Source of the DNA: Brooklawnia propionicigenes
GTDB lineage: Bacteria; Actinomycetota; Actinomycetes; Propionibacteriales; Propionibacteriaceae
Assembly (NCBI RefSeq): GCF_030297015.1
Contig: NZ_AP028056.1
Span: 2,614,939 to 2,678,938, forward strand
DNA length: 64,000 nucleotides
Reading direction: 5' to 3'
Part shown: positions 1-64,000 of the stretch, one piece after another
How positions within the stretch are numbered: the first letter of the stretch is position 1
Layout: the number at the start of each line of letters is the position of its first letter
Translations under genes and position numbers: made by a program
Notes under the pieces: model-generated
What the model was told of the DNA's origin: nothing
The model's input: the letters and a program-made list of their open reading frames with translations, nothing else
Database searches by the model: none

Positions 1-1252
1 AGCCATGGATGCGCTGGGTTGCCCGCCGCCGGACACCATCGTCGATGTGCTGTCGGGCGGTGAGCGGCGCCGCGTGGCATTGTGCAAGTTGCTGCTGCAA
101 CAGCCCGATCTGTTGCTGCTCGACGAGCCCACCAACCACCTGGACGCCGAATCGGTAGCTTGGCTGGAAGGTCACCTGAAGAGCTACCCGGGAGCGGTGC
201 TGTGCATCACTCACGACCGTTACTTCCTCGACAACGTGGTGGGATGGATCTGTGAGATCGACCGCGGACGCCTGTATCCCTACGAGGGCAACTACTCGAC
301 CTACCTCGAGACCAAGCGCAAGCGTCTGACCATCGAGGGTCAGAAGGATGCCAAGCGAGCCAAGATCTTGGAGCGCGAACTCGAGTGGGTGCGCTCGTCG
401 CCCAAAGCCCGGCAAGCCAAGAACAAGGCCCGCCTGGCCCGCTACGAGGAACTGGCCGCCGACGCCGAACGCAACCGTAAGCTCGATCCCGCCGAGATCA
501 ACATCCCGCCGGGTCCGCGGCTGGGCAGCCTGGTGCTCGAGGTGAACGATCTGCACAAGGCCTTCGACGACCGGGTGCTGATCAGCGGATTGACGTTCGA
601 CCTGCCGCGCGCCGGCATCGTCGGTGTGATCGGCCCGAACGGCGTCGGCAAGACCACGCTGTTCAAGATGATCGTCGGCGAGGAGCAGCCGGATTCGGGC
701 ACCCTGAAGGTCGGTGAGACCGTCAAGATCAGCTACGTCGACCAGGGCCGGGAAGGGCTGGATCCCGAGAAGAACGTCTGGGAGGTCGTCTCGGACAGGC
801 TCGACTACATCAAGGTGGGCAGCTTCGAGGTGCCCAGCCGCGCCTATGTGGCGTCCTTCGGTTTCAAGGGTCCCGATCAGCAGAAGCCGTCCGGCGTGCT
901 GTCGGGCGGTGAGCGTAACCGGCTGAACCTGGCTCTGACCCTGAAGCAGGGCGGCAATCTGCTGCTCCTCGACGAGCCGACCAACGACTTGGATGTCGAG
1001 ACGCTGCAGAGCCTCGAAGATGCGCTGCTGGAATTTCCCGGCTGTGCCGTGGTGATCTCCCACGACCGCTGGTTCCTCGACCGGGTGGCCACCCACATCC
1101 TTGCCTGGGAAGGTGAGGACGACCACGGTCTGCCGCGCTGGTTCTGGTTCGAGGGCAACTTCGCCGACTACGAGAAGAACAAGCTGGAGCGGCTCGGCGA
1201 GGAGGCTGCGCGTCCGCACGCCAGCAAGCACCGTCGATTGATGCGCGACTGA
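1..1252 (+). CDS. ettA: Energy-dependent translational throttle protein EttA (ABC-F ATPase), 3' part
   Basis: This is the C-terminal 416 or so residues of an ABC-F protein; the 5' end lies outside the window, since the frame is open to the left edge. The first ATPase shows its signature (LSGGERRR), Walker B (LLLLDEPTNHLD) and switch histidine. A helical linker carrying RQAKNKARLARYEEL, the P-site-tRNA interaction motif typical of EttA, follows. The second ATPase has Walker A (GPNGVGKTT), signature LSGGERNR and Walker B LLLLDEPTNDLD. There are no membrane segments, as expected for ABC-F. In the family it binds the ribosomal E site and gates the first elongation step according to ATP level. The stop codon lies inside an 18-bp tandem repeat shared with the end of the convergent regulator gene. 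Confidence 0.93.
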   Translation, partial: AMDALGCPPPDTIVDVLSGGERRRVALCKLLLQQPDLLLLDEPTNHLDAESVAWLEGHLKSYPGAVLCITHDRYFLDNVVGWICEIDRGRLYPYEGNYSTYLETKRKRLTIEGQKDAKRAKILERELEWVRSSPKARQAKNKARLARYEELAADAERNRKLDPAEINIPPGPRLGSLVLEVNDLHKAFDDRVLISGLTFDLPRAGIVGVIGPNGVGKTTLFKMIVGEEQPDSGTLKVGETVKISYVDQGREGLDPEKNVWEVVSDRLDYIKVGSFEVPSRAYVASFGFKGPDQQKPSGVLSGGERNRLNLALTLKQGGNLLLLDEPTNDLDVETLQSLEDALLEFPGCAVVISHDRWFLDRVATHILAWEGEDDHGLPRWFWFEGNFADYEKNKLERLGEEAARPHASKHRRLMRD

Positions 1253-1285
1253 TCAGCCTCGGGGCTCTGATCAACCTCGGGGCTG
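1250..1285. repeat. 18-bp tandem repeat, two copies
   Basis: Two adjacent near-identical units, starting TGATCAGCCTCGGGGCT and TGATCAACCTCGGGGCT, span the ettA stop codon and the 3' end of the convergent GntR gene. The first copy supplies the ettA stop, and the second encodes the last residues of the regulator. It looks like a recent local duplication. Confidence 0.75.
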
Positions 1286-2008
1286 GGGACTGCTGTTGCC
1301 CAGCTCTTCGGCCGATTGCAGGACGATGTCGAGGCAGGCCGTCACCGCGGTTGGGGCATCTCCTGATGCAATCGCGGTGGCGAGCTCGAGGTGCCGGTGG
1401 CTGGCCTGCGGGTCGGGGATGATGGGCATCAACCCCAGCCGGTACTTGCCGGCAAGGATCTCGTTCAAGATCTGCTCGAGGCTCGCGAACAGCGGGTTGC
1501 CCGACGACTGCAGCAGCAATCTGTGGAAGACCACGTCGGCTTCGACGAACTCGTCGACCTTGCCCATCGAACCGGATTCGACCATGCGGGCCGCCAGTCG
1601 GATCATCTCGGCCGCGCGATCGGAGTCGATCCGCTCCGCAGCGAGCCTCGCGGCTTGTGGCTCGACTGCCGTGCGCAGCTCGACCAGTGAACGGAACTGT
1701 TCGTCCCGTTGGGCTGGATCGTCCAGCCGCCAGGCGATCACATCGGGCGCGAACGCGTTCCACCGGCTGGGATCTTGCACCACGGTGCCGCGGTGCTTGC
1801 GGGACTGTACGAGCCCGTTGCCGGACAAGGCGCTCATCGCCTCGCGGATGACCGAGCGCGATACGTCCAGCTGATCGGCGAGTTCGTCCATCCGCAGTAC
1901 CGTCCCGCCGGGCCAGCGCCCGGTGACGATCTGCTTACCGAGTTGCTCGATCACCTCGCGCTGCAACAGGCCTCCCGAGGGGCTGGGCGTCGGCTGTGCT
2001 GCGGACAC
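1271..2008 (-). CDS. GntR family transcriptional regulator, FadR/FCD subfamily
   Basis: This 245-residue protein has an N-terminal winged helix (about residues 13-77; LADQLDVSRSVIREAMSALSGNGLV is the GntR recognition region) and a C-terminal all-helical FCD ligand domain with the usual acidic and histidine metal-site residues (ADVVFHRLL, SHRHLELATAI). FCD regulators sense small organic acids or sugars. It is divergent from a sugar ABC transporter, and three palindromes lie in the gap, so control of the transporter and of itself is the simplest reading. The GTG start at 2008 was chosen because a GGAGA ribosome-binding site precedes it; that site overlaps the palindrome at 2016-2028. Confidence 0.88.
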   Translation of the reverse strand: MSAAQPTPSPSGGLLQREVIEQLGKQIVTGRWPGGTVLRMDELADQLDVSRSVIREAMSALSGNGLVQSRKHRGTVVQDPSRWNAFAPDVIAWRLDDPAQRDEQFRSLVELRTAVEPQAARLAAERIDSDRAAEMIRLAARMVESGSMGKVDEFVEADVVFHRLLLQSSGNPLFASLEQILNEILAGKYRLGLMPIIPDPQASHRHLELATAIASGDAPTAVTACLDIVLQSAEELGNSSPQPRG

Positions 2009-2015
2009 TGCGTCT

Positions 2016-2028
2016 CCAATCTGATTGG
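2016..2028. promoter_or_regulatory. Palindrome over the GntR gene ribosome-binding site (putative operator)
   Basis: CCAATCTGATTGG has perfect 6-bp arms around one central base. It overlaps the ribosome-binding site of the GntR gene. The shape fits GntR/FCD operators, so autoregulation is inferred. Confidence 0.5.
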
Positions 2029-2049
2029 TTACGGCTTGGCCACCATTTC

Positions 2050-2065
2050 TGTGAAGAGCTTCACA
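2050..2065. promoter_or_regulatory. Palindrome in the GntR/ABC transporter gap (putative operator)
   Basis: TGTGAAGAGCTTCACA has perfect 7-bp arms around a 2-bp centre. It lies in the divergent promoter region. It is a candidate binding site for the adjacent FCD regulator or for a global regulator. Confidence 0.45.
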
Positions 2066-2125
2066 GCTCGATAAGTCTGATTTATTCTAGGTCATGCCGC
2101 GGATGTGCAAGCGTATCCGTGGGTA

Positions 2126-2139
2126 ACTCAACGTTGAGT
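2126..2139. promoter_or_regulatory. Perfect 14-bp palindrome upstream of the binding-protein gene
   Basis: ACTCAACGTTGAGT is a perfect 14-bp palindrome about 10 bp upstream of the AAAGGAG ribosome-binding site of the sugar-binding lipoprotein gene. A repressor bound here would block transcription of the transporter. Confidence 0.5.
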
Positions 2140-2159
2140 AGACAATCAAAGGAGATGCA

Positions 2160-3446
2160 GTGAGACGCTTACATGCAATGGGTGTCACGTTCGCACTGGC
2201 TGTTCCCCTCGTGGTATCGGGATGTGGGGGAGGGGAAGCTGCGCAAGCGCCGAGCGACACCGTGCGAGTGACGCTTGCCAATCACGTCTGGACCGAGAAC
2301 ATCAAGGCTCAGTTCGACGATTTCACCGCGCAGACCGGCCTGAAAGTGGAACTCACGCAGCTTGGCGAAGATCAGTTGTCTGATCAGTACAACGTCAAGC
2401 TCAACGCGGGCTCGTCCGATATCGACGTCATGATGTACCGGCCGCTGCAAGAGGGCAAGATGTTCGCCCGCAACGGATGGATGGCGGACCTGTCCGACAA
2501 GGTCACCAGCAACCCGGAATGGGATTGGGACGACTACCAGGCCGGTCCGGTCACCGCCACCACCTATGAGGGTCAGGTGGTCGGGGTGCCGATCATCACC
2601 GAGACGCAGGTGCTGTACTACCGCAAGGACCTGTTGGAGGCATCGGGATTCACCGCGCCACCGGCGACGATGGATGAGCTGAAGGAGATGTCTGCCAAGA
2701 TCAATGAGGACAACCCGGGCGTTGCGGGCTTCGTCGCCCGCACCGGACGCACGGCCGCAGTCACGCAGTTCTCCAGCTTCCTGTTCAGCTACGGAGGCGA
2801 CTTCGACGACGGTGCGGGCGTGGCGACCCTGGATACCCAGGCCGCCCATGATGCCTACGACATGTACGGGTCTTTGATCCGTGAGTACGGACCCGCCAAT
2901 GTCAGCACCGACATGAGCTGGCCCGAGGCCATGGCCGTGTTCACCCAGGGCCAGGCAGGCTTCTATGTCGAGGCGAACTCGCTGTACAAGAACGCCACCG
3001 ATCCGACGAAGTCCCAGGTCGCCGACACGGTCGGCTTCGCCGCGTTCCCCGCGGGCCCGGCCGGATCACGACCGTACAACATCCCGTCATGGGCGCTTGG
3101 AGTCAATGCCGGTTCCACGAACATCGACAATGCCTGGAAGTTCATCGAGTGGGCCACCAGCAAGGAGCAGACGCTGCTGAATCAGCAGGCGGGCGTGCCG
3201 AGTGCGCGCACCTCGGTCTGGGCGGATCCGCAAGCGACCCAGGACTACCCGCCGGATCTGTTGGCCGCCGCGCAAGCTGCCGCCGACGACGGTGTCGGTC
3301 ATGATCGTCCGTTGGTCGTCCAGGTGGCGAAGGCTCGGGAGATCGTCGGTCAGCCGATCGTGGACTCGATCACTGGCAAGGATCTCGACGCGTCCCTGGC
3401 CGGCGCTCAGACCTCCTACCAGGCGTTCCTCGACGACGAGAAGTAG
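2160..3446 (+). CDS. Sugar ABC transporter substrate-binding lipoprotein (extracellular family 1)
   Basis: This 428-residue extracellular solute-binding protein starts with a signal peptide whose lipobox ends VVSGC (Cys21 or so), so it should be lipid-anchored outside the membrane. The body has the family-1 (MalE-like) pattern: VTLANHVWTENIKAQFDDF at the start, DVMMYRPLQ, and YYRKDLLEASGF. It captures a sugar for the two permeases encoded next; no ATPase gene is adjacent, so a shared MsiK-type ATPase elsewhere is likely. The GTG start has AAAGGAG 6-7 nt upstream. Substrate cannot be read from the sequence; the linked dehydrogenases suggest a sugar, polyol or inositol-like compound. Confidence 0.9.
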   Translation: MRRLHAMGVTFALAVPLVVSGCGGGEAAQAPSDTVRVTLANHVWTENIKAQFDDFTAQTGLKVELTQLGEDQLSDQYNVKLNAGSSDIDVMMYRPLQEGKMFARNGWMADLSDKVTSNPEWDWDDYQAGPVTATTYEGQVVGVPIITETQVLYYRKDLLEASGFTAPPATMDELKEMSAKINEDNPGVAGFVARTGRTAAVTQFSSFLFSYGGDFDDGAGVATLDTQAAHDAYDMYGSLIREYGPANVSTDMSWPEAMAVFTQGQAGFYVEANSLYKNATDPTKSQVADTVGFAAFPAGPAGSRPYNIPSWALGVNAGSTNIDNAWKFIEWATSKEQTLLNQQAGVPSARTSVWADPQATQDYPPDLLAAAQAAADDGVGHDRPLVVQVAKAREIVGQPIVDSITGKDLDASLAGAQTSYQAFLDDEK

Positions 3447-3455
3447 CAGGGCCGA

Positions 3456-3544
3456 TCGGGCCGCCGGAGCCTTGGTACTGCCGGCCGGCCCGAGCGGGTC
3501 AATACCCAATCGGAGATGCACGAGACTGCTCGTGCATCTCCGAT
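3456..3544 (+). promoter_or_regulatory. Two consecutive hairpins between binding protein and permeases
   Basis: First hairpin: TCGGGCCG (3456-3463) pairs with CGGCCCGA (3486-3493). Second hairpin: a perfect 16-bp stem, 3509-3524 with 3529-3544, and a 4-nt loop. No T-run follows, so this is more likely an mRNA stabiliser or attenuator than a full terminator. In binding-protein transporters such elements raise the lipoprotein over the permeases. Confidence 0.7.
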
Positions 3545-3574
3545 CTCAGTCCCTCATATTCGCTAAGGCGACAC

Positions 3575-4534
3575 ATGTCTGCTCCAATTGATAACCCGGC
3601 GTCCGGCCAAGCCGTCGCTGTGGACCAGCCCAGTCGGCCGCAACCGCGCCAAAGCACCTTCTCGCGCTGGGCCAATCGGCACCGCAAGTGGCTATTCGCA
3701 GCTCCCGCGATGGTATTCACGGCAGCAATGCTCATCTTTCCGCTCGTCTGGACGATCTACCTGAGCCTCACGAATGCTCAGGGCTCCGTGCGAGCACCCA
3801 AGTCCTTCATCGGCTTCGACAACTACATCGATGTACTCACCGACACCGAGCGCTTCTGGCCGGCCGTCGGGCGCACCCTGGTGTTCACCGTGGGAGTGCT
3901 GATTGCCCAGATGGTTCTGGGCATGTGCATCGCGCTGCTGCTCCGCAGATCGTTCCGTGGCCAGGGCATCGTCCGGGTGGCGATTCTGTTGCCCCTGGTC
4001 GCCACGCCGGTAGCGGTCGGCATGATGTGGAGACTGATATTCGACCCGAACATCGGTCCCGCTAACTACCTGCTCAGTTTCGTCGGGCTTGGTCCGTTCT
4101 CCTGGCTGGCAGGGGAGCGGACAGCATTGCCGACCACGATGCTCATCGATGTTTGGCAGTGGACTCCCATGGTGGCGCTGATCCTGCTGGCAGGCTTGAC
4201 ATCATTGTCCGACGAGGTCGATGAAGCGGCCGCGATCGACGGCGCCAGCACCTGGCAGCGATTCTGGTTCGTGACTCTTCCGCTGGTTTGGCCGAGCGTG
4301 CTGGTGGCGTTGCTGCTGCGCGGCATCGACGCGCTCAAGACCTTCGACATCTTGTATGCGACCAAGGGACGTGGCGGGGGATCCTTCCACGAGGTCGAGA
4401 CGCTCAACGTCTATGCGTACGGCCTGAGCTTCGACTACAACGAGTATGGTGTCGCGTCCACTGTGCTCATCTTGTTCTTCGCGCTGATCATCGCGGCGAT
4501 GCTGGCGCTCACCTCGCGGACCAAGGAGCGATGA
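3575..4534 (+). CDS. Sugar ABC transporter permease (MalF/UgpA type)
   Basis: This 319-residue membrane protein has six predicted segments; the first is around residues 45-68 (WLFAAPAMVFTAAMLIFPL) after a proline-rich cytoplasmic tail. The EAA loop is present (EAAAIDGASTWQRFWFVTLPLVWPS split by normal spacing), which docks the ATPase. It forms the channel with the product of the next gene. ATG with an AAGG ribosome-binding site; the last codons overlap the next gene by ATGA, implying translational coupling. Confidence 0.9.
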   Translation: MSAPIDNPASGQAVAVDQPSRPQPRQSTFSRWANRHRKWLFAAPAMVFTAAMLIFPLVWTIYLSLTNAQGSVRAPKSFIGFDNYIDVLTDTERFWPAVGRTLVFTVGVLIAQMVLGMCIALLLRRSFRGQGIVRVAILLPLVATPVAVGMMWRLIFDPNIGPANYLLSFVGLGPFSWLAGERTALPTTMLIDVWQWTPMVALILLAGLTSLSDEVDEAAAIDGASTWQRFWFVTLPLVWPSVLVALLLRGIDALKTFDILYATKGRGGGSFHEVETLNVYAYGLSFDYNEYGVASTVLILFFALIIAAMLALTSRTKER

Positions 4535-5349
4535 TGCGAGTCTCAAGTGGATACCGCGTCTTCCGTATCGTGGCGATCGCGTTGCTGCTGTTCATCATGC
4601 TGATGCCGCTGGCATGGATGGTGCTCAGCTCGTTCAAGACCAATGTGCAGATCTACGACACCGCAACGGTCTTCAGATTCACCCCGACCATGGAGAACTA
4701 CCAGAAGGTCTTCCAGCAGGCGAACTTCGGCAAGTTCATGTGGAACAGCTTCCTGGTCGCCGCATTGTCGACGGGTATTTCGCTGGTGCTCGGAGTGCCG
4801 GCCGCCTACTCCATGAGCCGTTTCGTGATGAAACGGCAGGCGGTGGTCGTGCTGATGGCCCGCGTCATCCCCGGTGTTTCCCTGCTCGTGCCGTGGTACT
4901 ACCTGTTCAGCAATCTGCGGATGGTCGGTGGCTACGGCGTCTTGATCCTGTCGCACATGTTCGTCGCGCTGCCGCTGATTCTGTACATCATGATGGGCTT
5001 CTTCGACGGCATGCCGACCGAATTGGAGGAGGCGGCTCAAGTCGACGGACTCACCCCGATCGGTGCGATGTGGCATATCACGCTGCCGATGAGCACGCCC
5101 GGGATCGCGACCGCATCGATCCTGTCGTTCATCTTCAGCTGGAACAACTTCATGTTCGCTCTGGTGCTGTCGGGAGCCGATACCAAGACCCTGCCGGTGG
5201 CGATCTTCGACTTCATCGGCTACGCCAGCATCGACTGGGGCGGGCTGATGGCGGCCGCCAGCGTGGTGACCCTGCCGATCATGGTCATCGCGTTGTTCTT
5301 CCAGAAGTATGTGGTCACCGGCCTGACCGCGGGTGCGGTCAAGGGCTGA
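4531..5349 (+). CDS. Sugar ABC transporter permease (MalG/UgpE type)
   Basis: This 272-residue permease partners the preceding MalF-type protein. The N-terminal segment (IVAIALLLFIMLMPLAWMV) is followed by the conserved SSFKTN motif of MalG-type permeases, and the EAA loop reads LEEAAQVDGLTPIGAMW. The ATG at 4531 overlaps the upstream stop (ATGA); an alternative ATG is at 4534. The frame stays open further upstream, but that extension lies wholly within the previous permease gene and is not protein-like. The gene ends before a strong palindromic terminator. Confidence 0.9.
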   Translation: MMRVSSGYRVFRIVAIALLLFIMLMPLAWMVLSSFKTNVQIYDTATVFRFTPTMENYQKVFQQANFGKFMWNSFLVAALSTGISLVLGVPAAYSMSRFVMKRQAVVVLMARVIPGVSLLVPWYYLFSNLRMVGGYGVLILSHMFVALPLILYIMMGFFDGMPTELEEAAQVDGLTPIGAMWHITLPMSTPGIATASILSFIFSWNNFMFALVLSGADTKTLPVAIFDFIGYASIDWGGLMAAASVVTLPIMVIALFFQKYVVTGLTAGAVKG

Positions 5350-5363
5350 GGCCGAGACGTTCC

Positions 5364-5424
5364 GGCCCCCGAGGTTCGGCCGATCACGGGTACTCGCTAC
5401 CGGTGATCGGCCGGCCTCGGGGGC
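5364..5424. terminator. Bidirectional terminator hairpin
   Basis: GGCCCCCGAGG at 5364-5374 pairs with CCTCGGGGGCC at 5414-5424. Within it, CGGCCGATCAC pairs with GTGATCGGCCG. It separates the convergent permease and Gfo/Idh/MocA genes. Confidence 0.8.
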
Positions 5425-5449
5425 CGGGTGCAGTCAGGACTACAACGAC

Positions 5450-6538
5450 TCAGGACTGCAGCGGGAGCTTCACCCAGCCGTGCTCGGCCTGCGAGCGGTA
5501 GATGGCGGTGAACAGTTCGACCGTGCGGCGGCCGTCGTCCAGCGTGATCAGCGGCTCGCGGTCCTCGCGGATCGCCGACAGGAAATCGGCCAGCTGCTCA
5601 CGGTGGAAGTAGTACATCGAATCCACCGAATTGAAGAACTCCGAGTCCTCGGCCTGGAGTTCGGCAAGCCGATCCTCTTCACGGGCGATCGTCCACAGAT
5701 CATTGACCGGCGGCTCGGTGATGCCCGACATGCCCGCGATGAACATCGCACCGCCATCGGTTTGAACCCCGACACTGGCGCCATTCGATCCGTGCACCCG
5801 GACATTGCCGAACAGTGCCGGATTCTGCGAGTTGCTCACCACGATGTTGCCGAGCGCCCCACTGCGGAACCGGATCAGTGCCATGGCGGTGTCGTCCACC
5901 TCGAGATCGGGATGGTTGAGCGTGTCCCAGCAGCCCACCACCTCGTCGACCTCACCCATGTACCACAGCAGCAGGTCGAGTTGGTGCGGCGCCTGATTGA
6001 CCAGTACACCGCCGCCCTCACCGGCCCAGGTGCCGCGCCAGGGATCGGAGCGGTAGTAGCCCATGTCGCGCCAGCCCAGCATGTTGACCGTGCCGAGGAT
6101 CGGATGACCCAGCTTGCCGGCATCGATGGCCTGCTTGATGCGCATGGCCGGATGATAGAAGCGCCGCTGGCAGATCGTCGTGCCGATCACGCGGGACTGC
6201 TGGGCGGCGGCGATGATCGCATCGCAGTCGGCCAGCGTCGATGCCAGCGGCTTCTCGATGGCGATATGCAAGCCGAGCCGTGCCGCCTCGACCGCGTAGC
6301 TCTCGTGGTTGGGGTGCGGCGTGCAGATGCTTACCGCCTGCGCACCGGTCCGGTCGACCAGTTCGGCCAGCGAGTCGAAGCCGGGCACACCGTACTCGGC
6401 GCCGAAGGCCGCGCCGCGTCCCGGCCTGGTGCCCACCGCTCCGACGAACTCGCTGCCGTCCAGCGACTGGTAGCACTTGGCGTGGAAATGCCCGACTTTG
6501 CCGCAACCCAGCACCGCGGTCTTGATTGTGTCGCTCAT
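5450..6538 (-). CDS. Gfo/Idh/MocA family NAD(P)-dependent oxidoreductase
   Basis: This 362-residue protein has an N-terminal Rossmann fold (VLGCGKVGHFHAKCYQSL, an acidic or polar strand-2 end) followed by the family dyad EKPLA at about residue 95. The C-terminal alpha/beta domain contains the conserved substrate region GVLVNQAPHQLDLLLWYMG, with the histidine expected for sugar or inositol dehydrogenases. Members oxidise hydroxyls on sugars, inositols and their derivatives in the cytoplasm. It overlaps the upstream zinc dehydrogenase gene by ATGA and converges on the sugar transporter, so they probably handle the same substrate. Exact reaction unknown. Confidence 0.88.
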   Translation of the reverse strand: MSDTIKTAVLGCGKVGHFHAKCYQSLDGSEFVGAVGTRPGRGAAFGAEYGVPGFDSLAELVDRTGAQAVSICTPHPNHESYAVEAARLGLHIAIEKPLASTLADCDAIIAAAQQSRVIGTTICQRRFYHPAMRIKQAIDAGKLGHPILGTVNMLGWRDMGYYRSDPWRGTWAGEGGGVLVNQAPHQLDLLLWYMGEVDEVVGCWDTLNHPDLEVDDTAMALIRFRSGALGNIVVSNSQNPALFGNVRVHGSNGASVGVQTDGGAMFIAGMSGITEPPVNDLWTIAREEDRLAELQAEDSEFFNSVDSMYYFHREQLADFLSAIREDREPLITLDDGRRTVELFTAIYRSQAEHGWVKLPLQS

Positions 6539-7590
6539 GCGACGACCTCCTCGACCTCGGGCAGCAGCACGATCTTGTTGAGGCCCGGCTCACGGTTGTA
6601 GACTCGGGTGATCCATTCATGCCCGGCCGACAACGGCACCGATTTCGAGATCAGCGCCTCGACATCCACCTTGCCGTCGGCAATCAGCTGCAGGCATTCG
6701 TTGTACTCACCGGCCGATGCGCAGGTACCGAAGAGGCTGATCTGGCGGGTTACCACCCACTGCAGCGGGAAGCCGATGTGCTGTGCGAGATTGCCGATCA
6801 GCACCACCGAGCCGTCCAGCTTCACCGAACGGACGGACAGGTCGACGGTCGCTTCGATACCTGTGGCATCGAAGGCGATGTCGACGCCCTTGCCGCCGGG
6901 GGTTGCCGCCAACAGGCGTGCCAACGCATCGGGCGCAGCCGAGTTGATGACGGCGTCCGCACCATTGTCCAAGGCCGTCGCCAGCTTGGCGTCGTCGATG
7001 TCGACAGCGATGATCGGTCCTGCGCCCATGGCCTTGACGACCTGCAGCGTGAGCAGGCCGATCGTCCCGACTCCCACGATCACCGCGCTCATACCCGGCT
7101 TCACCGGGGTGCGGGTGGCCGCGTGGTAGGCGATGGCCAGCGGCTCGACCATCGCGGCCTGCACATAGCTGACCTCGTCGGGCAGCCGGTAGCAGATGTA
7201 GGCCGGTACCACGAGATAGTCGGCGAAGGCTCCGTCTCTGCGGTAGTCGTCGCAGGAGACGCCGAGCACCTGACGGTTGGTGCACAGATTCACGTTGCCC
7301 GCCAGACAGGCATCGCACTGGTTGCAATAGACCGTGGAGTCGAAGGTGACCCGGTCACCGACCGACCAGCCCTCGACGCCAGGGCCGACCGCTTCGATCT
7401 GGCCGGACGCCTCGTGTCCCATGATGTCGGGCGGCTGCCGTCGTCCCGATGAGCCGTCCATGCCGTGCACGTCGCTGCCGCATACCGCGCAGGCCTTCAC
7501 CTTGATGAGCACCTCGCCGGTGCCCGGTGTGGGGGTGGGCACATCGAGATAGTCGAACTTGTTGTACTCGGTGAGCACCAATGCTTTCAT
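6535..7590 (-). CDS. Zinc-dependent alcohol dehydrogenase (sorbitol/threonine dehydrogenase-like)
   Basis: This is a 351-residue medium-chain dehydrogenase. The catalytic zinc ligands are seen in ACAVCGSDVHG and MGHE, and the structural zinc cluster is CNQCDACLAGNVNLC. The cofactor fold carries GVGTIGLLTLQVVKAMGA with an acidic VDID, favouring NAD. I chose the ATG at 7590 because homology begins there (MKALVLTEYNKFDYLDVP); the longer open frame upstream is low-complexity arginine-rich and not real. It is the first gene of a two-gene operon with the Gfo/Idh/MocA enzyme and probably oxidises a polyol or sugar brought in by the nearby ABC system. Confidence 0.88.
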   Translation of the reverse strand: MKALVLTEYNKFDYLDVPTPTPGTGEVLIKVKACAVCGSDVHGMDGSSGRRQPPDIMGHEASGQIEAVGPGVEGWSVGDRVTFDSTVYCNQCDACLAGNVNLCTNRQVLGVSCDDYRRDGAFADYLVVPAYICYRLPDEVSYVQAAMVEPLAIAYHAATRTPVKPGMSAVIVGVGTIGLLTLQVVKAMGAGPIIAVDIDDAKLATALDNGADAVINSAAPDALARLLAATPGGKGVDIAFDATGIEATVDLSVRSVKLDGSVVLIGNLAQHIGFPLQWVVTRQISLFGTCASAGEYNECLQLIADGKVDVEALISKSVPLSAGHEWITRVYNREPGLNKIVLLPEVEEVVA

Positions 7591-7930
7591 GCCTGCGCCT
7601 CCTGCGACGACGTGGATGCCGGACGACCGTCGTGCGGGTCTACGTCTGTCGACGAGGTCCATTCTTGCGCAGCTGGCGCAGCAACCATAGGGGGTGCCAC
7701 TTTCGTAGATCGTGCAGCATGTCGTTGATCGTGCAGTATGGAGCCGGCCGATGGGTGCGGGCGATGCCGCTCGGTGGCCGCGCCCCCATCTGGGCAGCGT
7801 CCCCCACAGAACGCTCGCCGTTGAGCAGTTCGCTTCTGTTGGAACGCGAGCGAACTGACTTATGGCGAGCGTCTGGGATGGACGGCGAGCGTTTGGGATG
7901 GACGGCGGACGGCGAGCGTCCGAGCGGCGG
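7591..7930. other. 340-bp intergenic region with repeats and an inverted repeat
   Basis: No credible gene is seen. It holds a 9-bp inverted repeat (CAGTTCGCT at 7826-7834 with AGCGAACTG at 7849-7857) and a 20-bp tandem repeat (7864-7903 plus a partial third copy to about 7918). It lies between two minus-strand genes, so it should contain the 3' end of the FAD oxidase mRNA and the promoter of the zinc dehydrogenase operon; I cannot place either precisely. Confidence 0.5.
7864..7903. repeat. 20-bp tandem repeat (two full copies and a partial third)
   Basis: Units GGCGAGCGTCTGGGATGGAC and GGCGAGCGTTTGGGATGGAC are adjacent. A further GGCGAGCGTC follows after 7 bp (7911-7920). There are too few copies and no spacers, so it is not a CRISPR array. 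Confidence 0.7.
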
Positions 7931-10741
7931 TCAGAGATGGGCGACGAGCAACTCGGCCATCGTGACTGCGGTCGAACCCTCCAGATCGGCGACCTGCTTG
8001 CGGCAGGAGAAGCCATCGGCCAGCACCACGGCCTCCGGCCCGGCAGCCCGGATCGCGGGGAGCAGATCGTGTTCGGCCACCTTGACCGAAACCTCGTAGT
8101 GGCCGCGTTCGACACCGAAGTTGCCTGCCAGGCCGCAGCACCCACCGAGTGTGACAACCCGGGCGCCGGTTCGCCGGAGCAGCGCCGCGTCGGCTTCCCA
8201 GCCCAGTACGGACGCGTGGTGGCAGTGCGGCTGAGCAACGATCGTGTGCCCGGCCAGGCTCGGTGGCTGCCAGTCGTCCAACGACCCCAGAAGTTCGGCG
8301 AGGGTGTGAATCGAATCCGCCACCACCGGCACGCGCACATCGTCCGGCAGCAGCTCGGGGGCATCCGAACGCCACACGGCCATGCAGCTGGGCTCCATGC
8401 CGACAATCGGAATGCCCTGCTCGGCTATCGGAGCCAGCACATCCAGCGCATGGGTCAGCTGGCGGCGAGCGCCGTCCAACTGGCCGGTGGTGATCCAGGT
8501 CAGCCCGCAGCAGGCATCCTGCGTGATGACCCGCGGCGTGAATCCCACGCTGACCAGCAGATTCAGCAGCGCTACCAGCTGGCCTCCGGCGAAGGCGTCG
8601 GTGAACGAATCGACCCAGACCGCGACCGGCCCACGCTTACCCGCAACCTCGCCCAGTTCGTAGTCCTGCTGGCTGGCGGCACGACCGACCCGGAAACGCG
8701 GCATCGGACGCCGCTGATCGACACCGGCAGCCGCCCGAACCAGATTGCTCAGGCCAGGGGTCTGCAGCGCGAAATTGCCCAGCACGCCCAGCCGCAGCTT
8801 GGTGACCAGTCGTCCCCAGCGCGGCAGCCAGCCCAGCGCATAGTGCGAAACCGGACGCAGCTTGCGCCGGTGCTTCTCGTAGAGCACCCGCGACTTGTAG
8901 GCAGCCATGTCGATGCCGGTGGGGCAGTCGCGACGGCAGCCCTTGCAGGCCAGGCACAGCTCCAAGGCTTCGGCCACCTCGGGAGAGGCCCAGCCCCCGG
9001 TGATCAGTTGACCGTTCAGCATCTCCTGCAGGACGCGTGACCGCCCGCGGGTGGCGTCCTTCTCATCCCCGGTCGCCTGGAAGCTCGGGCACATCACCCC
9101 GCCGGCCTTGGTGGTGTTGGCGCGGCACTTGCCGACGCCGGTGCACTGATGCACCTCGAGGGTGAACTCCGGGTTCTTCATGGCCAGCGGCGAGCGGCGC
9201 AACTGCGGAATCCGGAGATTGGCGTTGAGCGGCTCGGGATCGACCAGCATGCCCGGGTTGAGCAGATTCTGGGGGTCGAAGATCTGCTTCACCTGCCCGA
9301 ACAGTGACAGCGCAGCGGGGGAGTACATCAACGGCAGCAGTTCGCTGCGCGCCCGGCCGTCACCGTGCTCGCCCGACATCGAGCCGCCGTAACGCGCCGC
9401 CAGCTCGCCGGCGGCGAACATGAAGTCGTGCAACAGTTGGGTGCCGTTCTCGGTGTTCAGCGGGAAGTCGATTCGGCAATGGACGCAGCCCTCACCGAAA
9501 TGCCCGTACGGCAGCCCGTGCAGCCCGAAGCGGATCAGCAACTCATCGAAGTCGCGCAGGTAGGCACCCAGCCGCGGGGCGGGCACTGCCGAGTCCTCCC
9601 AGCCCGCATGCGCCGGGGCGTCCAGGGCGACCGCGGCCAAGCCGGCCGCATCGGTGCGGATCGTCCACAGCCGGGCGGCCTCGGCGGCATCGGGCACTAC
9701 CCAGCCCTCGATGGCACCGGACGCGTCCACCATGGCCTGGGCGCGCTGGGCGATCTCCGCGGCGTCATCGCCGACTAACTCGATGAACAGCCACGCCTCC
9801 CCGGCCGGCAGCGGCGGCACGGCGTGCGGCCCGATGCGCTCGGCGACCACATTCGACAGCCGCCGGTCCATACCCTCGCAGGCGGTCGGGCGGTACGGCA
9901 GGATACGCTCCATGGCGTCCGCACCGTCGGCCATGGTCGGGTAGCCAAGAGCCACCGTCGTCTTCAGCGGGGCATCGCGCACCAGGCGAACGGTGGCCCT
10001 GGTGATGATGCCCAGGGTGCCTTCGGTGCCGGCGAAGAAGCTCGCCACATCGAAATTCCGCTCGGGCAGCAGATGCTCCATGCTGTACCCCGACACCTGA
10101 CGCGAGAAGGTCCCGAACTCGGTGCGGATGGTGGCCAGATTGTCCAGCACCAGCGCGCGCAGCTTGTCGAGAAGACTGCCGTGGGCGTCCGGACGAAGGG
10201 TCAGCAGCTCACCGGTGCCGGTGATGATCTCGAGCTCGACGATGTTGTCGGCACTGCGCCCGTATCCCAGCGCGCGGGGTCCGCAGGCGTTGTTTCCGAT
10301 CATGCCGCCGACCGTGCAGCGGTTCGAGGTGGACGGGTCGGGGCCGTACCGCCAGCCGTGCGGATTGACCTCTTTTTGCAGCATGGCCTGCACGACGCCG
10401 GGTTCGATGACCGCGGTGCCGGCCTCGATGTCGACCGAGAGCACCTTGTTCAGGTACCGGGAGGTGTCGATCACCAGTCCGGGACCGACCGCATTGCCCG
10501 CGCAGGAGGTGCCGGCCCCGCGTCCGGTGATCGGCAACCCGACGGCCAGGCCGGCGCGCACCAGCTCGATCAGCTCGTCGGTGGTTCGCGGCGTCGCGAC
10601 GACCTCGGGCACGACGCGGTAGAGCGAGGCATCCGTCGAATACAGTGCCCTCGCGAGCGTTGACTGGTCGAGGCAGGACGGATCACTGAGCTGAGCGCGC
10701 AGTTCGGCGACCTTGTCGAGTGTGGCGGCCGGCGCGCTCAC
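7931..10741 (-). CDS. FAD-binding and Fe-S-binding 2-hydroxyacid dehydrogenase (D-lactate/D-2-hydroxyglutarate dehydrogenase-like)
   Basis: This 936-residue fusion has, in order: a PCMH-type FAD domain (about 30-250; GLPITGRGAGTSCAGNAVGPG and MIGNNACGPRALGYG), an FAD-oxidase C-terminal domain (about 260-510, with HFGEGCVHCRIDF), a ferredoxin-like region with cysteines (CTGVGKCRAN, ELCLACKGCRRDCPTG at about 600-620) and a C-terminal CCG/GlpC-type domain (DACCGLTW, LGGCCGLAGNFG). This layout matches actinobacterial Dld-II and E. coli YdiJ, which oxidise D-2-hydroxyacids and pass electrons to Fe-S centres. The GTG start overlaps the stop of the upstream MarR gene (GTGA), so the two form an operon. 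Confidence 0.9.
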   Translation of the reverse strand: MSAPAATLDKVAELRAQLSDPSCLDQSTLARALYSTDASLYRVVPEVVATPRTTDELIELVRAGLAVGLPITGRGAGTSCAGNAVGPGLVIDTSRYLNKVLSVDIEAGTAVIEPGVVQAMLQKEVNPHGWRYGPDPSTSNRCTVGGMIGNNACGPRALGYGRSADNIVELEIITGTGELLTLRPDAHGSLLDKLRALVLDNLATIRTEFGTFSRQVSGYSMEHLLPERNFDVASFFAGTEGTLGIITRATVRLVRDAPLKTTVALGYPTMADGADAMERILPYRPTACEGMDRRLSNVVAERIGPHAVPPLPAGEAWLFIELVGDDAAEIAQRAQAMVDASGAIEGWVVPDAAEAARLWTIRTDAAGLAAVALDAPAHAGWEDSAVPAPRLGAYLRDFDELLIRFGLHGLPYGHFGEGCVHCRIDFPLNTENGTQLLHDFMFAAGELAARYGGSMSGEHGDGRARSELLPLMYSPAALSLFGQVKQIFDPQNLLNPGMLVDPEPLNANLRIPQLRRSPLAMKNPEFTLEVHQCTGVGKCRANTTKAGGVMCPSFQATGDEKDATRGRSRVLQEMLNGQLITGGWASPEVAEALELCLACKGCRRDCPTGIDMAAYKSRVLYEKHRRKLRPVSHYALGWLPRWGRLVTKLRLGVLGNFALQTPGLSNLVRAAAGVDQRRPMPRFRVGRAASQQDYELGEVAGKRGPVAVWVDSFTDAFAGGQLVALLNLLVSVGFTPRVITQDACCGLTWITTGQLDGARRQLTHALDVLAPIAEQGIPIVGMEPSCMAVWRSDAPELLPDDVRVPVVADSIHTLAELLGSLDDWQPPSLAGHTIVAQPHCHHASVLGWEADAALLRRTGARVVTLGGCCGLAGNFGVERGHYEVSVKVAEHDLLPAIRAAGPEAVVLADGFSCRKQVADLEGSTAVTMAELLVAHL

Positions 10742-11202
10742 TTCTTGGCCCCAGCAGCATCCAGCACAGCCTGCATGGCCCTGCCGAGCCCTTCCCAGTC
10801 GTCCTCGGCGATTGGGTCGATCAACACCCGCCGAACCGAAGCGACGTGATCGGGAGCCGCGGTCTTGAGCAGCTCGAAGCCCTTGTCGGTGAGTCGGGCG
10901 ATGACCCCGCGGCGATCATGGGCGGCGGTCTCCCGCACGATCAGCCCCTCGGCCTCCATGCGGTTGACGGTATGTGTGAGTCGCGAGCGGGATTGGTTGG
11001 ATCCCTCGGCCAGCTGCGACATGCGGATGGAGTGACCCGGTGATTCCGAGAGCACGACGAGCACCTCGTATTCATTGAGATCGAGATTGTGCGGGCGCAA
11101 GTCGGCATTGAGTTGCTCATTTATCCGCGCGCAGGCATTCAGCCAGTTGCGCCATATAACTTGCTGGGACGGCGTCAGCCAGCGGACTTCCTGCTCGGAC
11201 AT
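10738..11202 (-). CDS. MarR family transcriptional regulator
   Basis: This 154-residue winged-helix protein contains the MarR pattern: NLDLNEYEVLVVLSESPG, recognition helix SQLAEGSNQSRSRLTHTVNRMEAEGL divided over normal spacing, and the wing basic residues AHDRRGVIARLTDKG. It is the first gene of an operon with the FAD/Fe-S dehydrogenase and divergent from an acyl-CoA synthetase gene. The start lies 7 nt after a TAGGAT box, so the mRNA is probably leaderless. A phenolic or fatty-acid-like ligand is possible but not shown. Confidence 0.88.
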   Translation of the reverse strand: MSEQEVRWLTPSQQVIWRNWLNACARINEQLNADLRPHNLDLNEYEVLVVLSESPGHSIRMSQLAEGSNQSRSRLTHTVNRMEAEGLIVRETAAHDRRGVIARLTDKGFELLKTAAPDHVASVRRVLIDPIAEDDWEGLGRAMQAVLDAAGAKK

Positions 11203-11209
11203 GGCGACT

Positions 11210-11287
11210 ATCCTAACGGCGCAGTTGAAGAGTGAATCATGGGGGTGGCGATGCGCGGCGGGCTCATACCTTGCTGAGCGTTAGGAT
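11210..11287. promoter_or_regulatory. Divergent promoter region with inverted CGTTAGGAT boxes
   Basis: ATCCTAACG at 11210-11218 and CGTTAGGAT at 11279-11287 are mirror copies. Each gives a TAGGAT -10-like hexamer, one pointing left with 7 nt to the MarR ATG, the other pointing right toward the acyl-CoA synthetase. The pair may also act as a regulator binding site. Confidence 0.5.
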
Positions 11288-11342
11288 CAGATGCCAGCAG
11301 ATGACCTTCCGCTGCCCGGGCCGGCAGCCAACGAGGAGCGTA

Positions 11343-13214
11343 ATGAACGCCAACGCACAGCAAGTCGCCGACACGATTCTCGCGCAGTGTGCTTCTGACT
11401 ACCCAACGATGTTCCGCGACAGGGTCGCCGCAGACCCGGCCAAGGTCGCTTTCACCGTGCCCGATGGCGACGGCTGGCGTGACGTCACATGGGGTGAGGT
11501 GCGCGGGGTCGTCGACCGTGCCGCTGCCGGGTTCCTCTCCTTGGGTCTGCAGTACGAGCAGCGGGTCGCCATAGCGTGTGCCACCCGGCTGGAGTGGATC
11601 GAGGCCGACCTGGCCGTCGCCTGCGCCGCTGCCGCGACCACGACGGTCTACCCGAATACCAATGTCGAGGACATGAGCCACATCGTCCGCGATTCGGGCT
11701 CGGTGATGATGGTGCTCGAGAACAACGCGCAACTCACCAAGGTGCACCAAGCCCCCGAACTGGACGCCCAGTTGCACCACATCATCCTCATCGATGACGA
11801 CCGGCCGGCCGATGCCCATGCCGACGACCGGGTGATCGTCTGGCACGACCTGCTCGACCGGGGCGCGGCCTATCTGGCCGAACATCCCGCCTGCGTGGAC
11901 GAGTCCATCGGCACCTTGGGCCCGGACTCGCTGTCCACCCTGATCTACACTTCCGGCACCACCGGCAATCCCAAGGGCGTCGAACTGCTGCATCGCAGCT
12001 GGGCCTACGAGGGGGCGGCCATGGCCTACCTCGACTTCGTCCACGAGGACGATGTGCTCTACCTGTGGCTGCCGCTCAGCCACGTCTTCGGCCGCGACCT
12101 GATCTCGGTGCAGCTGTCGATCGGTTTCCGTTCGGTCGTCGACGGACGGGTCGACCACATCGTCGACGGACTCGCTCTGACCCACCCGACGATCCTGGTC
12201 GGCGTCCCGCGCATCTTCGAGAAGGTGCGTGCCGCCGTGATGACCATGTATCCCCAAAACGGTGTCAAGGGACGCATCTCCCGGTGGGCGTTCAAGGTGG
12301 GTCGTGAGTCGCGCCCCTACCGGCTGGCCGGTCGTCCGCTGCCGCGGGTGCTGCGGCTGCAGTACGCCGTCGCCGACAAGCTGGTCTTCAGCAAGCTCAA
12401 GGCCAGGCTGGGCGGGCGGATGCGGTTCATGATCTCCGGATCGGCCAAACTCTCCCGGCAGGTGCAGGAGTGGTTCTACAGCGCCGACATCACCATCGTC
12501 GAAGGCTTCGGCGCCACCGAGACCGCGGCCATCACCTTCCTCAACCTGCCGGATCGTCCGCGTTTCGGCACGGTCGGACCGGTGATCCCAGGCCTGCAGA
12601 CCAAGCTCGACGACGACGGCGAGGTGCTGGTCTCCGGACCGACCATCGCCCGCGGCTATCACCATCTGCCCGAGGAGACCCGGGAGGCCTTCGATGACGG
12701 CTGGTATCGCACCGGTGATATCGGCGTGCTGGATTCCGACGGCTATCTGACGATCACCGATCGCAAGAAGGACCTCTTCAAGACCTCGAACGGCAAGTTC
12801 GTCGCCCCGCAGAAGATCGAGAACGCGGTCATGGCGAACATCCCTTACGTCAGTCAGGTGGTTGCGATCGGGCAGGACCGCAAGTTCGTGAGCGCGCTGA
12901 TCACGCTGGACGAGCCGCAACTGCGCAAATGGGCCGAGCGCCGCGGCAAGGAGAACATGTCGTACGCCGAGCTGACCCAGGACCCGGCCATCCACGCCTC
13001 GATCGACCGGTTCATGCGCAAGGTCAACACCCGGCTGGAGCGCTGGGAACAGATCAAGCGCTACACAATCCTGCCGGCAGAGCTCAGCATGGCCGACGGC
13101 ACCCTGACCCCCAGCCTGAAGGTGCGCCGCGATGAGGTGAACTCGGCTTACGCCGACGCGATCAACGCGATGTACGCCGACGACGCGCCGATGTCCGATC
13201 TCGTACCGCGATGA
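11343..13214 (+). CDS. Long-chain fatty acid--CoA ligase (AMP-binding, FadD15-like)
   Basis: This 623-residue adenylate-forming enzyme activates fatty acids to acyl-CoA with ATP. Motifs: P-loop TLIYTSGTTGNPKGVE (about residue 200), the linker region ISGSAKLSRQVQEWF, GFGATETAAITF, and YRTGDIGVLDSDGYLTITDRKKD split over normal spacing, with the catalytic lysine region near SNGKFVAPQKIEN. The ATG at 11343 follows GAGGAG; an upstream in-frame ATG at 11232 lacks homology. It overlaps the following thioesterase gene by ATGA. Membrane-associated FadD15 types are common in actinobacteria. Confidence 0.9.
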   Translation: MNANAQQVADTILAQCASDYPTMFRDRVAADPAKVAFTVPDGDGWRDVTWGEVRGVVDRAAAGFLSLGLQYEQRVAIACATRLEWIEADLAVACAAAATTTVYPNTNVEDMSHIVRDSGSVMMVLENNAQLTKVHQAPELDAQLHHIILIDDDRPADAHADDRVIVWHDLLDRGAAYLAEHPACVDESIGTLGPDSLSTLIYTSGTTGNPKGVELLHRSWAYEGAAMAYLDFVHEDDVLYLWLPLSHVFGRDLISVQLSIGFRSVVDGRVDHIVDGLALTHPTILVGVPRIFEKVRAAVMTMYPQNGVKGRISRWAFKVGRESRPYRLAGRPLPRVLRLQYAVADKLVFSKLKARLGGRMRFMISGSAKLSRQVQEWFYSADITIVEGFGATETAAITFLNLPDRPRFGTVGPVIPGLQTKLDDDGEVLVSGPTIARGYHHLPEETREAFDDGWYRTGDIGVLDSDGYLTITDRKKDLFKTSNGKFVAPQKIENAVMANIPYVSQVVAIGQDRKFVSALITLDEPQLRKWAERRGKENMSYAELTQDPAIHASIDRFMRKVNTRLERWEQIKRYTILPAELSMADGTLTPSLKVRRDEVNSAYADAINAMYADDAPMSDLVPR

Positions 13215-14077
13215 CCGGGGTTTTCGTCGCTGACGTTCAGCTGCGCTGGACCGATCTGGACGCCCAGGGCCATGTCAACAACGTCATGGTGGCCGACTAT
13301 CTGCAGCAGGCGCGCGCCGAGTTCATGCTGTCGGGTGATGCCGGCGAGATGATCGAGGACGGCCTTGTGGTGGTCGCCCATCAGATCTCCTACCGCAACC
13401 CGATCCACTACAGCGACGATCCGTTGCGCGCCGAGCTGTGGGTGGCCGAGGTGGGCGCCGCACGCCTGGTGATCGCCTACCGGCTGATCCAGGACGACAG
13501 CCTGTGCGTCGAGGCGCGCACGGTCTTGTGCCCCTACGACTTCGAGCGGATGGTGCCGCGGCGGCTCACCCGCCGGGAGCGCGGGTTCTTCACCGCCTGG
13601 CTGGACGAGAACACCGCGCCGCTGCCCGAGCTGGTTGCTCCCGAACTCGCGGGCCGGGGCAAGATCACCCCGGTGCAGGTGCGCTGGTCGGACCCCGACC
13701 GCTATCAGCACGTCAACAATGTGCGCTATCTCGACTATGTGCTGGCCGGGCGAGTGGACATGACCTCCCACGCCGATCCGTCGATGGCCCGGGTCGCGAT
13801 GGGCAACGCCGATGCGGCGCGCTGGTTGATCGCTCGGCAGGACATCGACTATCTGGTGCAGATGATGTTCCGGCTGGAGCCGTTCCATGTGCTGACTGCG
13901 CCGGTTCACCTGGGCACGAGTTCGATCGTGCTGGCCACCGAGATCGTCGATCCGGACGACGGCATCGTCCATGCCAAGGCCCGCACCGTGCTCGTCTGTG
14001 CCGATGAGGCCGGCCACAAACGTCCCTTGCCCGATGCCGCCCGCGCGGCGCTGGAAAAGCTACTGACCACCCAGTGA
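13211..14077 (+). CDS. Acyl-CoA thioesterase with two hotdog domains (YbgC/FatA-like)
   Basis: This 288-residue protein consists of two 4-hydroxybenzoyl-CoA-thioesterase-like hotdog repeats. Each starts with the family signature: VQLRWTDLDAQGHVNNVMVADYL near residue 8 and VQVRWSDPDRYQHVNNVRYLDYV near residue 157, each with the catalytic Asp and the HVNN segment. It hydrolyses acyl-CoA to free acid. ATGA overlap with the acyl-CoA synthetase gene indicates co-translation, a ligase/thioesterase pair that could balance the acyl-CoA pool. Confidence 0.88.
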   Translation: MTGVFVADVQLRWTDLDAQGHVNNVMVADYLQQARAEFMLSGDAGEMIEDGLVVVAHQISYRNPIHYSDDPLRAELWVAEVGAARLVIAYRLIQDDSLCVEARTVLCPYDFERMVPRRLTRRERGFFTAWLDENTAPLPELVAPELAGRGKITPVQVRWSDPDRYQHVNNVRYLDYVLAGRVDMTSHADPSMARVAMGNADAARWLIARQDIDYLVQMMFRLEPFHVLTAPVHLGTSSIVLATEIVDPDDGIVHAKARTVLVCADEAGHKRPLPDAARAALEKLLTTQ

Positions 14078-14100
14078 GTTCGCCAGACTGATACGACGCA

Positions 14101-14132
14101 ACCGGCCGGCTCCCCGAAGGGAACCGGCCGGT
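14101..14132. terminator. Bidirectional terminator between thioesterase and gnd
   Basis: ACCGGCCGG (14101-14109) pairs with CCGGCCGGT (14124-14132), extended by a CCC/GGG match in the loop. It sits between convergent genes. Confidence 0.7.
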
Positions 14133-14168
14133 AGTGGTTGTCGGCAACTCGACCGATCGGACGCGGAC

Positions 14169-15611
14169 TCAGTCGTCCGAGGTCTTCACCTCGGAGCGGT
14201 CGCCCGACCAATCCAGATGGAAGTGGCCCGGCTGATCGACACGCTCGTAGGTGTGCGAACCGAAGTAGTCACGCAGGCCCTGGGTCAGAGCGGCATTGTT
14301 GCGAGGTGCCCGCGCCATGTCGTAGTACGCCAGCGAGCTCGAGAAGACCGGAGCCGACACACCGGACTGCACGGCGGCCGACACCACCCGGCGCCAGGCG
14401 TCGTTGTACTGAGCCAGCTGCGGGGCAATGGACGGGGCGCACATCAGCGACACCAGATCGGGGTCGGCCGAGTACTCCTTGCGGATGTTCTCCAGCAGCT
14501 TGGCGCGGATGATGCAGCCGTCACGCCAGATCTTGGCGCAGTCGGCGACGTTGATGTTCCAGCCGAATTCCATGCCGCCGGTGCGGATCTCGTCGAAGCC
14601 TTGGGAGTAGGCGACCACCTTGGATGCCCACAGCGCCTGCCGGACGTCTTCGACGAACGCATCCTTGTCGGGCACCTGAAGCGTACGGTCGGGGCCCTGC
14701 AGCGTCTGCTGTGCGACGGCGCGCAGATCGTCGTGGCTCGACTCGGCCCGTGCGAAGACCGATTCGGCGATGCCATTGACCGGAACGCCCAGCTCGAGGG
14801 CGGTCTGCACCGTCCAGGTGCCGGTGCCCTTCATCCCAGCCCGATCCTTGATCACGTCGACCAGGGAGCCGCCGGTCTGCGGATCGGTCTGGCTCAGCAC
14901 ATCGGCGGTGATCTCGATCAGGTAGCTCGACAGCTCACCTTCGTTCCAGCTCTTGAAGATCTCCGCGGCCTCGGCATTGCCGATACCGGCGGCCTTCAGC
15001 AGCTCCCAGGCCTCACCGATGACCTGCATGTCGGAGTACTCGATGCCGTTGTGGATCATCTTGACGAAGTGGCCGGCGCCGTTCGGGCCGATCCAGGCGC
15101 AACAGGGCTCGTCGCCCACATGGGCGGAGATGGCCTCCAGCATCGGGCCGACGATCTTGTAGCTCTCCGGGGTGCCGCCGGGCATGATGGACGGGCCGGT
15201 CAGGGCGCCGTACTCGCCGCCGGACACGCCGGTGCCGACGAAGTGGAAGCCCTTGGCCGAGATCTCCTTCTCGCGGCGGATGGTGTCGCGGAAGTAGGCA
15301 TTGCCGGCGTCCAGAATGATGTCGCCGGGCTCGAGATAGGGAAGCAGCTCCTCGATGGTCGCGTCAGTGGCGGCACCGGCCTTGACCATGATGATGATGG
15401 AGCGCGGATGCTCGATCGAGGCCACGAAATCGGCGATCGACTCCGAACCGATGAACTTGCCCTCGTTGCCGTGATCGGCCAGGACCTGCTGAGTCTTGGC
15501 GTAGGTGCGATTGAAGATCGCAACGGTGAACCCCTTGTGGGCGAGGTTACGGGCCAAGTTTGAGCCCATCACCGCCATACCGACGACGCCGATATTGGCC
15601 TTCTCTGACAT
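14169..15611 (-). CDS. gnd: 6-phosphogluconate dehydrogenase, NADP-dependent, decarboxylating
   Basis: This 480-residue enzyme converts 6-phosphogluconate to ribulose 5-phosphate, CO2 and NADPH. The Rossmann start GVVGMAVMGSNLARNLA is followed by NRT, the GTGVSGGEYGALTGPSIMPGG segment (split), and the catalytic KMIHNGIEY lysine. Length matches the long (E. coli-type) form. ATG at 15611 follows AAGGAGAAG; the extra 49 codons upstream are unrelated to the family. It is divergent from a LacI regulator gene at the head of a hexuronate block, which fits delivery of carbon into the pentose phosphate pathway. Confidence 0.95.
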   Translation of the reverse strand: MSEKANIGVVGMAVMGSNLARNLAHKGFTVAIFNRTYAKTQQVLADHGNEGKFIGSESIADFVASIEHPRSIIIMVKAGAATDATIEELLPYLEPGDIILDAGNAYFRDTIRREKEISAKGFHFVGTGVSGGEYGALTGPSIMPGGTPESYKIVGPMLEAISAHVGDEPCCAWIGPNGAGHFVKMIHNGIEYSDMQVIGEAWELLKAAGIGNAEAAEIFKSWNEGELSSYLIEITADVLSQTDPQTGGSLVDVIKDRAGMKGTGTWTVQTALELGVPVNGIAESVFARAESSHDDLRAVAQQTLQGPDRTLQVPDKDAFVEDVRQALWASKVVAYSQGFDEIRTGGMEFGWNINVADCAKIWRDGCIIRAKLLENIRKEYSADPDLVSLMCAPSIAPQLAQYNDAWRRVVSAAVQSGVSAPVFSSSLAYYDMARAPRNNAALTQGLRDYFGSHTYERVDQPGHFHLDWSGDRSEVKTSDD

Positions 15612-15836
15612 ATGCTGCTTCTCCTTGCTGTGTCGAGCCAAACAACCCTGGACCGCAATCCTGCCTGGTCGTGCGGCGCGCGAGCAATCGTTGCCGCTGT
15701 TTGCCGCCGATTGGCTCAGCCGCCGCTCCTGGTGACCGATATCAATCGCATCAGGCATCGCTGTCCGTGTCTAGACGCAACGCTACGGCGTCATGAGCCG
15801 ATCTCGCGTAATTCAATACAAATCCGGGCAATGTTG

Positions 15837-15846
15837 CCACCGGTGG
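15837..15846. promoter_or_regulatory. CCACCGGTGG palindrome upstream of the LacI gene
   Basis: A perfect 10-bp palindrome with a central CG, the usual shape of LacI-family operators, lies between gnd and the LacI gene. It is a possible autoregulatory site. Confidence 0.35.
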
Positions 15847-15874
15847 GCATCGTCATGGCTGAGCACGGGTCGGT

Positions 15875-15890
15875 TAGAGTGTTTCCCGTG
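15875..15890 (+). promoter_or_regulatory. TAGAGT -10 box 7 nt before a GTG start (leaderless promoter)
   Basis: TAGAGT at 15875-15880 is followed by GTTTCCC and then GTG at 15888. That spacing puts the transcription start at the start codon. No good -35 is visible. Confidence 0.5.
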
Positions 15891-16907
15891 GATAAGCCGG
15901 GCTCAGCAGACAAGGCCGTGACCATCTACGATGTCGCAAAGGCCGCTGGGGTAAGCCCGTCGACCGTCTCGCGGGCCTTCTCTCGTCCTGGACGGGTCAG
16001 TGCCCGGACGGCAGCTCACATTCACGAGGTGGCCGCCGAGCTGGGCTACCGAGTGCCGCAGGTCGTCAAGACCGAGGCAGCCCGGCAATCGAAGATGCTG
16101 GGCATCAGCGCCACCGACATCACGAACCCCTTCTTCTTCGGCATCATTCGCGGCGCCGAACATGTTGCTCTGGCCGAGGATTACTCGATCATCCTGGCCG
16201 ACTCGCAGGAGAATGACGAGCTGGAGCGCCGGCTGTCCGATCGGACGATGCCGCTGGTCGACGGCATGATCGTCGCCACGTCGCGGCTGCCCGACTCCTT
16301 CTTGCGCAATGCCGCGAAAACCGCCCCGGTTGTTTCCCTGAACCGGCTGGTGCCAGGCCTGCCCAGCGTGATCACGGACAATGCCCGGGGGATGCGGCGG
16401 GCATTGGAACATCTGGCGGAGTTGGGTCACCGGCGGGTGGCCTATGTCAGCGGGCCGACCAACTCGTGGGCTGACGGCGCCCGGGAACGAGCGTTCCGTG
16501 AGGGCTGTTATGAGCTCGATCTGATGGATCATCGGGTAGGTCCGACAGCGCCGACCGTGCGCGGTGGGATGGGCATCCTGCCGCAGATCCGCGAGCAGCA
16601 TGTCACGGCAGTGATCTGCTTCAACGATGTGGTGGCCGTCGGCGTGATGCGCGCTGCGAAGATGGCCGGAGTGCAGGTGCCCCACGAGTTGTCGGTCGTG
16701 GGTATTGACAATGTCTTCGTCGCCGACCTGGTGAGTCCGGGGCTGACCACGATCGCGTCGCCGCTCACCCTGCTGGGGGAGCGCGCCGCGCGGACGGTGA
16801 TCGCGCTGGCCAACGGCCAGGAGCCGGAGACCAGCGCCGATCGTCCGTCGGTCTTGCCGATGCGGCTGATCGTCCGCGAATCGACCGGTCCAGCGCCCCG
16901 ACGCTGA
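15888..16907 (+). CDS. LacI family transcriptional regulator of the hexuronate block
   Basis: This regulator of about 339 residues has the LacI headpiece (VTIYDVAKAAGVSPSTVSRAF near residue 10) and a periplasmic-binding-protein-like sensor domain (LGISATDITNPFF; VICFNDVVAVGVMRAAKMAG; VGIDNVFVADLVSPGLTT). It probably represses the neighbouring larA-like/uxaC/uxuB genes in response to a sugar acid. Start is uncertain: GTG 15888 fits the headpiece and a leaderless promoter; ATG 15855 or GTG 15879 would add 3-11 residues. Confidence 0.88.
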   Translation: MDKPGSADKAVTIYDVAKAAGVSPSTVSRAFSRPGRVSARTAAHIHEVAAELGYRVPQVVKTEAARQSKMLGISATDITNPFFFGIIRGAEHVALAEDYSIILADSQENDELERRLSDRTMPLVDGMIVATSRLPDSFLRNAAKTAPVVSLNRLVPGLPSVITDNARGMRRALEHLAELGHRRVAYVSGPTNSWADGARERAFREGCYELDLMDHRVGPTAPTVRGGMGILPQIREQHVTAVICFNDVVAVGVMRAAKMAGVQVPHELSVVGIDNVFVADLVSPGLTTIASPLTLLGERAARTVIALANGQEPETSADRPSVLPMRLIVRESTGPAPRR

Positions 16908-16949
16908 CAGCTGCCGGATACATCGCGCGGGGTCGCTGCCCGGTCGCGG

Positions 16950-18221
16950 TCAGCTCTTGGGCCGCTCCGAAGCCAGCCGGAAGAGCACCTCACCGGCATC
17001 GGTGACGACATGGAATTCCGGATCCTCCATGAGCGCAGGGATCGTGGCCGGATCGCGGTATCCGACGTTGATGGACTCGCAGACCTCCGGCGGTATCTGG
17101 GTGGCAAAGGTCAGCTTCAGCCGGCAGCTCTCCACACCGGTTTCGGGATCGTAGCTGCCGGCGCCGCGGGCGTGGGTGGAATGCGCCAGTACGCCCCACG
17201 GCACGTCCTTGAACTTGTCCCACTGCTTCACGTAGTAGTCGCGGCAGTGGTAGCCGATCTCGTAGATCTCGGGGTGGGCTTCGGACACGGTCGTGATGTG
17301 CGGGGCGTAGAGGATCGTCTCGCCGCCGTCCGCCACGGCCGGCTCGGTCTTGTAGAAGCCCTTGGCTGCGGTCCAGATGTCGTGATAGCGCTGCGGGATC
17401 TCCGCGATGACGTTCTTGAACGGCGCGTCGACGTACTCGATGTGGGTCTGGGCGGTCACCTTCGCCTGCTCGGCCCAGGCATCCTCGGGGCTGCCGAATG
17501 ACGCCGACTCCAGCTCGTCGGAGTATGCCTTGACCACGAATGCCAGGCAGTACTTCTCGCCCGGGATCAGGTGGGCGCCCTCGTTGATCATCGCGCGCAC
17601 CGGGGTGGTGCCCGGGCTGCCGATCATCTTCGCCGACGTGATCAGCGCACCGACCCAGTGGGTCATGTCGATCAACTCGTGAGCCGCACAACCGGGGATG
17701 AAGTACTTGTTGCCGCCGGAGATGCCGACCACCTCGTGCGGCAGGATCGGGCCGACGATGATCTTCACATCGGCCTCGACGACCGTCTTGTTGATCAGCA
17801 CATCGGTGCCGATATCGAGACGACCCCCGGACAGCTCACTGATGCGCTCGCCGCTGATGTGACCGACATCGACCAGCTGCTCGGGGTCCTTCCACAGGTG
17901 GTTGATGATCGGCATGCCCGGGTAGACCGCGCCGAGGTCCGCCTTCGGATCACCGGCCGCCCACAAGGCGATCTCGTCCGGCTCCATGTACTCGTGGGTA
18001 CCCAGCGCGATGATGCAGGTGAGGCTGGCGGCCTTACCGGCCACGGCCTTGTAGACCGCTCGCAGGATGCGAGGCATCGGACAGCCGCGGGTGTCGTCCG
18101 GAATGATCAGGCACACGGATTTGCCGGCGAGGTCGACATCGCCGATCGCCGCGGCGACGAACCCCTCGAACTCTTCGACACCGATGTGGTAGCCAGGGCC
18201 ACCGACGGTAGGTATGGACAT
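16950..18221 (-). CDS. LarA-like nickel-pincer family protein (lactate racemase superfamily)
   Basis: This 423-residue protein shows LarA landmarks: DDTRGCP (the family DDxTRP region), IALGTHEYM (the GTHR region), VGPILPHEVVGISGG and NKYFIPGCAAHELID, which carries the lysine expected to hold the pyridinium-thiocarboxylate nickel cofactor. LarA proteins racemise or epimerise 2-hydroxyacids. Because uxaC and uxuB are divergent neighbours, a uronate/aldonate or hydroxyacid epimerase is more likely than lactate racemase. No larB/larC/larE cofactor genes are nearby. ATG 18221 was chosen at the family start (MSIPTVGG) after GGAG-like sequence. Confidence 0.82.
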   Translation of the reverse strand: MSIPTVGGPGYHIGVEEFEGFVAAAIGDVDLAGKSVCLIIPDDTRGCPMPRILRAVYKAVAGKAASLTCIIALGTHEYMEPDEIALWAAGDPKADLGAVYPGMPIINHLWKDPEQLVDVGHISGERISELSGGRLDIGTDVLINKTVVEADVKIIVGPILPHEVVGISGGNKYFIPGCAAHELIDMTHWVGALITSAKMIGSPGTTPVRAMINEGAHLIPGEKYCLAFVVKAYSDELESASFGSPEDAWAEQAKVTAQTHIEYVDAPFKNVIAEIPQRYHDIWTAAKGFYKTEPAVADGGETILYAPHITTVSEAHPEIYEIGYHCRDYYVKQWDKFKDVPWGVLAHSTHARGAGSYDPETGVESCRLKLTFATQIPPEVCESINVGYRDPATIPALMEDPEFHVVTDAGEVLFRLASERPKS

Positions 18222-18356
18222 GACACGCTCCTGGTTGTGATCGACTGCGACGTCCCGATTCACGATACAGCGCGGCGCGCCCGATTTGTCCTGCTGAATC
18301 CGCCGGCCGGCGCGGTGGCTGGCAACACGTGGCAACGTTTCGGGCAGGTGATCGGC
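18222..18356. promoter_or_regulatory. Divergent promoter region of the larA-like and uxaC genes
   Basis: This 135-bp gap contains the perfect 12-bp palindrome CGCCGGCCGGCG at 18301-18312 and a direct repeat GTGGC/TGGCAAC near 18317-18336. A regulator site is plausible; no clear -35/-10 pair was identified. Confidence 0.35.
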
Positions 18357-19799
18357 ATGCATCAGAATGTGGCCATGGCACCTGAACTGACTTTGCATGA
18401 AGACCGCTTGTTCTCTGCGGACGGGGCCGTCCGTCAGATCTCGCGGCGCATCTATGCCGAAACCAAGGACCTGCCCATCATCTCGCCGCACGGCCACGTA
18501 CCGCCCGCCTGGATGAGCGAGAACCTCTCGTTCGGCAACCCCACGCGGCTGCTGCTGACTCCTGACCACTACATCAACCGCATCCTGCACGCCAACGGCG
18601 TCGAACTGTCCGAGCTGGGCGTTCCGGTGACCCGCACCGATATGACCGAGGCCGACAACCGGGCGGCGTGGCGCACCTTCTGTGCACACTGGAGCGATTT
18701 CAACGGCACCGCGATGCGGTACTGGCTGACCGATCAGCTGGTGGGTGTCTTCGGCGTGACCCAGCGTCCGAGCATCGAGACCGCCGATGAAATCTACGAC
18801 ACCATCCAGGCCTGGATCGACGACGACAATCATCGTCCGCGTGCCCTGATGGATCAGTTCAAGATCGAGTTCATCGCCACCACCGACGACCCCTGCGACG
18901 ACCTGCATGACCACGAGAAGCTGGCCGCCGATGCCGAGTTCTCCGCGAAGCATCGCGTGGCGCCGACCTTCCGTCCCGACAAGTACCTGACCCCGGCCAA
19001 CCCGGACTGGAACCAGCGCGTCGATACGCTCGGTGAGGTGGCCGGCGTCGACGTCAGCACCTTGGCCGGTCTCACGTCGGCCCTGGAGAACCGTCGCGCA
19101 TACTTCAAGGCTCATGGCGGCGTCAGCACCGACCATGGCATTCAGGACCTTGATGCGGCCTATCTCGATGCGCAGGACGCCGAGCGGCTCTACGGCAAGG
19201 CCCGCGCGGGTGAGATCACCGCGGCAGAGGCCACGGCTCTGCATCACCACCTGATCATGGACCAGGTGCGGATGGCCACTGAGGACGGCCTGACTCTGAC
19301 CCTCCACCCGGGAGCTTTCCGCGATCACGATCGCGCCACCTTCGAGGCTTACGGTGCCGACGTCGGCTGCGACATTCCCTACGCCATCGAGGTCACCCGC
19401 GCCACGCGCGAGATGCTCAACAGGTTCGGCAATCATCCGAACCTCAATCTGGTGCTGTTCACCTTGGACGAGGATGTCTACAGCCGCGAGATCGCGCCGC
19501 TGGCAGGCTTCTACCGTTCGCTGTACATCGGCGTGCCCTGGTGGTTCATCGATGCCCCCGAGTCGATCATGCGTTTCAAGCAGTCGGTCACCGAGATGGC
19601 CGGGTTCAGCCGCATCTCGGGCATGATCGACGACACCCGCGCCTTCTGCTCGATCCCGGCTCGCCACGACATGATGCGCCGGCTCGATGCCGCGCACCTG
19701 GCGAACCTCGTGGCGGCGCACCGCCTCGATGAGGACGAGGCCATCGAGCAGGCCCGCAAACTGGTCGTGGACAACCCCAAGAAGGTGTTCAAGCTGTGA
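18357..19799 (+). CDS. uxaC: Glucuronate (uronate) isomerase
   Basis: This is an amidohydrolase-fold enzyme of about 480 residues that isomerises D-glucuronate to D-fructuronate (or galacturonate to tagaturonate). Evidence includes LPIISPHGHVPP (the metal HxH motif), the segment IEFIATTDDPCDDL, TLHPGAFRDHD, and PWWFIDAPESIMRFK near the C-terminus, all UxaC hallmarks. ATG 18357 has AGGTG upstream; ATG 18375 (MAPELTLHED) is an equally good family start. It overlaps uxuB by GTGA. Confidence 0.93.
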   Translation: MHQNVAMAPELTLHEDRLFSADGAVRQISRRIYAETKDLPIISPHGHVPPAWMSENLSFGNPTRLLLTPDHYINRILHANGVELSELGVPVTRTDMTEADNRAAWRTFCAHWSDFNGTAMRYWLTDQLVGVFGVTQRPSIETADEIYDTIQAWIDDDNHRPRALMDQFKIEFIATTDDPCDDLHDHEKLAADAEFSAKHRVAPTFRPDKYLTPANPDWNQRVDTLGEVAGVDVSTLAGLTSALENRRAYFKAHGGVSTDHGIQDLDAAYLDAQDAERLYGKARAGEITAAEATALHHHLIMDQVRMATEDGLTLTLHPGAFRDHDRATFEAYGADVGCDIPYAIEVTRATREMLNRFGNHPNLNLVLFTLDEDVYSREIAPLAGFYRSLYIGVPWWFIDAPESIMRFKQSVTEMAGFSRISGMIDDTRAFCSIPARHDMMRRLDAAHLANLVAAHRLDEDEAIEQARKLVVDNPKKVFKL

Positions 19800-21190
19800 G
19801 CCGCATCCTGAACCGCGCCCAGGACGGCCGGCCCGCCGCGCCGATCCGGATCGTCCACCTGGGCATCGGCAACTTCACTCGCGCCCACCAGGCGTGGTAC
19901 ACCGAGCACGCCAGCGACGCCGACCAGTGGGGCATCGCGGGCTTCCCCGGACGCACCACCTTGCGGCCCCGAGTCTCGCCGCGCGACGATGCCCTGGACG
20001 CCCAAGAGGGGCTCTACCAGCTGGACATTCAGGCTCCCGAGGGCGATCGGGTCGAGGTGATCAGCTCGATCAGCGCGTCCTTCCGTTCGCACGACATCGA
20101 GTCCTGGATGACACTGTTCGCCGACCCGCAGGTGGTCATCGTCACCTCGACGATCACCGAGGCCGGCTACTGCCGCAACCCGCAGGGCGATCTTGATCTG
20201 GGCAATCCGGAGCTGATCGCCGATCTGGACAAGTTGAAGTCGGGCCAGCTCGACGAGCCGGTGTTCACCGGACCGGCGAAGTTCGTCCGGGGCCTGTTGG
20301 CCCGCCGGGCCGCCGGCGCCGGTGCGATCACCTTCGTGCCGTGCGACAACGTGCCGGAGAACGGCACGATGGCCGAGACCGTTATCCGGCAGGCCGCCGA
20401 CTACGTCGATGCGAGCCTGCTGGAGTGGATCGACGAGAATGTCGGATTCGTGACCACGATGGTCGACCGCATCACCCCGCATACCAGCGAGGAAGACGCC
20501 GCCCGGGTCGCCGAACTGACCGGAATCGTCGACCCCGGGCTGGTGGTCTGCGAACCCTTCGCCGAGTGGGTGCTGGCAGGCGAATTCAAGGCGGGCCATC
20601 CAGACTGGGAGAGCGTCGGCGCCAAGTTCGTGGACGACGTGGTTCCCCATGAGATGCGCAAGCTCTACTTGCTCAATGGCTCGCATTCGCTGATGGCCTA
20701 CTGCGCTCCGGTGCTCGGGTTGGAGACCGTCTACCAGGCGATCAACGATCCGCGGGTGCTCGGCTGGGTCAACGCCTTCTGGGACGATGCGGTGCAGCAG
20801 GTTCCGTTGCCTGACGCCGAGAAGCAGGCGTATCGCGCGGCGTTGCTGGAGCGGTTCACCAATCCGCGGATGAAGGATCAGCTGGCCCGCATCGCTGCCG
20901 ACGGCACCCAGAAGCTGCCGATCCGGATCGTGCCGCATCTCAAGGCGTTCGCCGCTGCGGGCAAGGTCGCCACCGGAGCAACTCGTCCGGTCGCGGGCTG
21001 GGTGCTGCATCTGCGGGGTGTCGGCGCCCCGGTCAATGATGCGGCCGCGTCCGCACTGGTCAACGAGGTGCGCTCCGGCGACCTGGACAGCGCGGTGCAT
21101 GCCGTGCTGCGCTTCCTGCAGATCGACGACGAGCAGATCGCCGCCACCGTGCTCAGCCAGGCCCAGGAGATGGAGGCCATGCGCGCCTGA
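19796..21190 (+). CDS. uxuB: Mannitol dehydrogenase family protein, probably fructuronate reductase
   Basis: This is a 464-residue long-chain polyol dehydrogenase. The N-terminal cofactor domain (RIVHLGIGNFTRAHQAWYTE split over normal spacing) and the conserved VPCDNVPENG and KLYLLNGSHSLMAY motifs, with its catalytic lysine, place it in the MtlD/UxuB family. Coupled to uxaC by a GTGA overlap, fructuronate-to-mannonate reduction is the likely reaction. No uxuA mannonate dehydratase is in the window. Could alternatively be a mannitol or tagaturonate enzyme. Confidence 0.88.
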   Translation: MSRILNRAQDGRPAAPIRIVHLGIGNFTRAHQAWYTEHASDADQWGIAGFPGRTTLRPRVSPRDDALDAQEGLYQLDIQAPEGDRVEVISSISASFRSHDIESWMTLFADPQVVIVTSTITEAGYCRNPQGDLDLGNPELIADLDKLKSGQLDEPVFTGPAKFVRGLLARRAAGAGAITFVPCDNVPENGTMAETVIRQAADYVDASLLEWIDENVGFVTTMVDRITPHTSEEDAARVAELTGIVDPGLVVCEPFAEWVLAGEFKAGHPDWESVGAKFVDDVVPHEMRKLYLLNGSHSLMAYCAPVLGLETVYQAINDPRVLGWVNAFWDDAVQQVPLPDAEKQAYRAALLERFTNPRMKDQLARIAADGTQKLPIRIVPHLKAFAAAGKVATGATRPVAGWVLHLRGVGAPVNDAAASALVNEVRSGDLDSAVHAVLRFLQIDDEQIAATVLSQAQEMEAMRA

Positions 21191-21196
21191 CCCGGG

Positions 21197-21231
21197 CTGA
21201 CCGCCCGGGCGCCTCGTACCTGGGCGGTCAG
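21197..21231. terminator. Terminator hairpin after uxuB
   Basis: CTGACCGCCC (21197-21206) pairs with GGGCGGTCAG (21222-21231). A second copy of the right arm at 21238-21248 overlaps the pyrC stop codon, so an alternative stem can form for the opposite strand. Confidence 0.7.
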
Positions 21232-21244
21232 GGCCCCTGGGCGG

Positions 21245-22510
21245 TCAGGACCGGCGGGAGTAACTGAGATGGCCTGAGTAGAAGGTCATCTCGATCGGGT
21301 CGGGCAGCTCCAGGCCGTGATACGGGTTATTGCGGGACGCCGAACTCGATCGCTCCCGGTCGACCCGGGCCCGCCGGACCGGATCCACCAGCACCAGATT
21401 GGCCACCTCGCCCGGACGCAGCGCACCGCCCTGGCCGGAGGCGCCGGTGATACGCGCCGGCATGGCACTCATGACCCGGACGACGTCGGTCCAACCCATG
21501 CGTCCGGTGTTCACCATGGTTTCCAGGACCGAGGCGAGTGCCTGTTCGAGACCGAGCATGCCCGGCTTGGCGTGCGCGAAGTCGCCCTGCTTGGCTGCCG
21601 GATCGTGGGGCGCGTGATCGGTGCCGATCACATCGATGGTGCCGTCGGCCAACGCCGCGCGCAGCGCCTCGATGTCCTCGGAGCCGCGCAACGGTGGATT
21701 GACCTTGAAGGTGGTGTCCAGCGCACGCAGATGTTGTGAATCCAGCAGCAGATGGTGGGGCGTCACTTCGGCGGTCACCTGGACGCCGCGGGCCTTAGCC
21801 CAGCGCACCACCTCCACGCTCTCCGCGGTGGTGATGTGGCAGGCGTGCAGGTGTCCGCCGGTCAGCTCAGCCAGTTGCACGTCACGCGCGATGATCGTGG
21901 ACTCGGCGGCCCATGGCCAGCCGGTCAGGCCGAGGTCGGCTGCGACCGATCGCTCGTCGGCGGCGGCCTCCGGGCCCGCCAGCACATGATCTTGGCTGTG
22001 CTGGGCGATGATCACCCCGTGTACGGCCGACAGCTGCAGTGCCTCGCGCATCAGGGCGGAGTTCATGACGCAGCGACCGTCGTCGCTGAACATCCGTACC
22101 CCGGCGGCCGCCATCTCGGCGATGGGGGACAGCCGTTCGCCGGCCAGTCCTATCGTGATCGAACCGACCGGGAACACCTCGGCATTCCCGGCTGCCCGGC
22201 CCAATGCCGCGATGTGGGCAGCGCGGGCCACCGAATCGGTCACCGGATCGGTATTGGCCATCGCGAAGACCGCGGTGAAACCGCCCCGCGCCGCGCAAGC
22301 GGTTCCGCTCGCCACGGTCTCGGACGCCTCGAAACCCGGCTCACGCAGGTGGGTGTGCATGTCGACGAAACCGGGCAGCGCCAGCAGCCCATCCGCCTCG
22401 ATCACCTCAGCGCCCGGGGCCATCTCGGCAACCAGATGACCATCGGCGATGTGCAGCTCCAGCGGCTCGCCCTGGGACGAGCGCGCTCCCTTGATCGTGT
22501 AGCTGCTCAC
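21245..22510 (-). CDS. pyrC: Dihydroorotase (class I)
   Basis: This 421-residue zinc amidohydrolase catalyses closure of carbamoyl aspartate to dihydroorotate in pyrimidine synthesis. Motifs: GFVDMHTHLREPG, the AMANTDPVTD loop, CHITTAESVEVV, VTPHHLLL, and GTDHAPHD with the catalytic aspartate. Length and motif set fit PyrC; an allantoinase or hydantoinase is less likely, given the DMHTHLREPG and NTDP context. The GTG start shares a base with the pepN stop, so the two are co-transcribed, an unusual partner because other pyr genes are absent here. Confidence 0.85.
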   Translation of the reverse strand: MSSYTIKGARSSQGEPLELHIADGHLVAEMAPGAEVIEADGLLALPGFVDMHTHLREPGFEASETVASGTACAARGGFTAVFAMANTDPVTDSVARAAHIAALGRAAGNAEVFPVGSITIGLAGERLSPIAEMAAAGVRMFSDDGRCVMNSALMREALQLSAVHGVIIAQHSQDHVLAGPEAAADERSVAADLGLTGWPWAAESTIIARDVQLAELTGGHLHACHITTAESVEVVRWAKARGVQVTAEVTPHHLLLDSQHLRALDTTFKVNPPLRGSEDIEALRAALADGTIDVIGTDHAPHDPAAKQGDFAHAKPGMLGLEQALASVLETMVNTGRMGWTDVVRVMSAMPARITGASGQGGALRPGEVANLVLVDPVRRARVDRERSSSASRNNPYHGLELPDPIEMTFYSGHLSYSRRS

Positions 22511-25185
22511 TACTGATCCTGGTCGTCCTGCTGGTCACCGGAGCCCTGGTCACCGGAGGCCTGGTCGCCGCCGGAGGCTTGCTCACCGTTGACGGTTTGG
22601 CCGAACTCCTGCACCTTGATGCCGCGCAGCGCCTCGGCGCGCGAGTCGGCCAGCACCCGGCGCACCTGCTCGGGCAGATCGCGGGCCTCGACCCACTCGT
22701 CGAGCTTGACGATCCACTCGCGATCCGCGAGGACTGCCGGCCACAGGTAGGTCAATGCGGTCTGGCGTGCGACATGTCCACGTTTGGCCCAGCTACCCGA
22801 TGAGGTGGCGATCTGATCACACAGCTCCAGGTAGGCGTCCTGGTAGCCGTTGAGCAGTTCTTCTTGGCCGAACTTCCAGAAGTTCGCGGCGATGGCGACG
22901 TGGGTGCCGTTCGGGATGTCGACCTCGTCGGTGGCCAGCCGCCAGGCTTCCGCCTTGGTCTGCGGATCGGCCAACGCGGCGCGCGCACCGGCGGCGGATT
23001 CGGCGCCCGAGATCGTGCGGTCCGAGTCGTGCTCGGCATCGATCTGGTCAGTGCCGATGCGTCCCAGTCGGGCGAGCGTGGTGAGGATTGCCCAGCGGCG
23101 GTCGGTATCGATCGGCAGGCCTTCGGGCACCTCCTCGCCGGTCAGCCAGCCCTCCAGCAATCCCGCGCCGGCGGGGGAGTCGACGGCCGAGATCATCCCG
23201 TCGGCCACCGCAAGTTGCCGGTCCGAACCGGGTTGCGCGGTCTTCAGGAGTTCGGCCAGGCCGGCCACCAGTCGCGCGCGCAACTGATGACGTTGGCCGG
23301 GCGCGGCGTAGCGGGTGACCGCCAGATGGGCCTGGCGGAGTTGGTTGATGATCGCTGTCACATCGGATTCGGTCTGTAACCCGCTGAGTATCAGAGTCAG
23401 GTAGTCGGACGAGGTCATCTCCGCGTCGCGCCAGGTGTCCCAGGCGCTGGTCCAGACCACCGCACGGGCGAGCGGATCGACCAGTTGCGCCATGTTCTCG
23501 GTCACCACCCGCTGCGAGTCGGGGTCGAGACGGACCTTGGTGTAGCTGAGGTCACGGTCATTGAGCAGTACGAGATCGGCGCGGGGTTTGCCCACCAGCG
23601 CCTCGGCGATCGTCCGTGCCCCCTTGACATCGATCTCCAGCGACTCGCGGCGCAGCAGGCCGCCGACGCGCAGATCGTAGAGCCCGATGGCCAACCGTTG
23701 GGTGCGCAGCGTCGGATGCGCCGGGTCGGCGCTCTGCAGCACCTCGAACCGTGAATAGCTGCCGTCGTCGGCGATATCGAAATCGGCCCGCACCAGGTTC
23801 ACGCCGGTGGTTTCCAGCCATTCGGACGCGAACCCGGACAGGTCGCGCCCGCTCGACTTCTGCAGTGCATCGAGCAGATCGGCGAATGTCGTATTGCCCC
23901 AGGCGTGTTCGGCGAGGTAGTCGCGCACCCCGGCGAGGAACTGGGATTCACTGACATAGGCGACCAGCTGCTTGAGGACGCTGGCGCCCTTGGCGTAGGT
24001 GATGCCGTCGAAGTTCTGGTCGACGGTCTCCAGATCGATCATGTCGGCCGCGATCGGGTGGGTGCCGGGTGCCTGGTCGACGCGGTAGGCCCACAGCTTG
24101 CGCATATTGGCGAAGGTCGTCCAGGGGTCATTGCCGCCGTAGCGGTGCGCGATCTCGCTCTGGCAGTAGTAGGCCGACCACTCGGCGAAGCTCTCGTTCA
24201 GCCACAGATCGTCCCACCACTTCATGGTGACCAGATCGCCGAACCACATGTGGGCGAGCTCGTGCAGGATCGTGTTGTCCCGCCGCGCGTAGTCGTCCTG
24301 GGTGACCTTGGAACGGAAGAGGTATTCGTCTCGGAAGGTGACGCAGCCCGCGTTCTCCATGGCGCCGGCGTTGTACTCGGGCAAGAAGAGCTGATCGTAG
24401 GAGTCGAAGGGGTATTCGCGTCCGAATGCCTGTTCGTAGACCTCGAAGCCCCGCTGAGTGGTGGTGCCCATCTGCTCGGCCTCCAGGTAGCGTGCCATCG
24501 ACTCGCGGCACACGAAGTCGGCGGGCACGACACCCTTGATCGAGGTGATCTCACCGGTGTGCACATGGAACTCGCCTGCCACCAGTGCGGTGATGTAGCT
24601 GGAGATCGGCGGGGTGGGCGCGAAATGCCAGGTGGTGAAGCCATCGCCGCCCGGCTCGTGCTCGGCGGGTCGCGAGTTGGAGTAGACCTTCCAGTCCTCG
24701 GGTGCCTTGACGGTCAGCTCGAAGGTGGCTTTGAGATCAGGCTGGTCGAAGCAGCCGTACATGCGGCGCGCATCGGCGGTTTCGAACTGGGTGTAGAGGT
24801 AGACCTTGCCGTCGGCGGGATCGACGAAGCGGTGCAGGCCCTCACCGGTGCGGGAGTAGCGGCACAGCGCGGTGACGGTCAGCTGATGCTCGCCGCTGGC
24901 CAGATCGAGGGCGAGCCGGAAGCCATCGTGGGCGTCCGGGGGCTGCTGGACGCCGTCCAACCAGGCATCGATGACCTCGTCGGCGATCAGATCGAGCCAG
25001 CTGTGGCCCGCCTCGCTGGCGAACTGCACGGTCGAGGTGGAGATGAAGGTGGCGGCCGGATCTGCGAGCGGCTCGTCGTCCAGTCCGCGTCCGGTGAGGT
25101 CGACGGTGACGCGGTAGGCATGGTTGGCGATGAGCTGGGACCGCTGCTGTGCTTCATCCCTCGTGATGTTCACCGAACTGGTCAT
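22510..25185 (-). CDS. pepN: Aminopeptidase N (M1 zinc metallopeptidase)
   Basis: This cytoplasmic aminopeptidase of about 891 residues has the GAMENAGCVTF substrate motif (about residue 270) and the zinc site HELAHMWFGDLV followed by NESFAEW (HExxH-x18-E). The C-terminal ERAP1-like helical domain is present. The protein ends in a Gly/Ser/Gln/Asp-rich tail encoded by 15-bp repeats. ATG 25185 follows GGAAGG; the slightly longer TTG-start version has no ribosome-binding site. Confidence 0.94.
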   Translation of the reverse strand: MTSSVNITRDEAQQRSQLIANHAYRVTVDLTGRGLDDEPLADPAATFISTSTVQFASEAGHSWLDLIADEVIDAWLDGVQQPPDAHDGFRLALDLASGEHQLTVTALCRYSRTGEGLHRFVDPADGKVYLYTQFETADARRMYGCFDQPDLKATFELTVKAPEDWKVYSNSRPAEHEPGGDGFTTWHFAPTPPISSYITALVAGEFHVHTGEITSIKGVVPADFVCRESMARYLEAEQMGTTTQRGFEVYEQAFGREYPFDSYDQLFLPEYNAGAMENAGCVTFRDEYLFRSKVTQDDYARRDNTILHELAHMWFGDLVTMKWWDDLWLNESFAEWSAYYCQSEIAHRYGGNDPWTTFANMRKLWAYRVDQAPGTHPIAADMIDLETVDQNFDGITYAKGASVLKQLVAYVSESQFLAGVRDYLAEHAWGNTTFADLLDALQKSSGRDLSGFASEWLETTGVNLVRADFDIADDGSYSRFEVLQSADPAHPTLRTQRLAIGLYDLRVGGLLRRESLEIDVKGARTIAEALVGKPRADLVLLNDRDLSYTKVRLDPDSQRVVTENMAQLVDPLARAVVWTSAWDTWRDAEMTSSDYLTLILSGLQTESDVTAIINQLRQAHLAVTRYAAPGQRHQLRARLVAGLAELLKTAQPGSDRQLAVADGMISAVDSPAGAGLLEGWLTGEEVPEGLPIDTDRRWAILTTLARLGRIGTDQIDAEHDSDRTISGAESAAGARAALADPQTKAEAWRLATDEVDIPNGTHVAIAANFWKFGQEELLNGYQDAYLELCDQIATSSGSWAKRGHVARQTALTYLWPAVLADREWIVKLDEWVEARDLPEQVRRVLADSRAEALRGIKVQEFGQTVNGEQASGGDQASGDQGSGDQQDDQDQ
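22531..22578. repeat. 15-bp tandem repeats at the pepN 3' end
   Basis: CTGGTCACCGGAGCC, CTGGTCACCGGAGGC and an 18-bp variant CTGGTCGCCGCCGGAGGC are adjacent. They encode the repetitive QASG/DQ tail of PepN and are likely to vary between strains. Confidence 0.7.
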
Positions 25186-25374
25186 GGGGCCTTCCAATCT
25201 TTGTCCGTTCGCCGCATTCGCGCACCTGGGTTGGTCCCCGGGTTAGGGAGCCATCGCCCACACTGATGTGCACGTAACATTTTGGAGGTTACCGGCTGGC
25301 GCGGGCATTTCGCGCTCGACCCACGGTTGTTCGCGCACCGAGAATTGTCCTGTCTTGAATTGCAGGCCCGCATC

Positions 25375-25390
25375 TAGGCTGTGGTGCATG
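25375..25390 (+). promoter_or_regulatory. TAGGCT -10 box 7 nt before an ATG (leaderless promoter)
   Basis: TAGGCT at 25375-25380 precedes ATG 25388 by GTGGTGC. A weak TTGAAT lies at 25355-25360, with a spacing too short for an ideal -35. Confidence 0.5.
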
Positions 25391-26002
25391 AGTGAAGAAC
25401 GTCAGCAGGTTGATTTCTGGTTCGATCCGTTGTGCCCGTGGGCGTGGATGGCATCACGCTGGATGCTCGAGGTGGAGAAGGTCCGTCCGGTGCACACGGT
25501 CTTCCATGTGATGAGCCTGTCGGTGCTCAATGAGGGCCGCGACCTGGACCCTGGCTACCTCGATCACATGAAGCGCGGTTGGATCGGTGTTCGTGCTGCG
25601 ATCGGCGTGGAGCAGCAGTACGGCACCGAGGCCCTGCGCGATTTCTACACGGCTCTGGGTACCCGCTATCACCCAATGGGCGAGACCGTGGGCGATCCCG
25701 AGGTCGTCAAGGCGGCATTGCGCGAGTGCGGATTCGACGAAACCATCGCCGACCGGGCCCAAACCGACGAATACGATGAGGCGCTGAGGCTGTCCCATCA
25801 CCAGGGCATGGATCCGGTCGGCAGCGATGTCGGCACTCCGGTCCTGCACATCAACGGGAAGGCCCTTTTCGGGCCGGTCATTTCGCCTGCGCCCACCGGT
25901 GAGGCCGCCGGAGATCTGTTCGACGGCGTTTCCAAGGTTACGGCCGCCGATGGTTTCTTCGAGTTGAAGCGCAGCCGGGATCGCGAGCCAATTTTCAACT
26001 AA
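25388..26002 (+). CDS. Mycothiol-dependent nitroreductase Rv2466c family protein (DsbA-like thioredoxin fold)
   Basis: This 204-residue protein closely follows mycobacterial Rv2466c: [19 protein letters not shown] at the N-terminus, [25 protein letters not shown] (split) and [12 protein letters not shown] at the end. The family uses mycothiol in the cytoplasm to reduce substrates. In Rv2466c the active site is CPWC; here the DNA reads tgc ccg tgg gcg, that is CPWA, so the resolving cysteine is missing. It may therefore work as a monothiol enzyme. Divergent from pepN; leaderless start. Confidence 0.85.
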
Positions 26003-26103
26003 TCTCCGCGTTTCCCGCGTGGCAACCGGCCATAACGGCAACTGCTTCATACGATGGGCCCGACCATCGAGGCGAAATGCCGTTCTGGACGGGGTGAGAC
26101 GAC

Positions 26104-26844
26104 ATGTCAGTCGCTGAGCAGCTTGAGATTGCTGCGCCGGCAACAACCGCGCGACGCGGGTACTTTGCCGACGAAGATGCACCGCACCTGCAAGTGGCGC
26201 CTCGCCGGGCGCAGATCACCGACATGGTGATGCCCGGATTCGGCTTTGAGAAGTTCCCCATCGTGCGGGAGAATCCGCGCCGCCGCGCGCCCATGCGGGC
26301 TCTGCTCGATCGTTGGCTGCTGCGCGAGGGCAGTGCCCGCCGCGCGCTGCTCGACCCGAACGAACTGCTGGCGGCCGAATTGGTGCGGCTGTCGGGCCTG
26401 GATCCGCGTTGGGGCTTTCTGCAGGCCACCCGCGCAGCCGACGAAGGCACCGAGCTGGATCACTGGGCGGTCGGCCCCGGCGGTGTGTACCTGCTGAATG
26501 CCAAGCATCTGCCCGGTTCGAAGCTGCGGGTCAGCGGAGACCGGTTCTTGGTGGACGGCCACGATGAGCCCTATGTTTCGCAGATCCGTGGCGAGGCCCG
26601 TCGGCGCGCCGGTGGCTTCTCGACGTCGATGCGCTGGGAGATCGGCATCACCGGTGTGATCGTTCCGGTGAACGACCGGCGTCTGGTGATCGAGCGGTTC
26701 CCCGACGATGTTGCGGTCATCGATCAGTCCGACATCGCGAACTGGCTGGTCAACCGTCCCGAGCAGTTCAACAAGCGGCAGGTGCTGGCAGCCTTCGAGG
26801 CCGCCCGCGAAACCACCTTGTGGACGCCAAGGTTCGCGTCCTGA
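26104..26844 (+). CDS. NERD (nuclease-related) domain protein
   Basis: This 246-residue protein of unknown role has a central NERD-like core: GTELDHWAVGPGGVYLLNAKH, then SGDRFLVDGH, and the hydrophobic strand ITGVIVPVNDRRLVIER. NERD domains share the restriction-endonuclease fold and are usually linked to DNA processing. The acidic/lysine pattern (D, then NAK) that would form a catalytic site is partly present. No membrane segments. It stands 27 bp upstream of ligA on the same strand, so a repair role is possible but unproven. Confidence 0.65.
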   Translation: MSVAEQLEIAAPATTARRGYFADEDAPHLQVAPRRAQITDMVMPGFGFEKFPIVRENPRRRAPMRALLDRWLLREGSARRALLDPNELLAAELVRLSGLDPRWGFLQATRAADEGTELDHWAVGPGGVYLLNAKHLPGSKLRVSGDRFLVDGHDEPYVSQIRGEARRRAGGFSTSMRWEIGITGVIVPVNDRRLVIERFPDDVAVIDQSDIANWLVNRPEQFNKRQVLAAFEAARETTLWTPRFAS

Positions 26845-26868
26845 GCTTGGGGCGGCTGCCAGGATTGA

Positions 26869-29073
<2,205 letters not shown>

Positions 29074-29124
29074 CCGCAGGCGAGCCAGTCGCGCTCGGGG
29101 CCGGGATCTGGAATTATTGCTTTC

Positions 29125-29583
29125 ATGCGCGTACACATCGGGACTGACCATGCCGCTTTCGAGTTGAAGGAATACCTCGTCGAGCATCTGAGGGCAGAAG
29201 GTTTCGATGTGATCGATCACGGCGCCCATGAGTTCGATCCGAGCGACGACTATCCGGACTTCATCATCCCGACCGCCGAGGCTGTGTTGGCCGACGAGGG
29301 TTCGCTGGGGATCGTGCTGGGCGGCTCGGGCAATGGCGAGCAGATCGCGGCCAACAAGGTGAAGGGCATCCGCGCCGTGTTCGCCGATCGTGTCGAGTTC
29401 GCTGAGCTGGGTCGCCAGCACAACGATGCCCGGTGCGTGGCGATGGGCGGACGCTTCGTCACCCCGGAGCTGGGACTGGAGATCGCGCGGGCCTTCTTGA
29501 CTACGCCATTTTCTGGCGACGAGCGTCACGCCCGCAGGATCGCGGAGCTGGAGCAGTACGAGCAGACCGGCTCGCTTGCCTGA
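29125..29583 (+). CDS. rpiB: Ribose-5-phosphate isomerase B
   Basis: This 152-residue RpiB/LacA/LacB-family enzyme interconverts ribose 5-phosphate and ribulose 5-phosphate. The phosphate and sugar-binding residues are visible: HIGTDHAAFELKEYL at the N-terminus and GIVLGGSGNGEQIAANKVKG in the middle; the final helix GDERHARRIAELEQYE is typical. It lies 51 bp after ligA. The following hairpin ends the transcript before tRNA-Pro. Confidence 0.93.
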   Translation: MRVHIGTDHAAFELKEYLVEHLRAEGFDVIDHGAHEFDPSDDYPDFIIPTAEAVLADEGSLGIVLGGSGNGEQIAANKVKGIRAVFADRVEFAELGRQHNDARCVAMGGRFVTPELGLEIARAFLTTPFSGDERHARRIAELEQYEQTGSLA

Positions 29584-29601
29584 CGCTCCGCAAGTGGAGC
29601 G
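29584..29601 (+). terminator. Terminator-like hairpin after rpiB
   Basis: CGCTCC (29584-29589) pairs with GGAGCG (29596-29601) right after the stop codon. No T-run follows, so termination may be weak. Confidence 0.5.
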
Positions 29602-29653
29602 AAACGAGCAGGTCCAGTACACTTGGTCGAGTTCGCCACTTCAACGGCGGCAC

Positions 29654-29726
29654 CGGGGCGTAGCGTAGTGGCTAGCGCGCCTGCTTTGGGAGCAGGAGAC
29701 CGCAGGTTCGAGTCCTGTCGCCCCGA
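29654..29726 (+). tRNA. tRNA-Pro (anticodon UGG)
   Basis: This 73-nt cloverleaf has acceptor CGGGGCG/CGCCCCG, D arm GCG..GCGC, anticodon arm CCTGC-TTTGGGA-GCAGG with TGG at the anticodon position, T arm GCAGG-TTCGAGT-CCTGT and discriminator A. CCA is not encoded. Its 3' end is repeated at 46,789, marking it as the integration target of the island. Confidence 0.95.
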
Positions 29727-29727
29727 C
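29700..29727 (+). repeat. attL-like direct repeat (28 nt)
   Basis: It starts CCGCAGGTTCGAG and ends CGCCCCGAC, covering the T arm and acceptor 3' strand of tRNA-Pro. The match to 46789-46816 is exact over 28 nt. Confidence 0.85.
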
Positions 29728-29878
29728 GCCAATGTGCCTTTGACTAGGCATTATGCGTCCATGTACTCTGATCGTTCATCCTGTCGCCCTTGGGGCGGAA
29801 TCTGCGTGGTGGCTAGGGGTGATGTCTCGAACTCGGGCACGAACGCTGGGGCTTAGGGTGGTCAAGAGTGGACAGCTT

Positions 29879-29900
29879 GGTGCCCCATATAAGCCCCAAG
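29879..29900 (+). repeat. 22-bp direct repeat near the left end of the island
   Basis: GGTGCCCCATATAAGCCCCA followed by AG. The right-end copy at 46701-46722 differs at one base (GGTGCCCCAGATAAGCCCCA then AG). Same orientation, 152 and 66 bp inside the two 28-nt repeats; possibly integrase arm-type sites. Confidence 0.6.
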
Positions 29901-30440
29901 AGCCTGCGAGATATTGATGCGGAGCCCTTGACGCCGGTCTAGGAGTGTGCATTGCGGTGTCCAAGGATGGCTACGCGCCGGTCGGAAGGGCCGGCCTGAG
30001 GGGTCGTCTCTGAGGCTCACGATTGTTTGTTACTGACTGACGGTCATCCCGATGGTCGTGACCTCGCTCTCATGCCCAGTAGCGGACGTTGGCGGATGCC
30101 CGGAATGGGACGAGCGCGACCCACGAGGCTCCGGGACGGGCCAGTTCTAAACGCCGGATGGGTCACCTGATGGCGCTGTCACCGTGCCGGCTTGAACCGG
30201 TCAACTGAACGCTGCACGCCTGTGCTGGAACGGCGACGCGGACGGGTGCCTGGGTCGGCGCCAACGTAGCCGGGCGGCCGGTGGTTCAGGTCGCGCGGAG
30301 TGGGAAAGCAGCTGGTGGTGGGGACGTGGAGCTGTGGTCCGCGCCCGCCGGTCACGCGTCTGCGGCCCAGCCGTGTCATCACGATCGTCTGTGTCGGATT
30401 GTGGTCAGGGCGAGCCGACTCACCCGGCTGGCCTGATGAT

Positions 30441-30449
30441 TGCTAGAGT
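30441..30449 (+). promoter_or_regulatory. Extended -10 promoter of the island biosynthetic operon
   Basis: TGCTAGAGT gives a TGn extended -10 with hexamer TAGAGT at 30444-30449. This puts the start near 30456, about 57 nt before the first ATG. AAAGGAG at 30476-30482 is about 30 nt upstream of that ATG, an unusually large distance; CAGGA at 30495 is nearer. Confidence 0.5.
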
Positions 30450-30512
30450 GACTGGGGCTCGACCCTGAGCGCTTCAAAGGAGAACCCCCACTTTCAGGAA
30501 CTGGACCCCCGA

Positions 30513-31667
30513 ATGAACACGGCACATGACTCGTTGTCCCTCGAAGAGCTACGGTTCTACGCGGATCGACACTCCATTCCTGTTGAGGATGTGGTGTTCA
30601 TTGCCCTCAACTTCTTTGGCCTCAACTGGGATGTTGAATTCAATCGGATGAGGACTGCGCTGCGACTGTCTGAGGACAGCCGTTTCTCTGAGGCGCGGGC
30701 ACTCGATGAATGGAATTACTATCTGGCGCTGCCGGTGCGGCCGGACAGCCCGTTCCGGCTGGAGAATGGCGACCTGTTGTTGGGCTCCGATCTGGTGGGC
30801 CGGACGTTCGGGGCCACCGAGGACTATTGCGACTCCCACTATCAACGACGCATGGGAACCTGTCTCAACATCAATCCCAACACCCGGACCTCGTGTCGCG
30901 GGTGCGACTTCTGCTACACCGCCTACCAAGTGCCACTCGATCGCCAGAAAATGACAACACCGGATGAGATCCGCGGCTTCTTCACGAACTGGGTGAGTGA
31001 ACAGCGCGTTCCCGACTTGAGTCACCTGCAACAGATCTCCATCGTCACCGGCTGCTACGGCAGTGAAGCGCACCTGGTGAATTTCCTGCTGTCCTTGAGG
31101 GATGAAGCATCGAAGCTCGGGTTCGATGGTCGGATCTTCTACCTCGGGTCCGCGCTCTCGGACCCTGTCGCCATCAAGAGGCTGGGGGAGTCGGGACCGT
31201 TCGGCTATTGCATTTCGCTCGAGTGTTTCGATCGGCGCACCATCCTGCACCGTACGAAGGCCGCCTTGTCACTCGAGGCGATCAAGGAGACGATGTCCAC
31301 CAGCATGGACGCCGGCATGGAAGTGAACTACACGTACATCGTCGGCCTGGAGCCCATCGAGGAGTTCATCCCCCGCATGGAAGAGTTCACGGCGTGCACC
31401 AACAAGTTCCCCACCGTCAATCTCCTCCAACTGCACCAGCAGCATGATGCCGGGCTACGGGACCCGTCAGCTGGGACGCTCGACTACTATCTGAGCGCAC
31501 GACGGGCCATCGAGAACATCTACCGCGACACCGAGCTGCGTCCTAAGGCCTGGGAAGATTACCGGAGCCTGTGGTTCCTGAGATTCGGCGGGGAGGCTGT
31601 CGAGGGCCCGCGGTTCCCTGACAGGGAATCGATCAGTGAGCTGCAGGGGTTGAGCGTCGGTGCCTAA
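30513..31667 (+). CDS. Radical-SAM-like enzyme with atypical cysteine motif
   Basis: This 384-residue protein opens the island operon. Near residue 123 it carries CLNINPNTRT then SCRGCDFCYTAYQ: cysteines spaced CX2CX2C with an extra cysteine 11 positions before the first. The final CX2C followed by an aromatic residue is what a radical SAM cluster loop shows, but the canonical CX3CX2C is absent. Downstream, VTGCYGSEAHLVNFLLSL, GRIFYLGSAL and SLECFDRRTILHRTKAAL have the strand/helix rhythm of a radical SAM barrel. Substrate unknown. It overlaps the phosphoketolase-like gene by 8 bp, so their functions are tied. Confidence 0.7.
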   Translation: MNTAHDSLSLEELRFYADRHSIPVEDVVFIALNFFGLNWDVEFNRMRTALRLSEDSRFSEARALDEWNYYLALPVRPDSPFRLENGDLLLGSDLVGRTFGATEDYCDSHYQRRMGTCLNINPNTRTSCRGCDFCYTAYQVPLDRQKMTTPDEIRGFFTNWVSEQRVPDLSHLQQISIVTGCYGSEAHLVNFLLSLRDEASKLGFDGRIFYLGSALSDPVAIKRLGESGPFGYCISLECFDRRTILHRTKAALSLEAIKETMSTSMDAGMEVNYTYIVGLEPIEEFIPRMEEFTACTNKFPTVNLLQLHQQHDAGLRDPSAGTLDYYLSARRAIENIYRDTELRPKAWEDYRSLWFLRFGGEAVEGPRFPDRESISELQGLSVGA

Positions 31668-33789
31668 CGGCCAACCAGCACCCAGATTGTCGAGCATCAC
31701 GGACTTCTGGCGGGCCGCCAACTTTCTGTCGCTGTCGCTGCTGTATCTCAACCGTCCGGTCCTGGCCCCCAGCACGCTCGACCCGGAGTCCGTCAAGCCG
31801 CGGATCTTCGGCCATTGGGGGGTGTGCCCCAGCATCAACGCCGTCTACGCCCACCTGAACGACCTGTGCCGCAGAACAGAGCGACAGGTCAACCTCGTGG
31901 TCGGGCCAGGACACGCGGGCCCGGCCCTGGCGGCCTGCACCTTCCTCGATGACAGCCTCCACCGGGCGTATCCCCAGTTCTCCCGAGACCTGGATGGCCT
32001 CGCCGCTCTCCTGGCGTCCTACTCAACCGAGGACGGCTTCTCCACGGAGATCTCCATGGAGTACCCCAACGTGGACTATGTCGGCGGGGAGTTGGGCAAC
32101 GCCCTGGCCTTCGCACAAGGGGCCGTGCTCGGATCGCCCGAACGAATCGTCGTCGCCATGGTCGGCGACGGCGAGCTAGAGACCGCCGCAGGGCACTCCT
32201 CGTGGCAGGGCTTCGACTATCTCCATCCCGCCCATGACGGCATCGTGATCCCGGTCATCAACGCCAATGGTTTTCGCATGGGGTCGCGGTCGTTGTGGAG
32301 CCTGCGATCACGCGATCGGCAGCGCTCGCTCCTGGCGGGTTACGGCATCGTCCCCATCTTCGTCGGCGCCGACCACCAGGAGCTGGCCGACGCATTCGAC
32401 CAGGCCCTCGACCGCGCCCACACAGGACACGGGAGTTGGCCAGCGATCGTCCTGGAGACCCCGAAGGGCTGGACAGGCCCCGGCCACCTCAACGGCGAGG
32501 CGTTCCTGGGCACCCGCCATGCCCACAAACCCCTGCTGAAGAGCCCCAGAACCGATCCCCACCAATTAGAGGAACTGCGGTCCTGGTTGGCGTCGTACGC
32601 GCCCGAGACGCTGTTCACCGCGGCGGGGGAGCCCGCTCCCGGTGTCCTCGCCTGTCTGCCGTCCGGTGACAGCGGAATCCGGCCACTGCGGGTCAGCATC
32701 CCCAGCGTTCCCGGGGATACCGCGACGAGGCCCAGCGATCACGACACCGCGTTTGCGGCTCTTCGAGACGTCGCCATGAGCGCCGTGCAGGATGATGCGA
32801 GTGTCTACCTGATCGGCCCGGACGAACTCGAATCGAATACCTTCCTGGGGGCGGGCCATTCCACACCCCTTCGCCACGGATTCACCACCGACCCCGGCTT
32901 CGCCCCCGACTCTCGCGTGATGGAAATACTCAACGAGAGCGTGTGTTTCGACTGGTCCTGGGGGCTAGCAGCCAGCAACCGACGACCGATCTTCGTCTCC
33001 TATGAAGCGTTCAGCCCGATCTTCGCGAGCCAAGCAGACCAGTTCCTGAAGCAAATCCGGGCCGGGTCCCAGGTCCCGCACCGAACAGCCGCACCCGGCG
33101 TCACCCTGGTTCTGACGAGCCTGGGCTGGTACAACACCCCGACCCACCACAATCCGAGCTTCGTCGATTCCCTCGTCAGCCGTGTCGCCAGCCCCGAACT
33201 CGCCGTCTACATGCCCGTGCAACCGAGCTCGGCCGCGGCCTACATGCGCGAGGCGCTGTGCTCCACCGACCGGCTCAGCGTCCTCGTGGCCAGCAAGCAC
33301 GGATTAGGCCTGTTGGCGAAGCAGCCCTCACCTGGATTGCACCAGGAGCCCGAGACTCTCACCGGATGGACCACCCTCGCCGAGGCAAGCGCCACCGCCG
33401 GCCCATCGGTGTGCTTCGTCGCCGTGGGTGACCTCATGGCCGAAGTCGCCACCTACGTTGTCCCCCACGTGGCCACCAAGACCGGCAGGCACACCAACGC
33501 GGTCGCCATCGAGGACCTCAGCATGCTGGGCCACGCCCACCACCCCGGCTGGGAATCGCTGCTGCCCCGTCTGGAGCACAGCCACCACGTACTGTGGCTC
33601 TACGGGGGACGTCCAACGGCGATCAAGCCACACCTCGCGGATCTGGGACTCCTCACCGGGGCGACAGTGCTGGGCTTCCAGGACAACGACCAGGCCCCGT
33701 CCGGCCTGCCACGCCTCAGGGTGAACGGACTCGACCCCGAGACGGTGGTGGCGCTGGCTGTTTCTCTCGCGGAAGGGACACCACAGTGA
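31660..33789 (+). CDS. Diverged phosphoketolase-like thiamine diphosphate enzyme
   Basis: This 709-residue protein aligns by eye with xylulose-5-phosphate/fructose-6-phosphate phosphoketolase (about 790-830 residues). Matches: FWRAANFLSLSLLYL, GHWGVCPSIN, VVGPGHAGPAL, VGGELGNALAFAQGAVL, the diphosphate motif VGDGELETAAG with PVINANGFRMG, VLETPKGWTGP, and VSYEAF in the pyrimidine domain. Differences: the loop PSHFAPE...SIHEGGELG of true phosphoketolases reads STEISME...VDYVGGELG, and RAHQVPL reads RHAHKPL, so catalytic histidines and a glutamine are altered. It probably makes or breaks a C-C bond on a different ketose-like substrate. GTG start; overlaps both neighbours. Confidence 0.8.
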   Translation: MPNGQPAPRLSSITDFWRAANFLSLSLLYLNRPVLAPSTLDPESVKPRIFGHWGVCPSINAVYAHLNDLCRRTERQVNLVVGPGHAGPALAACTFLDDSLHRAYPQFSRDLDGLAALLASYSTEDGFSTEISMEYPNVDYVGGELGNALAFAQGAVLGSPERIVVAMVGDGELETAAGHSSWQGFDYLHPAHDGIVIPVINANGFRMGSRSLWSLRSRDRQRSLLAGYGIVPIFVGADHQELADAFDQALDRAHTGHGSWPAIVLETPKGWTGPGHLNGEAFLGTRHAHKPLLKSPRTDPHQLEELRSWLASYAPETLFTAAGEPAPGVLACLPSGDSGIRPLRVSIPSVPGDTATRPSDHDTAFAALRDVAMSAVQDDASVYLIGPDELESNTFLGAGHSTPLRHGFTTDPGFAPDSRVMEILNESVCFDWSWGLAASNRRPIFVSYEAFSPIFASQADQFLKQIRAGSQVPHRTAAPGVTLVLTSLGWYNTPTHHNPSFVDSLVSRVASPELAVYMPVQPSSAAAYMREALCSTDRLSVLVASKHGLGLLAKQPSPGLHQEPETLTGWTTLAEASATAGPSVCFVAVGDLMAEVATYVVPHVATKTGRHTNAVAIEDLSMLGHAHHPGWESLLPRLEHSHHVLWLYGGRPTAIKPHLADLGLLTGATVLGFQDNDQAPSGLPRLRVNGLDPETVVALAVSLAEGTPQ

Positions 33790-34454
33790 CCTTGACCACG
33801 ATGGACGCGTCGGCCGCATCCGTGTCGGCCGCGGTGGAGTGCCTGCGCCAAGGCACCATCGTGATTGTGCCCACGCAGCGCTGGTACATGGTCTGTTGCG
33901 ACGCCCGCCGGCCAGATCTCGTGGAGGCCATCCATACGGCCAAACAACGCCCAATGGATCGACCCTTACTGCTGCTCATGCCAGACGTCGCCACCCTGCG
34001 GTCCCTGTTTCGCACCAGCCACGAGACCGATCGCCTGATCGATCGGCTCCTCCCAGGCGAAATGACGCTCCTGCTGACCTGGCGCGACCCGGAGGAACAA
34101 GATAGGTACATCAGCGCTTCCGCGGGCGAAACACTGGTGAGCTGTGCCCCGAGCCTGTTGGGCGACATCTGTGCCCTCTTCGGCGCGCCGATCGCCTGCA
34201 CGTCAGCGAATGTGTCCGGGCCCGTAGCACCCCAGGGGGCCGGCCCGTCGATCAGCTTCGAGGAGGTCACGTCGTTCGTGGCGTCTTCCGGGCTCCAGGT
34301 CGCCCTCGCTCTGGATGGGGGAGTGTGCCCGAACTTCCAGCCCACAACCATCGTCGACGCCCAAGACGCCACGTCGACACCCACGATCACCAGAGCTGGG
34401 TTTATCCATTCACGCGCCATCGAGCGTGCTCTTCACGACAGGAATGCGACATGA
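33786..34454 (+). CDS. YrdC/Sua5-domain protein with altered substrate motif
   Basis: This 222-residue protein has the YrdC fold used to make threonylcarbamoyl-AMP or to transfer carbamoyl groups. Conserved: TIVIVPT at the first strand, KQRPMDRPLLLLM (KxRxxxxPL), LLPGEMTLLLTW and CTSANVSG. The usual PTDTVYGL is PTQRWYMV, so the site that binds threonine or carbamate is remodelled. A housekeeping tRNA enzyme is unlikely inside this operon; an acyl- or carbamoyl-adenylate step in small-molecule assembly is my inference. GTG 33786 overlaps the previous stop (GTGA); ATG 33801 is an alternative. Confidence 0.78.
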   Translation: MTLTTMDASAASVSAAVECLRQGTIVIVPTQRWYMVCCDARRPDLVEAIHTAKQRPMDRPLLLLMPDVATLRSLFRTSHETDRLIDRLLPGEMTLLLTWRDPEEQDRYISASAGETLVSCAPSLLGDICALFGAPIACTSANVSGPVAPQGAGPSISFEEVTSFVASSGLQVALALDGGVCPNFQPTTIVDAQDATSTPTITRAGFIHSRAIERALHDRNAT

Positions 34455-35257
34455 CCAACCAAGCCGAGACACCGGACGCCTTCAAGGGGACGTCGTACTA
34501 CTACGCCAAGTACCGTCCGGGCATCCCGGACGAGGTCGTGGACTACGTGCAGCGTCGATTCGTCCTCGACGGCACGGGAACCCTGCTCGACATGGGCTGC
34601 GGAACCGGACTGTCGACCCTAGCCCTGGCCCCGCTGTTCGACCACACCGTAGCGTTCGACACCAACGCTGAAATGTTGGCGGCCGCGCGCCAGGCCGACC
34701 CGGGCACCTCGAGGATCGAGTGGCAGCAACGATCCGACCGTGATGTTGTTGCGGGCGAAGGCCCCTACCGGGTTGCAACCGCCTGCCGCTCCTTCAACTG
34801 GATGGACCAATACCCCCTGCTCGACACGCTCCATTCGACCCTGACCTGCGGCGGCGGTGTCGCGCTGATCGGCGACGGCAGCTTCTGGACAGGTGACGAT
34901 CCATGGCAAGCCCTCATCCGGTCGATCATCCAACGCTTCCTCGGCGAGGACAGACGAGCAGGCAAGAAGAAGTACTCCGCCCCGACCGAGCCCTACACCA
35001 CGATGCTCACCAACGCCGGCTACGCCCGCGTCGAGTACGAAGACATTCCCGTCACCCGGACCTGGACCACACAGACCATCCTCGGCTACCTCTACTCCAC
35101 CTCCTTCTCCGCCCGCGACCTGTACGGGGATCGACTCGACGAGTTCGAAGCCACCATGACGTCCGAACTGTTGACGGCCAACGATGGCCTGGACCAATTC
35201 GTCGAGAATGCCCACTTCGTGGTGCAAAGCGGGATCCACGAGTGCCAACCCGAATGA
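34451..35257 (+). CDS. SAM-dependent class I methyltransferase
   Basis: This 268-residue protein has a methyltransferase-11/25-type fold: YYAKYRPGIPDEVVDYV before the motif I loop LLDMGCGTGLSTLAL, an acidic end of strand 2 (AFDTNAEML), and the post-I region ATACRSFNWMD. The N-terminal pattern is that of ubiquinone/menaquinone-type and trans-aconitate-type small-molecule methyltransferases, not nucleic acid enzymes. The C-terminal half is longer than the core and may cap the substrate. Coupled by ATGA overlaps on both sides, so it acts in the same pathway. Confidence 0.88.
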   Translation: MTNQAETPDAFKGTSYYYAKYRPGIPDEVVDYVQRRFVLDGTGTLLDMGCGTGLSTLALAPLFDHTVAFDTNAEMLAAARQADPGTSRIEWQQRSDRDVVAGEGPYRVATACRSFNWMDQYPLLDTLHSTLTCGGGVALIGDGSFWTGDDPWQALIRSIIQRFLGEDRRAGKKKYSAPTEPYTTMLTNAGYARVEYEDIPVTRTWTTQTILGYLYSTSFSARDLYGDRLDEFEATMTSELLTANDGLDQFVENAHFVVQSGIHECQPE

Positions 35258-35880
35258 AGGCTGTCAGCTTCGACATCGGCAACACCCTCCTCCAGGGCGG
35301 GCCAGGCGGCGGATACTGTTCCCACTTCGCGCGCTGCGTCGATCGCCCATTCGACTGCTTGCGGCCCATCTTTCGTCAGTACTTTCTGACGACGCGCACC
35401 GACCTCGCCGCAGCAACCAGGGCGGCGTGCGGCGCGATCGGCCACGCCGACGCCGACGCCATCATCGACAGCTATCGCCCGCAGCCTGCGCGGGTGTTCC
35501 CAGATGCTCTGCCCTGTCTCGAGTGGCTGAAAACTCGAGGCTTCAGGATGTTCGGGCTCAGTAACTGCACCCCATGGGAAGCAGGGGGGCTGGTTGAGAC
35601 AGGGCTCGCCGCGTTCCTGGAAGACGTGATCTACTCCTTCGACGCCGGCGCCATCAAGCCGGAACAGCCAATATTTCAGCGCGCGATCGAGCAGGTGGGG
35701 ATCCCCACCGCGGAGGTGACCCACGTCGGCGACAGCCTCGGCGCCGACATCCACGGTGCGATCAGCGTCGGCTGGAAGGCCGTGCTCCTCGACCGCGGCC
35801 GCTCCAGCGAGCATCCCGGCCTGCCACCTGCGGTTCCCGTGATCTCGACGCTCGACGACCTCCCAGACTCCCTCACGTAG
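35254..35880 (+). CDS. HAD-superfamily hydrolase
   Basis: This 208-residue Rossmann-like HAD protein has motif I SFDIGNTLL, motif II GLSNCTPWE, motif III lysine in AIKPEQPIFQRAI and motif IV THVGDSLGADI. In motif I the second aspartate of the phosphatase pattern DxD is glycine, so the general acid is missing as in some dehalogenases and non-phosphatase HADs. A helical cap (about residues 15-85) precedes motif II. Its position suggests dephosphorylation or a related cleavage of a pathway intermediate; the altered motif makes that uncertain. ATG 35254 overlaps the previous stop. Confidence 0.82.
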   Translation: MKAVSFDIGNTLLQGGPGGGYCSHFARCVDRPFDCLRPIFRQYFLTTRTDLAAATRAACGAIGHADADAIIDSYRPQPARVFPDALPCLEWLKTRGFRMFGLSNCTPWEAGGLVETGLAAFLEDVIYSFDAGAIKPEQPIFQRAIEQVGIPTAEVTHVGDSLGADIHGAISVGWKAVLLDRGRSSEHPGLPPAVPVISTLDDLPDSLT

Positions 35881-35892
35881 TCAGGTGGCGAC

Positions 35893-36612
35893 GTGACAGA
35901 TGGAAGCGAAGACGACGCGTGGCGGCGGCTCGCCGGCCTGGCCGAGACTCTCCACTCCCCGGCCACGCTGCGCGACGACGACCTTGCGCGCGCCGAGGAG
36001 CAGATGCGGGCAACCATCGATTCCCTCTCCCCGCATGTAGGCAGCGTCGCCGGCTGCGTCGCAGCACTCATCCACGAGGTGCGAGCTCAGAGGTCCGAAC
36101 TGGAGGAACTGAGACAACGCCTGGTCTCCGAAGCACGACTCGACCCTCTCACCGGCGTCCAGAACCGACTGCGAGGACGAGAGCTCCTCACGGAGTGGCA
36201 GCTCGCGGGCCAGCAGTTCACCGTCTGCTTCGTCGATCTCGACGGACTGAAGCTGGTGAACGACCATCTCGGCCACCACGAGGGCGACAGGTACCTGCGC
36301 TGCGTGGCGGAGAATCTGAACGCCCTGACCGAAGCGAACGCCGTTTGCCGGGTCGGCGGCGACGAGTTCCTCGTCCTGTTCCTGAACGCTGCTGAGGATG
36401 ACTGCCGTGACCTCATGGCTGGCGTCCAGACGAGACTTGCGGAAGCGTCACCGTCGACCGGGCCACAGTTCAGCATCAGCTACGGCATCGCCGGGGGAAT
36501 CAGTACCAGCCCGCGTGGCGAGGACCTGCTCCGCCTCGCCGACGAACGGATGTACCAGCACAAGGGAGCGCAGCATTCGCTGCGCAGCCCGGACCCCGCC
36601 ACCACCTCGTAG
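35893..36612 (+). CDS. GGDEF domain protein (probable diguanylate cyclase)
   Basis: This 239-residue soluble protein has an N-terminal helical part with a coiled coil (about residues 45-80) and a full GGDEF domain: LDPLTGVQNRLRGRELL, VCFVDLDGLKLVNDHLGHHEGD (split), RVGGDEFLVLF and SYGIAG. The active loop is intact, so it should make cyclic di-GMP; no RxxD inhibitory site is apparent before it. It has no sensor or membrane segment. It is 12 bp after the HAD gene and is the last gene of the operon, an unusual companion for biosynthetic enzymes. Confidence 0.88.
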   Translation: MTDGSEDDAWRRLAGLAETLHSPATLRDDDLARAEEQMRATIDSLSPHVGSVAGCVAALIHEVRAQRSELEELRQRLVSEARLDPLTGVQNRLRGRELLTEWQLAGQQFTVCFVDLDGLKLVNDHLGHHEGDRYLRCVAENLNALTEANAVCRVGGDEFLVLFLNAAEDDCRDLMAGVQTRLAEASPSTGPQFSISYGIAGGISTSPRGEDLLRLADERMYQHKGAQHSLRSPDPATTS

Positions 36613-36691
36613 GAGCCGCGATCACCCAGCATCAGATCCGCGTCCAGCCTGCCGGTCCAACCGCTTCCGGCCGCCGGCGGCCAGCCTACGA
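36607..36691. terminator. Inverted repeats between convergent island operons
   Basis: TCGTAGG (36607-36613) pairs with CCTACGA (36685-36691), each arm containing the stop codon of one converging gene. Inside lies the perfect palindrome GGCCGCCGGCGGCC at 36669-36682. Probably a bidirectional transcription end. Confidence 0.5.
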
Positions 36692-37468
36692 ACCCCGATG
36701 CTGCTCAGCGACGATCTGGGTCAACACCGACTCGGCCCTCTGGACCGCGTCGGACACAATCTCGCGCCCCAGTTCCGGAGTTGCTGCAGCAGCGTCACCG
36801 ATGATTCCGTCCGTGCTGAGACGACTATCGCCGGACTTCCACGGCCAGGTCACCCCACGATCCAAGATCTTCGCCCGGACATCCGGCTGCGCACCCTCGG
36901 GCAACGCGCCGGGCAACAAACTCACGTCCACCAGATGCGGCGCCAACTCCATCATCACCGACGTCTCACTCTTCCCCCCATGGACCTCGGGCCAGGCAGA
37001 GCCAGACTTGACGGACGACAAAGCCGTCGGGTGCAGGACCGCGACCGAGACGCCATAGGTCGACTGCAGCTCGTAGACCAACGCCTCAAGCACGCCGCGG
37101 TTGCCCCCATGGCCGTTCACCAACGCCAGGTTCCGCGACGCGCTGCTCTCAACAAGCCCCGCAACGATCCCGTGCAGGGTGGCGCAATAGGTGGCGACGG
37201 TGAGGCTGATCGTGCCCGGACTCCCTGCATGTTCACGTGACAAACCGAACGGGACAGTGGGTAGCCTCCACAGGTCAAGCTGCTCGCCGTATGCCGCCAC
37301 GAGCCGGTCTGTGAAACCTCCCGCCAGAACGGAGTCGGTCTCAATCGGCAGGTGGGGTCCGTGCTGCTCGGTCGAGCCGAGCGGCAAGCAGATGATCGAG
37401 TCTCGACCGACCAGCTCCCGCACCTGCTCCCTGGACAGGGCCGTGTAGTCACGCGCATCAGTCTTCAT
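36686..37468 (-). CDS. Creatininase-family amidohydrolase
   Basis: This 260-residue metal-dependent amidohydrolase has all family metal ligands: LPLGSTEQHGPHLPIETDS, the D of that segment, LVNGHGGNRGVLEAL, and HGGKSETSVMMEL. Family members open creatinine, process formamidopyrimidines (ArfB) or trim the mycofactocin peptide (MftE). It is the last gene of the minus-strand island operon, after an ATP-grasp and a radical SAM gene, so a role in making or trimming an amide in a small molecule or peptide fits. ATG 37468 follows GGAGG; a longer frame exists without a ribosome-binding site. Confidence 0.85.
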   Translation of the reverse strand: MKTDARDYTALSREQVRELVGRDSIICLPLGSTEQHGPHLPIETDSVLAGGFTDRLVAAYGEQLDLWRLPTVPFGLSREHAGSPGTISLTVATYCATLHGIVAGLVESSASRNLALVNGHGGNRGVLEALVYELQSTYGVSVAVLHPTALSSVKSGSAWPEVHGGKSETSVMMELAPHLVDVSLLPGALPEGAQPDVRAKILDRGVTWPWKSGDSRLSTDGIIGDAAAATPELGREIVSDAVQRAESVLTQIVAEQHRGS

Positions 37469-37589
37469 GCCAGGAACCTCCAACAACGTGGATGTGTGGG
37501 ACCGGTGGGACACCAGTCCCGTGCAAAATGCGATACTTGTAGGTGCTAGGCCGGTTGACGTGGAAGCGCCTCCCCGGCTCGAGGATCAT
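37458..37589 (-). CDS. Possible 43-residue small protein (uncertain)
   Basis: This short frame starts at ATG 37589 (MILEPGRRFHVNRPSTYKY), has CAGGG 8 nt upstream, and overlaps the creatininase start by 11 bp. It lies between the ATP-grasp and creatininase genes on the same strand, where a precursor peptide would be expected if the operon makes a modified peptide. Third-position GC is high only in the first half. It also covers a hairpin at 37498-37520. It may be nothing more than an intergenic frame. Confidence 0.25.
   Translation of the reverse strand: MILEPGRRFHVNRPSTYKYRILHGTGVPPVPHIHVVGGSWHED
37498..37520. promoter_or_regulatory. Hairpin upstream of the creatininase gene
   Basis: GGGACCGGTG pairs with CACCAGTCCC around a 3-nt loop, with one mismatch. 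It lies 30 bp upstream of the creatininase start. It may act as an mRNA structure or operator. Confidence 0.4.
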
Positions 37590-37668
37590 GGTGACCCTGC
37601 TTCAAGTCTCTCACCGCTCAGGCAGGGGGGTTCTGCGTTCGCGACCGTCGAGGCGGTGGCTGTCGACG

Positions 37669-38919
37669 TTAGCTGCGAGCGACTGCGTCCTGCTCGACGG
37701 CGAAGAAGGGTGAGAGGGATCTCAGGGCGCTGCGGCGGACTTCCTGTGTCCAGCGCTCGAGCGACCACTTGTCACTGCTGCGCGGCGCCACGGAGCGAAG
37801 GTGCTTCTCGCAGGCGGCATCGCTCCAGATGCGGGCATCGGGGTGATGGGGGAACAGTGCCTCGTTGACCTGGTCGAGCAGGTCGAGGATGTCGTCCTGG
37901 TGAGTGCTGCCGTGACGGGCCACGATGTCGACCACACCGAATGACAGTGTTCCGTTCAGCATGTGCGAGACGAGACTGAACCCCCCGCACACACGGGTGT
38001 TGATCTCGTGAGCCGTGAAGCGCCCGTCACTGACAACTCCATCCACCCCGAATGCGCCCTGGAAGCCCGTTTCCTGAGCGAGGCGCAACACCAAGTCGGC
38101 GAGACGGGCCGTGTCACTGTGTGAGAAGGAGGTGGCGTCGGCGACCGGGGCGAACACCCCGGGGGCGGTGACGCGCCCATCGGACTCGGTGTATCCGACG
38201 AGTGCCTCGACAGGGCCAAGGAAGCTCAGGCGATCCCCGATCAAGACGCCGTAGATGGTCGTCGGGCACCCCGTCATGAATCGCGACACTCGAACGCCGC
38301 GACAGGCGTGCAGCAGCCGGCGTGAGATGTCGGTGATGGCTTCGTCGCTGAGGCGTTGATGGATGAAGTACACATGATCCGAGGACATGGAGATCATGTC
38401 GTGGGGATCGCCGGCCGCCACGCAGGGTGTGCGGGAACGCAGTAGCTCCGCGAACTCGTCCGGGTCGCGGGTGTCGTTGAAGGGAATGTAGGTGACGTCG
38501 TAGCGGGCCTGTTGGCCCAAGATGGCGACTTGACTCTGTTTGGATTCGGCTTGTTTCCAGGCCGGTAAACGGGCGCCAATCACTGGTCTTCCGTCAAGTG
38601 TGGGGTGGCTGACGGGTGATCCGGCGTACACGACGGCCCGCTTGTGGGGGTCGATGGCGTGGAGTGACTGTAAGAGGTCCTCGTGGGGGTTTGCGAGGGT
38701 GTGGTCGAAGTCGCGGAAATACTCCGTGAGTGTTGCGCGGTCCTCTAACGCCCTGAGATGGGTGACCTCGGGTGCGCCGGCGTCGGTGAGGTAGGAATCG
38801 ATCACGTTGCGGGCCGCGTGCTGGTTCACGAGGATGACGGGCCGTCCGGCCAGGATGGGGGAAAGGTCCTCGATCAGCAGGTCACGAAGGTGCCGTACGA
38901 GTGTCTCGGTGTCAGGCAT
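37669..38919 (-). CDS. ATP-grasp family protein
   Basis: This 416-residue protein has a diverged ATP-grasp fold. The clearest parts are VSRFMTGCPTTIYGVLIGDR, FQGAFGVDGVVSDGRFTAHE followed by INTRVCGGFSL, which correspond to the ATP/Mg-binding strands and the ExNxR motif. Such enzymes ligate a carboxylate to an amine through an acyl phosphate. The N-terminal 150 residues (LAGRPVILVNQHAARNVID, AVVYAGSPVSHP) look like the preceding Rossmann-like domain. ATG 38919 overlaps the radical SAM gene by 8 bp; the upstream extension is out of context. Substrate unknown. Confidence 0.72.
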   Translation of the reverse strand: MPDTETLVRHLRDLLIEDLSPILAGRPVILVNQHAARNVIDSYLTDAGAPEVTHLRALEDRATLTEYFRDFDHTLANPHEDLLQSLHAIDPHKRAVVYAGSPVSHPTLDGRPVIGARLPAWKQAESKQSQVAILGQQARYDVTYIPFNDTRDPDEFAELLRSRTPCVAAGDPHDMISMSSDHVYFIHQRLSDEAITDISRRLLHACRGVRVSRFMTGCPTTIYGVLIGDRLSFLGPVEALVGYTESDGRVTAPGVFAPVADATSFSHSDTARLADLVLRLAQETGFQGAFGVDGVVSDGRFTAHEINTRVCGGFSLVSHMLNGTLSFGVVDIVARHGSTHQDDILDLLDQVNEALFPHHPDARIWSDAACEKHLRSVAPRSSDKWSLERWTQEVRRSALRSLSPFFAVEQDAVARS

Positions 38920-39922
38920 GCTGCGCTGCCTGGGGCGACTTTTTGAGGAATCGCATGCAGTCGGCGCACAGGTCGCATTGTCCGAAGTAGTCCTGGGGGT
39001 CAATGTGGCCACCGTTGCTGGCGACTTGGTCGACAAGTCCGTCGACTCCTTGGTCGAGGAGGGTCAACAAGATGGGGTCTGAGAACGGGTCGTAGGAGTC
39101 GAGTAGCTCGGTGATGGTGGACTGGTAGATGTTGCCGAGGATGGCGGCGCGACAGATGTGGACGTCACCGTTGGGCAGGAATCGCAGTGAGTGGACCTTG
39201 TCTGGCGAGTTGGCCCAAGGGATGTCGCTGCATCGTTGCACGGGTAGCTCTGGGAGCCGGGGATAGTAGTCGCTCAGGGTGTGACGGTTGAAGCCTGCGG
39301 GGATGATGGTGTTCCCCTGGGAGACGCGGACGCCATATTTGTCGACGAGGCCTGCGAGGAGCTGCTCGGTGGTCTGGTTGTATTCGTTCTGGTGCTCTCG
39401 CTGGACGACCCAGGATGGGTGGAGGAAGAGCTCGCTGAACCCGTTCGCTTGGAGTTGGGTGATGAACTGTTCGACGAACGGCAGCGGAATCCTGGGCTGG
39501 TGGAATGCGTCGACGGACAGGTGGACCAGGGTGACGCCGGAGTCGACGAGGCCCGCGACAGTGTCCGCGATCACCGATGGGTTTCTGCTGAAGAAGCCGT
39601 TCGTGATGAGTTCTCGGGAAGCGACGTTGTGGGTACGGGCGAGTTGGAAGAGTCGCTGGACTGTTGCTGGGTAGAGCAGTGGCTCACCGCCGTAGACCAT
39701 CATTGACGTCACGTTGCCCGCTGAGTAGAGGACCGTCGACGCCGATACCACCGCATCGAGGCCTTCGTAGGATCGATCCGGGTTGCGGTCGTCCGTCATG
39801 ACGGAGCAGTGCTCGCACCAGCCTGTGCACCGCTTGGTCAGGAGATACTCAACCCTGCTGACGTCCAGGAAGCCGGAATTTTGGGGGGAGGTGTGGTCGG
39901 CACCCGCGGGCGACTGTTCCAT
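38912..39922 (-). CDS. Radical SAM enzyme with SPASM-like C-terminus
   Basis: This 336-residue protein has a canonical radical SAM motif, YLLTKRCTGWCEHCSV (CX3CX2C) near residue 30, followed by MMVYGGEPLLYP (the GGE motif that binds SAM). The C-terminal half has RFLPNGDVHICRAAILGNIY and, after it, GQCDLCADCMRF, cysteines suited to an auxiliary Fe-S cluster. Such enzymes modify peptides or small molecules. It leads the operon with ATP-grasp and creatininase-like genes. Only 15 bp separate its ATG from an IS5 element; a TAGGCT box 6 nt before the ATG may still serve as the -10. Confidence 0.82.
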   Translation of the reverse strand: MEQSPAGADHTSPQNSGFLDVSRVEYLLTKRCTGWCEHCSVMTDDRNPDRSYEGLDAVVSASTVLYSAGNVTSMMVYGGEPLLYPATVQRLFQLARTHNVASRELITNGFFSRNPSVIADTVAGLVDSGVTLVHLSVDAFHQPRIPLPFVEQFITQLQANGFSELFLHPSWVVQREHQNEYNQTTEQLLAGLVDKYGVRVSQGNTIIPAGFNRHTLSDYYPRLPELPVQRCSDIPWANSPDKVHSLRFLPNGDVHICRAAILGNIYQSTITELLDSYDPFSDPILLTLLDQGVDGLVDQVASNGGHIDPQDYFGQCDLCADCMRFLKKSPQAAQHA

Positions 39923-39928
39923 GCCGTC

Positions 39929-39934
39929 AGCCTA
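39929..39934 (-). promoter_or_regulatory. TAGGCT -10 box left between the IS5 element and the radical SAM gene
   Basis: On the minus strand TAGGCT is followed by GACGGC and ATG, giving a leaderless arrangement. Any -35 must now lie inside the IS5 end, so the promoter may be weakened or hybrid. Confidence 0.4.
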
Positions 39935-39937
39935 CTA

Positions 39938-40952
39938 GAGCCTGTTACGAAAGTCGTTTGAGCCATCCGTTGATGACGGTGATGTGGGTGGTGGCGGCGA
40001 ATCGGACGGCGAGTTTGTCGTAGCGGGTGGCGAAGCCTCGGTGGTGTTTGAGCTTGTTGATGCCGCATTCGACGGCGTGGCGGTCCTTGTAGACGGCCGG
40101 GTCGAAGGCGGGTGGTCGGCCGCCCTGGCCGCCGCGGCGTTTCCGGTTGCGGGTCTGGTCCTTCGGGGTGGGGATGGTGGCCTTGATGTGGTGGGCGCGC
40201 AGCCAGGCCCGGTTCGCGCGGGAGGAGTAGGCCCGGTCCGCCAGGACCCGGTCGGGACAGCGGCGGGGTGCTCCGACCGGGTTGGCGACACAGATCGCCT
40301 CCAGCACGAGGGTGAACTCGGGGCTGTCGCCGGCCTGTCCGGCGGTGTGGTGGAAAGCGAGGACGCCGCGGTCCTGGTCGATGGCGAGATGGGTCTTGGT
40401 GGACCAGCCGCCCCGGGACCGTCCGAACCCGTGGTCGGCGGGTTCCCCGGCCACCAGGGTGATCGAGTCGTGGCGGGCGCCGGCGGCGTGGATGTGGCCG
40501 CGGCTGGTCGTGGAGTCGACCGACACCTGCCATTTCACCTTGCCGCGGGCCTGGGCGAGTGCTCGCAGGGCTGCCTCGATCTGGTCCCACACGCCGAGGA
40601 CCTGCCAGACGGCGAATAGGGCGTACACCCGTCCCCACGGGCCGTACCGGGAGGGCACGTCCCGCCACGGGCAGCCCACCCGGACCCGGAACCGGATCCC
40701 GTCGATCAGGGCGCGCAACGGCCACTTGCGGGGCCGTCCCCGCCGACACCGGGTCGGGAGGACGCTCTGCAGGAACCGCCACTGTGCGTCGGTGAGGTCA
40801 TGGCGACGGCTGGCATCTATCGTGGACACGAGGACTCCCGGGGAAGTAGGAGTGATTCGACACCAATCCGTCTACCCCGGGAGTCCTCCCACGCTCAGCA
40901 ACGACACGCTGACAAGCGCATCCCTAACACAAACCAATTTCGGAACAGGCTC
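39938..40952 (-). mobile_element. IS5-family insertion sequence, complete
   Basis: Terminal inverted repeats GAGCCTGTTACGAAA (39938-39952) and its partner at 40938-40952 (GAGCCTGTTCCGAAA read inward) differ at one base. The element is flanked by CTAG on both sides (39935-39938 and 40952-40955), fitting CTAG or TA target duplication. It carries one intact DDE transposase gene whose stop codon lies in the left repeat. Confidence 0.88.
39945..40829 (-). CDS. IS5-family DDE transposase
   Basis: This 294-residue transposase appears intact. The N-terminal DUF4096-type domain ([28 protein letters not shown]) is followed by the DDE core: [11 protein letters not shown] (first D), [14 protein letters not shown] (second D) and the Y(2)R(3)E(6)K-type signature near [21 protein letters not shown] (split by normal spacing). 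GTG start at 40829. A 12-bp inverted repeat (40832-40843 with 40875-40886) lies just upstream of the start and could shield it from outside transcription, as in other IS elements. Confidence 0.92.
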
Positions 40953-40954
40953 TA

Positions 40955-42191
40955 GTAGTGTGTCGCTGCTAATGATTTGTGTATGTTGAGGCTTGACTGT
41001 TTCCTGACCGATAATCGATCAGGAGGAGCCGCGTGATGCCCAGACCGAAGGATCATGTCGTTGAGTTGACGGATGCTGATCGTGCGTCGTTGACGCGGGT
41101 GGTCTCGCGTGGCGCGCACCCGGTCAGGACGGTCATGAGGGCGCGGGTTCTGCTCGAGCTCGACGAGAACGCCAGGGCGGTGCCGCACAGGCGGGTCGTC
41201 GCGGAGCGAGTGGGCGTGTCGATACAGACGGTGTATCTGATCGCGAAGCAGTTCACGGCCTCTGGCGGGGATGTTCATGCGGTGATCCACCGCAAGAAGC
41301 GGGTCACGCCGCCGGTGCCAGCGAAAGTGACCGGGGACGTCGAGGCCAGGGTGATCGCGTTGGCGTGCACAAGGCCACCGGAAGGGTATGACCGGTGGTC
41401 GCTGCGGCTGCTGGAGAAACACGTGGCCCTCACCGACGGGATCGGGCCGCTGGATCACTCCACGATCGGTCGGACCCTGAAAAAAGGGGGCTTCGTCCTC
41501 ACCTGAAAGCGTGCTGGACGATCCCGCCCAAAGCCAACGGCGAGTTCGTCGCGCGGATGGAGGACGTGCTGGAGGTCTACCACCGCCCCTACGACCCGGC
41601 CGTTCCGGTGGTCTGTATGGACGAAAAGCCATACCAGCTCCTCGGCCACGCCCGCGATCCGATCCCTGCCTGCCCGGGCCACGACCTCAAAGAAGACTCC
41701 GAGTACGTCCGGCACGGCACCTGCTCGATCTTCGTGTGGGTCGAGCCCCTCGCCGGCCGCCGCCGGGTCGACGCCCGGGCGCAGCGGACCCGGATCGACT
41801 GGGCCACGGAAATCGATCAGCTTCTCAACGTCGACTACCCCGACGCGCAACGGGTCGTCCTGGTCATGGACAACCTCAACACGCACACCCTCGGTTCGCT
41901 CTACGAAGCGTTCGAGCCAGCCAAAGCACGCGCGCTGGCCGAGCGGCTCGAGATCCACTACACACCCAAGCACGGCTCCTGGCTCAACATCGCCGAGATC
42001 GAGCTGTCCGCCCTGACCCGCCAGTGCCTGACCCGCCGGATCGACGACCTCGACATCCTCAACACCGAACTCGCCGCCTGGCAGGCCGCAACCAACGACG
42101 ACGAGCGCCAAGTCCGCTGGCAGTTCACCACGACCGACGCCCGCATCAAACTTCACCACCTATACCCAAACACTTAGCAGCGACACACTAC
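40955..42191 (+). mobile_element. IS630-family insertion sequence, complete
   Basis: Ends read GTAGTGTGTCGCTGCTAA inward from both sides (40955-40972 and 42174-42191, perfect), flanked by TA at 40953-40954 and 42192-42193, the IS630/Tc1 target. It abuts the IS5 element directly, sharing the CTAG that flanks it. Confidence 0.9.
41033..42177 (+). CDS. IS630-family transposase, two overlapping frames joined by frameshift
   Basis: The first frame (41033-41506) encodes the helix-turn-helix part ([20 protein letters not shown]) and [17 protein letters not shown]. The second frame (open from 41395, -1 relative, to 42177) encodes the DDE catalytic part: [23 protein letters not shown] and [13 protein letters not shown]. 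The overlap contains A6G5 at 41480-41490, a slippery tract where a -1 shift would produce the full enzyme, a known habit of this family. GTG 41033 or ATG 41036 follows AGGAGGAG. Confidence 0.85.
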
Positions 42192-42274
42192 TAGTGCTCC
42201 TGTCCCCCCAGACTCCAGTTGTGGGTGAGGAGGCGTTGAAGAACGTCGAGGAGGTCAAGCGGTGCAGCACTAGT
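42190..42274. repeat. 85-bp segment bounded by a 9-bp inverted repeat
   Basis: ACTAGTGCT (42190-42198) and AGCACTAGT (42266-42274) bound a non-coding stretch next to the IS630 right end. It may be the scar of a third element or a small non-autonomous one. Confidence 0.4.
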
Positions 42275-42456
42275 CACGCTTGCAGCGTAGGCCTCGCGGG
42301 CGCCAAGCCCGACATCGTGACAGCAGCCAGTTGGTGACTGGGGAACGCGCGGTTCTGCCGCAGAGTGCGTGAGGGTAGCCTGTCGGCTCCGGTTCCGAGC
42401 GCACGACCGACTTTGCCGCAGTGCGAACCACCCCTGCCGCTTGTGCGGAACTGAGC

Positions 42457-43026
42457 CTACTTGGCCCGGTGGTTCGGGCGTTCAGGTGCACCGCCAATGG
42501 CGGTCCAGTCCGCAGAGATAAAGGTCGTGGGCACGCCCGAGGTGGTGGCCTGGACTGTAACTCCGAACGAGACTCCACGGTCATCGAGGAACTGGAACTC
42601 CCAGCCAAGGTGGTCCTTGCTCTCGCGGACCTTGATCTTCCGCAGTTCTCCGGCTCGCAATTCGAACTTAGTCGCCAACCTCAACCGAGCCAGGCGTTCG
42701 GCTTCTTGGTCGTCGAGATAGCTGAGCTCATTATTACGCCGAGTCGCCCAATCGAGGAGCTTCCGCACATCGGGCCATAGCTTTCGTAGACCCGTGGCAA
42801 GTGACACGATCACCGCAACGTCACCGGCCGATGCGCCCCACTCGAACTCGGACAACCGGATCTCGACCACGTACCCGTCGCTGTTCGGGTAGAGCTCGAT
42901 GATCTTGTCACGAAGGGCGGCTACCTCAGGCAAGTCGGGCCAGCCCTCATACTCCACACTCACCACTTCATCCGCGTACAGATTGGGATAGCCGACTGAC
43001 TCGATCTCGATGAGCACGAGGCACAT
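42457..43026 (-). CDS. Uncharacterised protein in the defence segment
   Basis: This 189-residue protein is not recognised. It begins MCLVLIEIESVGYPNLYADE, continues with acidic strands (YVVEIRLSEFEWGASAGDVAV), a hydrophobic helix with VIVSLATGLRKLWPDV, and a charged C-terminal half rich in beta strands (FELRAGELRKIKVRESKDH, WEFQFLDDRGVSFGVTVQA). The GASAG-plus-hydrophobic segment resembles short conserved pieces of effector-associated proteins, but I cannot name a family. It stands alone, 203 bp from the TOTE helicase on the same strand. Coding quality supports this strand over the opposite one. Confidence 0.55.
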   Translation of the reverse strand: MCLVLIEIESVGYPNLYADEVVSVEYEGWPDLPEVAALRDKIIELYPNSDGYVVEIRLSEFEWGASAGDVAVIVSLATGLRKLWPDVRKLLDWATRRNNELSYLDDQEAERLARLRLATKFELRAGELRKIKVRESKDHLGWEFQFLDDRGVSFGVTVQATTSGVPTTFISADWTAIGGAPERPNHRAK

Positions 43027-43229
43027 CCTAGAGGTCGCCAGCAGATTGAGGGTTTCGACCTGGAACGGCGGTTAGTGAATCACGGCATTACGGCCACCCT
43101 CGACCTGTCTGACACGTCATACACACTGGCTGGAGCGCTGGGTCGGGACATCCTCAATTGCCGCGTGCAGTGCGCCCAATCGTGCCGGTGAACGTTTGCG
43201 GCTCCGAGCTGAAACGGGGGCGATACATG

Positions 43230-45602
43230 TCAGTCGGTGAAGCCCATTTGCCGGTACGCCGACCGGCGCCTTGAGTACTGCGCATTGAGGACGGGGACGC
43301 TTGCATCGAGGTAGTCGTGTACGGCGACTTCGGTCTTGCCTTCGTGCCGGCGCAGCGCGCGGCCGACGGCTTGGATGAGCAGTCCGGGGTAGGAGATGGG
43401 CCCGGCGAGGAAGACGGTGTCGATGGCGGGTGCATCGAATCCTTCACCGCCGTAGGGGACGGTGGTCATGACAAGAAGCGGGTCGCCCGGGTAAGCGTCG
43501 GCGATCTTGGCTCGGATGGCGGCCAGTGCTTTGGCGCCGGTGCCGCCGCGCATGATCAGCGCTTCCGTGTCGGGCAGCAGGCCGGCGAGCGCGGTGAGGT
43601 TGTCGCGGCGGCGGGACAGGACGAGGCACTTGCGGCCTTGGGCGAGTGCCGCAGCTATGTCGGCTGCGATCTGGCGGTTGCGTTCCGGGTCTTTGGCGAG
43701 CAGGCCGCCCAGTTGGGTGATCGCTCCAGGTGTGCTCAGGTCGAAGTCGTGCGGGCTGCGATAGGCGGTGGAGTGGATGTGCAGCACGCGACGCGGTCCG
43801 TCGTACGGGGTGACGAGGTTGGCTTCGTGGGGGAGCGTGTCGCGGATGGTGTGCCGGATGGGGCCGAGCTGCCAGTTGGTGACCTGCTCCAGTCCGTCCT
43901 TGCGTTCGGGTGTCGCCGTGAGGCCCAGCCACCAGGTGGCGCCGATCTGGGCTACGACGTTCTCGTAGGATCCGGCGGCGAGGTGGTGGCATTCGTCGAC
44001 GATCACCTGGCCGTAGCCCTGGGTGAGCTCCCGGATGTCCTGGGGGCTGTGTCGGGCCAGGGATTGCAGGAGCATGATGTCGACCTGTCCGCGGGTCTTG
44101 GCTCGTCCGCCGCCCAGCTGGCCGGTCTTGATGCCGAGGAGGTTGCGGACCTGTTCGCGCCACTGTGAGGCAAGTGCTGTCTTGTTGATGAGCACGAGCG
44201 TGGTGACTGAGCGTTCGGCGATGATGGCGCAGGCCATCACCGTCTTGCCCGAGCCGGTCGGCGCATAAAGGACGCCGTCCTCGTGAGCCAGCAACCTGTC
44301 GACGGCTGCTGCCTGCCGCTCGTCGAGTTCGCCGAGGAAGGACACGTCGAGTTCGTTGCCTTCGTTGCGGTTGTCCTCGCTGACCAGGTCACTTCCTGCT
44401 TGGGTGATCAGGTCGGCTGCTTGGTAGCGTAGCCCGCGCGGGAGGAGCAGGTCCCCGTTGACGGCGATGTCGAAGCCCTGGATGAAGCGGGGGATGTTCC
44501 AGGTCGACCGGCGGGCGCGTTGGGCCTCGTAGAACGCCGGGTTGTGGATGGTGGCCGCATGTCGTAGGGCTGCCGACAACTCGGGCGTCAGGTCCTCGTC
44601 CCGGATCGTCAACTGCGCCGCCAGCGTCGCCCGGACGCGAGTCGGGGGGCTGGGGTGGATGGCGGTCGCGGGCGAGGTTTCCAGTCTGGTGACCTCGAGC
44701 CCGACGACGAGCCGTTCCATTCGGCCGGCTGCTGCTACTTGGCGGGGAGTCATCCGGTCCAGGCGTGACAGGTACTCCCACTGGTCGGGCCACGGCTCCC
44801 AGGTGGCCAGGTCCACGAACAGGGTTGTGCCGCGTTTGGTGCGGCGGTTGCCGTTCAGGGGTGCGGCGATCAGGTTCCCGACCCCGGACGAGCCTGTCGG
44901 GACTGTGTCCTGGTTCGGGAACAACCGGTCGTAGCTGGCCAGCGGCATCGATCCGCGCAACGCCATCGCCCGGTGGATGCAGGCGGTCCCCATCGCCCGG
45001 GCGTCCGCCGCGGGAACTGGGGAGGTGAAGAACGTCCACACGTGTGCGCCTCTGCCGGACTGGGAGATCTCAAGCCCGCAGGGGACACCGAGGGACGCGG
45101 CGGCCTTCACGTACGCGTGCGCGTCCAGCATGGCCTGGGGACCGTCGAAGTCGGCGGCCAGCCACCAGCAGTTTCCGTCCGGCAGCAGCGGATACAGACC
45201 GATGAACAACTCATTGCCAGACCGCAGGTGCGCCTCGAGGACCTCGTTCGTCAACGGAAGCGGTCGACGATCCCACAACGAGCCCTTGCCGAACGAGTCC
45301 CGCACCGCCGGCGACCAGCCCTTCGTGCCTTTCCGCGGGTTCTCCCAGTATCGTGCGTACACGTCCCGGCGCGCCGCGAAGAGCTGCGCGTACAACGCCA
45401 GCTTCACTTCCGTCGGTGACGCGTTCGTCACCAAGCCTGGATCGGATGGGGCCAATGTCGGCTGGGACGGGGGTGGTTCCACCCCGTCGGTCACCTTGAG
45501 CAGGTTCCTCAACCGCAGGTTCTCCACCCGAAGCGCCGTCAACTGGCGCTCCAGATCAGCCCGGCGCGCCTGCGCGTCACCAAACCGGGAGACCGACATC
45601 AC
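43230..45602 (-). CDS. TOTE-type archaeo-eukaryotic primase fused to SF2 helicase
   Basis: This 790-residue protein has a short coiled coil (about 10-40; ERQLTALRVENLRLRNLL), an archaeo-eukaryotic-primase domain (about 65-290) with WWLAADFDG (metal aspartates) and SQSGRGAHVWTFF (catalytic histidine), then a DEAD-like SF2 helicase: Walker A YAPTGSGKT, VIVDECHHLA, GLTATPERKDG and QAVGRALRRHEG. This is the domain order of TOTE conflict systems, presumed antiviral. The restriction-endonuclease component usual in TOTE systems is not visible next to it. It follows the HEPN gene by 2 bp, so they may be co-transcribed. GTG 45602 or ATG 45599. Confidence 0.85.
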   Translation of the reverse strand: MMSVSRFGDAQARRADLERQLTALRVENLRLRNLLKVTDGVEPPPSQPTLAPSDPGLVTNASPTEVKLALYAQLFAARRDVYARYWENPRKGTKGWSPAVRDSFGKGSLWDRRPLPLTNEVLEAHLRSGNELFIGLYPLLPDGNCWWLAADFDGPQAMLDAHAYVKAAASLGVPCGLEISQSGRGAHVWTFFTSPVPAADARAMGTACIHRAMALRGSMPLASYDRLFPNQDTVPTGSSGVGNLIAAPLNGNRRTKRGTTLFVDLATWEPWPDQWEYLSRLDRMTPRQVAAAGRMERLVVGLEVTRLETSPATAIHPSPPTRVRATLAAQLTIRDEDLTPELSAALRHAATIHNPAFYEAQRARRSTWNIPRFIQGFDIAVNGDLLLPRGLRYQAADLITQAGSDLVSEDNRNEGNELDVSFLGELDERQAAAVDRLLAHEDGVLYAPTGSGKTVMACAIIAERSVTTLVLINKTALASQWREQVRNLLGIKTGQLGGGRAKTRGQVDIMLLQSLARHSPQDIRELTQGYGQVIVDECHHLAAGSYENVVAQIGATWWLGLTATPERKDGLEQVTNWQLGPIRHTIRDTLPHEANLVTPYDGPRRVLHIHSTAYRSPHDFDLSTPGAITQLGGLLAKDPERNRQIAADIAAALAQGRKCLVLSRRRDNLTALAGLLPDTEALIMRGGTGAKALAAIRAKIADAYPGDPLLVMTTVPYGGEGFDAPAIDTVFLAGPISYPGLLIQAVGRALRRHEGKTEVAVHDYLDASVPVLNAQYSRRRSAYRQMGFTD

Positions 45603-45604
45603 AG

Positions 45605-46057
45605 TCAGTCCCGGTCGCTCTCACTGGCGCCTGCGCTCCCAACAGAGCGTGTGTCCTTGAGTTGCCTGTCGACATGCGTGGGCTCGCCGAGCGCGGCGTC
45701 ACCCACGGCCCGCTCGTCGCCGATTGCGGCTGATTGATGAAGGAGGACGCGCTGCCTGATGCGGCTCATGATGGAGGGAACGTCGTGGATCATGGTCTCG
45801 CGGATGATGGTGGTGTCGACCAGCAGGTAGCCGTGCGCAATGCGGTTCCGCATGCCCCACATGAGCGGCCAGACCTCGCCGAAGATGTCCTCCCGCTCGT
45901 CGGAGTCGATCGCGGCGAGCGCCTCGATCCCAGCGGACAAGCGCATGCACACCGCGTCGATGACCAGACGCTCTTCAAGGCCCTGCTCGGCGTGGGTCTG
46001 CATGATCTCGAAGTGCGCCAACGCGTCTTGAAGGATCTCGATCGTGGTCCGGCTCAC
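45605..46057 (-). CDS. HEPN domain toxin (HepT-like)
   Basis: This 150-residue HEPN RNase-like protein is paired with the MNT gene upstream. The helical domain ends in the catalytic RX4-6H motif, here RNRIAHGYLLVD, seen in HepT toxins and DUF86 proteins. Preceding helices IEILQDALAHFEIMQTHA and RLVIDAVCMRLSAGIEAL match the family. The C-terminal 35 residues are polar and probably disordered. The GTG start overlaps the MNT stop (GTGA). In characterised HEPN/MNT modules the HEPN toxin cleaves RNA until it is modified by the nucleotidyltransferase. Confidence 0.88.
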   Translation of the reverse strand: MSRTTIEILQDALAHFEIMQTHAEQGLEERLVIDAVCMRLSAGIEALAAIDSDEREDIFGEVWPLMWGMRNRIAHGYLLVDTTIIRETMIHDVPSIMSRIRQRVLLHQSAAIGDERAVGDAALGEPTHVDRQLKDTRSVGSAGASESDRD

Positions 46058-46524
46058 AGTGCCACGGCCTCGGCCAGGATCCGGTCGCGTAGCTCGGGCC
46101 GCAGCACCGAGTCGGGCACGACATCCACCGGGCAACCCACCACTCGGCTTACGGCGCGCTCCAGGACGCCGAGTTGTATCAAGCTGAGGGGTCGTTCCAT
46201 GGTGAACAGCAAGTCGATGTCGGAATCCTCCCGATCCTCCCCAGTGGCGACCGACCCGAACACTCGGACGTTGCTGCCACCAGCCTCAGCCACCAGACGC
46301 TTCACCTCGGCGGCGTGCTTACGCAGCCGACGCCCCAGCGAGGATGTCCCATGGAAGCGAAGCAGACGGGACACCTCGGGCTGGCTGCGGCCGATCTCGG
46401 CGGCGATCTGCGTCTGGGTCATTCCCGCTGCGGCCGCCTGCCGCACAGCCCGGACCAGTTCGGCGCGCGCACGCGAGATTCGGTAGTCGGCGTCGCGGGC
46501 TACCTCTGCCAGACTGCTCGTCAT
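46054..46524 (-). CDS. MNT nucleotidyltransferase antitoxin with N-terminal HTH
   Basis: This 156-residue protein has an Xre-like helix-turn-helix (AGMTQTQIAAEIGRSQPEVS, about 34-53) and a minimal nucleotidyltransferase domain with VFGSVATGEDREDSDIDLLF (GSx10DxD). In MntA/HepT systems this enzyme AMPylates the HEPN toxin. The fused HTH suggests autorepression at the palindrome just upstream. The ATG is 6 nt after a TATAAT box, so the mRNA is leaderless. Confidence 0.88.
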   Translation of the reverse strand: MTSSLAEVARDADYRISRARAELVRAVRQAAAAGMTQTQIAAEIGRSQPEVSRLLRFHGTSSLGRRLRKHAAEVKRLVAEAGGSNVRVFGSVATGEDREDSDIDLLFTMERPLSLIQLGVLERAVSRVVGCPVDVVPDSVLRPELRDRILAEAVAL

Positions 46525-46530
46525 GGCCTC

Positions 46531-46548
46531 ATTATAGCAACGGCTATA
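46531..46548 (-). promoter_or_regulatory. Leaderless promoter and operator palindrome of the MNT/HEPN operon
   Basis: On the minus strand TGCTATAAT is an extended, perfect -10 (hexamer at 46536-46531), followed by 6 nt and ATG. It overlaps TATAGC-AACG-GCTATA (46533-46548), a perfect 6-bp inverted repeat suited to binding by the MNT helix-turn-helix. Repressor binding would cover the -10. Confidence 0.65.
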
Positions 46549-46700
46549 CGTACTGAGTGTCCGCGGTCCGTGCCCAGGCGGCTCACGCAACCCCCCGGCG
46601 GACTGTTGAGTTCAGGGATGGAGTAGCGCCCGATTGAGATGGGCGCACGCGAAAGGCCTTGTCAGGGCCAGGGTGGGGCGACAGGTCGGCGAGCAATCTC

Positions 46701-46722
46701 GGTGCCCCAGATAAGCCCCAAG
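46701..46722 (+). repeat. 22-bp direct repeat near the right end of the island
   Basis: GGTGCCCCAGATAAGCCCCA then AG, one mismatch to 29879-29900. Confidence 0.6.
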
Positions 46723-46788
46723 TGGTGCCCGGAACCCAAGACCGCTCCGCATCGTCCCTTGTCAGATGGGGGTTATGCAGGTGACTTG

Positions 46789-46816
46789 CCGCAGGTTCGA
46801 GTCCTGTCGCCCCGAC
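46789..46816 (+). repeat. attR-like copy of the tRNA-Pro 3' end (28 nt)
   Basis: Exact copy of 29700-29727 (CCGCAGGTTCGAG ... CGCCCCGAC). The tRNA 5' half and anticodon arm are missing, so it is an attachment remnant and not a tRNA gene. Confidence 0.85.
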
Positions 46817-46863
46817 CAAGGGTGAAACCCCGATCCGATGATCCCGCTCGATAGGCTGCTGCG

Positions 46864-47409
46864 ATGATCGAGTTCATCGTCTTCTGCATCCCGTCGGTCG
46901 TCTATGTGATCGTGCAGTCTCGCGGGCAGGGTCAGGACGTGGAATCGTCACTTCAACGAGTCGGCGCAACGTGGGGATCTCCCTCCGGGTACCGATGGGC
47001 GCTCGTCCTGCTGCTTCCGATCCTGCTGACCGGCTGGCTGGCGATCACAGTCATCCCCGCTGAGATTCTGGACGATCCTGGCGTCACGGTTGGCCGTATC
47101 ACCTCGGTCGGCGCCGCGGTCGGCGTGGTGGCGCGGGCGGTCGGCGAGGAGGTCTTCTTTCGCGGGTTGCTGGGTGGGGTGCTGATGCGCCGGCTCGGAT
47201 TCGGTTGGGGGAATCTGCTTCAGGCGGCAGCATTCATCGTGCCGCACCTCGCGCTTGTCCTGATCGACGCCCGCATCTGGCCGATCATTCCGGTCCAGTT
47301 CGCTGCGGGTTGGCTGTTCGGATGGCTGCGATACAAGACGGGAACGTTCGTGCCCGGCGCCGCACTTCACTTCGTCACCAACATCGTCGCCGGACTCGTC
47401 GTCGGCTAG
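46864..47409 (+). CDS. CPBP family intramembrane metalloprotease
   Basis: This 181-residue membrane protein has about five hydrophobic segments. CPBP/Abi motifs are present: GEEVFFRGLLGGVL (EExxxR), the H of IVPHLALVLIDA, and LHFVTNIVAG. Bacterial members include CAAX-type proteases and self-immunity proteins of bacteriocins. It is the first gene outside the island, 47 bp after the right repeat. Function here not known. Confidence 0.85.
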   Translation: MIEFIVFCIPSVVYVIVQSRGQGQDVESSLQRVGATWGSPSGYRWALVLLLPILLTGWLAITVIPAEILDDPGVTVGRITSVGAAVGVVARAVGEEVFFRGLLGGVLMRRLGFGWGNLLQAAAFIVPHLALVLIDARIWPIIPVQFAAGWLFGWLRYKTGTFVPGAALHFVTNIVAGLVVG

Positions 47410-47439
47410 CAGGGCGCGGAGCGCACCGAGCATCCGGTG

Positions 47440-48462
47440 CTACTCGGCTGGGGTGGTCCGCCGTAAGGGGCATCCGCACGACTCGCGCAATTCGAGCGTG
47501 AACGGTACCCGGACGAACTTGGGTACCGACTCGGGCGGACTGTCAACGATGTCTAGTGCGGCTTCGGCGATCAGGTCGGTGGGCTGGCGCACCGAGGTGA
47601 GCGGGGGAATCAGGAACGGGCTCAACTCCGTGGCGTCGATGGAGACCACGGCGACGTCGCCCGGAACCGACAATCCGACGCGATGAAGCGCACTCAGCGC
47701 TCCGATCGCCTGGGTGTCGTTGGACACGAAGAGCCCGTCCGGCAGCTCTGGCTGGCTGAAGAGCTCCATGGTGGCATCGAAGCCACCCTGGAATGAGTAT
47801 TCGGCCCGACGCACGAGGTGCTGGGTCTGTTGCGGCGGATAAGCCGTCTCGTCCCGCCAGCCCCGGTACCGGACGCTGAAGACCCCATGCTCGACAGGAC
47901 CCAGCACTGCGGCGATGCGCTGGCGTCCATGCTCCAGCAGGTGCCGTACCGCCGCGCGGGCCGCTGCGCGCTGCGCGATGCCCACGGGCACGACCTGATC
48001 GGACCCGAAGCGCAACACATTGACGGCTCCGTGCGCAACCGATGAGGTGCCTACCTGCAGCGTCGGTCCGATGACTAGCACTGCGTCCACCCGCCGGTGC
48101 CAGAAGGTCTGCAGCATCTGCTGCTCAGCGGATGGATGATAGGCCGTCGATCCGACGAGCACGGCCTTGCCCCGCTTGGAGGCTTGGCGTTCGACCTCGG
48201 CGACGAGGTCGGAGAAGAACGGGCCGTTGAAGTTGGGCACCAGCATCCCGATGGCGTTCGAGTCGGACCCCCGGAAGGACAGCGCCACCGGATCGGGGCG
48301 ATAGCCGAGCTCCTCGATCGCGCGCAGTACTCGTTGTCGAGTCTCCTCGGACACGAACTTCGGTCCGTTGTTGACGACGTAGCTGACAGTGGCCGGCGAC
48401 GTCCCGGCACGCCTCGCGACGTCGGCTCTGGTGGGGTTCCTGCGGGGGATTGTGGACGACAA
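47440..48462 (-). CDS. LacI family transcriptional regulator of the transketolase sugar operon
   Basis: This 340-residue regulator begins NPTRADVARRAGTSPATVSYV (LacI headpiece near residue 8) and has the sensor domain (AIGMLVPNFNGPFFSDLV, GLFVSNDTQAIGALSAL, VAVVSIDATELSPFLIPPLTSV). I chose TTG 48462 since GAGGAG lies 7 nt upstream and homology starts there; the long upstream extension is not LacI-like. It is divergent from the symporter/transketolase operon, and near-palindromic sites overlap that promoter. Confidence 0.87.
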   Translation of the reverse strand: MSSTIPRRNPTRADVARRAGTSPATVSYVVNNGPKFVSEETRQRVLRAIEELGYRPDPVALSFRGSDSNAIGMLVPNFNGPFFSDLVAEVERQASKRGKAVLVGSTAYHPSAEQQMLQTFWHRRVDAVLVIGPTLQVGTSSVAHGAVNVLRFGSDQVVPVGIAQRAAARAAVRHLLEHGRQRIAAVLGPVEHGVFSVRYRGWRDETAYPPQQTQHLVRRAEYSFQGGFDATMELFSQPELPDGLFVSNDTQAIGALSALHRVGLSVPGDVAVVSIDATELSPFLIPPLTSVRQPTDLIAEAALDIVDSPPESVPKFVRVPFTLELRESCGCPLRRTTPAE

Positions 48463-48815
48463 ACGAAGTACTCCTCTGGCTACCAGGCGATCGGACGTCC
48501 GGAGTCCGGCTACAAGCGCCCGGCCCGCCAGGCGTTGACCGCACTGAGAAGCAATGTTAAGGCATCCTGCGCCGCACATCCGGCTCATCTTGCGGGCGCG
48601 GTGCTTGATGTGTGCGGCCGCAGTCGCCTCTTTGTAACGCTGACACGACCAATCCGGAGGGCGTTCAGAAACTCATAGGTGACACGTAGCGTCTAGATTT
48701 CGAGTTGGCTCTTCCAATCCAGGTGATACGTGTCATATAGTGACTACCGCCAGCTGGTCGTTGCGGGCGATGACGCCCGAGCCAGCACCAGGATTCAGTC
48801 TAGGAAGGATGGCTC
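48463..48815. other. 353-bp divergent regulatory region of the transketolase operon
   Basis: No gene is seen. It contains the LacI-gene ribosome-binding site at one end, repeated TGAYACGTA elements near 48680-48691 and 48724-48735, and a TATAGT -10 at 48736-48741. Confidence 0.55.
48680..48741 (+). promoter_or_regulatory. Putative LacI operators and -10 box
   Basis: TGATACGTGTCA at 48724-48735 is near-palindromic with a central CG; TGACACGTA at 48680-48688 is a related half. TATAGT follows immediately at 48736-48741, so a bound repressor would block RNA polymerase. No convincing -35 at 17 bp. Confidence 0.5.
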
Positions 48816-50408
48816 GTGAGCTATCAGAGCGCGCTTTCGGCTGCCACTTCAGACAAACCCAAATGGGAGATGTCGGGCGCCGCGCCGGGATACTATCTGC
48901 TCAAGACCAGAGAAATACTCGGTTATTCATCCGTTGACTTCGCCATGAACCTCGTATTCCAGGCGATCATGATGTACATCACCTTCTTCTACACCGATAT
49001 CTTCGGATTGCGGGTAGCTGACGTGACGTTGATGTTCCTGCTGTCGAGATTCGTGGACGCCTTCGCCGACCCGATCATGGGCACGATCGCGGAGCGATCG
49101 AATCCATCCAGAGGCAAGTACAAGTCGTGGCTGATCTACGGGGCGGTGCCCTTCGGTGTGATGGCAGTCCTCACCTACACCACGCCCAACTTCAGCTACG
49201 GATGGAAGCTGCTGTGGGCATATGTGACGTACAACCTGCTGAACATCCTCTACTCGGTGATCATCAACCCGTATATCTCGCTGGCGAGCGTGATGACGGC
49301 AGATCCGGCGCAGCGCACCAAGCTACAGAGCGTTCGCATGATGTGCGCGCAGAGCGGCGGCGTCATCGTCGCCCTGGCACTGCCGCTGGTCAGCGGCTGG
49401 CTCTCGCAATTCCTGTCGCTGCAGAGCAGCTACATGGTCACCACCGGCGTGCTCGCCATTGTCATGGTTGCGACCTTGTTCTGGGCCTCAACTCAGGTGG
49501 TGGAGCGAATCAAGGTCACCTCCCACGAGGACCCGCCCGGATTCAAGGACGTGATCTACCAGTTGACCCACAACAAGTACGTGGTGTTGATGTTCCTGCT
49601 GTTCTTCGGCGTCTACGGTTTCAACACGGTTCAGTCGTCCTCGGGCGTGTACTACATGACCTATTTCGCCATGCGGCCCGATATGGTCGCCTGGTTCTCG
49701 ATGATGAACGTGCTGCCGTCGGTTGTTGGCGTCGCCGTCGTGCCGTGGCTGATCAGGAACTTCCGCAAGCGCGGCACTGTGATGCTCGGGCTGACGGTCG
49801 GCGCAGCCGGGGCCTTGCTGCTCGGCCTGCTGCCGGCGACCAGCGTCGCCTTGATGCTGGCTTTCCGCGGTCTGAGCTCGTTCGGCTACGGCATCTTGAT
49901 GGGCAGCCTGTGGGCGATCATCACCGACCCGGTCGAGTACGGCGATCTGCACACCGGCCGTCGGCTGACCGCGATCGTGATGACGCTCATCGGACTCGGC
50001 CTCAAGTTCTCCATGCTGCTCGGCGGCGTCTTGCCGACCCTGATCCTGAGTGCCGTGCACTACGAGCCGGGAGTTGCGCAGCAGACCCAGCAGTCGCTCA
50101 ACGGCATCCATCTGATGTCCTCGTGGCTGCCGGCCGGCATCCTCATCGTCACCTTGATCATCTTCGGGCTGTCCTATGACCTCACTGAGGAGAAGGTCGC
50201 CCAGATCCAGCACAAGATCGCCGTCCGAGACGGGTTGCTCGCTCCCGTGAACGACGAGGAACGAGCTCTGGTCGCCGAGGGCGAGGCGCTGCGCGCTGCC
50301 GCGGCCCGCAAGCACGACGCCGACACCCTGCTCGGGGGCGCGCAGGGATCCCTTTCCACGATCGATTCCCATGACGAACGCGAAACAACGGAAGGCTTCG
50401 AGAAATGA
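48816..50408 (+). CDS. GPH-family sugar:cation symporter (MFS)
   Basis: This 530-residue protein of about 12 membrane segments belongs to the glycoside-pentoside-hexuronide:cation family (MelB, UidB, YihO). Diagnostic regions: FADPIMGTIAERSNPSRGKYKSWLIYG (split) between segments 2 and 3, with the cation-site acidic residues, and SLWAIITDPVEYGDLHTGRR in the C-half. The N-terminus carries an extra 40 residues and the C-terminus a long hydrophilic tail. It would import a sugar or sugar acid for the enzymes encoded downstream. GTG start after AGGAAGG. Confidence 0.88.
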   Translation: MSYQSALSAATSDKPKWEMSGAAPGYYLLKTREILGYSSVDFAMNLVFQAIMMYITFFYTDIFGLRVADVTLMFLLSRFVDAFADPIMGTIAERSNPSRGKYKSWLIYGAVPFGVMAVLTYTTPNFSYGWKLLWAYVTYNLLNILYSVIINPYISLASVMTADPAQRTKLQSVRMMCAQSGGVIVALALPLVSGWLSQFLSLQSSYMVTTGVLAIVMVATLFWASTQVVERIKVTSHEDPPGFKDVIYQLTHNKYVVLMFLLFFGVYGFNTVQSSSGVYYMTYFAMRPDMVAWFSMMNVLPSVVGVAVVPWLIRNFRKRGTVMLGLTVGAAGALLLGLLPATSVALMLAFRGLSSFGYGILMGSLWAIITDPVEYGDLHTGRRLTAIVMTLIGLGLKFSMLLGGVLPTLILSAVHYEPGVAQQTQQSLNGIHLMSSWLPAGILIVTLIIFGLSYDLTEEKVAQIQHKIAVRDGLLAPVNDEERALVAEGEALRAAAARKHDADTLLGGAQGSLSTIDSHDERETTEGFEK

Positions 50409-51463
50409 AGTGTGTGCATGTAGTGAAGATCGGCAGTCTGAGGGATCCCGATCCCCAGACCCGGGGCGCCGTCGGAGTCCTCGATATACCCCAGCAGCCG
50501 CTCGGGGACGAGGACGTCCGCATCAAGGTGGCCTACTGCTCGATCTGCGGTTCGGATCCCCACCTGGTCGAGGGAATCTTCGGAACCGACGTCCCCATCG
50601 GTATCGGCCACGAGCTGTCCGGTGTTGTCGTGGAGCTGGGCCCGAAAGCGACCAAGAAGGGACTGAAGGTCGGCGACCGGGTCGCGGGGAACTTCGTCCG
50701 TTTCTGCGGGACCTGTTATTACTGCCAGAACGGGCAGCAGCAGTTCTGCGAGTCGCTACAGGAGTACAACCGTCCCGGCATGGCCGAGACGATCGTGTGG
50801 CACGAGTCGCAGGTGTACAAGCTGCCCGACGACGTGCCGCTGCGGGTCGGCTGCTTGCTCGAGCCCACGTCGGTGGCCGTGCGGGTGATGGACAAGGTGC
50901 GCCCGAAGGTGGGCGAGCGGGTCGCCATCTGCGGCGCCGGTCCCATCGGCTTGTTGACCCTTCAGTTGATCAAGATCATGGGCGCCACGAGCTTGACGCT
51001 GATCGAGCCGATCGCCGAACGCCGGGAGCTTGCGATTGCCTACGGGGCCGATCACACCATCGATCCCATCAGCCAAGACGTCGTTGCCACCGCTCGGGAA
51101 CTGACCGGTGGCTTGGGCTACGACGTGGTCATCGACTGCTCGGGTTCGGTTCGCGGGATCGAGCCTCTTCCCCGGATCGCGGCCAGAGGGGGACGACTTG
51201 TCTTCGCCGCCATGTATCCCGGCAGCTACGAGTTCCCGCTGAACATTCACCAGTACTGCTACCTCAATGAGCTGACCATCACCGGGCTGTACATCTCGCC
51301 GTACACCTATCCGCGGGCTGCCCAGGTGATGTCGCGGCTCGATCTCGAGGCACTCACCCAGGCGGTCTTTGAGCTCGATGACGCGGTCGCGGCCTTCGAG
51401 GCCCAGGTGTCCGGCAAGTACCCGAAGGTCCTTATTCGTTGCAATCAGATCGAGGGGGAGTGA
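50405..51463 (+). CDS. Zinc-dependent alcohol dehydrogenase
   Basis: This 352-residue medium-chain dehydrogenase has a catalytic zinc site in YCSICGSDPH and IGHELSG, structural zinc cysteines CGTCYYCQNGQQQFC, and NAD fold ICGAGPIGLLTLQLIKIMG with an acidic LIEP. The start is coupled to the symporter gene (ATGA). It probably oxidises a hydroxyl of the imported compound. Similar to sorbitol and L-threonine/idonate dehydrogenases; the real substrate is not evident. Confidence 0.87.
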   Translation: MKCVHVVKIGSLRDPDPQTRGAVGVLDIPQQPLGDEDVRIKVAYCSICGSDPHLVEGIFGTDVPIGIGHELSGVVVELGPKATKKGLKVGDRVAGNFVRFCGTCYYCQNGQQQFCESLQEYNRPGMAETIVWHESQVYKLPDDVPLRVGCLLEPTSVAVRVMDKVRPKVGERVAICGAGPIGLLTLQLIKIMGATSLTLIEPIAERRELAIAYGADHTIDPISQDVVATARELTGGLGYDVVIDCSGSVRGIEPLPRIAARGGRLVFAAMYPGSYEFPLNIHQYCYLNELTITGLYISPYTYPRAAQVMSRLDLEALTQAVFELDDAVAAFEAQVSGKYPKVLIRCNQIEGE

Positions 51464-51479
51464 CCGGTTCACCGGTCAC
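51460..51479 (+). promoter_or_regulatory. Intercistronic hairpin (dehydrogenase/transketolase)
   Basis: GTGACCGGT (51460-51468) and ACCGGTCAC (51471-51479) form a compact stem overlapping the dehydrogenase stop codon, just before the AGGAGGG of the next gene. Confidence 0.5.
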
Positions 51480-51501
51480 GCTCCACACCACAGGAGGGCA
51501 G

Positions 51502-52383
51502 ATGACTAACACGATCGAGCGGCCGCTGGGCATTGAGCGCCAGCAGATCACCATTGGAGAACTAGAGGATCGCGCCTATGAGCTGAAAGAGAAGCTGCTG
51601 CGGCTGTGCGGTTCATATGAGGGCGCCGTGCATATCGGTGGCGACCTGTCGGTGGCCGACATCTTGACGGCACTGTTCCAGTACGGGATGCGGGTGGACC
51701 CGTCCGATATCGCCAACCCAGGACGTGATCGGTTCATCCTGAGCAAGGGCCATGCGGCCGTGTGCATGTACATCGCCATGGCTATCCGTGGGTTCTTCGA
51801 CTACGACGACATCGTCCGCACATATGGAAAGCTCGGCAGTGCCTTCGGCATGCACCCGTGCAAGGTGCAGTTGCCCGGCGTCGAGGCATCCACCGGGTCT
51901 TTGGGCCATGGCCTGCCCATCGCGGTCGGAATGGCACTGCACGCTCGCCAGGCCGGCCTGGACCATCGAGTCTTCGTCCTCATGGGCGACGGCGAGACCG
52001 GCGAGGGCAGCGTGTGGGAGGGGGCGATCGCCGGACGCAGTCGCGAGCTGGGCAATCTGGTGGCCTTCATCGACCGCAACTGCCAGCTGATGACCAGCTT
52101 CTCGGAAGACCGCATCGTCCTGGAACCCTACGCCGACAAGTGGCGGGCATTCGGCTGGAACGTGCTGGAGGTCGACGGCCACGACATGGCGGCGCTGGTG
52201 CAGGCCATCGATTCCCTGCCGGGCGCCGACTCCGATCGTCCGACCGCGGTGATCTGCCGGACAGTCAAGGGTCATGGAGTCGACTTCATGGAACGCAATC
52301 TGGGCTGGCACGCCGGCTCGCTGGGCGCGGCAGATCTCCAGCGGGCACTGGATTCGTTGAACAAGAGCCGGAAGGAGAAGTGA
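51502..52383 (+). CDS. Transketolase, N-terminal (diphosphate-binding) subunit
   Basis: This 293-residue half-transketolase carries the thiamine diphosphate/Mg fold: GGDLSVADILTALF, SKGHAAVCMY, GSLGHGLPIAVGMAL and the GDG motif VLMGDGETGEGSVWEGAI with FIDRN. The partner pyrimidine domain is the next gene, 3 bp away. Split transketolases usually act on special ketoses (apulose, sulfofructose and similar) and not in the pentose phosphate pathway. The ATG at 51502 follows AGGAGGG. Confidence 0.9.
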   Translation: MTNTIERPLGIERQQITIGELEDRAYELKEKLLRLCGSYEGAVHIGGDLSVADILTALFQYGMRVDPSDIANPGRDRFILSKGHAAVCMYIAMAIRGFFDYDDIVRTYGKLGSAFGMHPCKVQLPGVEASTGSLGHGLPIAVGMALHARQAGLDHRVFVLMGDGETGEGSVWEGAIAGRSRELGNLVAFIDRNCQLMTSFSEDRIVLEPYADKWRAFGWNVLEVDGHDMAALVQAIDSLPGADSDRPTAVICRTVKGHGVDFMERNLGWHAGSLGAADLQRALDSLNKSRKEK

Positions 52384-52386
52384 ACT

Positions 52387-53343
52387 ATGCCTGTGACCTC
52401 GAACTTCGATGTGGTCATCTCGTCACGCTCGGTGACGGGTCAAACCCTTGCTGAGTTGGGTGAGGAGCATCCGAATCTGTGGGCAATCACCCCGGATATC
52501 AGCGCGACGCTGGTGGAGTTCCGGGAACGATTCCCGGAACGGTTCGTCGACGTGGGTCTGTCCGAGCAGGCAGCTGTCGGCGTGGCCTCCGGACTGGCTT
52601 ACGAGGGCAATATCTGCGTCGTGTCGGGCATGCTGCCCTTCTTGAGCATGCGGGCACTCGAGCAGGTGCGCACCGATGTGTGTTATCCGAACCTTCCGGT
52701 GCGCATCATCGGGACGCACGGTGGCCTGCAGGGCAACGGCGGCTCCACGCACTACGCCGTCGAGGACTTGGGGCTGATGTGCTCGCTGGTGAACATGACG
52801 GTCGTGTCGATCAGTGATCCCATGATGGTCAGAGAGGTGCTGCAGCAGTCCATGTCGCTGCCCGGGCCCTTGTACATCCGCACCGGTGTCGGCAAGAAGG
52901 ACACTGTCATCTACGACTTTGACGAGCTCGATATCAGCATCGGCAGAGGCATCGTCGCCCGCGAGGGCACCGACATCACGCTGTTCTGTCATGGGGAGAT
53001 GGTCGCCCAGGCTATGCAGGCGGCAGCCGCGATGGCCGATGAGGGCGTCTCGGTGCGCGTGGTCGACATCTTCACTCTCAAGCCGATCGATGTGGACCTC
53101 ATCAAGCAGTGCGCCGACGACACGCACCGCTTCGTCGTCCTGGAAGACCATCTGATGGCCAGTGGTCTTGCGCAGTGCATCGCGAATGTGCTCGCCGACC
53201 AGATGATTCACCTCGACTGGTTCCGGCGGCTGGGCATTCCTCAGGTCTTCGCGGGATTCGGTGAGGACAAGGAACTGCGCGACAAGTACGGCTACGGCCT
53301 GCAGGACACGATCGCGGCGCTGCGCGAAGCCGCCGTCCACTGA
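52387..53343 (+). CDS. Transketolase, C-terminal (pyrimidine-binding) subunit
   Basis: This 318-residue subunit has the pyrimidine domain (LWAITPDISATLVEFRERFPERFVDVGLSEQAAVGVASGLAYEG read with family spacing; the glutamate in GLSEQ activates the cofactor) and the C-terminal domain (YIRTGVGKKD, DITLFCHGEMVAQAM, RVVDIFTLKPID). With the previous protein it forms a heterotetrameric enzyme moving two-carbon ketol units. Stop is followed by a strong hairpin. Confidence 0.9.
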   Translation: MPVTSNFDVVISSRSVTGQTLAELGEEHPNLWAITPDISATLVEFRERFPERFVDVGLSEQAAVGVASGLAYEGNICVVSGMLPFLSMRALEQVRTDVCYPNLPVRIIGTHGGLQGNGGSTHYAVEDLGLMCSLVNMTVVSISDPMMVREVLQQSMSLPGPLYIRTGVGKKDTVIYDFDELDISIGRGIVAREGTDITLFCHGEMVAQAMQAAAAMADEGVSVRVVDIFTLKPIDVDLIKQCADDTHRFVVLEDHLMASGLAQCIANVLADQMIHLDWFRRLGIPQVFAGFGEDKELRDKYGYGLQDTIAALREAAVH

Positions 53344-53351
53344 CAACAACT

Positions 53352-53392
53352 GTCAGCCGGTGGATGTGGCATCGCTTCATCCACCGGCTGAC
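53352..53392 (+). promoter_or_regulatory. 15-bp perfect stem hairpin inside the sugar operon
   Basis: GTCAGCCGGTGGATG (53352-53366) pairs exactly with CATCCACCGGCTGAC (53378-53392), immediately before the AAAGG ribosome-binding site of the isomerase gene. No T-run, so attenuation or mRNA processing is more likely than complete termination. Confidence 0.65.
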
Positions 53393-53407
53393 GAAAGGAA
53401 CGTGACA

Positions 53408-54268
53408 ATGAACAGTCCCGAAATCGCCTGCGGCATCAACGTGTACTGCACCGGTCCGGATGCAGCCGACCTGCCCAGCGCCCTGGACGACATGGCCGAG
53501 CTGGGGTACTCGCACATCGCGTTGTCCCCGATCTCCGAGGACGCCACCGATGTGGCCGCACTCAAGAAGGCGCTCAACGACTCCGGAATACGTCCGATCC
53601 CCATGGCCGGTCAGGCGCCGCAGGCCAATGTCGCCTCCGCGGACGAGGCAGTCCGGGCGAGAGGCCTCGATCTGCTGAAGTCGTCCATCGACCTCGCTCA
53701 CGAGCTGGAGGCGGACCAGCTCAACGGCGTCGTGTACGCGCTGTTCGGTGATCACCAGGAGCCCTTCTCGGGCGAGCGCATCGCGGAGTCGGCACGGCTG
53801 GTGGGCCAGGCTGCCGACTACGCCGCGCAGGCCGGCATCCGGATGACCTTCGAGGTCGTCAACCGCTACGAGACATCGATGCTGAACACCGCCGCGCAGG
53901 CGATCGACTATGTTCGGCAGTCCGGCTCGGACAACCTGTTCGTCCACCTCGACAGCTACCACATGGGCATTGAGGAGGCTGACATCCCCGGCGCGATCCG
54001 CAGCGCGCTGCCGGTGCTGGGCTACCTGGAACTCGGTCAATCGGGACGAGGCTCGCTGCTCACCGGATCGGTCGACATCCGGGCGGCGGTGCAGGCGGCG
54101 AAGGAAGCCGGATACACCGGCCGGTTCGGCCTGGAGGCTTTCACCCGTCAGCTACTGGTTACCGGTGGTGCGAATGCCCTGGCTATTTGGCGCCGGACCT
54201 ACTCCGATCCGCACGCGGTGGCCGCCGAAGCTGTCGACATCATCCGCTCGGTCTACGCCGAGCAGTGA
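53408..54268 (+). CDS. Sugar phosphate isomerase/epimerase family protein (TIM barrel)
   Basis: This 286-residue AP-endonuclease-2-like barrel has a metal-site pattern as in D-tagatose 3-epimerase and related isomerases: FEVVNRYETSML (Glu), FVHLDSYHMGIEE (Asp and His) and GRFGLEAF (Glu). Typical length. It likely interconverts ketoses or aldoses upstream of the transketolase. ATG 53408 has AAAGGAACG upstream. Confidence 0.86.
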   Translation: MNSPEIACGINVYCTGPDAADLPSALDDMAELGYSHIALSPISEDATDVAALKKALNDSGIRPIPMAGQAPQANVASADEAVRARGLDLLKSSIDLAHELEADQLNGVVYALFGDHQEPFSGERIAESARLVGQAADYAAQAGIRMTFEVVNRYETSMLNTAAQAIDYVRQSGSDNLFVHLDSYHMGIEEADIPGAIRSALPVLGYLELGQSGRGSLLTGSVDIRAAVQAAKEAGYTGRFGLEAFTRQLLVTGGANALAIWRRTYSDPHAVAAEAVDIIRSVYAEQ

Positions 54269-54313
54269 CCATCTCGCGCATAGTGCATTCCGCTTGTTAG
54301 GAGCTCAAGAATA

Positions 54314-55099
54314 ATGAACGACGAAATTGATCGCTTTTCCATGGACTATTTCCGGCTGGACGGCAAGGTTGCCATCGTTACCGGCGCGAATATGGGCCTG
54401 GGGATGGCATATGCTGCGGCCTTCGCCAAAGCAGGTGCCGATCTCTACATTCCCCATTTTACCGGCGATGTTGCCGAGATAACGGAGATCGTCGAGACCG
54501 AAGGACGCAAGGTCGCATTTCTGCAGGGGGATCTCACCGATTCGGAGTATATGGACCGCATCGTCGCCGACTGCTTGTCGACATACGGCGGGATCGACAT
54601 TCTCGTGAACAATGCCGGAATGAGCAAGTTCGGTGACTTCGAGACTTACGCGGACGAAGACTATCGGCGCTGCATCGAACTCGACCTGAACGCCTCCTAC
54701 TTCCTCGGCCGGCGCGTTGCGCTGGTGATGATGAAGCAGGGCAACGGCAAGATCATCAACATCGGCTCGGCGCTGTCGTTCACGGCCGACAAGCGTTGTC
54801 CTCCGTACTCGACGGCCAAGCACGGCATCATCGGTCTGACCCGGGTCTTCGCAAACGAACTCGGGCAGCACAACATCCAATCCAATGCGATCTGCCCGGG
54901 ATTCCTGGCCACCGAGGTGAACCGCGAACTCCGCGAGGATCCGGGGTTCTACAACAAGATCACCGATCGGATCCCGGCCGGACGCTGGGGGCGGCTCGAT
55001 GACCTGATGGGCGCCGCGGTCTTCCTGGCCAGCCAGGCCTCGGACTATGTGAATGGCTGGACCATCAGCCTTGACGGCGGGTTCACCACCACGGTCTGA
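54314..55099 (+). CDS. Short-chain dehydrogenase/reductase (KduD/gluconate dehydrogenase-like)
   Basis: This 261-residue classical SDR has cofactor motif VTGANMGLGMAYA, NNAG, catalytic Ser near INIGSAL, YSTAKHG and PG motif AICPGFLATE. An extra N-terminal dozen residues (MNDEIDRFSMDYFRLDGK) and the GLGMAYA glycine motif are shared with KduD-type 2-dehydro-3-deoxygluconate/gluconate 5-dehydrogenases. Last gene of the operon; probably reduces or oxidises a keto-sugar intermediate. TTAGGAG lies about 13 nt upstream of the start. Confidence 0.88.
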   Translation: MNDEIDRFSMDYFRLDGKVAIVTGANMGLGMAYAAAFAKAGADLYIPHFTGDVAEITEIVETEGRKVAFLQGDLTDSEYMDRIVADCLSTYGGIDILVNNAGMSKFGDFETYADEDYRRCIELDLNASYFLGRRVALVMMKQGNGKIINIGSALSFTADKRCPPYSTAKHGIIGLTRVFANELGQHNIQSNAICPGFLATEVNRELREDPGFYNKITDRIPAGRWGRLDDLMGAAVFLASQASDYVNGWTISLDGGFTTTV

Positions 55100-55327
55100 G
55101 ATCACGGGGCATCGTGGCTGTAGCCGCACGATGGTCAGCCCTTCTGGTGGCCCGGAGAGACAGAGCGAGAGATCGTCTCGCCGGGCTACCGGCCTGCCGG
55201 TCCCGCGTCGCGGGATTCGCTCGACTTACTGCGTCGGCACCCGCTCGACGGATCGGCGGGGTCACGCGGGTTCGATGGTGGGGCAGAAGATCGGCTACAG
55301 TAGTTCCGCACCGCTTCGGCGGGGCGC

Positions 55328-55401
55328 GCGGACGTAGCTCAATGGTAGAGCCCCAGTCTTCCAAACTGGCTACGCGGGTTCGATTCCCGTCGTCCGCTCC
55401 A
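55328..55401 (+). tRNA. tRNA-Gly (anticodon UCC), CCA encoded
   Basis: Acceptor GCGGACG/CGTCCGC, D arm GCTC-AATGGTA-GAGC, anticodon arm CCAGT-CTTCCAA-ACTGG with TCC, T arm CGGGT-TCGATTC-CCG-type loop, discriminator T and encoded CCA at 55399-55401. TACAGT at about 55303 is a likely -10. Confidence 0.95.
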
Positions 55402-55473
55402 ACTCACTTTCACCGGAGTTCCGCCCTTGCGACTCGCCGAGGAGGCCGGCGCAAAACTGTCAGACCCACGCTC

Positions 55474-55489
55474 TAGGGTCCTGAGTGTG
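55474..55489 (+). promoter_or_regulatory. TAGGGT -10 box 7 nt before the sbcD GTG (leaderless promoter)
   Basis: TAGGGT at 55474-55479 then CCTGAGT then GTG at 55487. Confidence 0.5.
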
Positions 55490-56644
55490 AGAATCCTGCA
55501 CACTTCTGATTGGCACATCGGCCGCACCTTCCACGGCTGGTCGACATTGGATGCCCTGCGTGTGGTCTTCGACGCGATGATCGCCGCGGTGCGCGACAAC
55601 CATGTCGACGTCGTCGTGGTCGCCGGTGACGTCTTTGATTCCTCCACCCCGTCGGCCGAGGCCGTCACGATGCTCGATGAGGTGCTCCTCGGCCTACGAA
55701 AAGCCGGAGCCCGGGTGGTCGCCTCCAGCGGCAACCATGACTCCGCCGCGCGTCTGGGAGCGAAGGCAGCTTTCGCAGCCGCTGCCGGTGTGTTCGTGCA
55801 GACCAAGCCCCAACAGATCGCCGAGCCGGTCACGATCACCGACGACCACGGACCGGTGCACTTCTACGCCATCCCGTTCCTCGATCCGGCCAAGATGCGT
55901 ACCGAGTGGCCCGATGCCGAACCCATGCGATCCCAGGCGGACGCGCTGCGGCATGCGATGCACCTCGTCCGGGCCGATGCGGCCGCGCGTGACGGACGAT
56001 CGGTGGTGCTGGCCCACACGTTCGTGCAGGGTGCCGAAGACGCGGTTTACGACAGCCAGCGCGACATCCTGGGCGGACTCGACAAGGTCTCGGTGCCGAC
56101 GTTCCGCGGCGTTGACTACGCGGCGCTCGGTCACATTCACGGACGAATGACTCTCGACAAGCAGGTTCGCTATGCGGGCGCGCCGCTGCACTACTCGTTC
56201 TCCGAAGCCGGCAAGCCGCGCGGCGGCTGGCTGGTCGACCTGGACGCCCACGGCTTCGCGGGCGCGCAATGGTTGGACCTGCCCGTGCCCCGTCCGCTGG
56301 CCGAGCTGCGCGGCACCCTCGACGATCTGCTCAGCAATCCGGGCTACGACAGCCTGCACGATCATTGGATCAGCGCCGTGTTGACCGACAATGAGCACCC
56401 CATGGACGCCATGCGCAAACTGCAAGCCCGTTTCCCCCACTGCGCTCTGCTGCGCCATGAGCCGGCTCAGATCAGCGCGGACGACGGGGTCAGCTACACC
56501 GAACTCGTCCGCGGCAAGACCGACCTCGAACTCATCGGGGCATTCCTCACCAGGGTGCGCAACGGCATCGCCTCCGATGCGACAGAGGCGGATCTGCTCC
56601 GCGAAACCATTTCCGGCTACGAGAACCAGTCACTTCGCGGATGA
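55487..56644 (+). CDS. sbcD: Exonuclease SbcCD, nuclease subunit D
   Basis: This 385-residue Mre11-type metallophosphoesterase has metal motifs VRILHTSDWHIGRTFHG, VVAGDVFDSSTPS, ASSGNHDSAARLG, VVLAHTFVQG and LGHIHGRM. With SbcC it cleaves hairpins and processes double-strand ends. The GTG start gives the typical Mre11 N-terminus; an upstream in-frame ATG (55427) adds 20 unconserved residues. Overlaps sbcC by ATGA. Confidence 0.94.
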   Translation: MRILHTSDWHIGRTFHGWSTLDALRVVFDAMIAAVRDNHVDVVVVAGDVFDSSTPSAEAVTMLDEVLLGLRKAGARVVASSGNHDSAARLGAKAAFAAAAGVFVQTKPQQIAEPVTITDDHGPVHFYAIPFLDPAKMRTEWPDAEPMRSQADALRHAMHLVRADAAARDGRSVVLAHTFVQGAEDAVYDSQRDILGGLDKVSVPTFRGVDYAALGHIHGRMTLDKQVRYAGAPLHYSFSEAGKPRGGWLVDLDAHGFAGAQWLDLPVPRPLAELRGTLDDLLSNPGYDSLHDHWISAVLTDNEHPMDAMRKLQARFPHCALLRHEPAQISADDGVSYTELVRGKTDLELIGAFLTRVRNGIASDATEADLLRETISGYENQSLRG

Positions 56645-59619
56645 AGATCAACCGCGTCACCGTCACCGGATTCGGGCCGTTCCGCGACACCGAAACCGCC
56701 GACTTCGACGCCTTCGACGACGACGGCATCTTCCTCATCACCGGATGCACCGGGGCCGGGAAGACGTCGATTCTGGATGCCGTCACCTTCGCGCTGTTCG
56801 GCACCGTTCCGCGCTACGCGGGCCAGGCAGGCAACGCCGTGCGCTGCGACCGGCTGGCAGCTGACAAGCCCTGCCATGTCGAACTGGAGTTCAGCGTCGG
56901 CGAACGGCGGTTCAAGGTGACGCGCGCGCCCGCCTGGGAGCGTCCCAAACAACGAGGCACCGGCACCACCTCCGCGCCGGCCCGTGCCGAACTCGACGAA
57001 CTCCTGGACGGACGATGGGAACGGCTGCAGACCAGAGCGGTCGACACGAGCAGACAGATCAACGATCTGATCCGGATGAGCAGCAGCCAATTCCAGCAGG
57101 TGGTGCTGCTTGCCCAGGGACAATTCCAGGAGTTCCTCGTTGCCGACACCGACAAACGACGCTCACTGCTGCAAACGCTTTTCGGCACCAAGAGATTCGC
57201 CGACTACGTCGACATGCTCTCCGAGCGGGCCCGTGATCTGAAACGCCAGCTGGACGACGCGCAGCACTGCCTGACCGATAAAGTGCACGCCTTCGCGAGC
57301 TGGGCCTGCGTCAGCGACGATTCGGCTACCCCTGAGGCCGTCGATGACACGGTGGAACAGTGGTGTGCGCGGATAGTCGCAGCCCAGGCTGCCGAACTCG
57401 GTGAAGCCACCCGGCGCCAGCAGGCGCTGCGCGACTCGCTCGACGTGGCCAAGGAAGAGCTCGCTCAAGCCACCGAGATTGCTGCCCGGCAGCAGCGAAG
57501 AGCGCGTGCGCTGGACGAGCAGGCCAGGTTGGCAGGCCAGGCGCAGCAGATCACGGCCACCAAAGCCGCGCTGCACAACGCCGCCCGTGCCGACACCGTG
57601 GCTCCGGCGATCGAAGCATCCGAGGACGCCGACACATCCGCAGCCCAGGCCGAGCGAGCCCGCCACGACGCCGAAGCCGGCTACCTCACCGTGGCTGCGG
57701 CGTTACCGGAGACCGTTGGCGAGGTCGCCGAATCGATCAGCGAGTTGAACCAGCTGATCGGCAGGCTTCGGCCGCAACTGGAGGTCGAGAAGTCGCTGCC
57801 GGCGTTACGCAGAGCCGCCCAACTGGCGGCCGAGAAGGTGACCGAGCACGACGACCGGACTGCGGCCGACAAGGAGCAACGGGAATCCCTCACCGAGCAG
57901 ATGGAGCAATTGCGGCACACGATCACCGCCCTGGACGAACCCGCCGGCACCTTCGCCGAAGCCAAGGCCGCGGCCGATGAGGCGGCCAGACGACTGCAGG
58001 CAGCCCAACGCGCAGAGCAACTGAGTGCTGACCTACAGCTCGCAGCTCAGGACGACCAGGCGGCGGTCAAGCGGGCATCCGCGGCCTCCGACGAACTCTC
58101 GGCGCTGCTCAGAAGGCAGCTGAGCGGCTACGCCGGTGATCTGGCTCAAGGCCTGGTCGCCGGCGAGCTGTGCCCGGTCTGCGGCTCGCTCGACCATCCG
58201 AAGCTCGCCGAGCTCGCGGCAGACCACGTCGATCAGTCCGATATCGACCGCGCTCAGGCCGCGGTGGAGCTCACCTATGCTCAAGCGAAGAAGGCTGCCG
58301 CGAGAAGCCAGCAACTGGAGGAACGCCGTCAGAGCGAGTTCCTTGCCGCTGGGCAACAATCGGTCCCCGAAGCTGAGGCAGTGGCGTCCCAGGCTCGGCA
58401 GGTGATGGCTGAGGCCGCCGCGGCGGGCGACGAACTGCGTCGCAGCCGCAACCGGCTGACGAAGCTCCAGGAGCAGACCGACGCGATCACCGCAAGCCTG
58501 GACCAGGCCCAAGAGCTTCGTGCTGGCCTGGTGATTGCCCGAACCACCGCGCAGACCGGTCTCGCCGAGGCCGAAAGGGCAGTGACCGAGGCACGCGGTG
58601 ACCAGGCCAGCGTCCATGAAGCGATGGCCGAAGCTCAGCTGCGGCGGAAGCTGAGCGAGTTGCTGCTGGAGGCGAGAACGCAACACCAGGGCGCTGTGGA
58701 ACGGGCATCGTCCGAACGCGAACGCCTTGCCGCAGCGTTGGCGGACGCGGGATTTGCCGACGCAGGTGAGGCCAAGAAGGCTCGGATCTCGCGGCCCGAG
58801 CAAGAGCGGTTGCGAGCCGAGGTTGAGCGTCACGCCGCAGGCATCGCGGCAGTCAAGCTCACCTTGGAATCGCCGGAGCTGATCGGGCTGCCCGCTCAGC
58901 CGGTCGATCTCGATGCCCCGAAACAGACGGTGGCCAAGGTCGATGCCGAACTTGAGCAGACCCGCACGGTGGTGGCCACGATCCAACCGCGGCTCGCCGA
59001 GCTGCGGCGACTGTCAGGCGAGATCGCCGACCGACGCGTCACCATCGCCGAAGACGACAAGCAGTTCCAGGCAGTCGACCGGCTGGCACGCACCCTGCGC
59101 GGCCTGGATCCCAACATCATGCGGATGGAGCTCGAGACGTTCGTGCTGGCCGCCCAGCTGGAGGAGATCGTCCAGGTGGCCAACCGGCGCTTGTACACCA
59201 TGACCGACGGCCGCTACACCCTGCGCCATTCCGACGCCATCGAGAAGAACCGCGGCAAGTGGGGTCTGGGCCTGGAGGTGCTGGACGCGCACACCGGTGG
59301 CGTCCGCGGTCCCGATTCGTTGTCGGGCGGCGAGAAGTTCCAGGCGTCACTGGCGTTGGCGCTCGGCTTGGCCGAGGTGGTCACAAACCGCGCCGGAGGC
59401 ATGCGACTGGACACCTTGTTCATCGACGAGGGCTTCGGTTCGCTGGATGCGGAAACTCTCGACGTCACGATGGCCACTCTCGACAATCTGCGCGAGGGCG
59501 GCAGGACTGTCGGCCTGATCAGCCATGTGGCTTCCATGAAGGAATCGATCCCGGCGCAGTTGTCGGTCGAGAAGGTGCCCGGCGGCTGGAGTGTGATCAG
59601 GCAAGAATCGTCGTCGTGA
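56641..59619 (+). CDS. sbcC: Exonuclease SbcCD, ATPase subunit C
   Basis: This 992-residue Rad50-type SMC ATPase starts MKINRVTVTGFGPF with Walker A ITGCTGAGKTSILDAV (about residue 36), long coiled-coil arms, and a zinc hook CPVCG at about residue 511. The C-terminal ATPase half has the ABC signature DSLSGGEKFQASLALALG and Walker B LFIDEGFGSLD. It opens and closes DNA ends for SbcD. Residue-rich alanine/arginine coils are normal for high-GC hosts. Confidence 0.94.
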   Translation: MKINRVTVTGFGPFRDTETADFDAFDDDGIFLITGCTGAGKTSILDAVTFALFGTVPRYAGQAGNAVRCDRLAADKPCHVELEFSVGERRFKVTRAPAWERPKQRGTGTTSAPARAELDELLDGRWERLQTRAVDTSRQINDLIRMSSSQFQQVVLLAQGQFQEFLVADTDKRRSLLQTLFGTKRFADYVDMLSERARDLKRQLDDAQHCLTDKVHAFASWACVSDDSATPEAVDDTVEQWCARIVAAQAAELGEATRRQQALRDSLDVAKEELAQATEIAARQQRRARALDEQARLAGQAQQITATKAALHNAARADTVAPAIEASEDADTSAAQAERARHDAEAGYLTVAAALPETVGEVAESISELNQLIGRLRPQLEVEKSLPALRRAAQLAAEKVTEHDDRTAADKEQRESLTEQMEQLRHTITALDEPAGTFAEAKAAADEAARRLQAAQRAEQLSADLQLAAQDDQAAVKRASAASDELSALLRRQLSGYAGDLAQGLVAGELCPVCGSLDHPKLAELAADHVDQSDIDRAQAAVELTYAQAKKAAARSQQLEERRQSEFLAAGQQSVPEAEAVASQARQVMAEAAAAGDELRRSRNRLTKLQEQTDAITASLDQAQELRAGLVIARTTAQTGLAEAERAVTEARGDQASVHEAMAEAQLRRKLSELLLEARTQHQGAVERASSERERLAAALADAGFADAGEAKKARISRPEQERLRAEVERHAAGIAAVKLTLESPELIGLPAQPVDLDAPKQTVAKVDAELEQTRTVVATIQPRLAELRRLSGEIADRRVTIAEDDKQFQAVDRLARTLRGLDPNIMRMELETFVLAAQLEEIVQVANRRLYTMTDGRYTLRHSDAIEKNRGKWGLGLEVLDAHTGGVRGPDSLSGGEKFQASLALALGLAEVVTNRAGGMRLDTLFIDEGFGSLDAETLDVTMATLDNLREGGRTVGLISHVASMKESIPAQLSVEKVPGGWSVIRQESSS

Positions 59620-59629
59620 GCACGGTTGA

Positions 59630-59659
59630 TTGGCTGGCTTCCATCAGGCTGGTTAGAAT
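59630..59659 (+). promoter_or_regulatory. tig promoter
   Basis: TTGGCT (59630-59635), 18 bp, then TAGAAT (59654-59659), about 57 bp upstream of the tig start; a sigma-70-like match. Confidence 0.55.
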
Positions 59660-59716
59660 CAAACGGTTAGCGCAGACCGCCGTTGGCGGCCAGCCCCGAA
59701 TATGCCAGGAGACCAC

Positions 59717-61291
59717 GTGCCCAGCACCCTAGAGCAGCTCAGCCCCACGCGGGTGAAGCTCACCATTGATCTGCCCTTTGAAGACCTGCAGCCGGCGATC
59801 GACGCCGCCTACACAGACATCGCTCAGCAGGTAAACATTCCGGGCTTCCGCAAGGGCAAGGTTCCGGCACGTTTGATCGACCAGCGTTTCGGTCGCGGGC
59901 TGGTCTTGCAGGAGGCCATCAACTCGATTCTTCCGGAGGCTTACGGCGAGGCCGTTCAGACCCATGATCTGCGTCCGCTCGGCCAGCCGGACATCGACAT
60001 CAGCGAGTTGAACGACGGCACCAATGTGCTGTTCACCGCCGAGGTCGACGTACGCCCCGACTTCGAGATCGCCGACATCGCCGGTGTCGAGGTCGAGGTT
60101 CCGGTTGCCGCGGTCAGCGACGAGGACGTCAACGAGCGCGTCGAACTGCTGCGCGAGCGTTTCGCGACCCTGACCGAGGTCGATCGCCCCGCCGAGACCG
60201 GCGACGTCGTCGTGCTGAACCTCACCGCCAGCCAGGACGGCAAGGTCCTGCCTGAGGCCGAGGCGTCCGAGGTCAGCTACAAGATCGGCTCCGGCGGCTT
60301 CGTCGATGGTCTCGATGAGGCCGTCGTGGGTCTGTCGGCCGGCGACAAAGCCACCTTCACCTCCACCCTGGTCGGCGGCCCGAACCGCGGCGAGGAAGCC
60401 GAGATCGAGGTCGAGATCGTCAAGGTGCAGTCGCAGGATCTGCCCGATGTGGACGACGAGTTCGCGCAGCTGGTCAGCGAATTCGACACCGCCGAAGAGA
60501 TGCTCGCCGATCTTCGTGACAACCTCGAGCGGCTGGCCCGCATCGATCAGGCCAACAAGGCCCGCGAGTCCGTGCTGGCCAAGCTCATCAAGGCCACCGA
60601 GTTCGAGCTGCCCGAGGCGCTCATCACTGCCGAGCAGGAGAGCCGTCGCCAGAGCATCGAGCAGCAGCTCAGTGCGGCCGGCCTGACCATCGAGCAGTAC
60701 CTGGATGAGGCCGAGGACGAGGATGCCCAGACCCCCGAGGAGTTCTGGGCCGACATCAACAACCGTGTCGTCGAGGGGCTGCGCTCGCAGATCATCCTCG
60801 ACAAGTACGCCGAGGACGCCGAGTTGCAGGTCGGCCAGAGCGAACTCACCGAGCTGATCTTCGCCAAGGCGCAGCAGAACGGCACGTCTCCCGAGCAGGA
60901 GCTCCAGCACATGATGGAGCACGACCACGCCGCCGAGTGGATGGGCGAGGTTCGCCGGGGCAAGGCTCTGGGTGAACTGGTCGCGGCCGCCAAGATCATC
61001 GACGCCGAGGGTAACGAGATCGATCTGTCCCGCCTGAACAATGACGGCACGGTCTCGGAGCCGGCTGACGATGAGGCGGACGAGGCCCCGGCAGCTGCTG
61101 AGGAAGCCGCCGATCAGACGGCCGAGACCGAGCAGGCTCCCGCCGAGGAGGCCAAGCCGGCCGCCAAGAAGCGCACGTCCAAGAAGGCAGAAGCCGCAGA
61201 CGAGCAGGCTCCTGCCGAGGACGAGAAGCCGGCCCCCAAGAAGCGCACCACCAAGAAGGCGGAAGCCGACAAGGCTGAACCCGTCGAGTGA
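59717..61291 (+). CDS. tig: Trigger factor, ribosome-associated chaperone and prolyl isomerase
   Basis: This protein of about 524 residues has an N-terminal ribosome-binding domain (LEQLSPTRVKLTIDLPFED; signature GFRKGKVPARLI), a PPIase domain (about 155-240; GDVVVLNLTAS) and the C-terminal chaperone domain. The tail of about 80 residues is rich in Ala, Glu and Lys with a 24-residue unit repeated twice. GTG 59717 is preferred because AGGAG lies just upstream and the N-terminus then matches trigger factors; ATG 59702 would place that site inside the gene. Confidence 0.94.
   Translation: MPSTLEQLSPTRVKLTIDLPFEDLQPAIDAAYTDIAQQVNIPGFRKGKVPARLIDQRFGRGLVLQEAINSILPEAYGEAVQTHDLRPLGQPDIDISELNDGTNVLFTAEVDVRPDFEIADIAGVEVEVPVAAVSDEDVNERVELLRERFATLTEVDRPAETGDVVVLNLTASQDGKVLPEAEASEVSYKIGSGGFVDGLDEAVVGLSAGDKATFTSTLVGGPNRGEEAEIEVEIVKVQSQDLPDVDDEFAQLVSEFDTAEEMLADLRDNLERLARIDQANKARESVLAKLIKATEFELPEALITAEQESRRQSIEQQLSAAGLTIEQYLDEAEDEDAQTPEEFWADINNRVVEGLRSQIILDKYAEDAELQVGQSELTELIFAKAQQNGTSPEQELQHMMEHDHAAEWMGEVRRGKALGELVAAAKIIDAEGNEIDLSRLNNDGTVSEPADDEADEAPAAAEEAADQTAETEQAPAEEAKPAAKKRTSKKAEAADEQAPAEDEKPAPKKRTTKKAEADKAEPVE
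61130..61273 (+). repeat. 72-bp tandem duplication in the tig 3' end
   Basis: Two in-frame units (61130-61201 and 61202-61273) encode EQAPAEEAKPAAKKRTSKK and EQAPAEDEKPAPKKRTTKK plus 4-5 further residues each. Histone-tail-like basic repeats. Confidence 0.75.
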
Positions 61292-61385
61292 CGACCTCCG
61301 CTGCCGCGGCTTCTTTGGGCACCTGCCCGAGGGAGCCGCGGTTTGTCATAGGCTGCAAGCCGTCCGCGTTTAATCGGAGGTAGCA

Positions 61386-62519
61386 ATGCCGTTGGGCCCG
61401 TCGGAACCCATGGGCGCCCAGGCGGCGTCCAGCCCCCCGCACTCCGCATTTGGCACGCCCCGCTTCAACAACGTCGTGATCGGGCTGGCCGGAGCCCTCA
61501 TCTGCCTGATCTGCCTGCGTGAATTCTCCAGCATCATTGCGCCCTGGTTCCTGGCCATCAATCTGATGATCACCGCCTATCCTCTGCACACCTGGTTGGT
61601 GCGCCGAGGCACTCCCTCGTGGCTGAGTGCGATGGTCGTATCGCTCACCGTCTTTGCCGTGCTGGTGGCGATGGTCTCGGGACTGGTCTGGTCGGTCAGT
61701 GAGATGATCGGCATCCTGCCTCAGTACTCCGACGAGTTCACCGTCTTGTACAAGCAGACGAGCGACTGGGCGGTCAACGAACTCAACCTTGACAGCACGG
61801 CGTTCAATCGGATGCTGGCTTCGCTGGATCCGACGCGGTTCCTGGGAGCGGCAACCTCCCTGTTGTCGGGGGCGTCCGGCATGATCGGGCTCATCGGTGT
61901 CATCGTCGCCGCAATCGTCTTCATGGCGATGGACACCCCGGGGCTTGACAAGCGAATGCGGCTGCTCGATCAGAACCGTTCGCGGATCTCGGTAGCCATC
62001 GGCAGTTTCGCGCGCGGGGTGCGCCGCTACTGGCTTGTCACGACGGTCTTCGGCCTGATCGTGGCCGTCTTCGACGGCATTGCGCTGGCCATCATGGGAG
62101 TGCCGCTCGCGATCGTGTGGGCCATCTTCAGCTTCCTGACGAACTACATCCCCAACATCGGATTCGTCATCGGTCTGATACCACCCGCACTGGTCGCGTT
62201 GTTCGCCAACGGCTGGCAGACAGCGGTGCTGGTCATCGTCATGTACTCGGTGCTGAACTTCGTCATTCAGTCCATCATCCAGCCGCGCTTCGCCGGCGAG
62301 TCGGTGGGCGTCACGCCGACCGTCTCATTCGTCTCGCTGCTGCTGTGGGCGGCGGTCCTGGGCGGAATGGGCACGCTGCTCGCTCTGCCGATGACACTGC
62401 TGGTGAAATCATTGGTCATCGACGCCGATCCCCGTGCGCGCTGGGTGAACGCGCTTATCGCCAGTGACCCCAAGGACGCTGAGATACCCGAAGAAGACCA
62501 AGCAGGTGACGACGACTAG
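61386..62519 (+). CDS. AI-2E (PerM/YdiK) family membrane transporter, first copy
   Basis: This 377-residue membrane protein of the AI-2 exporter/PerM superfamily has about eight hydrophobic segments, with IVWAIFSFLTNYIPNIGFVIG and the conserved PPALVALFANGWQ motif in the C-half. N-terminal 30 residues are polar, C-terminus acidic (EIPEEDQAGDDD). Members export autoinducer-like molecules or act as Na/H antiporters; no substrate is indicated. Followed by a paralogue. Confidence 0.85.
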   Translation: MPLGPSEPMGAQAASSPPHSAFGTPRFNNVVIGLAGALICLICLREFSSIIAPWFLAINLMITAYPLHTWLVRRGTPSWLSAMVVSLTVFAVLVAMVSGLVWSVSEMIGILPQYSDEFTVLYKQTSDWAVNELNLDSTAFNRMLASLDPTRFLGAATSLLSGASGMIGLIGVIVAAIVFMAMDTPGLDKRMRLLDQNRSRISVAIGSFARGVRRYWLVTTVFGLIVAVFDGIALAIMGVPLAIVWAIFSFLTNYIPNIGFVIGLIPPALVALFANGWQTAVLVIVMYSVLNFVIQSIIQPRFAGESVGVTPTVSFVSLLLWAAVLGGMGTLLALPMTLLVKSLVIDADPRARWVNALIASDPKDAEIPEEDQAGDDD

Positions 62520-62552
62520 TCGTCCGGCCACCTGACGGCAGGGGAGGAAGCC

Positions 62553-63848
62553 ATGCCAGATCCCAAGGTGCGGGGCACCGAAGAACCACATCTGCTGCAC
62601 AAGATGCGCGAGTTCAATGACACGGTCGAACCCCCCAGCATCGATGGTCCGGGCGCAACGGCGATCGATCGACGCATTGTTGCAGCGGCTCCGGCCGGCA
62701 TCACCGGCCGGGAACTGCTCGCCGAGCAGCGGCGATTCAACATGGCATTCAGTTCCGATCCCGCGCGTGTCCCACAGGGGCCGCACGGTGGGCAGCCTCC
62801 GTCATTGCCCAGGTTCGTCGTCATCCTGCTCGGTGTGGTGGGCATAGCCGGCGCATTCTGGTTGCTGCGTCAGCTCAGCTGGCTGATCGCACCGGCATTC
62901 CTCGCCCTCAACATGGTCATCGTCGTCTACCCGCTGCAGAATGTGCTGCGCCGTCACGGCGTTCCCAAGCCCATCGCGGTGGCGTTGACCGCGCTCGCGT
63001 TGTTCGTCACGCTGGCTGTCATCGGACTGGTTGCGACCTGGGCGATCAGCGAGATCGTCACCGCGGTGCCGCAGTATGTGCCGGAGTTGATCGAACTGCA
63101 GGAGCAGTGGCTCGATTGGCTGGTGAGTATCGGTGTCGAACGCGAGGCGATCCTCCAGGGGCTGGCCAACATCAACCTCAACCAGATCTTCACGGCATTC
63201 ACTCAGGTCTTCTCGGGCTTCTCCGGGGTTGTCGGCATGCTCGGTGTCATCATCTCGGCGCTCATCATGATGCTGATCGACGTGTCGACCTGGGGCAGGC
63301 GGATCGCGGTGGCCGGGTCGACGCATCCCCGCATCGTTGCCGCGATGCGCGAGTTCGGCGACGGCACCAGGCGCTACTGGTTGGTCTGCACCGGTTTCGG
63401 GGCTCTGATGGCCGCACTCAATTACGTGCAGCTGGTCACCCTCGGGGTCCCGCTGCCGCTCATCTGGGCGTTGCTGACCTGGCTGATGACCTACGTGCCC
63501 AGCGTCGGGTTCTTCTTCTCACTGATCCCGCCGCTGCTGGTCGCGCTGGTCGCGAACGGCTGGCAGACCGCGTTGTGGTTGCTCATCGTCTATCTGGTGA
63601 CCACCTGGATCGTGCAGGGGGTCTTCCAGCCGAAGGTCACCGGCAACGCGGTCGGTGTCAATGCCACGATCTCGTTGATCTCGCTGCTGCTGTGGGCGTG
63701 GGTGTTCGGCCCGATCGGTGCGCTGATCGCGCTGCCGTGCACCCAGCTGGTCAAGGCGTTGCTGGTGGACGCCGACCCGAAGGTCCGCTGGGTCAACTCG
63801 TTGATCTCGAATGAGACCGAGGTCCGGGGGGCGGCCAGCCAGACCTGA
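62553..63848 (+). CDS. AI-2E (PerM/YdiK) family membrane transporter, second copy
   Basis: This 431-residue paralogue of the previous gene has a longer (about 80-residue) polar N-terminus containing PSIDGPGATAIDRRIVAAAP. Conserved family region: IWALLTWLMTYVPSVGFFFSLIPPLLVALVANGWQ (read in parts) and NAVGVNATISLISLLLWAWV. The two genes are 33 bp apart on one strand, likely one transcript. ATG 62553 follows GGGGAGGAAG. Confidence 0.85.
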   Translation: MPDPKVRGTEEPHLLHKMREFNDTVEPPSIDGPGATAIDRRIVAAAPAGITGRELLAEQRRFNMAFSSDPARVPQGPHGGQPPSLPRFVVILLGVVGIAGAFWLLRQLSWLIAPAFLALNMVIVVYPLQNVLRRHGVPKPIAVALTALALFVTLAVIGLVATWAISEIVTAVPQYVPELIELQEQWLDWLVSIGVEREAILQGLANINLNQIFTAFTQVFSGFSGVVGMLGVIISALIMMLIDVSTWGRRIAVAGSTHPRIVAAMREFGDGTRRYWLVCTGFGALMAALNYVQLVTLGVPLPLIWALLTWLMTYVPSVGFFFSLIPPLLVALVANGWQTALWLLIVYLVTTWIVQGVFQPKVTGNAVGVNATISLISLLLWAWVFGPIGALIALPCTQLVKALLVDADPKVRWVNSLISNETEVRGAASQT

Positions 63849-63883
63849 CCGCTGCGGCATACTCGGCCAAGCCATGCCTCCAG

Positions 63884-63912
63884 CGAACACCTCACGGATG
63901 TGTTCGGCTTTT
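63884..63912 (+). terminator. Rho-independent terminator after the second AI-2E gene
   Basis: CGAACAC (63884-63890) pairs with GTGTTCG (63900-63906), followed by GCTTTT. Confidence 0.75.
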
Positions 63913-63940
63913 GTCAGCGCGGGGTTGTAAGTTCGTGAAT

Positions 63941-64000
63941 GTGAATCCAGACATGACAACACTGCAAGCCGCGGCTGCGGCCGGATCCGGTGCAGGCATG
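63941..64000 (+). CDS. Start of a gene, cut by the window edge (possibly clpP)
   Basis: GTG 63941 opens a frame to the window end: MNPDMTTLQAAAAAGSGAGM. An alternative ATG is at 63953. TAAGTT at 63928-63933 precedes the GTG by 7 nt, a leaderless arrangement. In many actinobacteria tig is followed by clpP genes, so ClpP is a guess from gene order; the visible 20 residues cannot prove it. Confidence 0.5.
   Translation, partial: MNPDMTTLQAAAAAGSGAGM

Follow-up and report, generated by a model that had tools for sequence, protein, structure and literature searches.

The YrdC family is known from the t6A modification of tRNA, and its threonylcarbamoyl-AMP synthases (TsaC/Sua5/YrdC) carry PT[DE]TxYGLG together with K-x-R-P and SAN-x-SG. 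In the radical SAM superfamily the canonical cysteine motif is CX3CX2C. The mycofactocin cluster places a creatininase-family hydrolase (MftE) next to a radical SAM enzyme. For phosphoketolases (XFP, PF09364/PF03894), roles in ThDP binding, the phosphate site and proton transfer have been assigned to individual residues (PMC6435721, PMC10547157). Relatives of these proteins lie together in the 64,000-nucleotide stretch of Brooklawnia propionicigenes DNA analysed here (the window), in a set of nine genes that occupies both strands of an island at tRNA-Pro. We read this set as a member of a widespread, undescribed specialised-metabolite cluster, with a probability of roughly 0.6.

Six plus-strand open reading frames, all recovered in an ORF check of the window, fill positions 30513-36612 with junctions of -8, -4, -4, -4 and +12 bp, in agreement with the tight coupling described in an initial annotation of this DNA. 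Its proposal of a coupled biosynthetic operon is also supported; relatives of the first gene adjoin relatives of the other genes elsewhere. The limits it drew at 30513-36612 are correct for the six genes and too narrow for the set, to which three convergent minus-strand genes (36686-39922; creatininase-like, ATP-grasp and a second radical SAM) also belong. These were assigned because creatininase, ATP-grasp and YrdC genes share single runs with rSAM1 (the first gene) and the phosphoketolase at other loci: creatininase and YrdC in L010, all three in L013. Neither a transporter nor a resistance gene is found in the window's own nine-gene set, which counts against a metabolite cluster. Complete clusters additionally have enolase-like, PhyH and OmdA-like (hyp1) genes, none of which occurs in the window, and this likewise weighs against that reading. 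As for an enolase-like copy elsewhere in the genome, only generic relatives (26-30%) were found and the candidates were rejected. A promoter scan found no sigma-70-like site, and an Rfam search for riboswitches and other RNAs recovered the tRNA alone.

The second gene (31660-33789, plus strand) encodes a phosphoketolase-like ThDP enzyme with both phosphoketolase domains (XFP_N, 277.7 bits; XFP, 68.4 bits in Pfam) and a score far below the cut-off of the best NCBIfam phosphoketolase model (397.6 versus 777 bits). It resembles phosphoketolases in whole-length fold and in its cofactor and phosphate sites. Kept are the ThDP motif GDG..N and E479, phosphate-site H64, Y501 and N549, and the equivalents of H97, H320, S440 and H553. 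It differs in having Glu at H142 (E130), Lys at Q321 (K290) and no Q546/H548 loop. The initial annotation had noticed a changed active-site motif in the window's protein, and alignment extends the observation to all 19 cluster copies (H142 to E, Q321 to K, Q546 deleted, H548 replaced). The three changes occur in none of three canonical copies, which include that of the same genome; the phosphoketolases of S. chartreusis and Bradyrhizobium (L014, L015) served as the canonical outgroup. Because the ThDP- and phosphate-site residues are retained, the island enzyme appears to be retuned rather than dead. Primary metabolism commonly has phosphoketolase, HAD and GGDEF proteins, and the locus could in principle be a catabolic or phosphoketolase-pathway operon of the ordinary kind, its oddities being annotation errors. 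We regard this as very improbable in view of the three family-wide active-site changes, the conserved radical SAM, YrdC and creatininase partners, the absence of acetate kinase and phosphotransacetylase from the cluster genes, and the separate location of the canonical phosphoketolase. With that enzyme and two other YrdC genes encoded elsewhere in the genome, the island copies are extra.

The product of the first gene, rSAM1 (30513-31667, plus strand), scores below the PF04055 cut-off (22.4 versus 29.5 bits), and no sequence relative was found in the PDB. Its AF2 model (pLDDT 91.6) nonetheless takes a radical SAM barrel fold by Foldseek, with lipoyl synthase matched at E 2.6e-07, probability 1.00 and TM 0.42-0.61. 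Against this likeness to the radical SAM superfamily (lipoyl synthase, RlmN and PylB by fold) stand a CX2CX2C motif (C128, C131, C134), TGC (C181) where GGE is expected, and an extra N-terminal domain of ~120 residues. The changed motif reported in the initial annotation is a constant of the family: CX2CX2C is present in 57/57 relatives, none with canonical CX3CX2C, and with C181 gives four invariant cysteines. This spacing is apparently undescribed. Four Cys ligands could leave no free iron, and CX2CX2C serves elsewhere as a ferredoxin-type motif (PMC9431491). These features, with the sub-threshold PF04055 score and the replacement of both CX3CX2C and GGE, would suit an Fe-S TIM-barrel protein that no longer cleaves SAM. 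We consider such a protein improbable, since Foldseek gives probability 1.00 to LipA, RlmN, PylB and viperin alike, a YIVGL(D/E) strand looks like a SAM-contact motif, and cysteine spacing varies among known radical SAM enzymes (PMC4389238).

The four remaining plus-strand genes include two with altered motifs. The YrdC/Sua5/TsaC-like protein (33786-34454; GTG start at 33786, a later ATG at 33801) matches PF01300 at 93.6 bits (cut-off 25.1) and keeps the KxRP and SANxSG motifs of threonylcarbamoyl-AMP synthases. Unlike those enzymes it has PTQRWYMVC at the PT[DE]TxYGLG position, and it falls below the TIGR00057 equivalog cut-off (100.4 versus 123.2 bits). The changed active-site motif noted earlier is confirmed, PTxRWYMxC is conserved in the YrdC relatives of the cluster, and no TsaD partner gene was seen in the cluster. 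It is followed by a class I SAM-dependent methyltransferase (34451-35257; PF13649) with weak BioC/Tam-type matches and ~42% identity to the methyltransferases of actinobacterial relatives. The HAD-superfamily hydrolase (35254-35880; PF00702) had been described as having a changed nucleophile motif. The motif is indeed changed, at D+2 (DIGNT in the window, DxGxT across the cluster, versus the usual DxDxT), and the nucleophilic Asp itself is kept. Taken together, the alignments show that these changed motifs characterise the family and do not reflect decay. The last gene encodes a GGDEF protein (35893-36612; PF00990) whose intact RVGGDEF makes it canonical by motif; at Nocardia and subtype-2 loci, the HAD gene is followed by a relative with GGDEV.

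On the minus strand, the creatininase/MftE-like amidohydrolase (36686-37513; PF02633, 181 bits) keeps its metal-ligand motifs and is 45-51% identical to the creatininases encoded in other copies of the cluster. Its position near a radical SAM gene recalls mycofactocin; in contrast to that system, its TIGR03964 score (111.3 bits) lies below the 172-bit cut-off, and an NCBIfam search matched none of the nine genes to MftA/B/C/D/F. The ATP-grasp ligase-like protein (37669-38919, minus strand) has homologues inside the same cluster in L013, L029, L036, L043, L045 and L054, and its AF2 model (pLDDT 77) resembles PurT, PurK, DdlB and an ATP-grasp peptide ligase by Foldseek. The second radical SAM protein, rSAM2 (38912-39922, minus strand), carries canonical CX3CX2C and is weakly viperin-like.

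All nine genes ride on a mobile integrative island of 17.1 kb at tRNA-Pro (TGG; 29654-29727, plus strand; ARAGORN, Rfam RF00005 69.3 bits). Its ends are exact 28-bp direct repeats of the 3' end of the tRNA gene (CCGCAGGTTCGAGTCCTGTCGCCCCGAC), at 29700-29727 and 46789-46816, both on the plus strand. No integrase gene could be recognised in the ORFs called between 29728 and 46788, which do include two transposases and a TOTE-type primase-helicase. The one same-genus genome searched has unrelated DNA after the same tRNA-Pro and a second copy of the tRNA end ~49 kb away; its site is therefore a hotspot, and we rejected it as an empty site. The island also carries an MNT/HepT-like pair. This pair, the TOTE-type protein, the GGDEF nucleotide cyclase in the operon and the faint resemblance of rSAM2 to viperin (30.5 bits to pVip in PADLOC; 32.5 bits to NF038283) would fit a defence or conflict element whose cluster would supply an antiviral compound, either a small molecule or a modified nucleotide. 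This seems quite improbable: the viperin score is far under the 180-bit cut-off, rSAM2 has no relative in the other rSAM1 loci examined, and rSAM1 was found on no viral contig. Moreover, a PADLOC scan covering rSAM2 and seven other cluster proteins (the methyltransferase left out) identified no known anti-phage system, and the seven matched no model.

Relatives of rSAM1 were found at 52 genome loci and on several plasmids. The initial annotation had proposed looking for the same gene set and order in other genomes and held that homologues never co-occurring would undo its case. They do co-occur, and in conserved order: phosphoketolase-like, HAD and methyltransferase genes are all present in 45/60 analysed rSAM1 loci. 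Traced with seeded HMMs, partners within ~10 kb of these 60 loci include the methyltransferase (55), phosphoketolase-like enzyme (49), HAD (49), enolase-like protein (48), YrdC (30), PhyH (30) and creatininase (27). The grouping exceeds chance, because dozens of unrelated genomes have a relative of the first gene next to relatives of its partners. Hosts are scattered Streptomyces relatives, small-genome Patescibacteria, Clostridia and an archaeal MAG, and the distribution is patchy (4/297 in the class, 11/247 in the order). Patescibacteria and archaeal MAG hosts are unusual for a secondary metabolite, and MAG binning errors are possible.

The smallest form, in Patescibacteria and Clostridia, consists of a ThDP enzyme, the methyltransferase and rSAM1. 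Clostridia use the phosphoketolase-like enzyme; that of Patescibacteria is phosphonopyruvate-decarboxylase-like. There, alpha and beta subunits like those of phosphonopyruvate/sulfopyruvate decarboxylases (TIGR03297/TIGR03845/TIGR03846) precede the methyltransferase-rSAM1 pair, but the subunits score below the equivalog cut-offs, no PEP mutase was seen in Patescibacteria loci, and the window lacks such genes. Genomes with the bare core measure roughly 0.7-1.7 Mb, where secondary metabolism is rare. That, and the involvement of YrdC, raises the idea that the core serves to make a cofactor or to modify a macromolecule (e.g. tRNA), and that Actinobacteria added further genes to it. We find this unlikely, given the very patchy occurrence (3 strong matches in 380 Patescibacteria), the absence of YrdC from the bare core, and the sugar-acid-type enolase, PhyH and creatininase of the complete version, which are typical for small molecules.

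Recurrence of the core enzymes in scattered taxa instead favours a specialised-metabolite cluster that probably makes a new compound, and active-site changes common to the family make new chemistry likely, possibly on the sugar-derived or acyl-adenylate intermediate that the initial annotation suggested. No matching cluster or pathway was found in a search of open-licence papers on the enzymes and pathway, consistent with the earlier impression that the combination fits no recognised route. From superfamily membership, on which every reaction assignment rests, we infer a scaffold and reaction steps. The invariant core (ThDP enzyme, methyltransferase and CX2CX2C rSAM1) would build the scaffold: rSAM1 would perform a radical transformation of a small polar precursor, from which the ThDP enzyme would cut, or on which it would transfer, a C2/keto unit, with methylation possibly of a carboxylate. 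The HAD protein would remove phosphate, YrdC may form a carbamoyl-adenylate to activate an amine or amino acid, and the ATP-grasp enzyme would form an amide. The creatininase-type hydrolase may open, close or trim an amide or cyclic ureide, and the GGDEF protein could serve in regulation or be a nucleotidyl cyclase put to a new use. Genes read from sequence as amino-acid-permease-like adjoin two sub-lineages of the cluster, and L006 has an annotated MFS transporter. The product is likely small and either amino-acid-like or carbamoylated, with a permease as its likely exporter.

Tentatively, and at somewhat less than even odds, rSAM1 may found a new CX2CX2C radical SAM family partnered by a methyltransferase and interchangeable ThDP enzymes (phosphoketolase-like or phosphonopyruvate-decarboxylase-like). 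The pathway would be common to Patescibacteria, Clostridia, archaea and Actinobacteria, and would yield a new small-molecule class through an undescribed sequence of radical and ThDP steps. Conserved gene sets like this one, which lacks a PKS or NRPS core and of which no description was found, are easily missed by cluster finders. The chemistry of a phosphoketolase family with defined active-site changes is directly testable, and the four-gene Patescibacteria form is small enough for reconstitution. rSAM1, in turn, gives access to a radical SAM family whose cysteine spacing appears to be undescribed.

Six genes on the plus strand (30513-36612) encode a radical-SAM-fold protein (rSAM1, 30513-31667) followed by phosphoketolase-like, YrdC-like, methyltransferase (MT), HAD, and GGDEF proteins. 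Domain assignments match the families named in the initial annotation, and the tight coupling it had described is borne out by junctions of -8, -4, -4, -4, and +12 bp, with the YrdC-like gene starting at GTG 33786 (alternative ATG 33801) and not at the ORF start, 33594. Convergent creatininase-like, ATP-grasp-like, and second radical SAM (rSAM2, 38912-39922) genes on the minus strand (36686-39922) lie 73 bp past the last of these. The ATP-grasp fold is backed by AF2/Foldseek matches to PurT, PurK, DdlB, and an ATP-grasp peptide ligase. The enolase-like, PhyH, and OmdA-like (hyp1) genes of complete clusters in other genomes are lacking from the window. Two adjoining genes (51439-52380 and 52387-53340), the first a weak phosphoketolase HMM match (36 bits), may be a split transketolase unconnected with the cluster.

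Exact copies of a 28-bp sequence, the 3' end of tRNA-Pro(TGG), lie at 29700-29727 and 46789-46816. They flank 17.1 kb containing the nine cluster genes, two transposases (one IS4/5-type, one with a DDE_3 domain), a fusion of a TOTE-type primase with a DEAD/ResIII helicase (43233-45602, minus; PF22548, 235 bits), and, at the right end, overlapping HepT-like and MNT-like nucleotidyltransferase genes (45608-46590, minus). The island's called ORFs include no recognisable integrase. The primase-helicase may belong to a conflict system or a mobile element and the HepT-like/MNT-like pair is a probable toxin-antitoxin; that the island as a whole is a defence element seems quite improbable. Another Brooklawnia species carries unrelated DNA after the same tRNA and a second tRNA-end copy ~49 kb away, a pattern that suggests a hotspot for insertion. 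Elsewhere the genome retains two other YrdC genes and a canonical phosphoketolase (521 bits), and the island copies are thus additional.

Relatives of rSAM1 occur in 11 of 247 genomes of the order (B. propionicigenes counted), in three further genomes among 297 sampled in the class, and on Mycobacterium, Streptomyces, and Nocardia plasmids. A genome collection yielded 52 loci, including Komeilibacteria, Saccharibacteria, Clostridia, one Thaumarchaeota, and one Micrarchaeota MAG, with mis-binning possible for those that are MAGs. One Patescibacteria genome (L102, G462) has a very divergent relative (NCAGCKAC, CX2CX2C) without recognised partner genes, and a second Clostridia MAG has rSAM1 interrupted by a stop or frameshift (L062:1500-2412), reflecting decay or assembly error.

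The initial annotation's core claim, an undescribed biosynthetic operon, stands up to the refuting condition set with it, that homologues never co-occur elsewhere; seeded HMM annotation found partner genes together across many loci, in counts that are conditional on rSAM1, through which loci were picked, and that include non-independent close Streptomyces loci. Operons recur as rSAM1-phosphoketolase-enolase-like-hyp1-HAD-MT-creatininase-PhyH-(ATP-grasp)-YrdC (subtype 1), rSAM1-enolase-like-HAD-GGDEV/hyp-phosphoketolase-MT (subtype 2), phosphoketolase-MT-rSAM1 (Clostridia), and ThDP alpha-ThDP beta-MT-rSAM1 (Patescibacteria, with subunits resembling sulfopyruvate/phosphonopyruvate decarboxylase); Actinopolymorpha and relatives, of the same order as B. 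propionicigenes, have rSAM1-hyp1 only. By these layouts, ThDP enzyme, MT, and rSAM1 form the core, in which the ThDP enzyme is exchangeable.

Three Nocardia loci (L046:16840-18937, L008, and L063) have two more radical SAM genes (rSAM3, rSAM4) and an extra methyltransferase in the place held elsewhere by PhyH, creatininase, and YrdC. Three Nocardia loci (L008:12862-13560, L063:8188-8898, L066:7854-8549) have, upstream of the cluster, a pyrF (OMP decarboxylase) gene adjoining a GntR regulator. This gene, absent from L046, may be a copy for self-resistance or a passenger on a plasmid. In an Actinophytocola MAG, an apparent phosphonate set (L050:2789-9643; by eye nucleotidyltransferase/PEP-mutase-like, phosphonopyruvate decarboxylase-like, alcohol-dehydrogenase-like, and LicD-like) adjoins the rSAM1 cluster at one end.

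Judged by sequence affinities, the window's cluster is a hybrid. Its rSAM1 falls inside a Patescibacteria/Clostridia clade (support 98/93; 44-48% identity), and its MT, YrdC, and creatininase are nearest to actinobacterial or archaeal complete clusters (~42, 37-43, and 45-51% identity, respectively), whose ATP-grasp its own also matches.

Altered motifs had been proposed for the radical SAM, phosphoketolase, and YrdC proteins, and alignments agree. All 57 rSAM1 relatives share N-x-N-x-R-[ST]-x-C-x-G-C-x-F-C (CX2CX2C) and an invariant TGC (C181, rSAM1 numbering). A paper that reviews non-canonical motifs gives those of PhnJ (CX2CX21CX5C), HmdB (CX5CX2C), QueE (CX14CX2C), and ThiC (CX2CX4C) and does not include this spacing (PMC4389238), and a literature search found it only for other proteins. 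The rSAM1 model (AF2 pLDDT 91.6) has Foldseek matches only to distant radical SAM folds. Loss of SAM cleavage by rSAM1, compatible with any other alternative considered here, appears distinctly unlikely. The cluster phosphoketolase keeps residues assigned to phosphate binding (H64, Y501, N549), proton transfer (H97, H553), and ThDP (E479) (PMC6435721, PMC10547157; canonical numbering); Glu replaces H142 (dehydration), Lys replaces Q321, and Q546/H548 are missing; these changes occur in 19/19 cluster copies and 0/3 canonical ones. Cluster YrdC proteins retain KxRP and SANxSG, with PTxRWYMxC replacing PT[DE]TxYGLG (30 aligned members, at least 90% per position). The HAD motif, also proposed as changed, is indeed DxGxT or a near variant, but the nucleophile itself is retained.

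Because these changes are common to very distant lineages, selection appears to act on the enzymes for one shared chemistry. A retained phosphate site and altered sugar-phosphate pocket suggest that the ThDP enzyme would cleave or transfer a keto/C2 unit of another substrate; the decarboxylase-type replacement in Patescibacteria suggests the same acyl-anion step. The altered amino-acid/carboxylate motif suggests that threonine is not the amine that YrdC would activate as a carbamoyl-adenylate, and the pairing of YrdC with a creatininase-type hydrolase and ATP-grasp ligase hints at an amino-acid-like product that is carbamoylated or a cyclic ureide. Macromolecule or cofactor modification is a less probable though credible alternative. 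Genes reading as amino-acid permeases adjoin two sub-lineages of the cluster, consistent with export of an amino-acid-like compound. We regard an ordinary catabolic operon as highly improbable. Specialised-metabolite clusters as such are a known kind, and the nine-gene cluster is, on its sequence evidence, a real and widespread biosynthetic system on a mobile island, apparently undescribed.

Follow-up and report, generated by a model that had tools for sequence, protein, structure and literature searches.

A conserved kinase-free split-transketolase operon in Brooklawnia propionicigenes and its possible role in arylglycerol utilization

In the apulose 4-phosphate pathway, a two-chain (split) transketolase is encoded beside sugar dehydrogenases or isomerases, and its donor is made by a kinase. 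The E. coli transketolase S385Y/D469T/R520Q has been engineered to accept benzaldehydes. Unphosphorylated sulfofructose is cleaved in the sulfo-TK pathway by SqwGH (6-deoxy-6-sulfofructose transketolase), no kinase being needed; clostridia reduce the remaining aldehyde, and other organisms oxidise it (PMC9594981). The statement in a preliminary description of the present locus that the sulfofructose route needs a kinase is thus mistaken. With regard to lignin, sphingomonads convert a C6-C3 unit to vanillate by the bacterial beta-aryl ether (GGE) pathway (PMC11837543), and arylglycerol is reported as a product of lignin peroxidase on synthetic lignin (PMC8157907).

The locus analyzed here lies in a 64,000-nucleotide stretch of the Brooklawnia propionicigenes genome (the window) and comprises six genes that share a strand and overlap or are separated by short gaps, and a divergent regulator gene (Table 1). 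The whole block is 82-94% identical in another species of the genus (genome G401, locus L056) and 99-100% identical in L039, a MAG recorded as Propionibacterium sp., which places the operon far beyond chance. No kinase domain was found among the operon proteins in family-profile and Pfam searches. The operon, consisting of a divergent LacI, a symporter, a zinc-dependent dehydrogenase (ZnDH), the transketolase chains TktN and TktC, a TIM-barrel protein and an SDR, without a kinase, is real, and the preliminary description located its six genes correctly. The real start of LacI possibly lies downstream of the listed start; the listed ORF in G401 is 351 aa long.

Table 1. Features of the split-transketolase operon and its upstream region (positions in the window).
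Feature	Position	Strand	Remarks
LacI-family regulator	47440..48588	-	divergent; PF00356 and Peripla_BP_3 above Pfam cut-offs; G401 copy 82% identical
Half-site GGTGACACGT	48678-48687		related to palindrome GTGATACGTGTCAT
Palindrome GTGATACGTGTCAT, probable LacI operator (predicted)	48723..48736	.	identical sequence in identical place in G401
GPH-family cation symporter	48816..50408	+	TIGR00792 gph, 324.9 bits (cut-off 231)
Zinc-dependent polyol-type dehydrogenase (ZnDH)	50405..51463	+	ADH_N and ADH_zinc_N; ADH_zinc_N above Pfam cut-off
TktN, N-terminal transketolase chain	51502..52383	+	PF00456 above cut-off; R91 to G; listed ORF begins at 51439, start used is 51502
TktC, C-terminal transketolase chain	52387..53343	+	PF02779 and PF02780 above cut-offs; D469 to G, R520 to V
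TIM-barrel protein, related to ketose 3-epimerases	53408..54268	+	PF01261 above cut-off; metal-site His to Glu
SDR, KduD / gluconate 5-dehydrogenase type	54314..55099	+	adh_short above Pfam cut-off; PRK06935 318 bits, under cut-off of 369

Searching the own genome and G401 with RTGAYACGTRTCAY gave a single perfect match per genome, at the operon promoter. The earlier view that the genes form one LacI-controlled unit is supported. The single site with one mismatch in the own genome lies within an ABC-permease ORF, near an RpiB-like ORF, and no kinase ORF was found there in the 3 kb read. The preliminary description had left room for a co-regulated kinase elsewhere; none surfaced in the operator search, and this option was rejected since the perfect match occurs only at the operon promoter. 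Promoter and terminator scans performed no better than shuffles.

The thiamine-binding, pyrimidine-binding and C-terminal domains of a transketolase are all present on the two adjacent chains, and TktC belongs to one clade with a tree support of 100/100. The catalytic residues H26, H66, H100, H261, E411 and H473 are retained in all clade rows (18/18 for TktN, 20/20 for TktC). D469 is replaced by G, and R520 by V, Q or A, in 20/20 TktC rows, and R91 by G in 18/18 TktN rows. These three are hydroxyl- and phosphate-site residues, R520 adjoining the distal anion in transketolases, and their combination, as expected of phosphosugar-using (pentose phosphate) transketolases, is absent from the clade. 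The residue table leaves out L039, which is of the same species as the window, and the TktN table leaves out L065, whose TktN is truncated by the end of the contig, and L075, whose TktN is split between frames. Position 385 is T in 19/20 clade rows; owing to gaps in this part of the alignment, S385 was not used as evidence. Outside the clade, D469 is also missing in 6 and R520 in 4 of 29 split transketolases (the 28 best generic split-transketolase loci of the phylum sampling and L003 of the own genome), so the clade is not alone in having lost them.

Homologues of the TktC clade were found in Microbacteriaceae and another family, where they adjoin aromatic-aldehyde dehydrogenases, vanillate O-demethylases (LigM or VanAB) or hydroxyquinol genes. 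Gene content of the loci, including the high-GC loci L069 and L073, was determined by tblastn with reference proteins; a single-protein scan of genome contigs gave two loci only, and no plasmid-borne relatives were found at E 1e-50. Outside the Propionibacteriaceae, the set TktN-TktC-ZnDH-ABC importer-SDR-TIM is retained at 10/17 loci, with a flanking aldehyde dehydrogenase at 9/17, LigM and VanA each at 3/17, and hydroxyquinol- or phenol-hydroxylase-type genes at 6/17. The neighbouring LigM scores 867 bits (curated cut-off 580), the neighbouring VanA has a VanA_C domain, and ALDH2 is closest to 4-hydroxybenzaldehyde, benzaldehyde and vanillin dehydrogenases; relatives of hydroxyquinol dioxygenase and maleylacetate reductase are also among the neighbours. 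TktC lies within 25 kb of LigM or VanA in seven of the ten genomes that have either. At six small-genome loci there is no ZnDH or ALDH near TktNC, with L058, L060 and L063 reaching contig ends soon after. The homologue neighbourhoods indicate aromatic compounds instead of the sulfosugars, uronates or apiose suggested at first.

The solved chain nearest to ZnDH is 4oh1, named L-iditol 2-dehydrogenase, and those nearest to the TIM barrel are ketose 3-epimerases (psicose and ribulose 3-epimerases); these relatives fit an oxidation at C2 and an epimerisation at C3. For the SDR, the nearest solved chain is 4z9y. The metal site of ketose 3-epimerases (D-tagatose / D-psicose 3-epimerase) consists of Glu, Asp, His and Glu. 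In the TIM barrel the His is Glu in 18/18 distinct rows, the remaining ligands being retained in the rows aligned, and the protein thus departs from the ketose 3-epimerase metal site.

From gene content, conservation, clade membership, residue losses and the neighbourhoods of relatives, we infer a substrate and a series of reactions. The operon may well encode a pathway that uses a compound R-CHOH-CHOH-CH2OH and involves no kinase. Most likely this compound is an arylglycerol, for example guaiacylglycerol or another phenylpropane triol derived from lignin or plants. It would enter through the GPH symporter, ZnDH would oxidise C2 to give the aryl ketose HOCH2-CO-CHOH-R, and the TIM-barrel epimerase-like protein would set the C3 configuration required by transketolase. 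TktNC would then split C2-C3, transferring the glycolaldehyde unit onto a phosphorylated sugar and freeing R-CHO; the acceptor is probably glyceraldehyde 3-phosphate, which would become xylulose 5-phosphate. A kinase would be unnecessary. In relatives with aromatic pathways, the aryl aldehyde would subsequently be oxidised and demethylated. The arylglycerol route is favoured by the clade support of TktC combined with the aromatic neighbourhoods of its relatives, and by the retention of the catalytic residues alongside the loss of D469, R520 and R91, two of which are benzaldehyde-engineering sites. Against it stand the six small-genome loci lacking ZnDH and ALDH, the lost metal ligand of the TIM barrel, and residue losses that also occur outside the clade.

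Genome searches detected no LigM, VanA or intradiol dioxygenases in the own genome or G401, and the best match to the aromatic aldehyde dehydrogenase in these genomes was 36-37%. Such a host would either excrete the aryl product or use another R; its SDR may reduce the aldehyde for excretion, or serve a second C2 stereoisomer. This lack of aromatic genes argues against the arylglycerol route, as do the GPH importer and SDR of both genomes, neither of which corresponds to its counterpart in the Microbacteriaceae operon. The same observations, together with a LacI regulator and GPH symporter as are usual for sugars, would fit a Propionibacteriaceae operon for a deoxy-ketose, or the corresponding polyol, that lacks a hydroxyl beside C3 and is cleaved unphosphorylated by transketolase, with aryl substrates in the Microbacteriaceae homologues. 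We consider this unlikely, although it deserves some weight, since TktC and the aromatic-linked homologues share 67-71% identity and have the same substrate-site residues, and since the relatives also have ZnDH (58-65% identical in 10 loci outside the Propionibacteriaceae) and a TIM barrel that carries the unusual Glu.

It is improbable that TktNC cleaves a charged ketose, for example 5-ketogluconate or sulfofructose, as in sulfo-TK. The SDR is of the KduD / gluconate 5-dehydrogenase type and sulfo-TK handles an unphosphorylated charged ketose without a kinase (PMC9594981), but R520, D469 and R91 are lost, sulfonate and uronate genes are absent among the operon proteins, and the relatives' neighbourhoods are aromatic. 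In addition, the SqvD-family isomerase (PF02952) was found in 0/2 genomes (the own genome, G000, and G401) by a search that was positive in 3/14 control genomes; with the family missing from both, the sulfosugar route was rejected. The preliminary proposal of a charged sugar or an unphosphorylated ketose survives in its second half: a ketose-like compound is probably used unphosphorylated, whereas a charged sugar is not supported, given V, Q or A at R520 and G at D469 and R91. A rare unphosphorylated sugar (apulose, psicose or a pentulose), handled by an ordinary ketose 3-epimerase and an ordinary split transketolase, is very doubtful: among solved proteins, psicose and ribulose 3-epimerases are closest to the TIM barrel, yet its metal site differs in all distinct rows, the whole clade lacks the residues that ordinary transketolases have at the hydroxyl and phosphate sites, and the relatives adjoin aromatic genes. 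That TktNC works in the reverse direction, extending aromatic aldehydes by a C2 unit in detoxification or synthesis as engineered transketolases do with benzaldehydes, is hardly credible because the adjoining importers, aldehyde dehydrogenases and O-demethylases indicate catabolism.

We tentatively suggest that the arylglycerol route is an undescribed bacterial one, in which a natural transketolase, reshaped at two of three engineered positions, would cleave the lignin-derived arylglycerol side chain after C2 oxidation and C3 epimerisation, sending the C2 unit into the pentose phosphate pathway and releasing an aromatic aldehyde without ATP. No bacterial arylglycerol side-chain route joined to transketolase was found in the searchable literature. 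If correct, this would explain a class of kinase-free split-transketolase operons, supply aromatic ketol chemistry with natural transketolases and add a side-chain pathway for lignin use.

Compared with known systems, the generic split transketolases of Actinomycetota have their fold and catalytic residues in common with the window TktNC; their TktC is 32-39% identical to the window TktC in a broad phylum sampling and, unlike the TktNC clade, they mostly retain D469 (23/29), R520 (25/29) and R91 (23/29). The apulose 4-phosphate system likewise has a two-chain transketolase beside sugar dehydrogenases or isomerases, but its cluster includes a sugar kinase, a gene that the window operon lacks. 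Sulfo-TK resembles the proposed route in its two-chain transketolase, unphosphorylated ketose donor, lack of a kinase and glyceraldehyde 3-phosphate acceptor (PMC9594981). It differs in its sulfonate substrate and in requiring SqvD and SqwI, neither of which is in the window operon; no SqwI domain (PF02502) was found among the operon proteins. Separately, locus L086 has an ORF 30 kb away that was judged RpiB-like by eye. The GGE pathway also yields vanillate from a C6-C3 unit of lignin, but runs via beta-hydroxypropiovanillone, and transketolase is not mentioned in PMC11837543. In E. coli S385Y/D469T/R520Q, two of the three altered positions (D469 and R520) are those also altered in the natural TktNC clade, although the engineered enzyme is a single chain and carries T and Q where the window TktC has G and V.

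The preliminary description had claimed an operon of six genes, encoding a GPH symporter, a zinc dehydrogenase, the split transketolase chains TktN and TktC, a TIM-barrel protein and an SDR, with a divergent LacI gene. This organization was confirmed and the families are backed by domain scans, and the claim that the operon lacks a kinase also held, as none is among the domain matches of these proteins. The genome consists of one contig of 3.21 Mb. It also encodes two other transketolases, L007 (full-length) and L003 (split). The TktC of the window is identical (100%) to TktC of a Propionibacterium sp. MAG. Further features are listed in the table, including a protein of 790 aa that combines a helicase domain with a TOTE-conflict-system primase domain (PF22548) and also matched PADLOC PrimPol models, and overlapping HepT-like and nucleotidyltransferase ORFs which are probably an MNT-HEPN toxin-antitoxin pair.

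Features of the operon region and of related loci
Feature	Position	Strand	Remark
Primase-helicase protein	43230-45602	-	
HepT-like and nucleotidyltransferase ORFs	45605-46590	-	
Palindrome GTGATACGTGTCAT	48723-48736		ahead of the GPH symporter gene
TktN start	51502		preceded by purine-rich, ribosome-binding-like sequence
TIM barrel start	53408		preceded by purine-rich, ribosome-binding-like sequence
tRNA-Gly gene	55328-55401		downstream of operon
Second operon of G401	L056:15795-19900, L057:1-2682		adjacent to the first
Broken reading frames (G905)	L075:2695-10940		TktN, TIM barrel and binding-protein genes
Full-block loci	L040, L055, L059, L062, L067, L068, L069, L073, L074, L075		

The palindrome is found at the same position in G401, a second species of the genus. 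The operator pattern RTGAYACGTRTCAY was searched in both genomes allowing at most one mismatch. Each genome contains one perfect site, located at the operon promoter, and imperfect sites occur elsewhere once in the window's genome and twice in G401; read backwards as a control, the pattern had no site in either. This operator search of the two genomes revealed no co-regulated kinase encoded elsewhere, which the preliminary description had considered; a looser regulon could escape it.

To find relatives, four genome sets were searched with TktC: 396 drawn from the phylum, 57 close relatives, 299 from the G316 family and 394 from the class. Matches were obtained in two of the 57 close relatives (the window's genome and G401) and 13 of the 299 family members at E 1e-70, and in five of the 394 class genomes at E 1e-75, the window's genome and G316 included. 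The remaining phylum-wide matches show 32-39% identity. In the TktC tree (49 rows), the 20 close rows are separated from the rest by a long-stemmed branch supported at 100/100. The placement of Microbacterium sp. cf046 (L040) inside the G316 family in this tree is why we read that family as Microbacteriaceae. The next relatives of the clade, L011 and L012 (L077, L078; TktC 36-38%, TktN 48-49% identity), have a zinc dehydrogenase (35-44% identity) adjoining the split transketolase. G401 carries a second operon with its own LacI, TktN and TktC, a different GPH symporter and two zinc dehydrogenases.

Outside Propionibacteriaceae 17 loci were found, L040 counted, of which L074 and L075 belong to another family. 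A block of TktN, TktC, zinc dehydrogenase, ABC importer, SDR and TIM barrel is present in 10/17, with a MarR-type gene nearby in 14/17; in its place an IclR-type gene occurs in L061 and L064, and L065 reaches its contig end at this point. Nine loci, namely all full-block loci except L075, have either of two aldehyde dehydrogenases flanking the block; the frame breaks of L075 are either sequencing errors or pseudogenes. The vanillate O-demethylase LigM, with PurU and MetF, adjoins the block in L040, L067 and L069 (continued in L081), and VanA does so in L062, L063 and L068. The transketolase pair has hydroxyquinol-dioxygenase or phenol-hydroxylase-type genes as neighbours in L058, L061, L063 (upstream stretch L080), L064, L065 and L066. 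In L060 (7.2 kb) an amidohydrolase is the sole addition to MarR and the TIM barrel. Small-genome relatives (1.3-1.8 Mb; L058, L060, L061, L063-L066, L080) have kept just TktN, TktC and in most cases the TIM barrel, adjoined by amidohydrolase (PF07969) and hydroxyquinol-type genes.

LigM (over cut-off) or VanA occurs in 10/16 TktC-bearing genomes outside Propionibacteriaceae, in 3/14 G316-family genomes without TktC and in neither of the two Propionibacteriaceae genomes. In seven of the ten, TktC and the nearest copy share a contig and are at most 25 kb apart (P for seven or more ~5e-10 under uniform placement, an indicative figure since the limit was chosen after the distances were seen and genome sizes were rounded); the copies of G593 and G905 are on other contigs and that of G824 is 846 kb away, and all three were scored as misses. 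Intradiol dioxygenases are present in 14 of the 16, the exceptions being G618 and G627.

E. coli residue numbers were assigned by motif on the full-length transketolase of the window's genome. All 20 clade TktC rows retain R358, E411, H461 and H473 and have G at position 469, while position 520 is V in 18, Q in one (the G401 paralogue) and A in one. The 18 clade TktN rows retain H26, H66, H100 and H261 and all have G at position 91. Among 29 other split transketolases D469 is kept in 23, R520 in 25 and R91 in 23; L011 and L012 have G at 469 as well. According to passages of PMC3657141, D469 contacts H26 and R91 and interacts with R520, and R520V is a gain on propionaldehyde. Unlike the wild type, the variant S385Y/D469T/R520Q shows activity on three derivatives of benzaldehyde, and the S385 hydroxyl interacts with substrate phosphate (PMC5073344, in part); passages of PMC10787763 give the same result with rates. 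Compared to this variant, two of its three positions are naturally changed in the clade, plus the R91 partner. Judged from sequence, these changes would fit a donor that has no distal anion and whose carbon neighbouring C3 bears no hydroxyl. Aryl is one example of this among possible others; the retained R358 and H461 could hold a phosphorylated acceptor. The second TktC of G401 (57% identity to that of the window; D469 to G, R520 to Q) has at 520 the same residue as the engineered enzyme.

The nearest solved chain of the zinc dehydrogenase is 4oh1, L-iditol 2-dehydrogenase, and such a polyol dehydrogenase would place the ketone at C2. The epimerase-like TIM barrel would act on C3, after which transketolase would cut C2-C3, with R-CHO and a C2 unit as the products from HOCH2-CHOH-CHOH-R. 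Epimerase activity is likely but not granted because the nearest solved relatives are ketose 3-epimerases, yet His is replaced by Glu in 18 distinct rows at the metal site, whose other acids are conserved in the aligned rows. Aryl is the best reading of R, since aromatic-aldehyde dehydrogenases and vanillate demethylases adjoin the block in relatives, and the substrate would then be a C6-C3 triol, an arylglycerol. Racemic material from lignin would also be well served by a set of two dehydrogenases and one C3 epimerase; passages of PMC8157907 report arylglycerol from lignin peroxidase acting on synthetic lignin. We place more confidence in arylglycerol degradation for the Microbacteriaceae operon than for the window, where the case appears evenly balanced. 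Its weak point is the host, in which LigM and VanA were not found, intradiol dioxygenases were found neither there nor in G401, and the aromatic aldehyde dehydrogenase query reached at best 36%. Either the host would harvest the side chain only, the aryl part being reduced by the KduD-like SDR and excreted, or R is of another kind in this genus.

In the open-licence literature searched, arylglycerol was not found together with transketolase, which does not imply that such a route is unpublished; judged by title and abstract, related topic combinations yielded no relevant paper. Nothing was found there on apiose or apulose either. Passages of PMC12997858, PMC11837543, PMC3777014 and PMC10662689 describe no route of this kind. 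PMC3777014 reports that in Enterobacter lignolyticus the transketolase-related neighbours Entcl_1430 and Entcl_1431 are up in lignin-amended cells, only Entcl_1430 significantly; their consecutive locus numbers are a hint of a split transketolase. Functionally, the nearest precedent is sulfo-TK, of which passages of PMC9594981 state that an unphosphorylated ketose is cleaved by SqwGH, GAP serving as acceptor, and that the leftover aldehyde is reduced by clostridia and oxidised by others.
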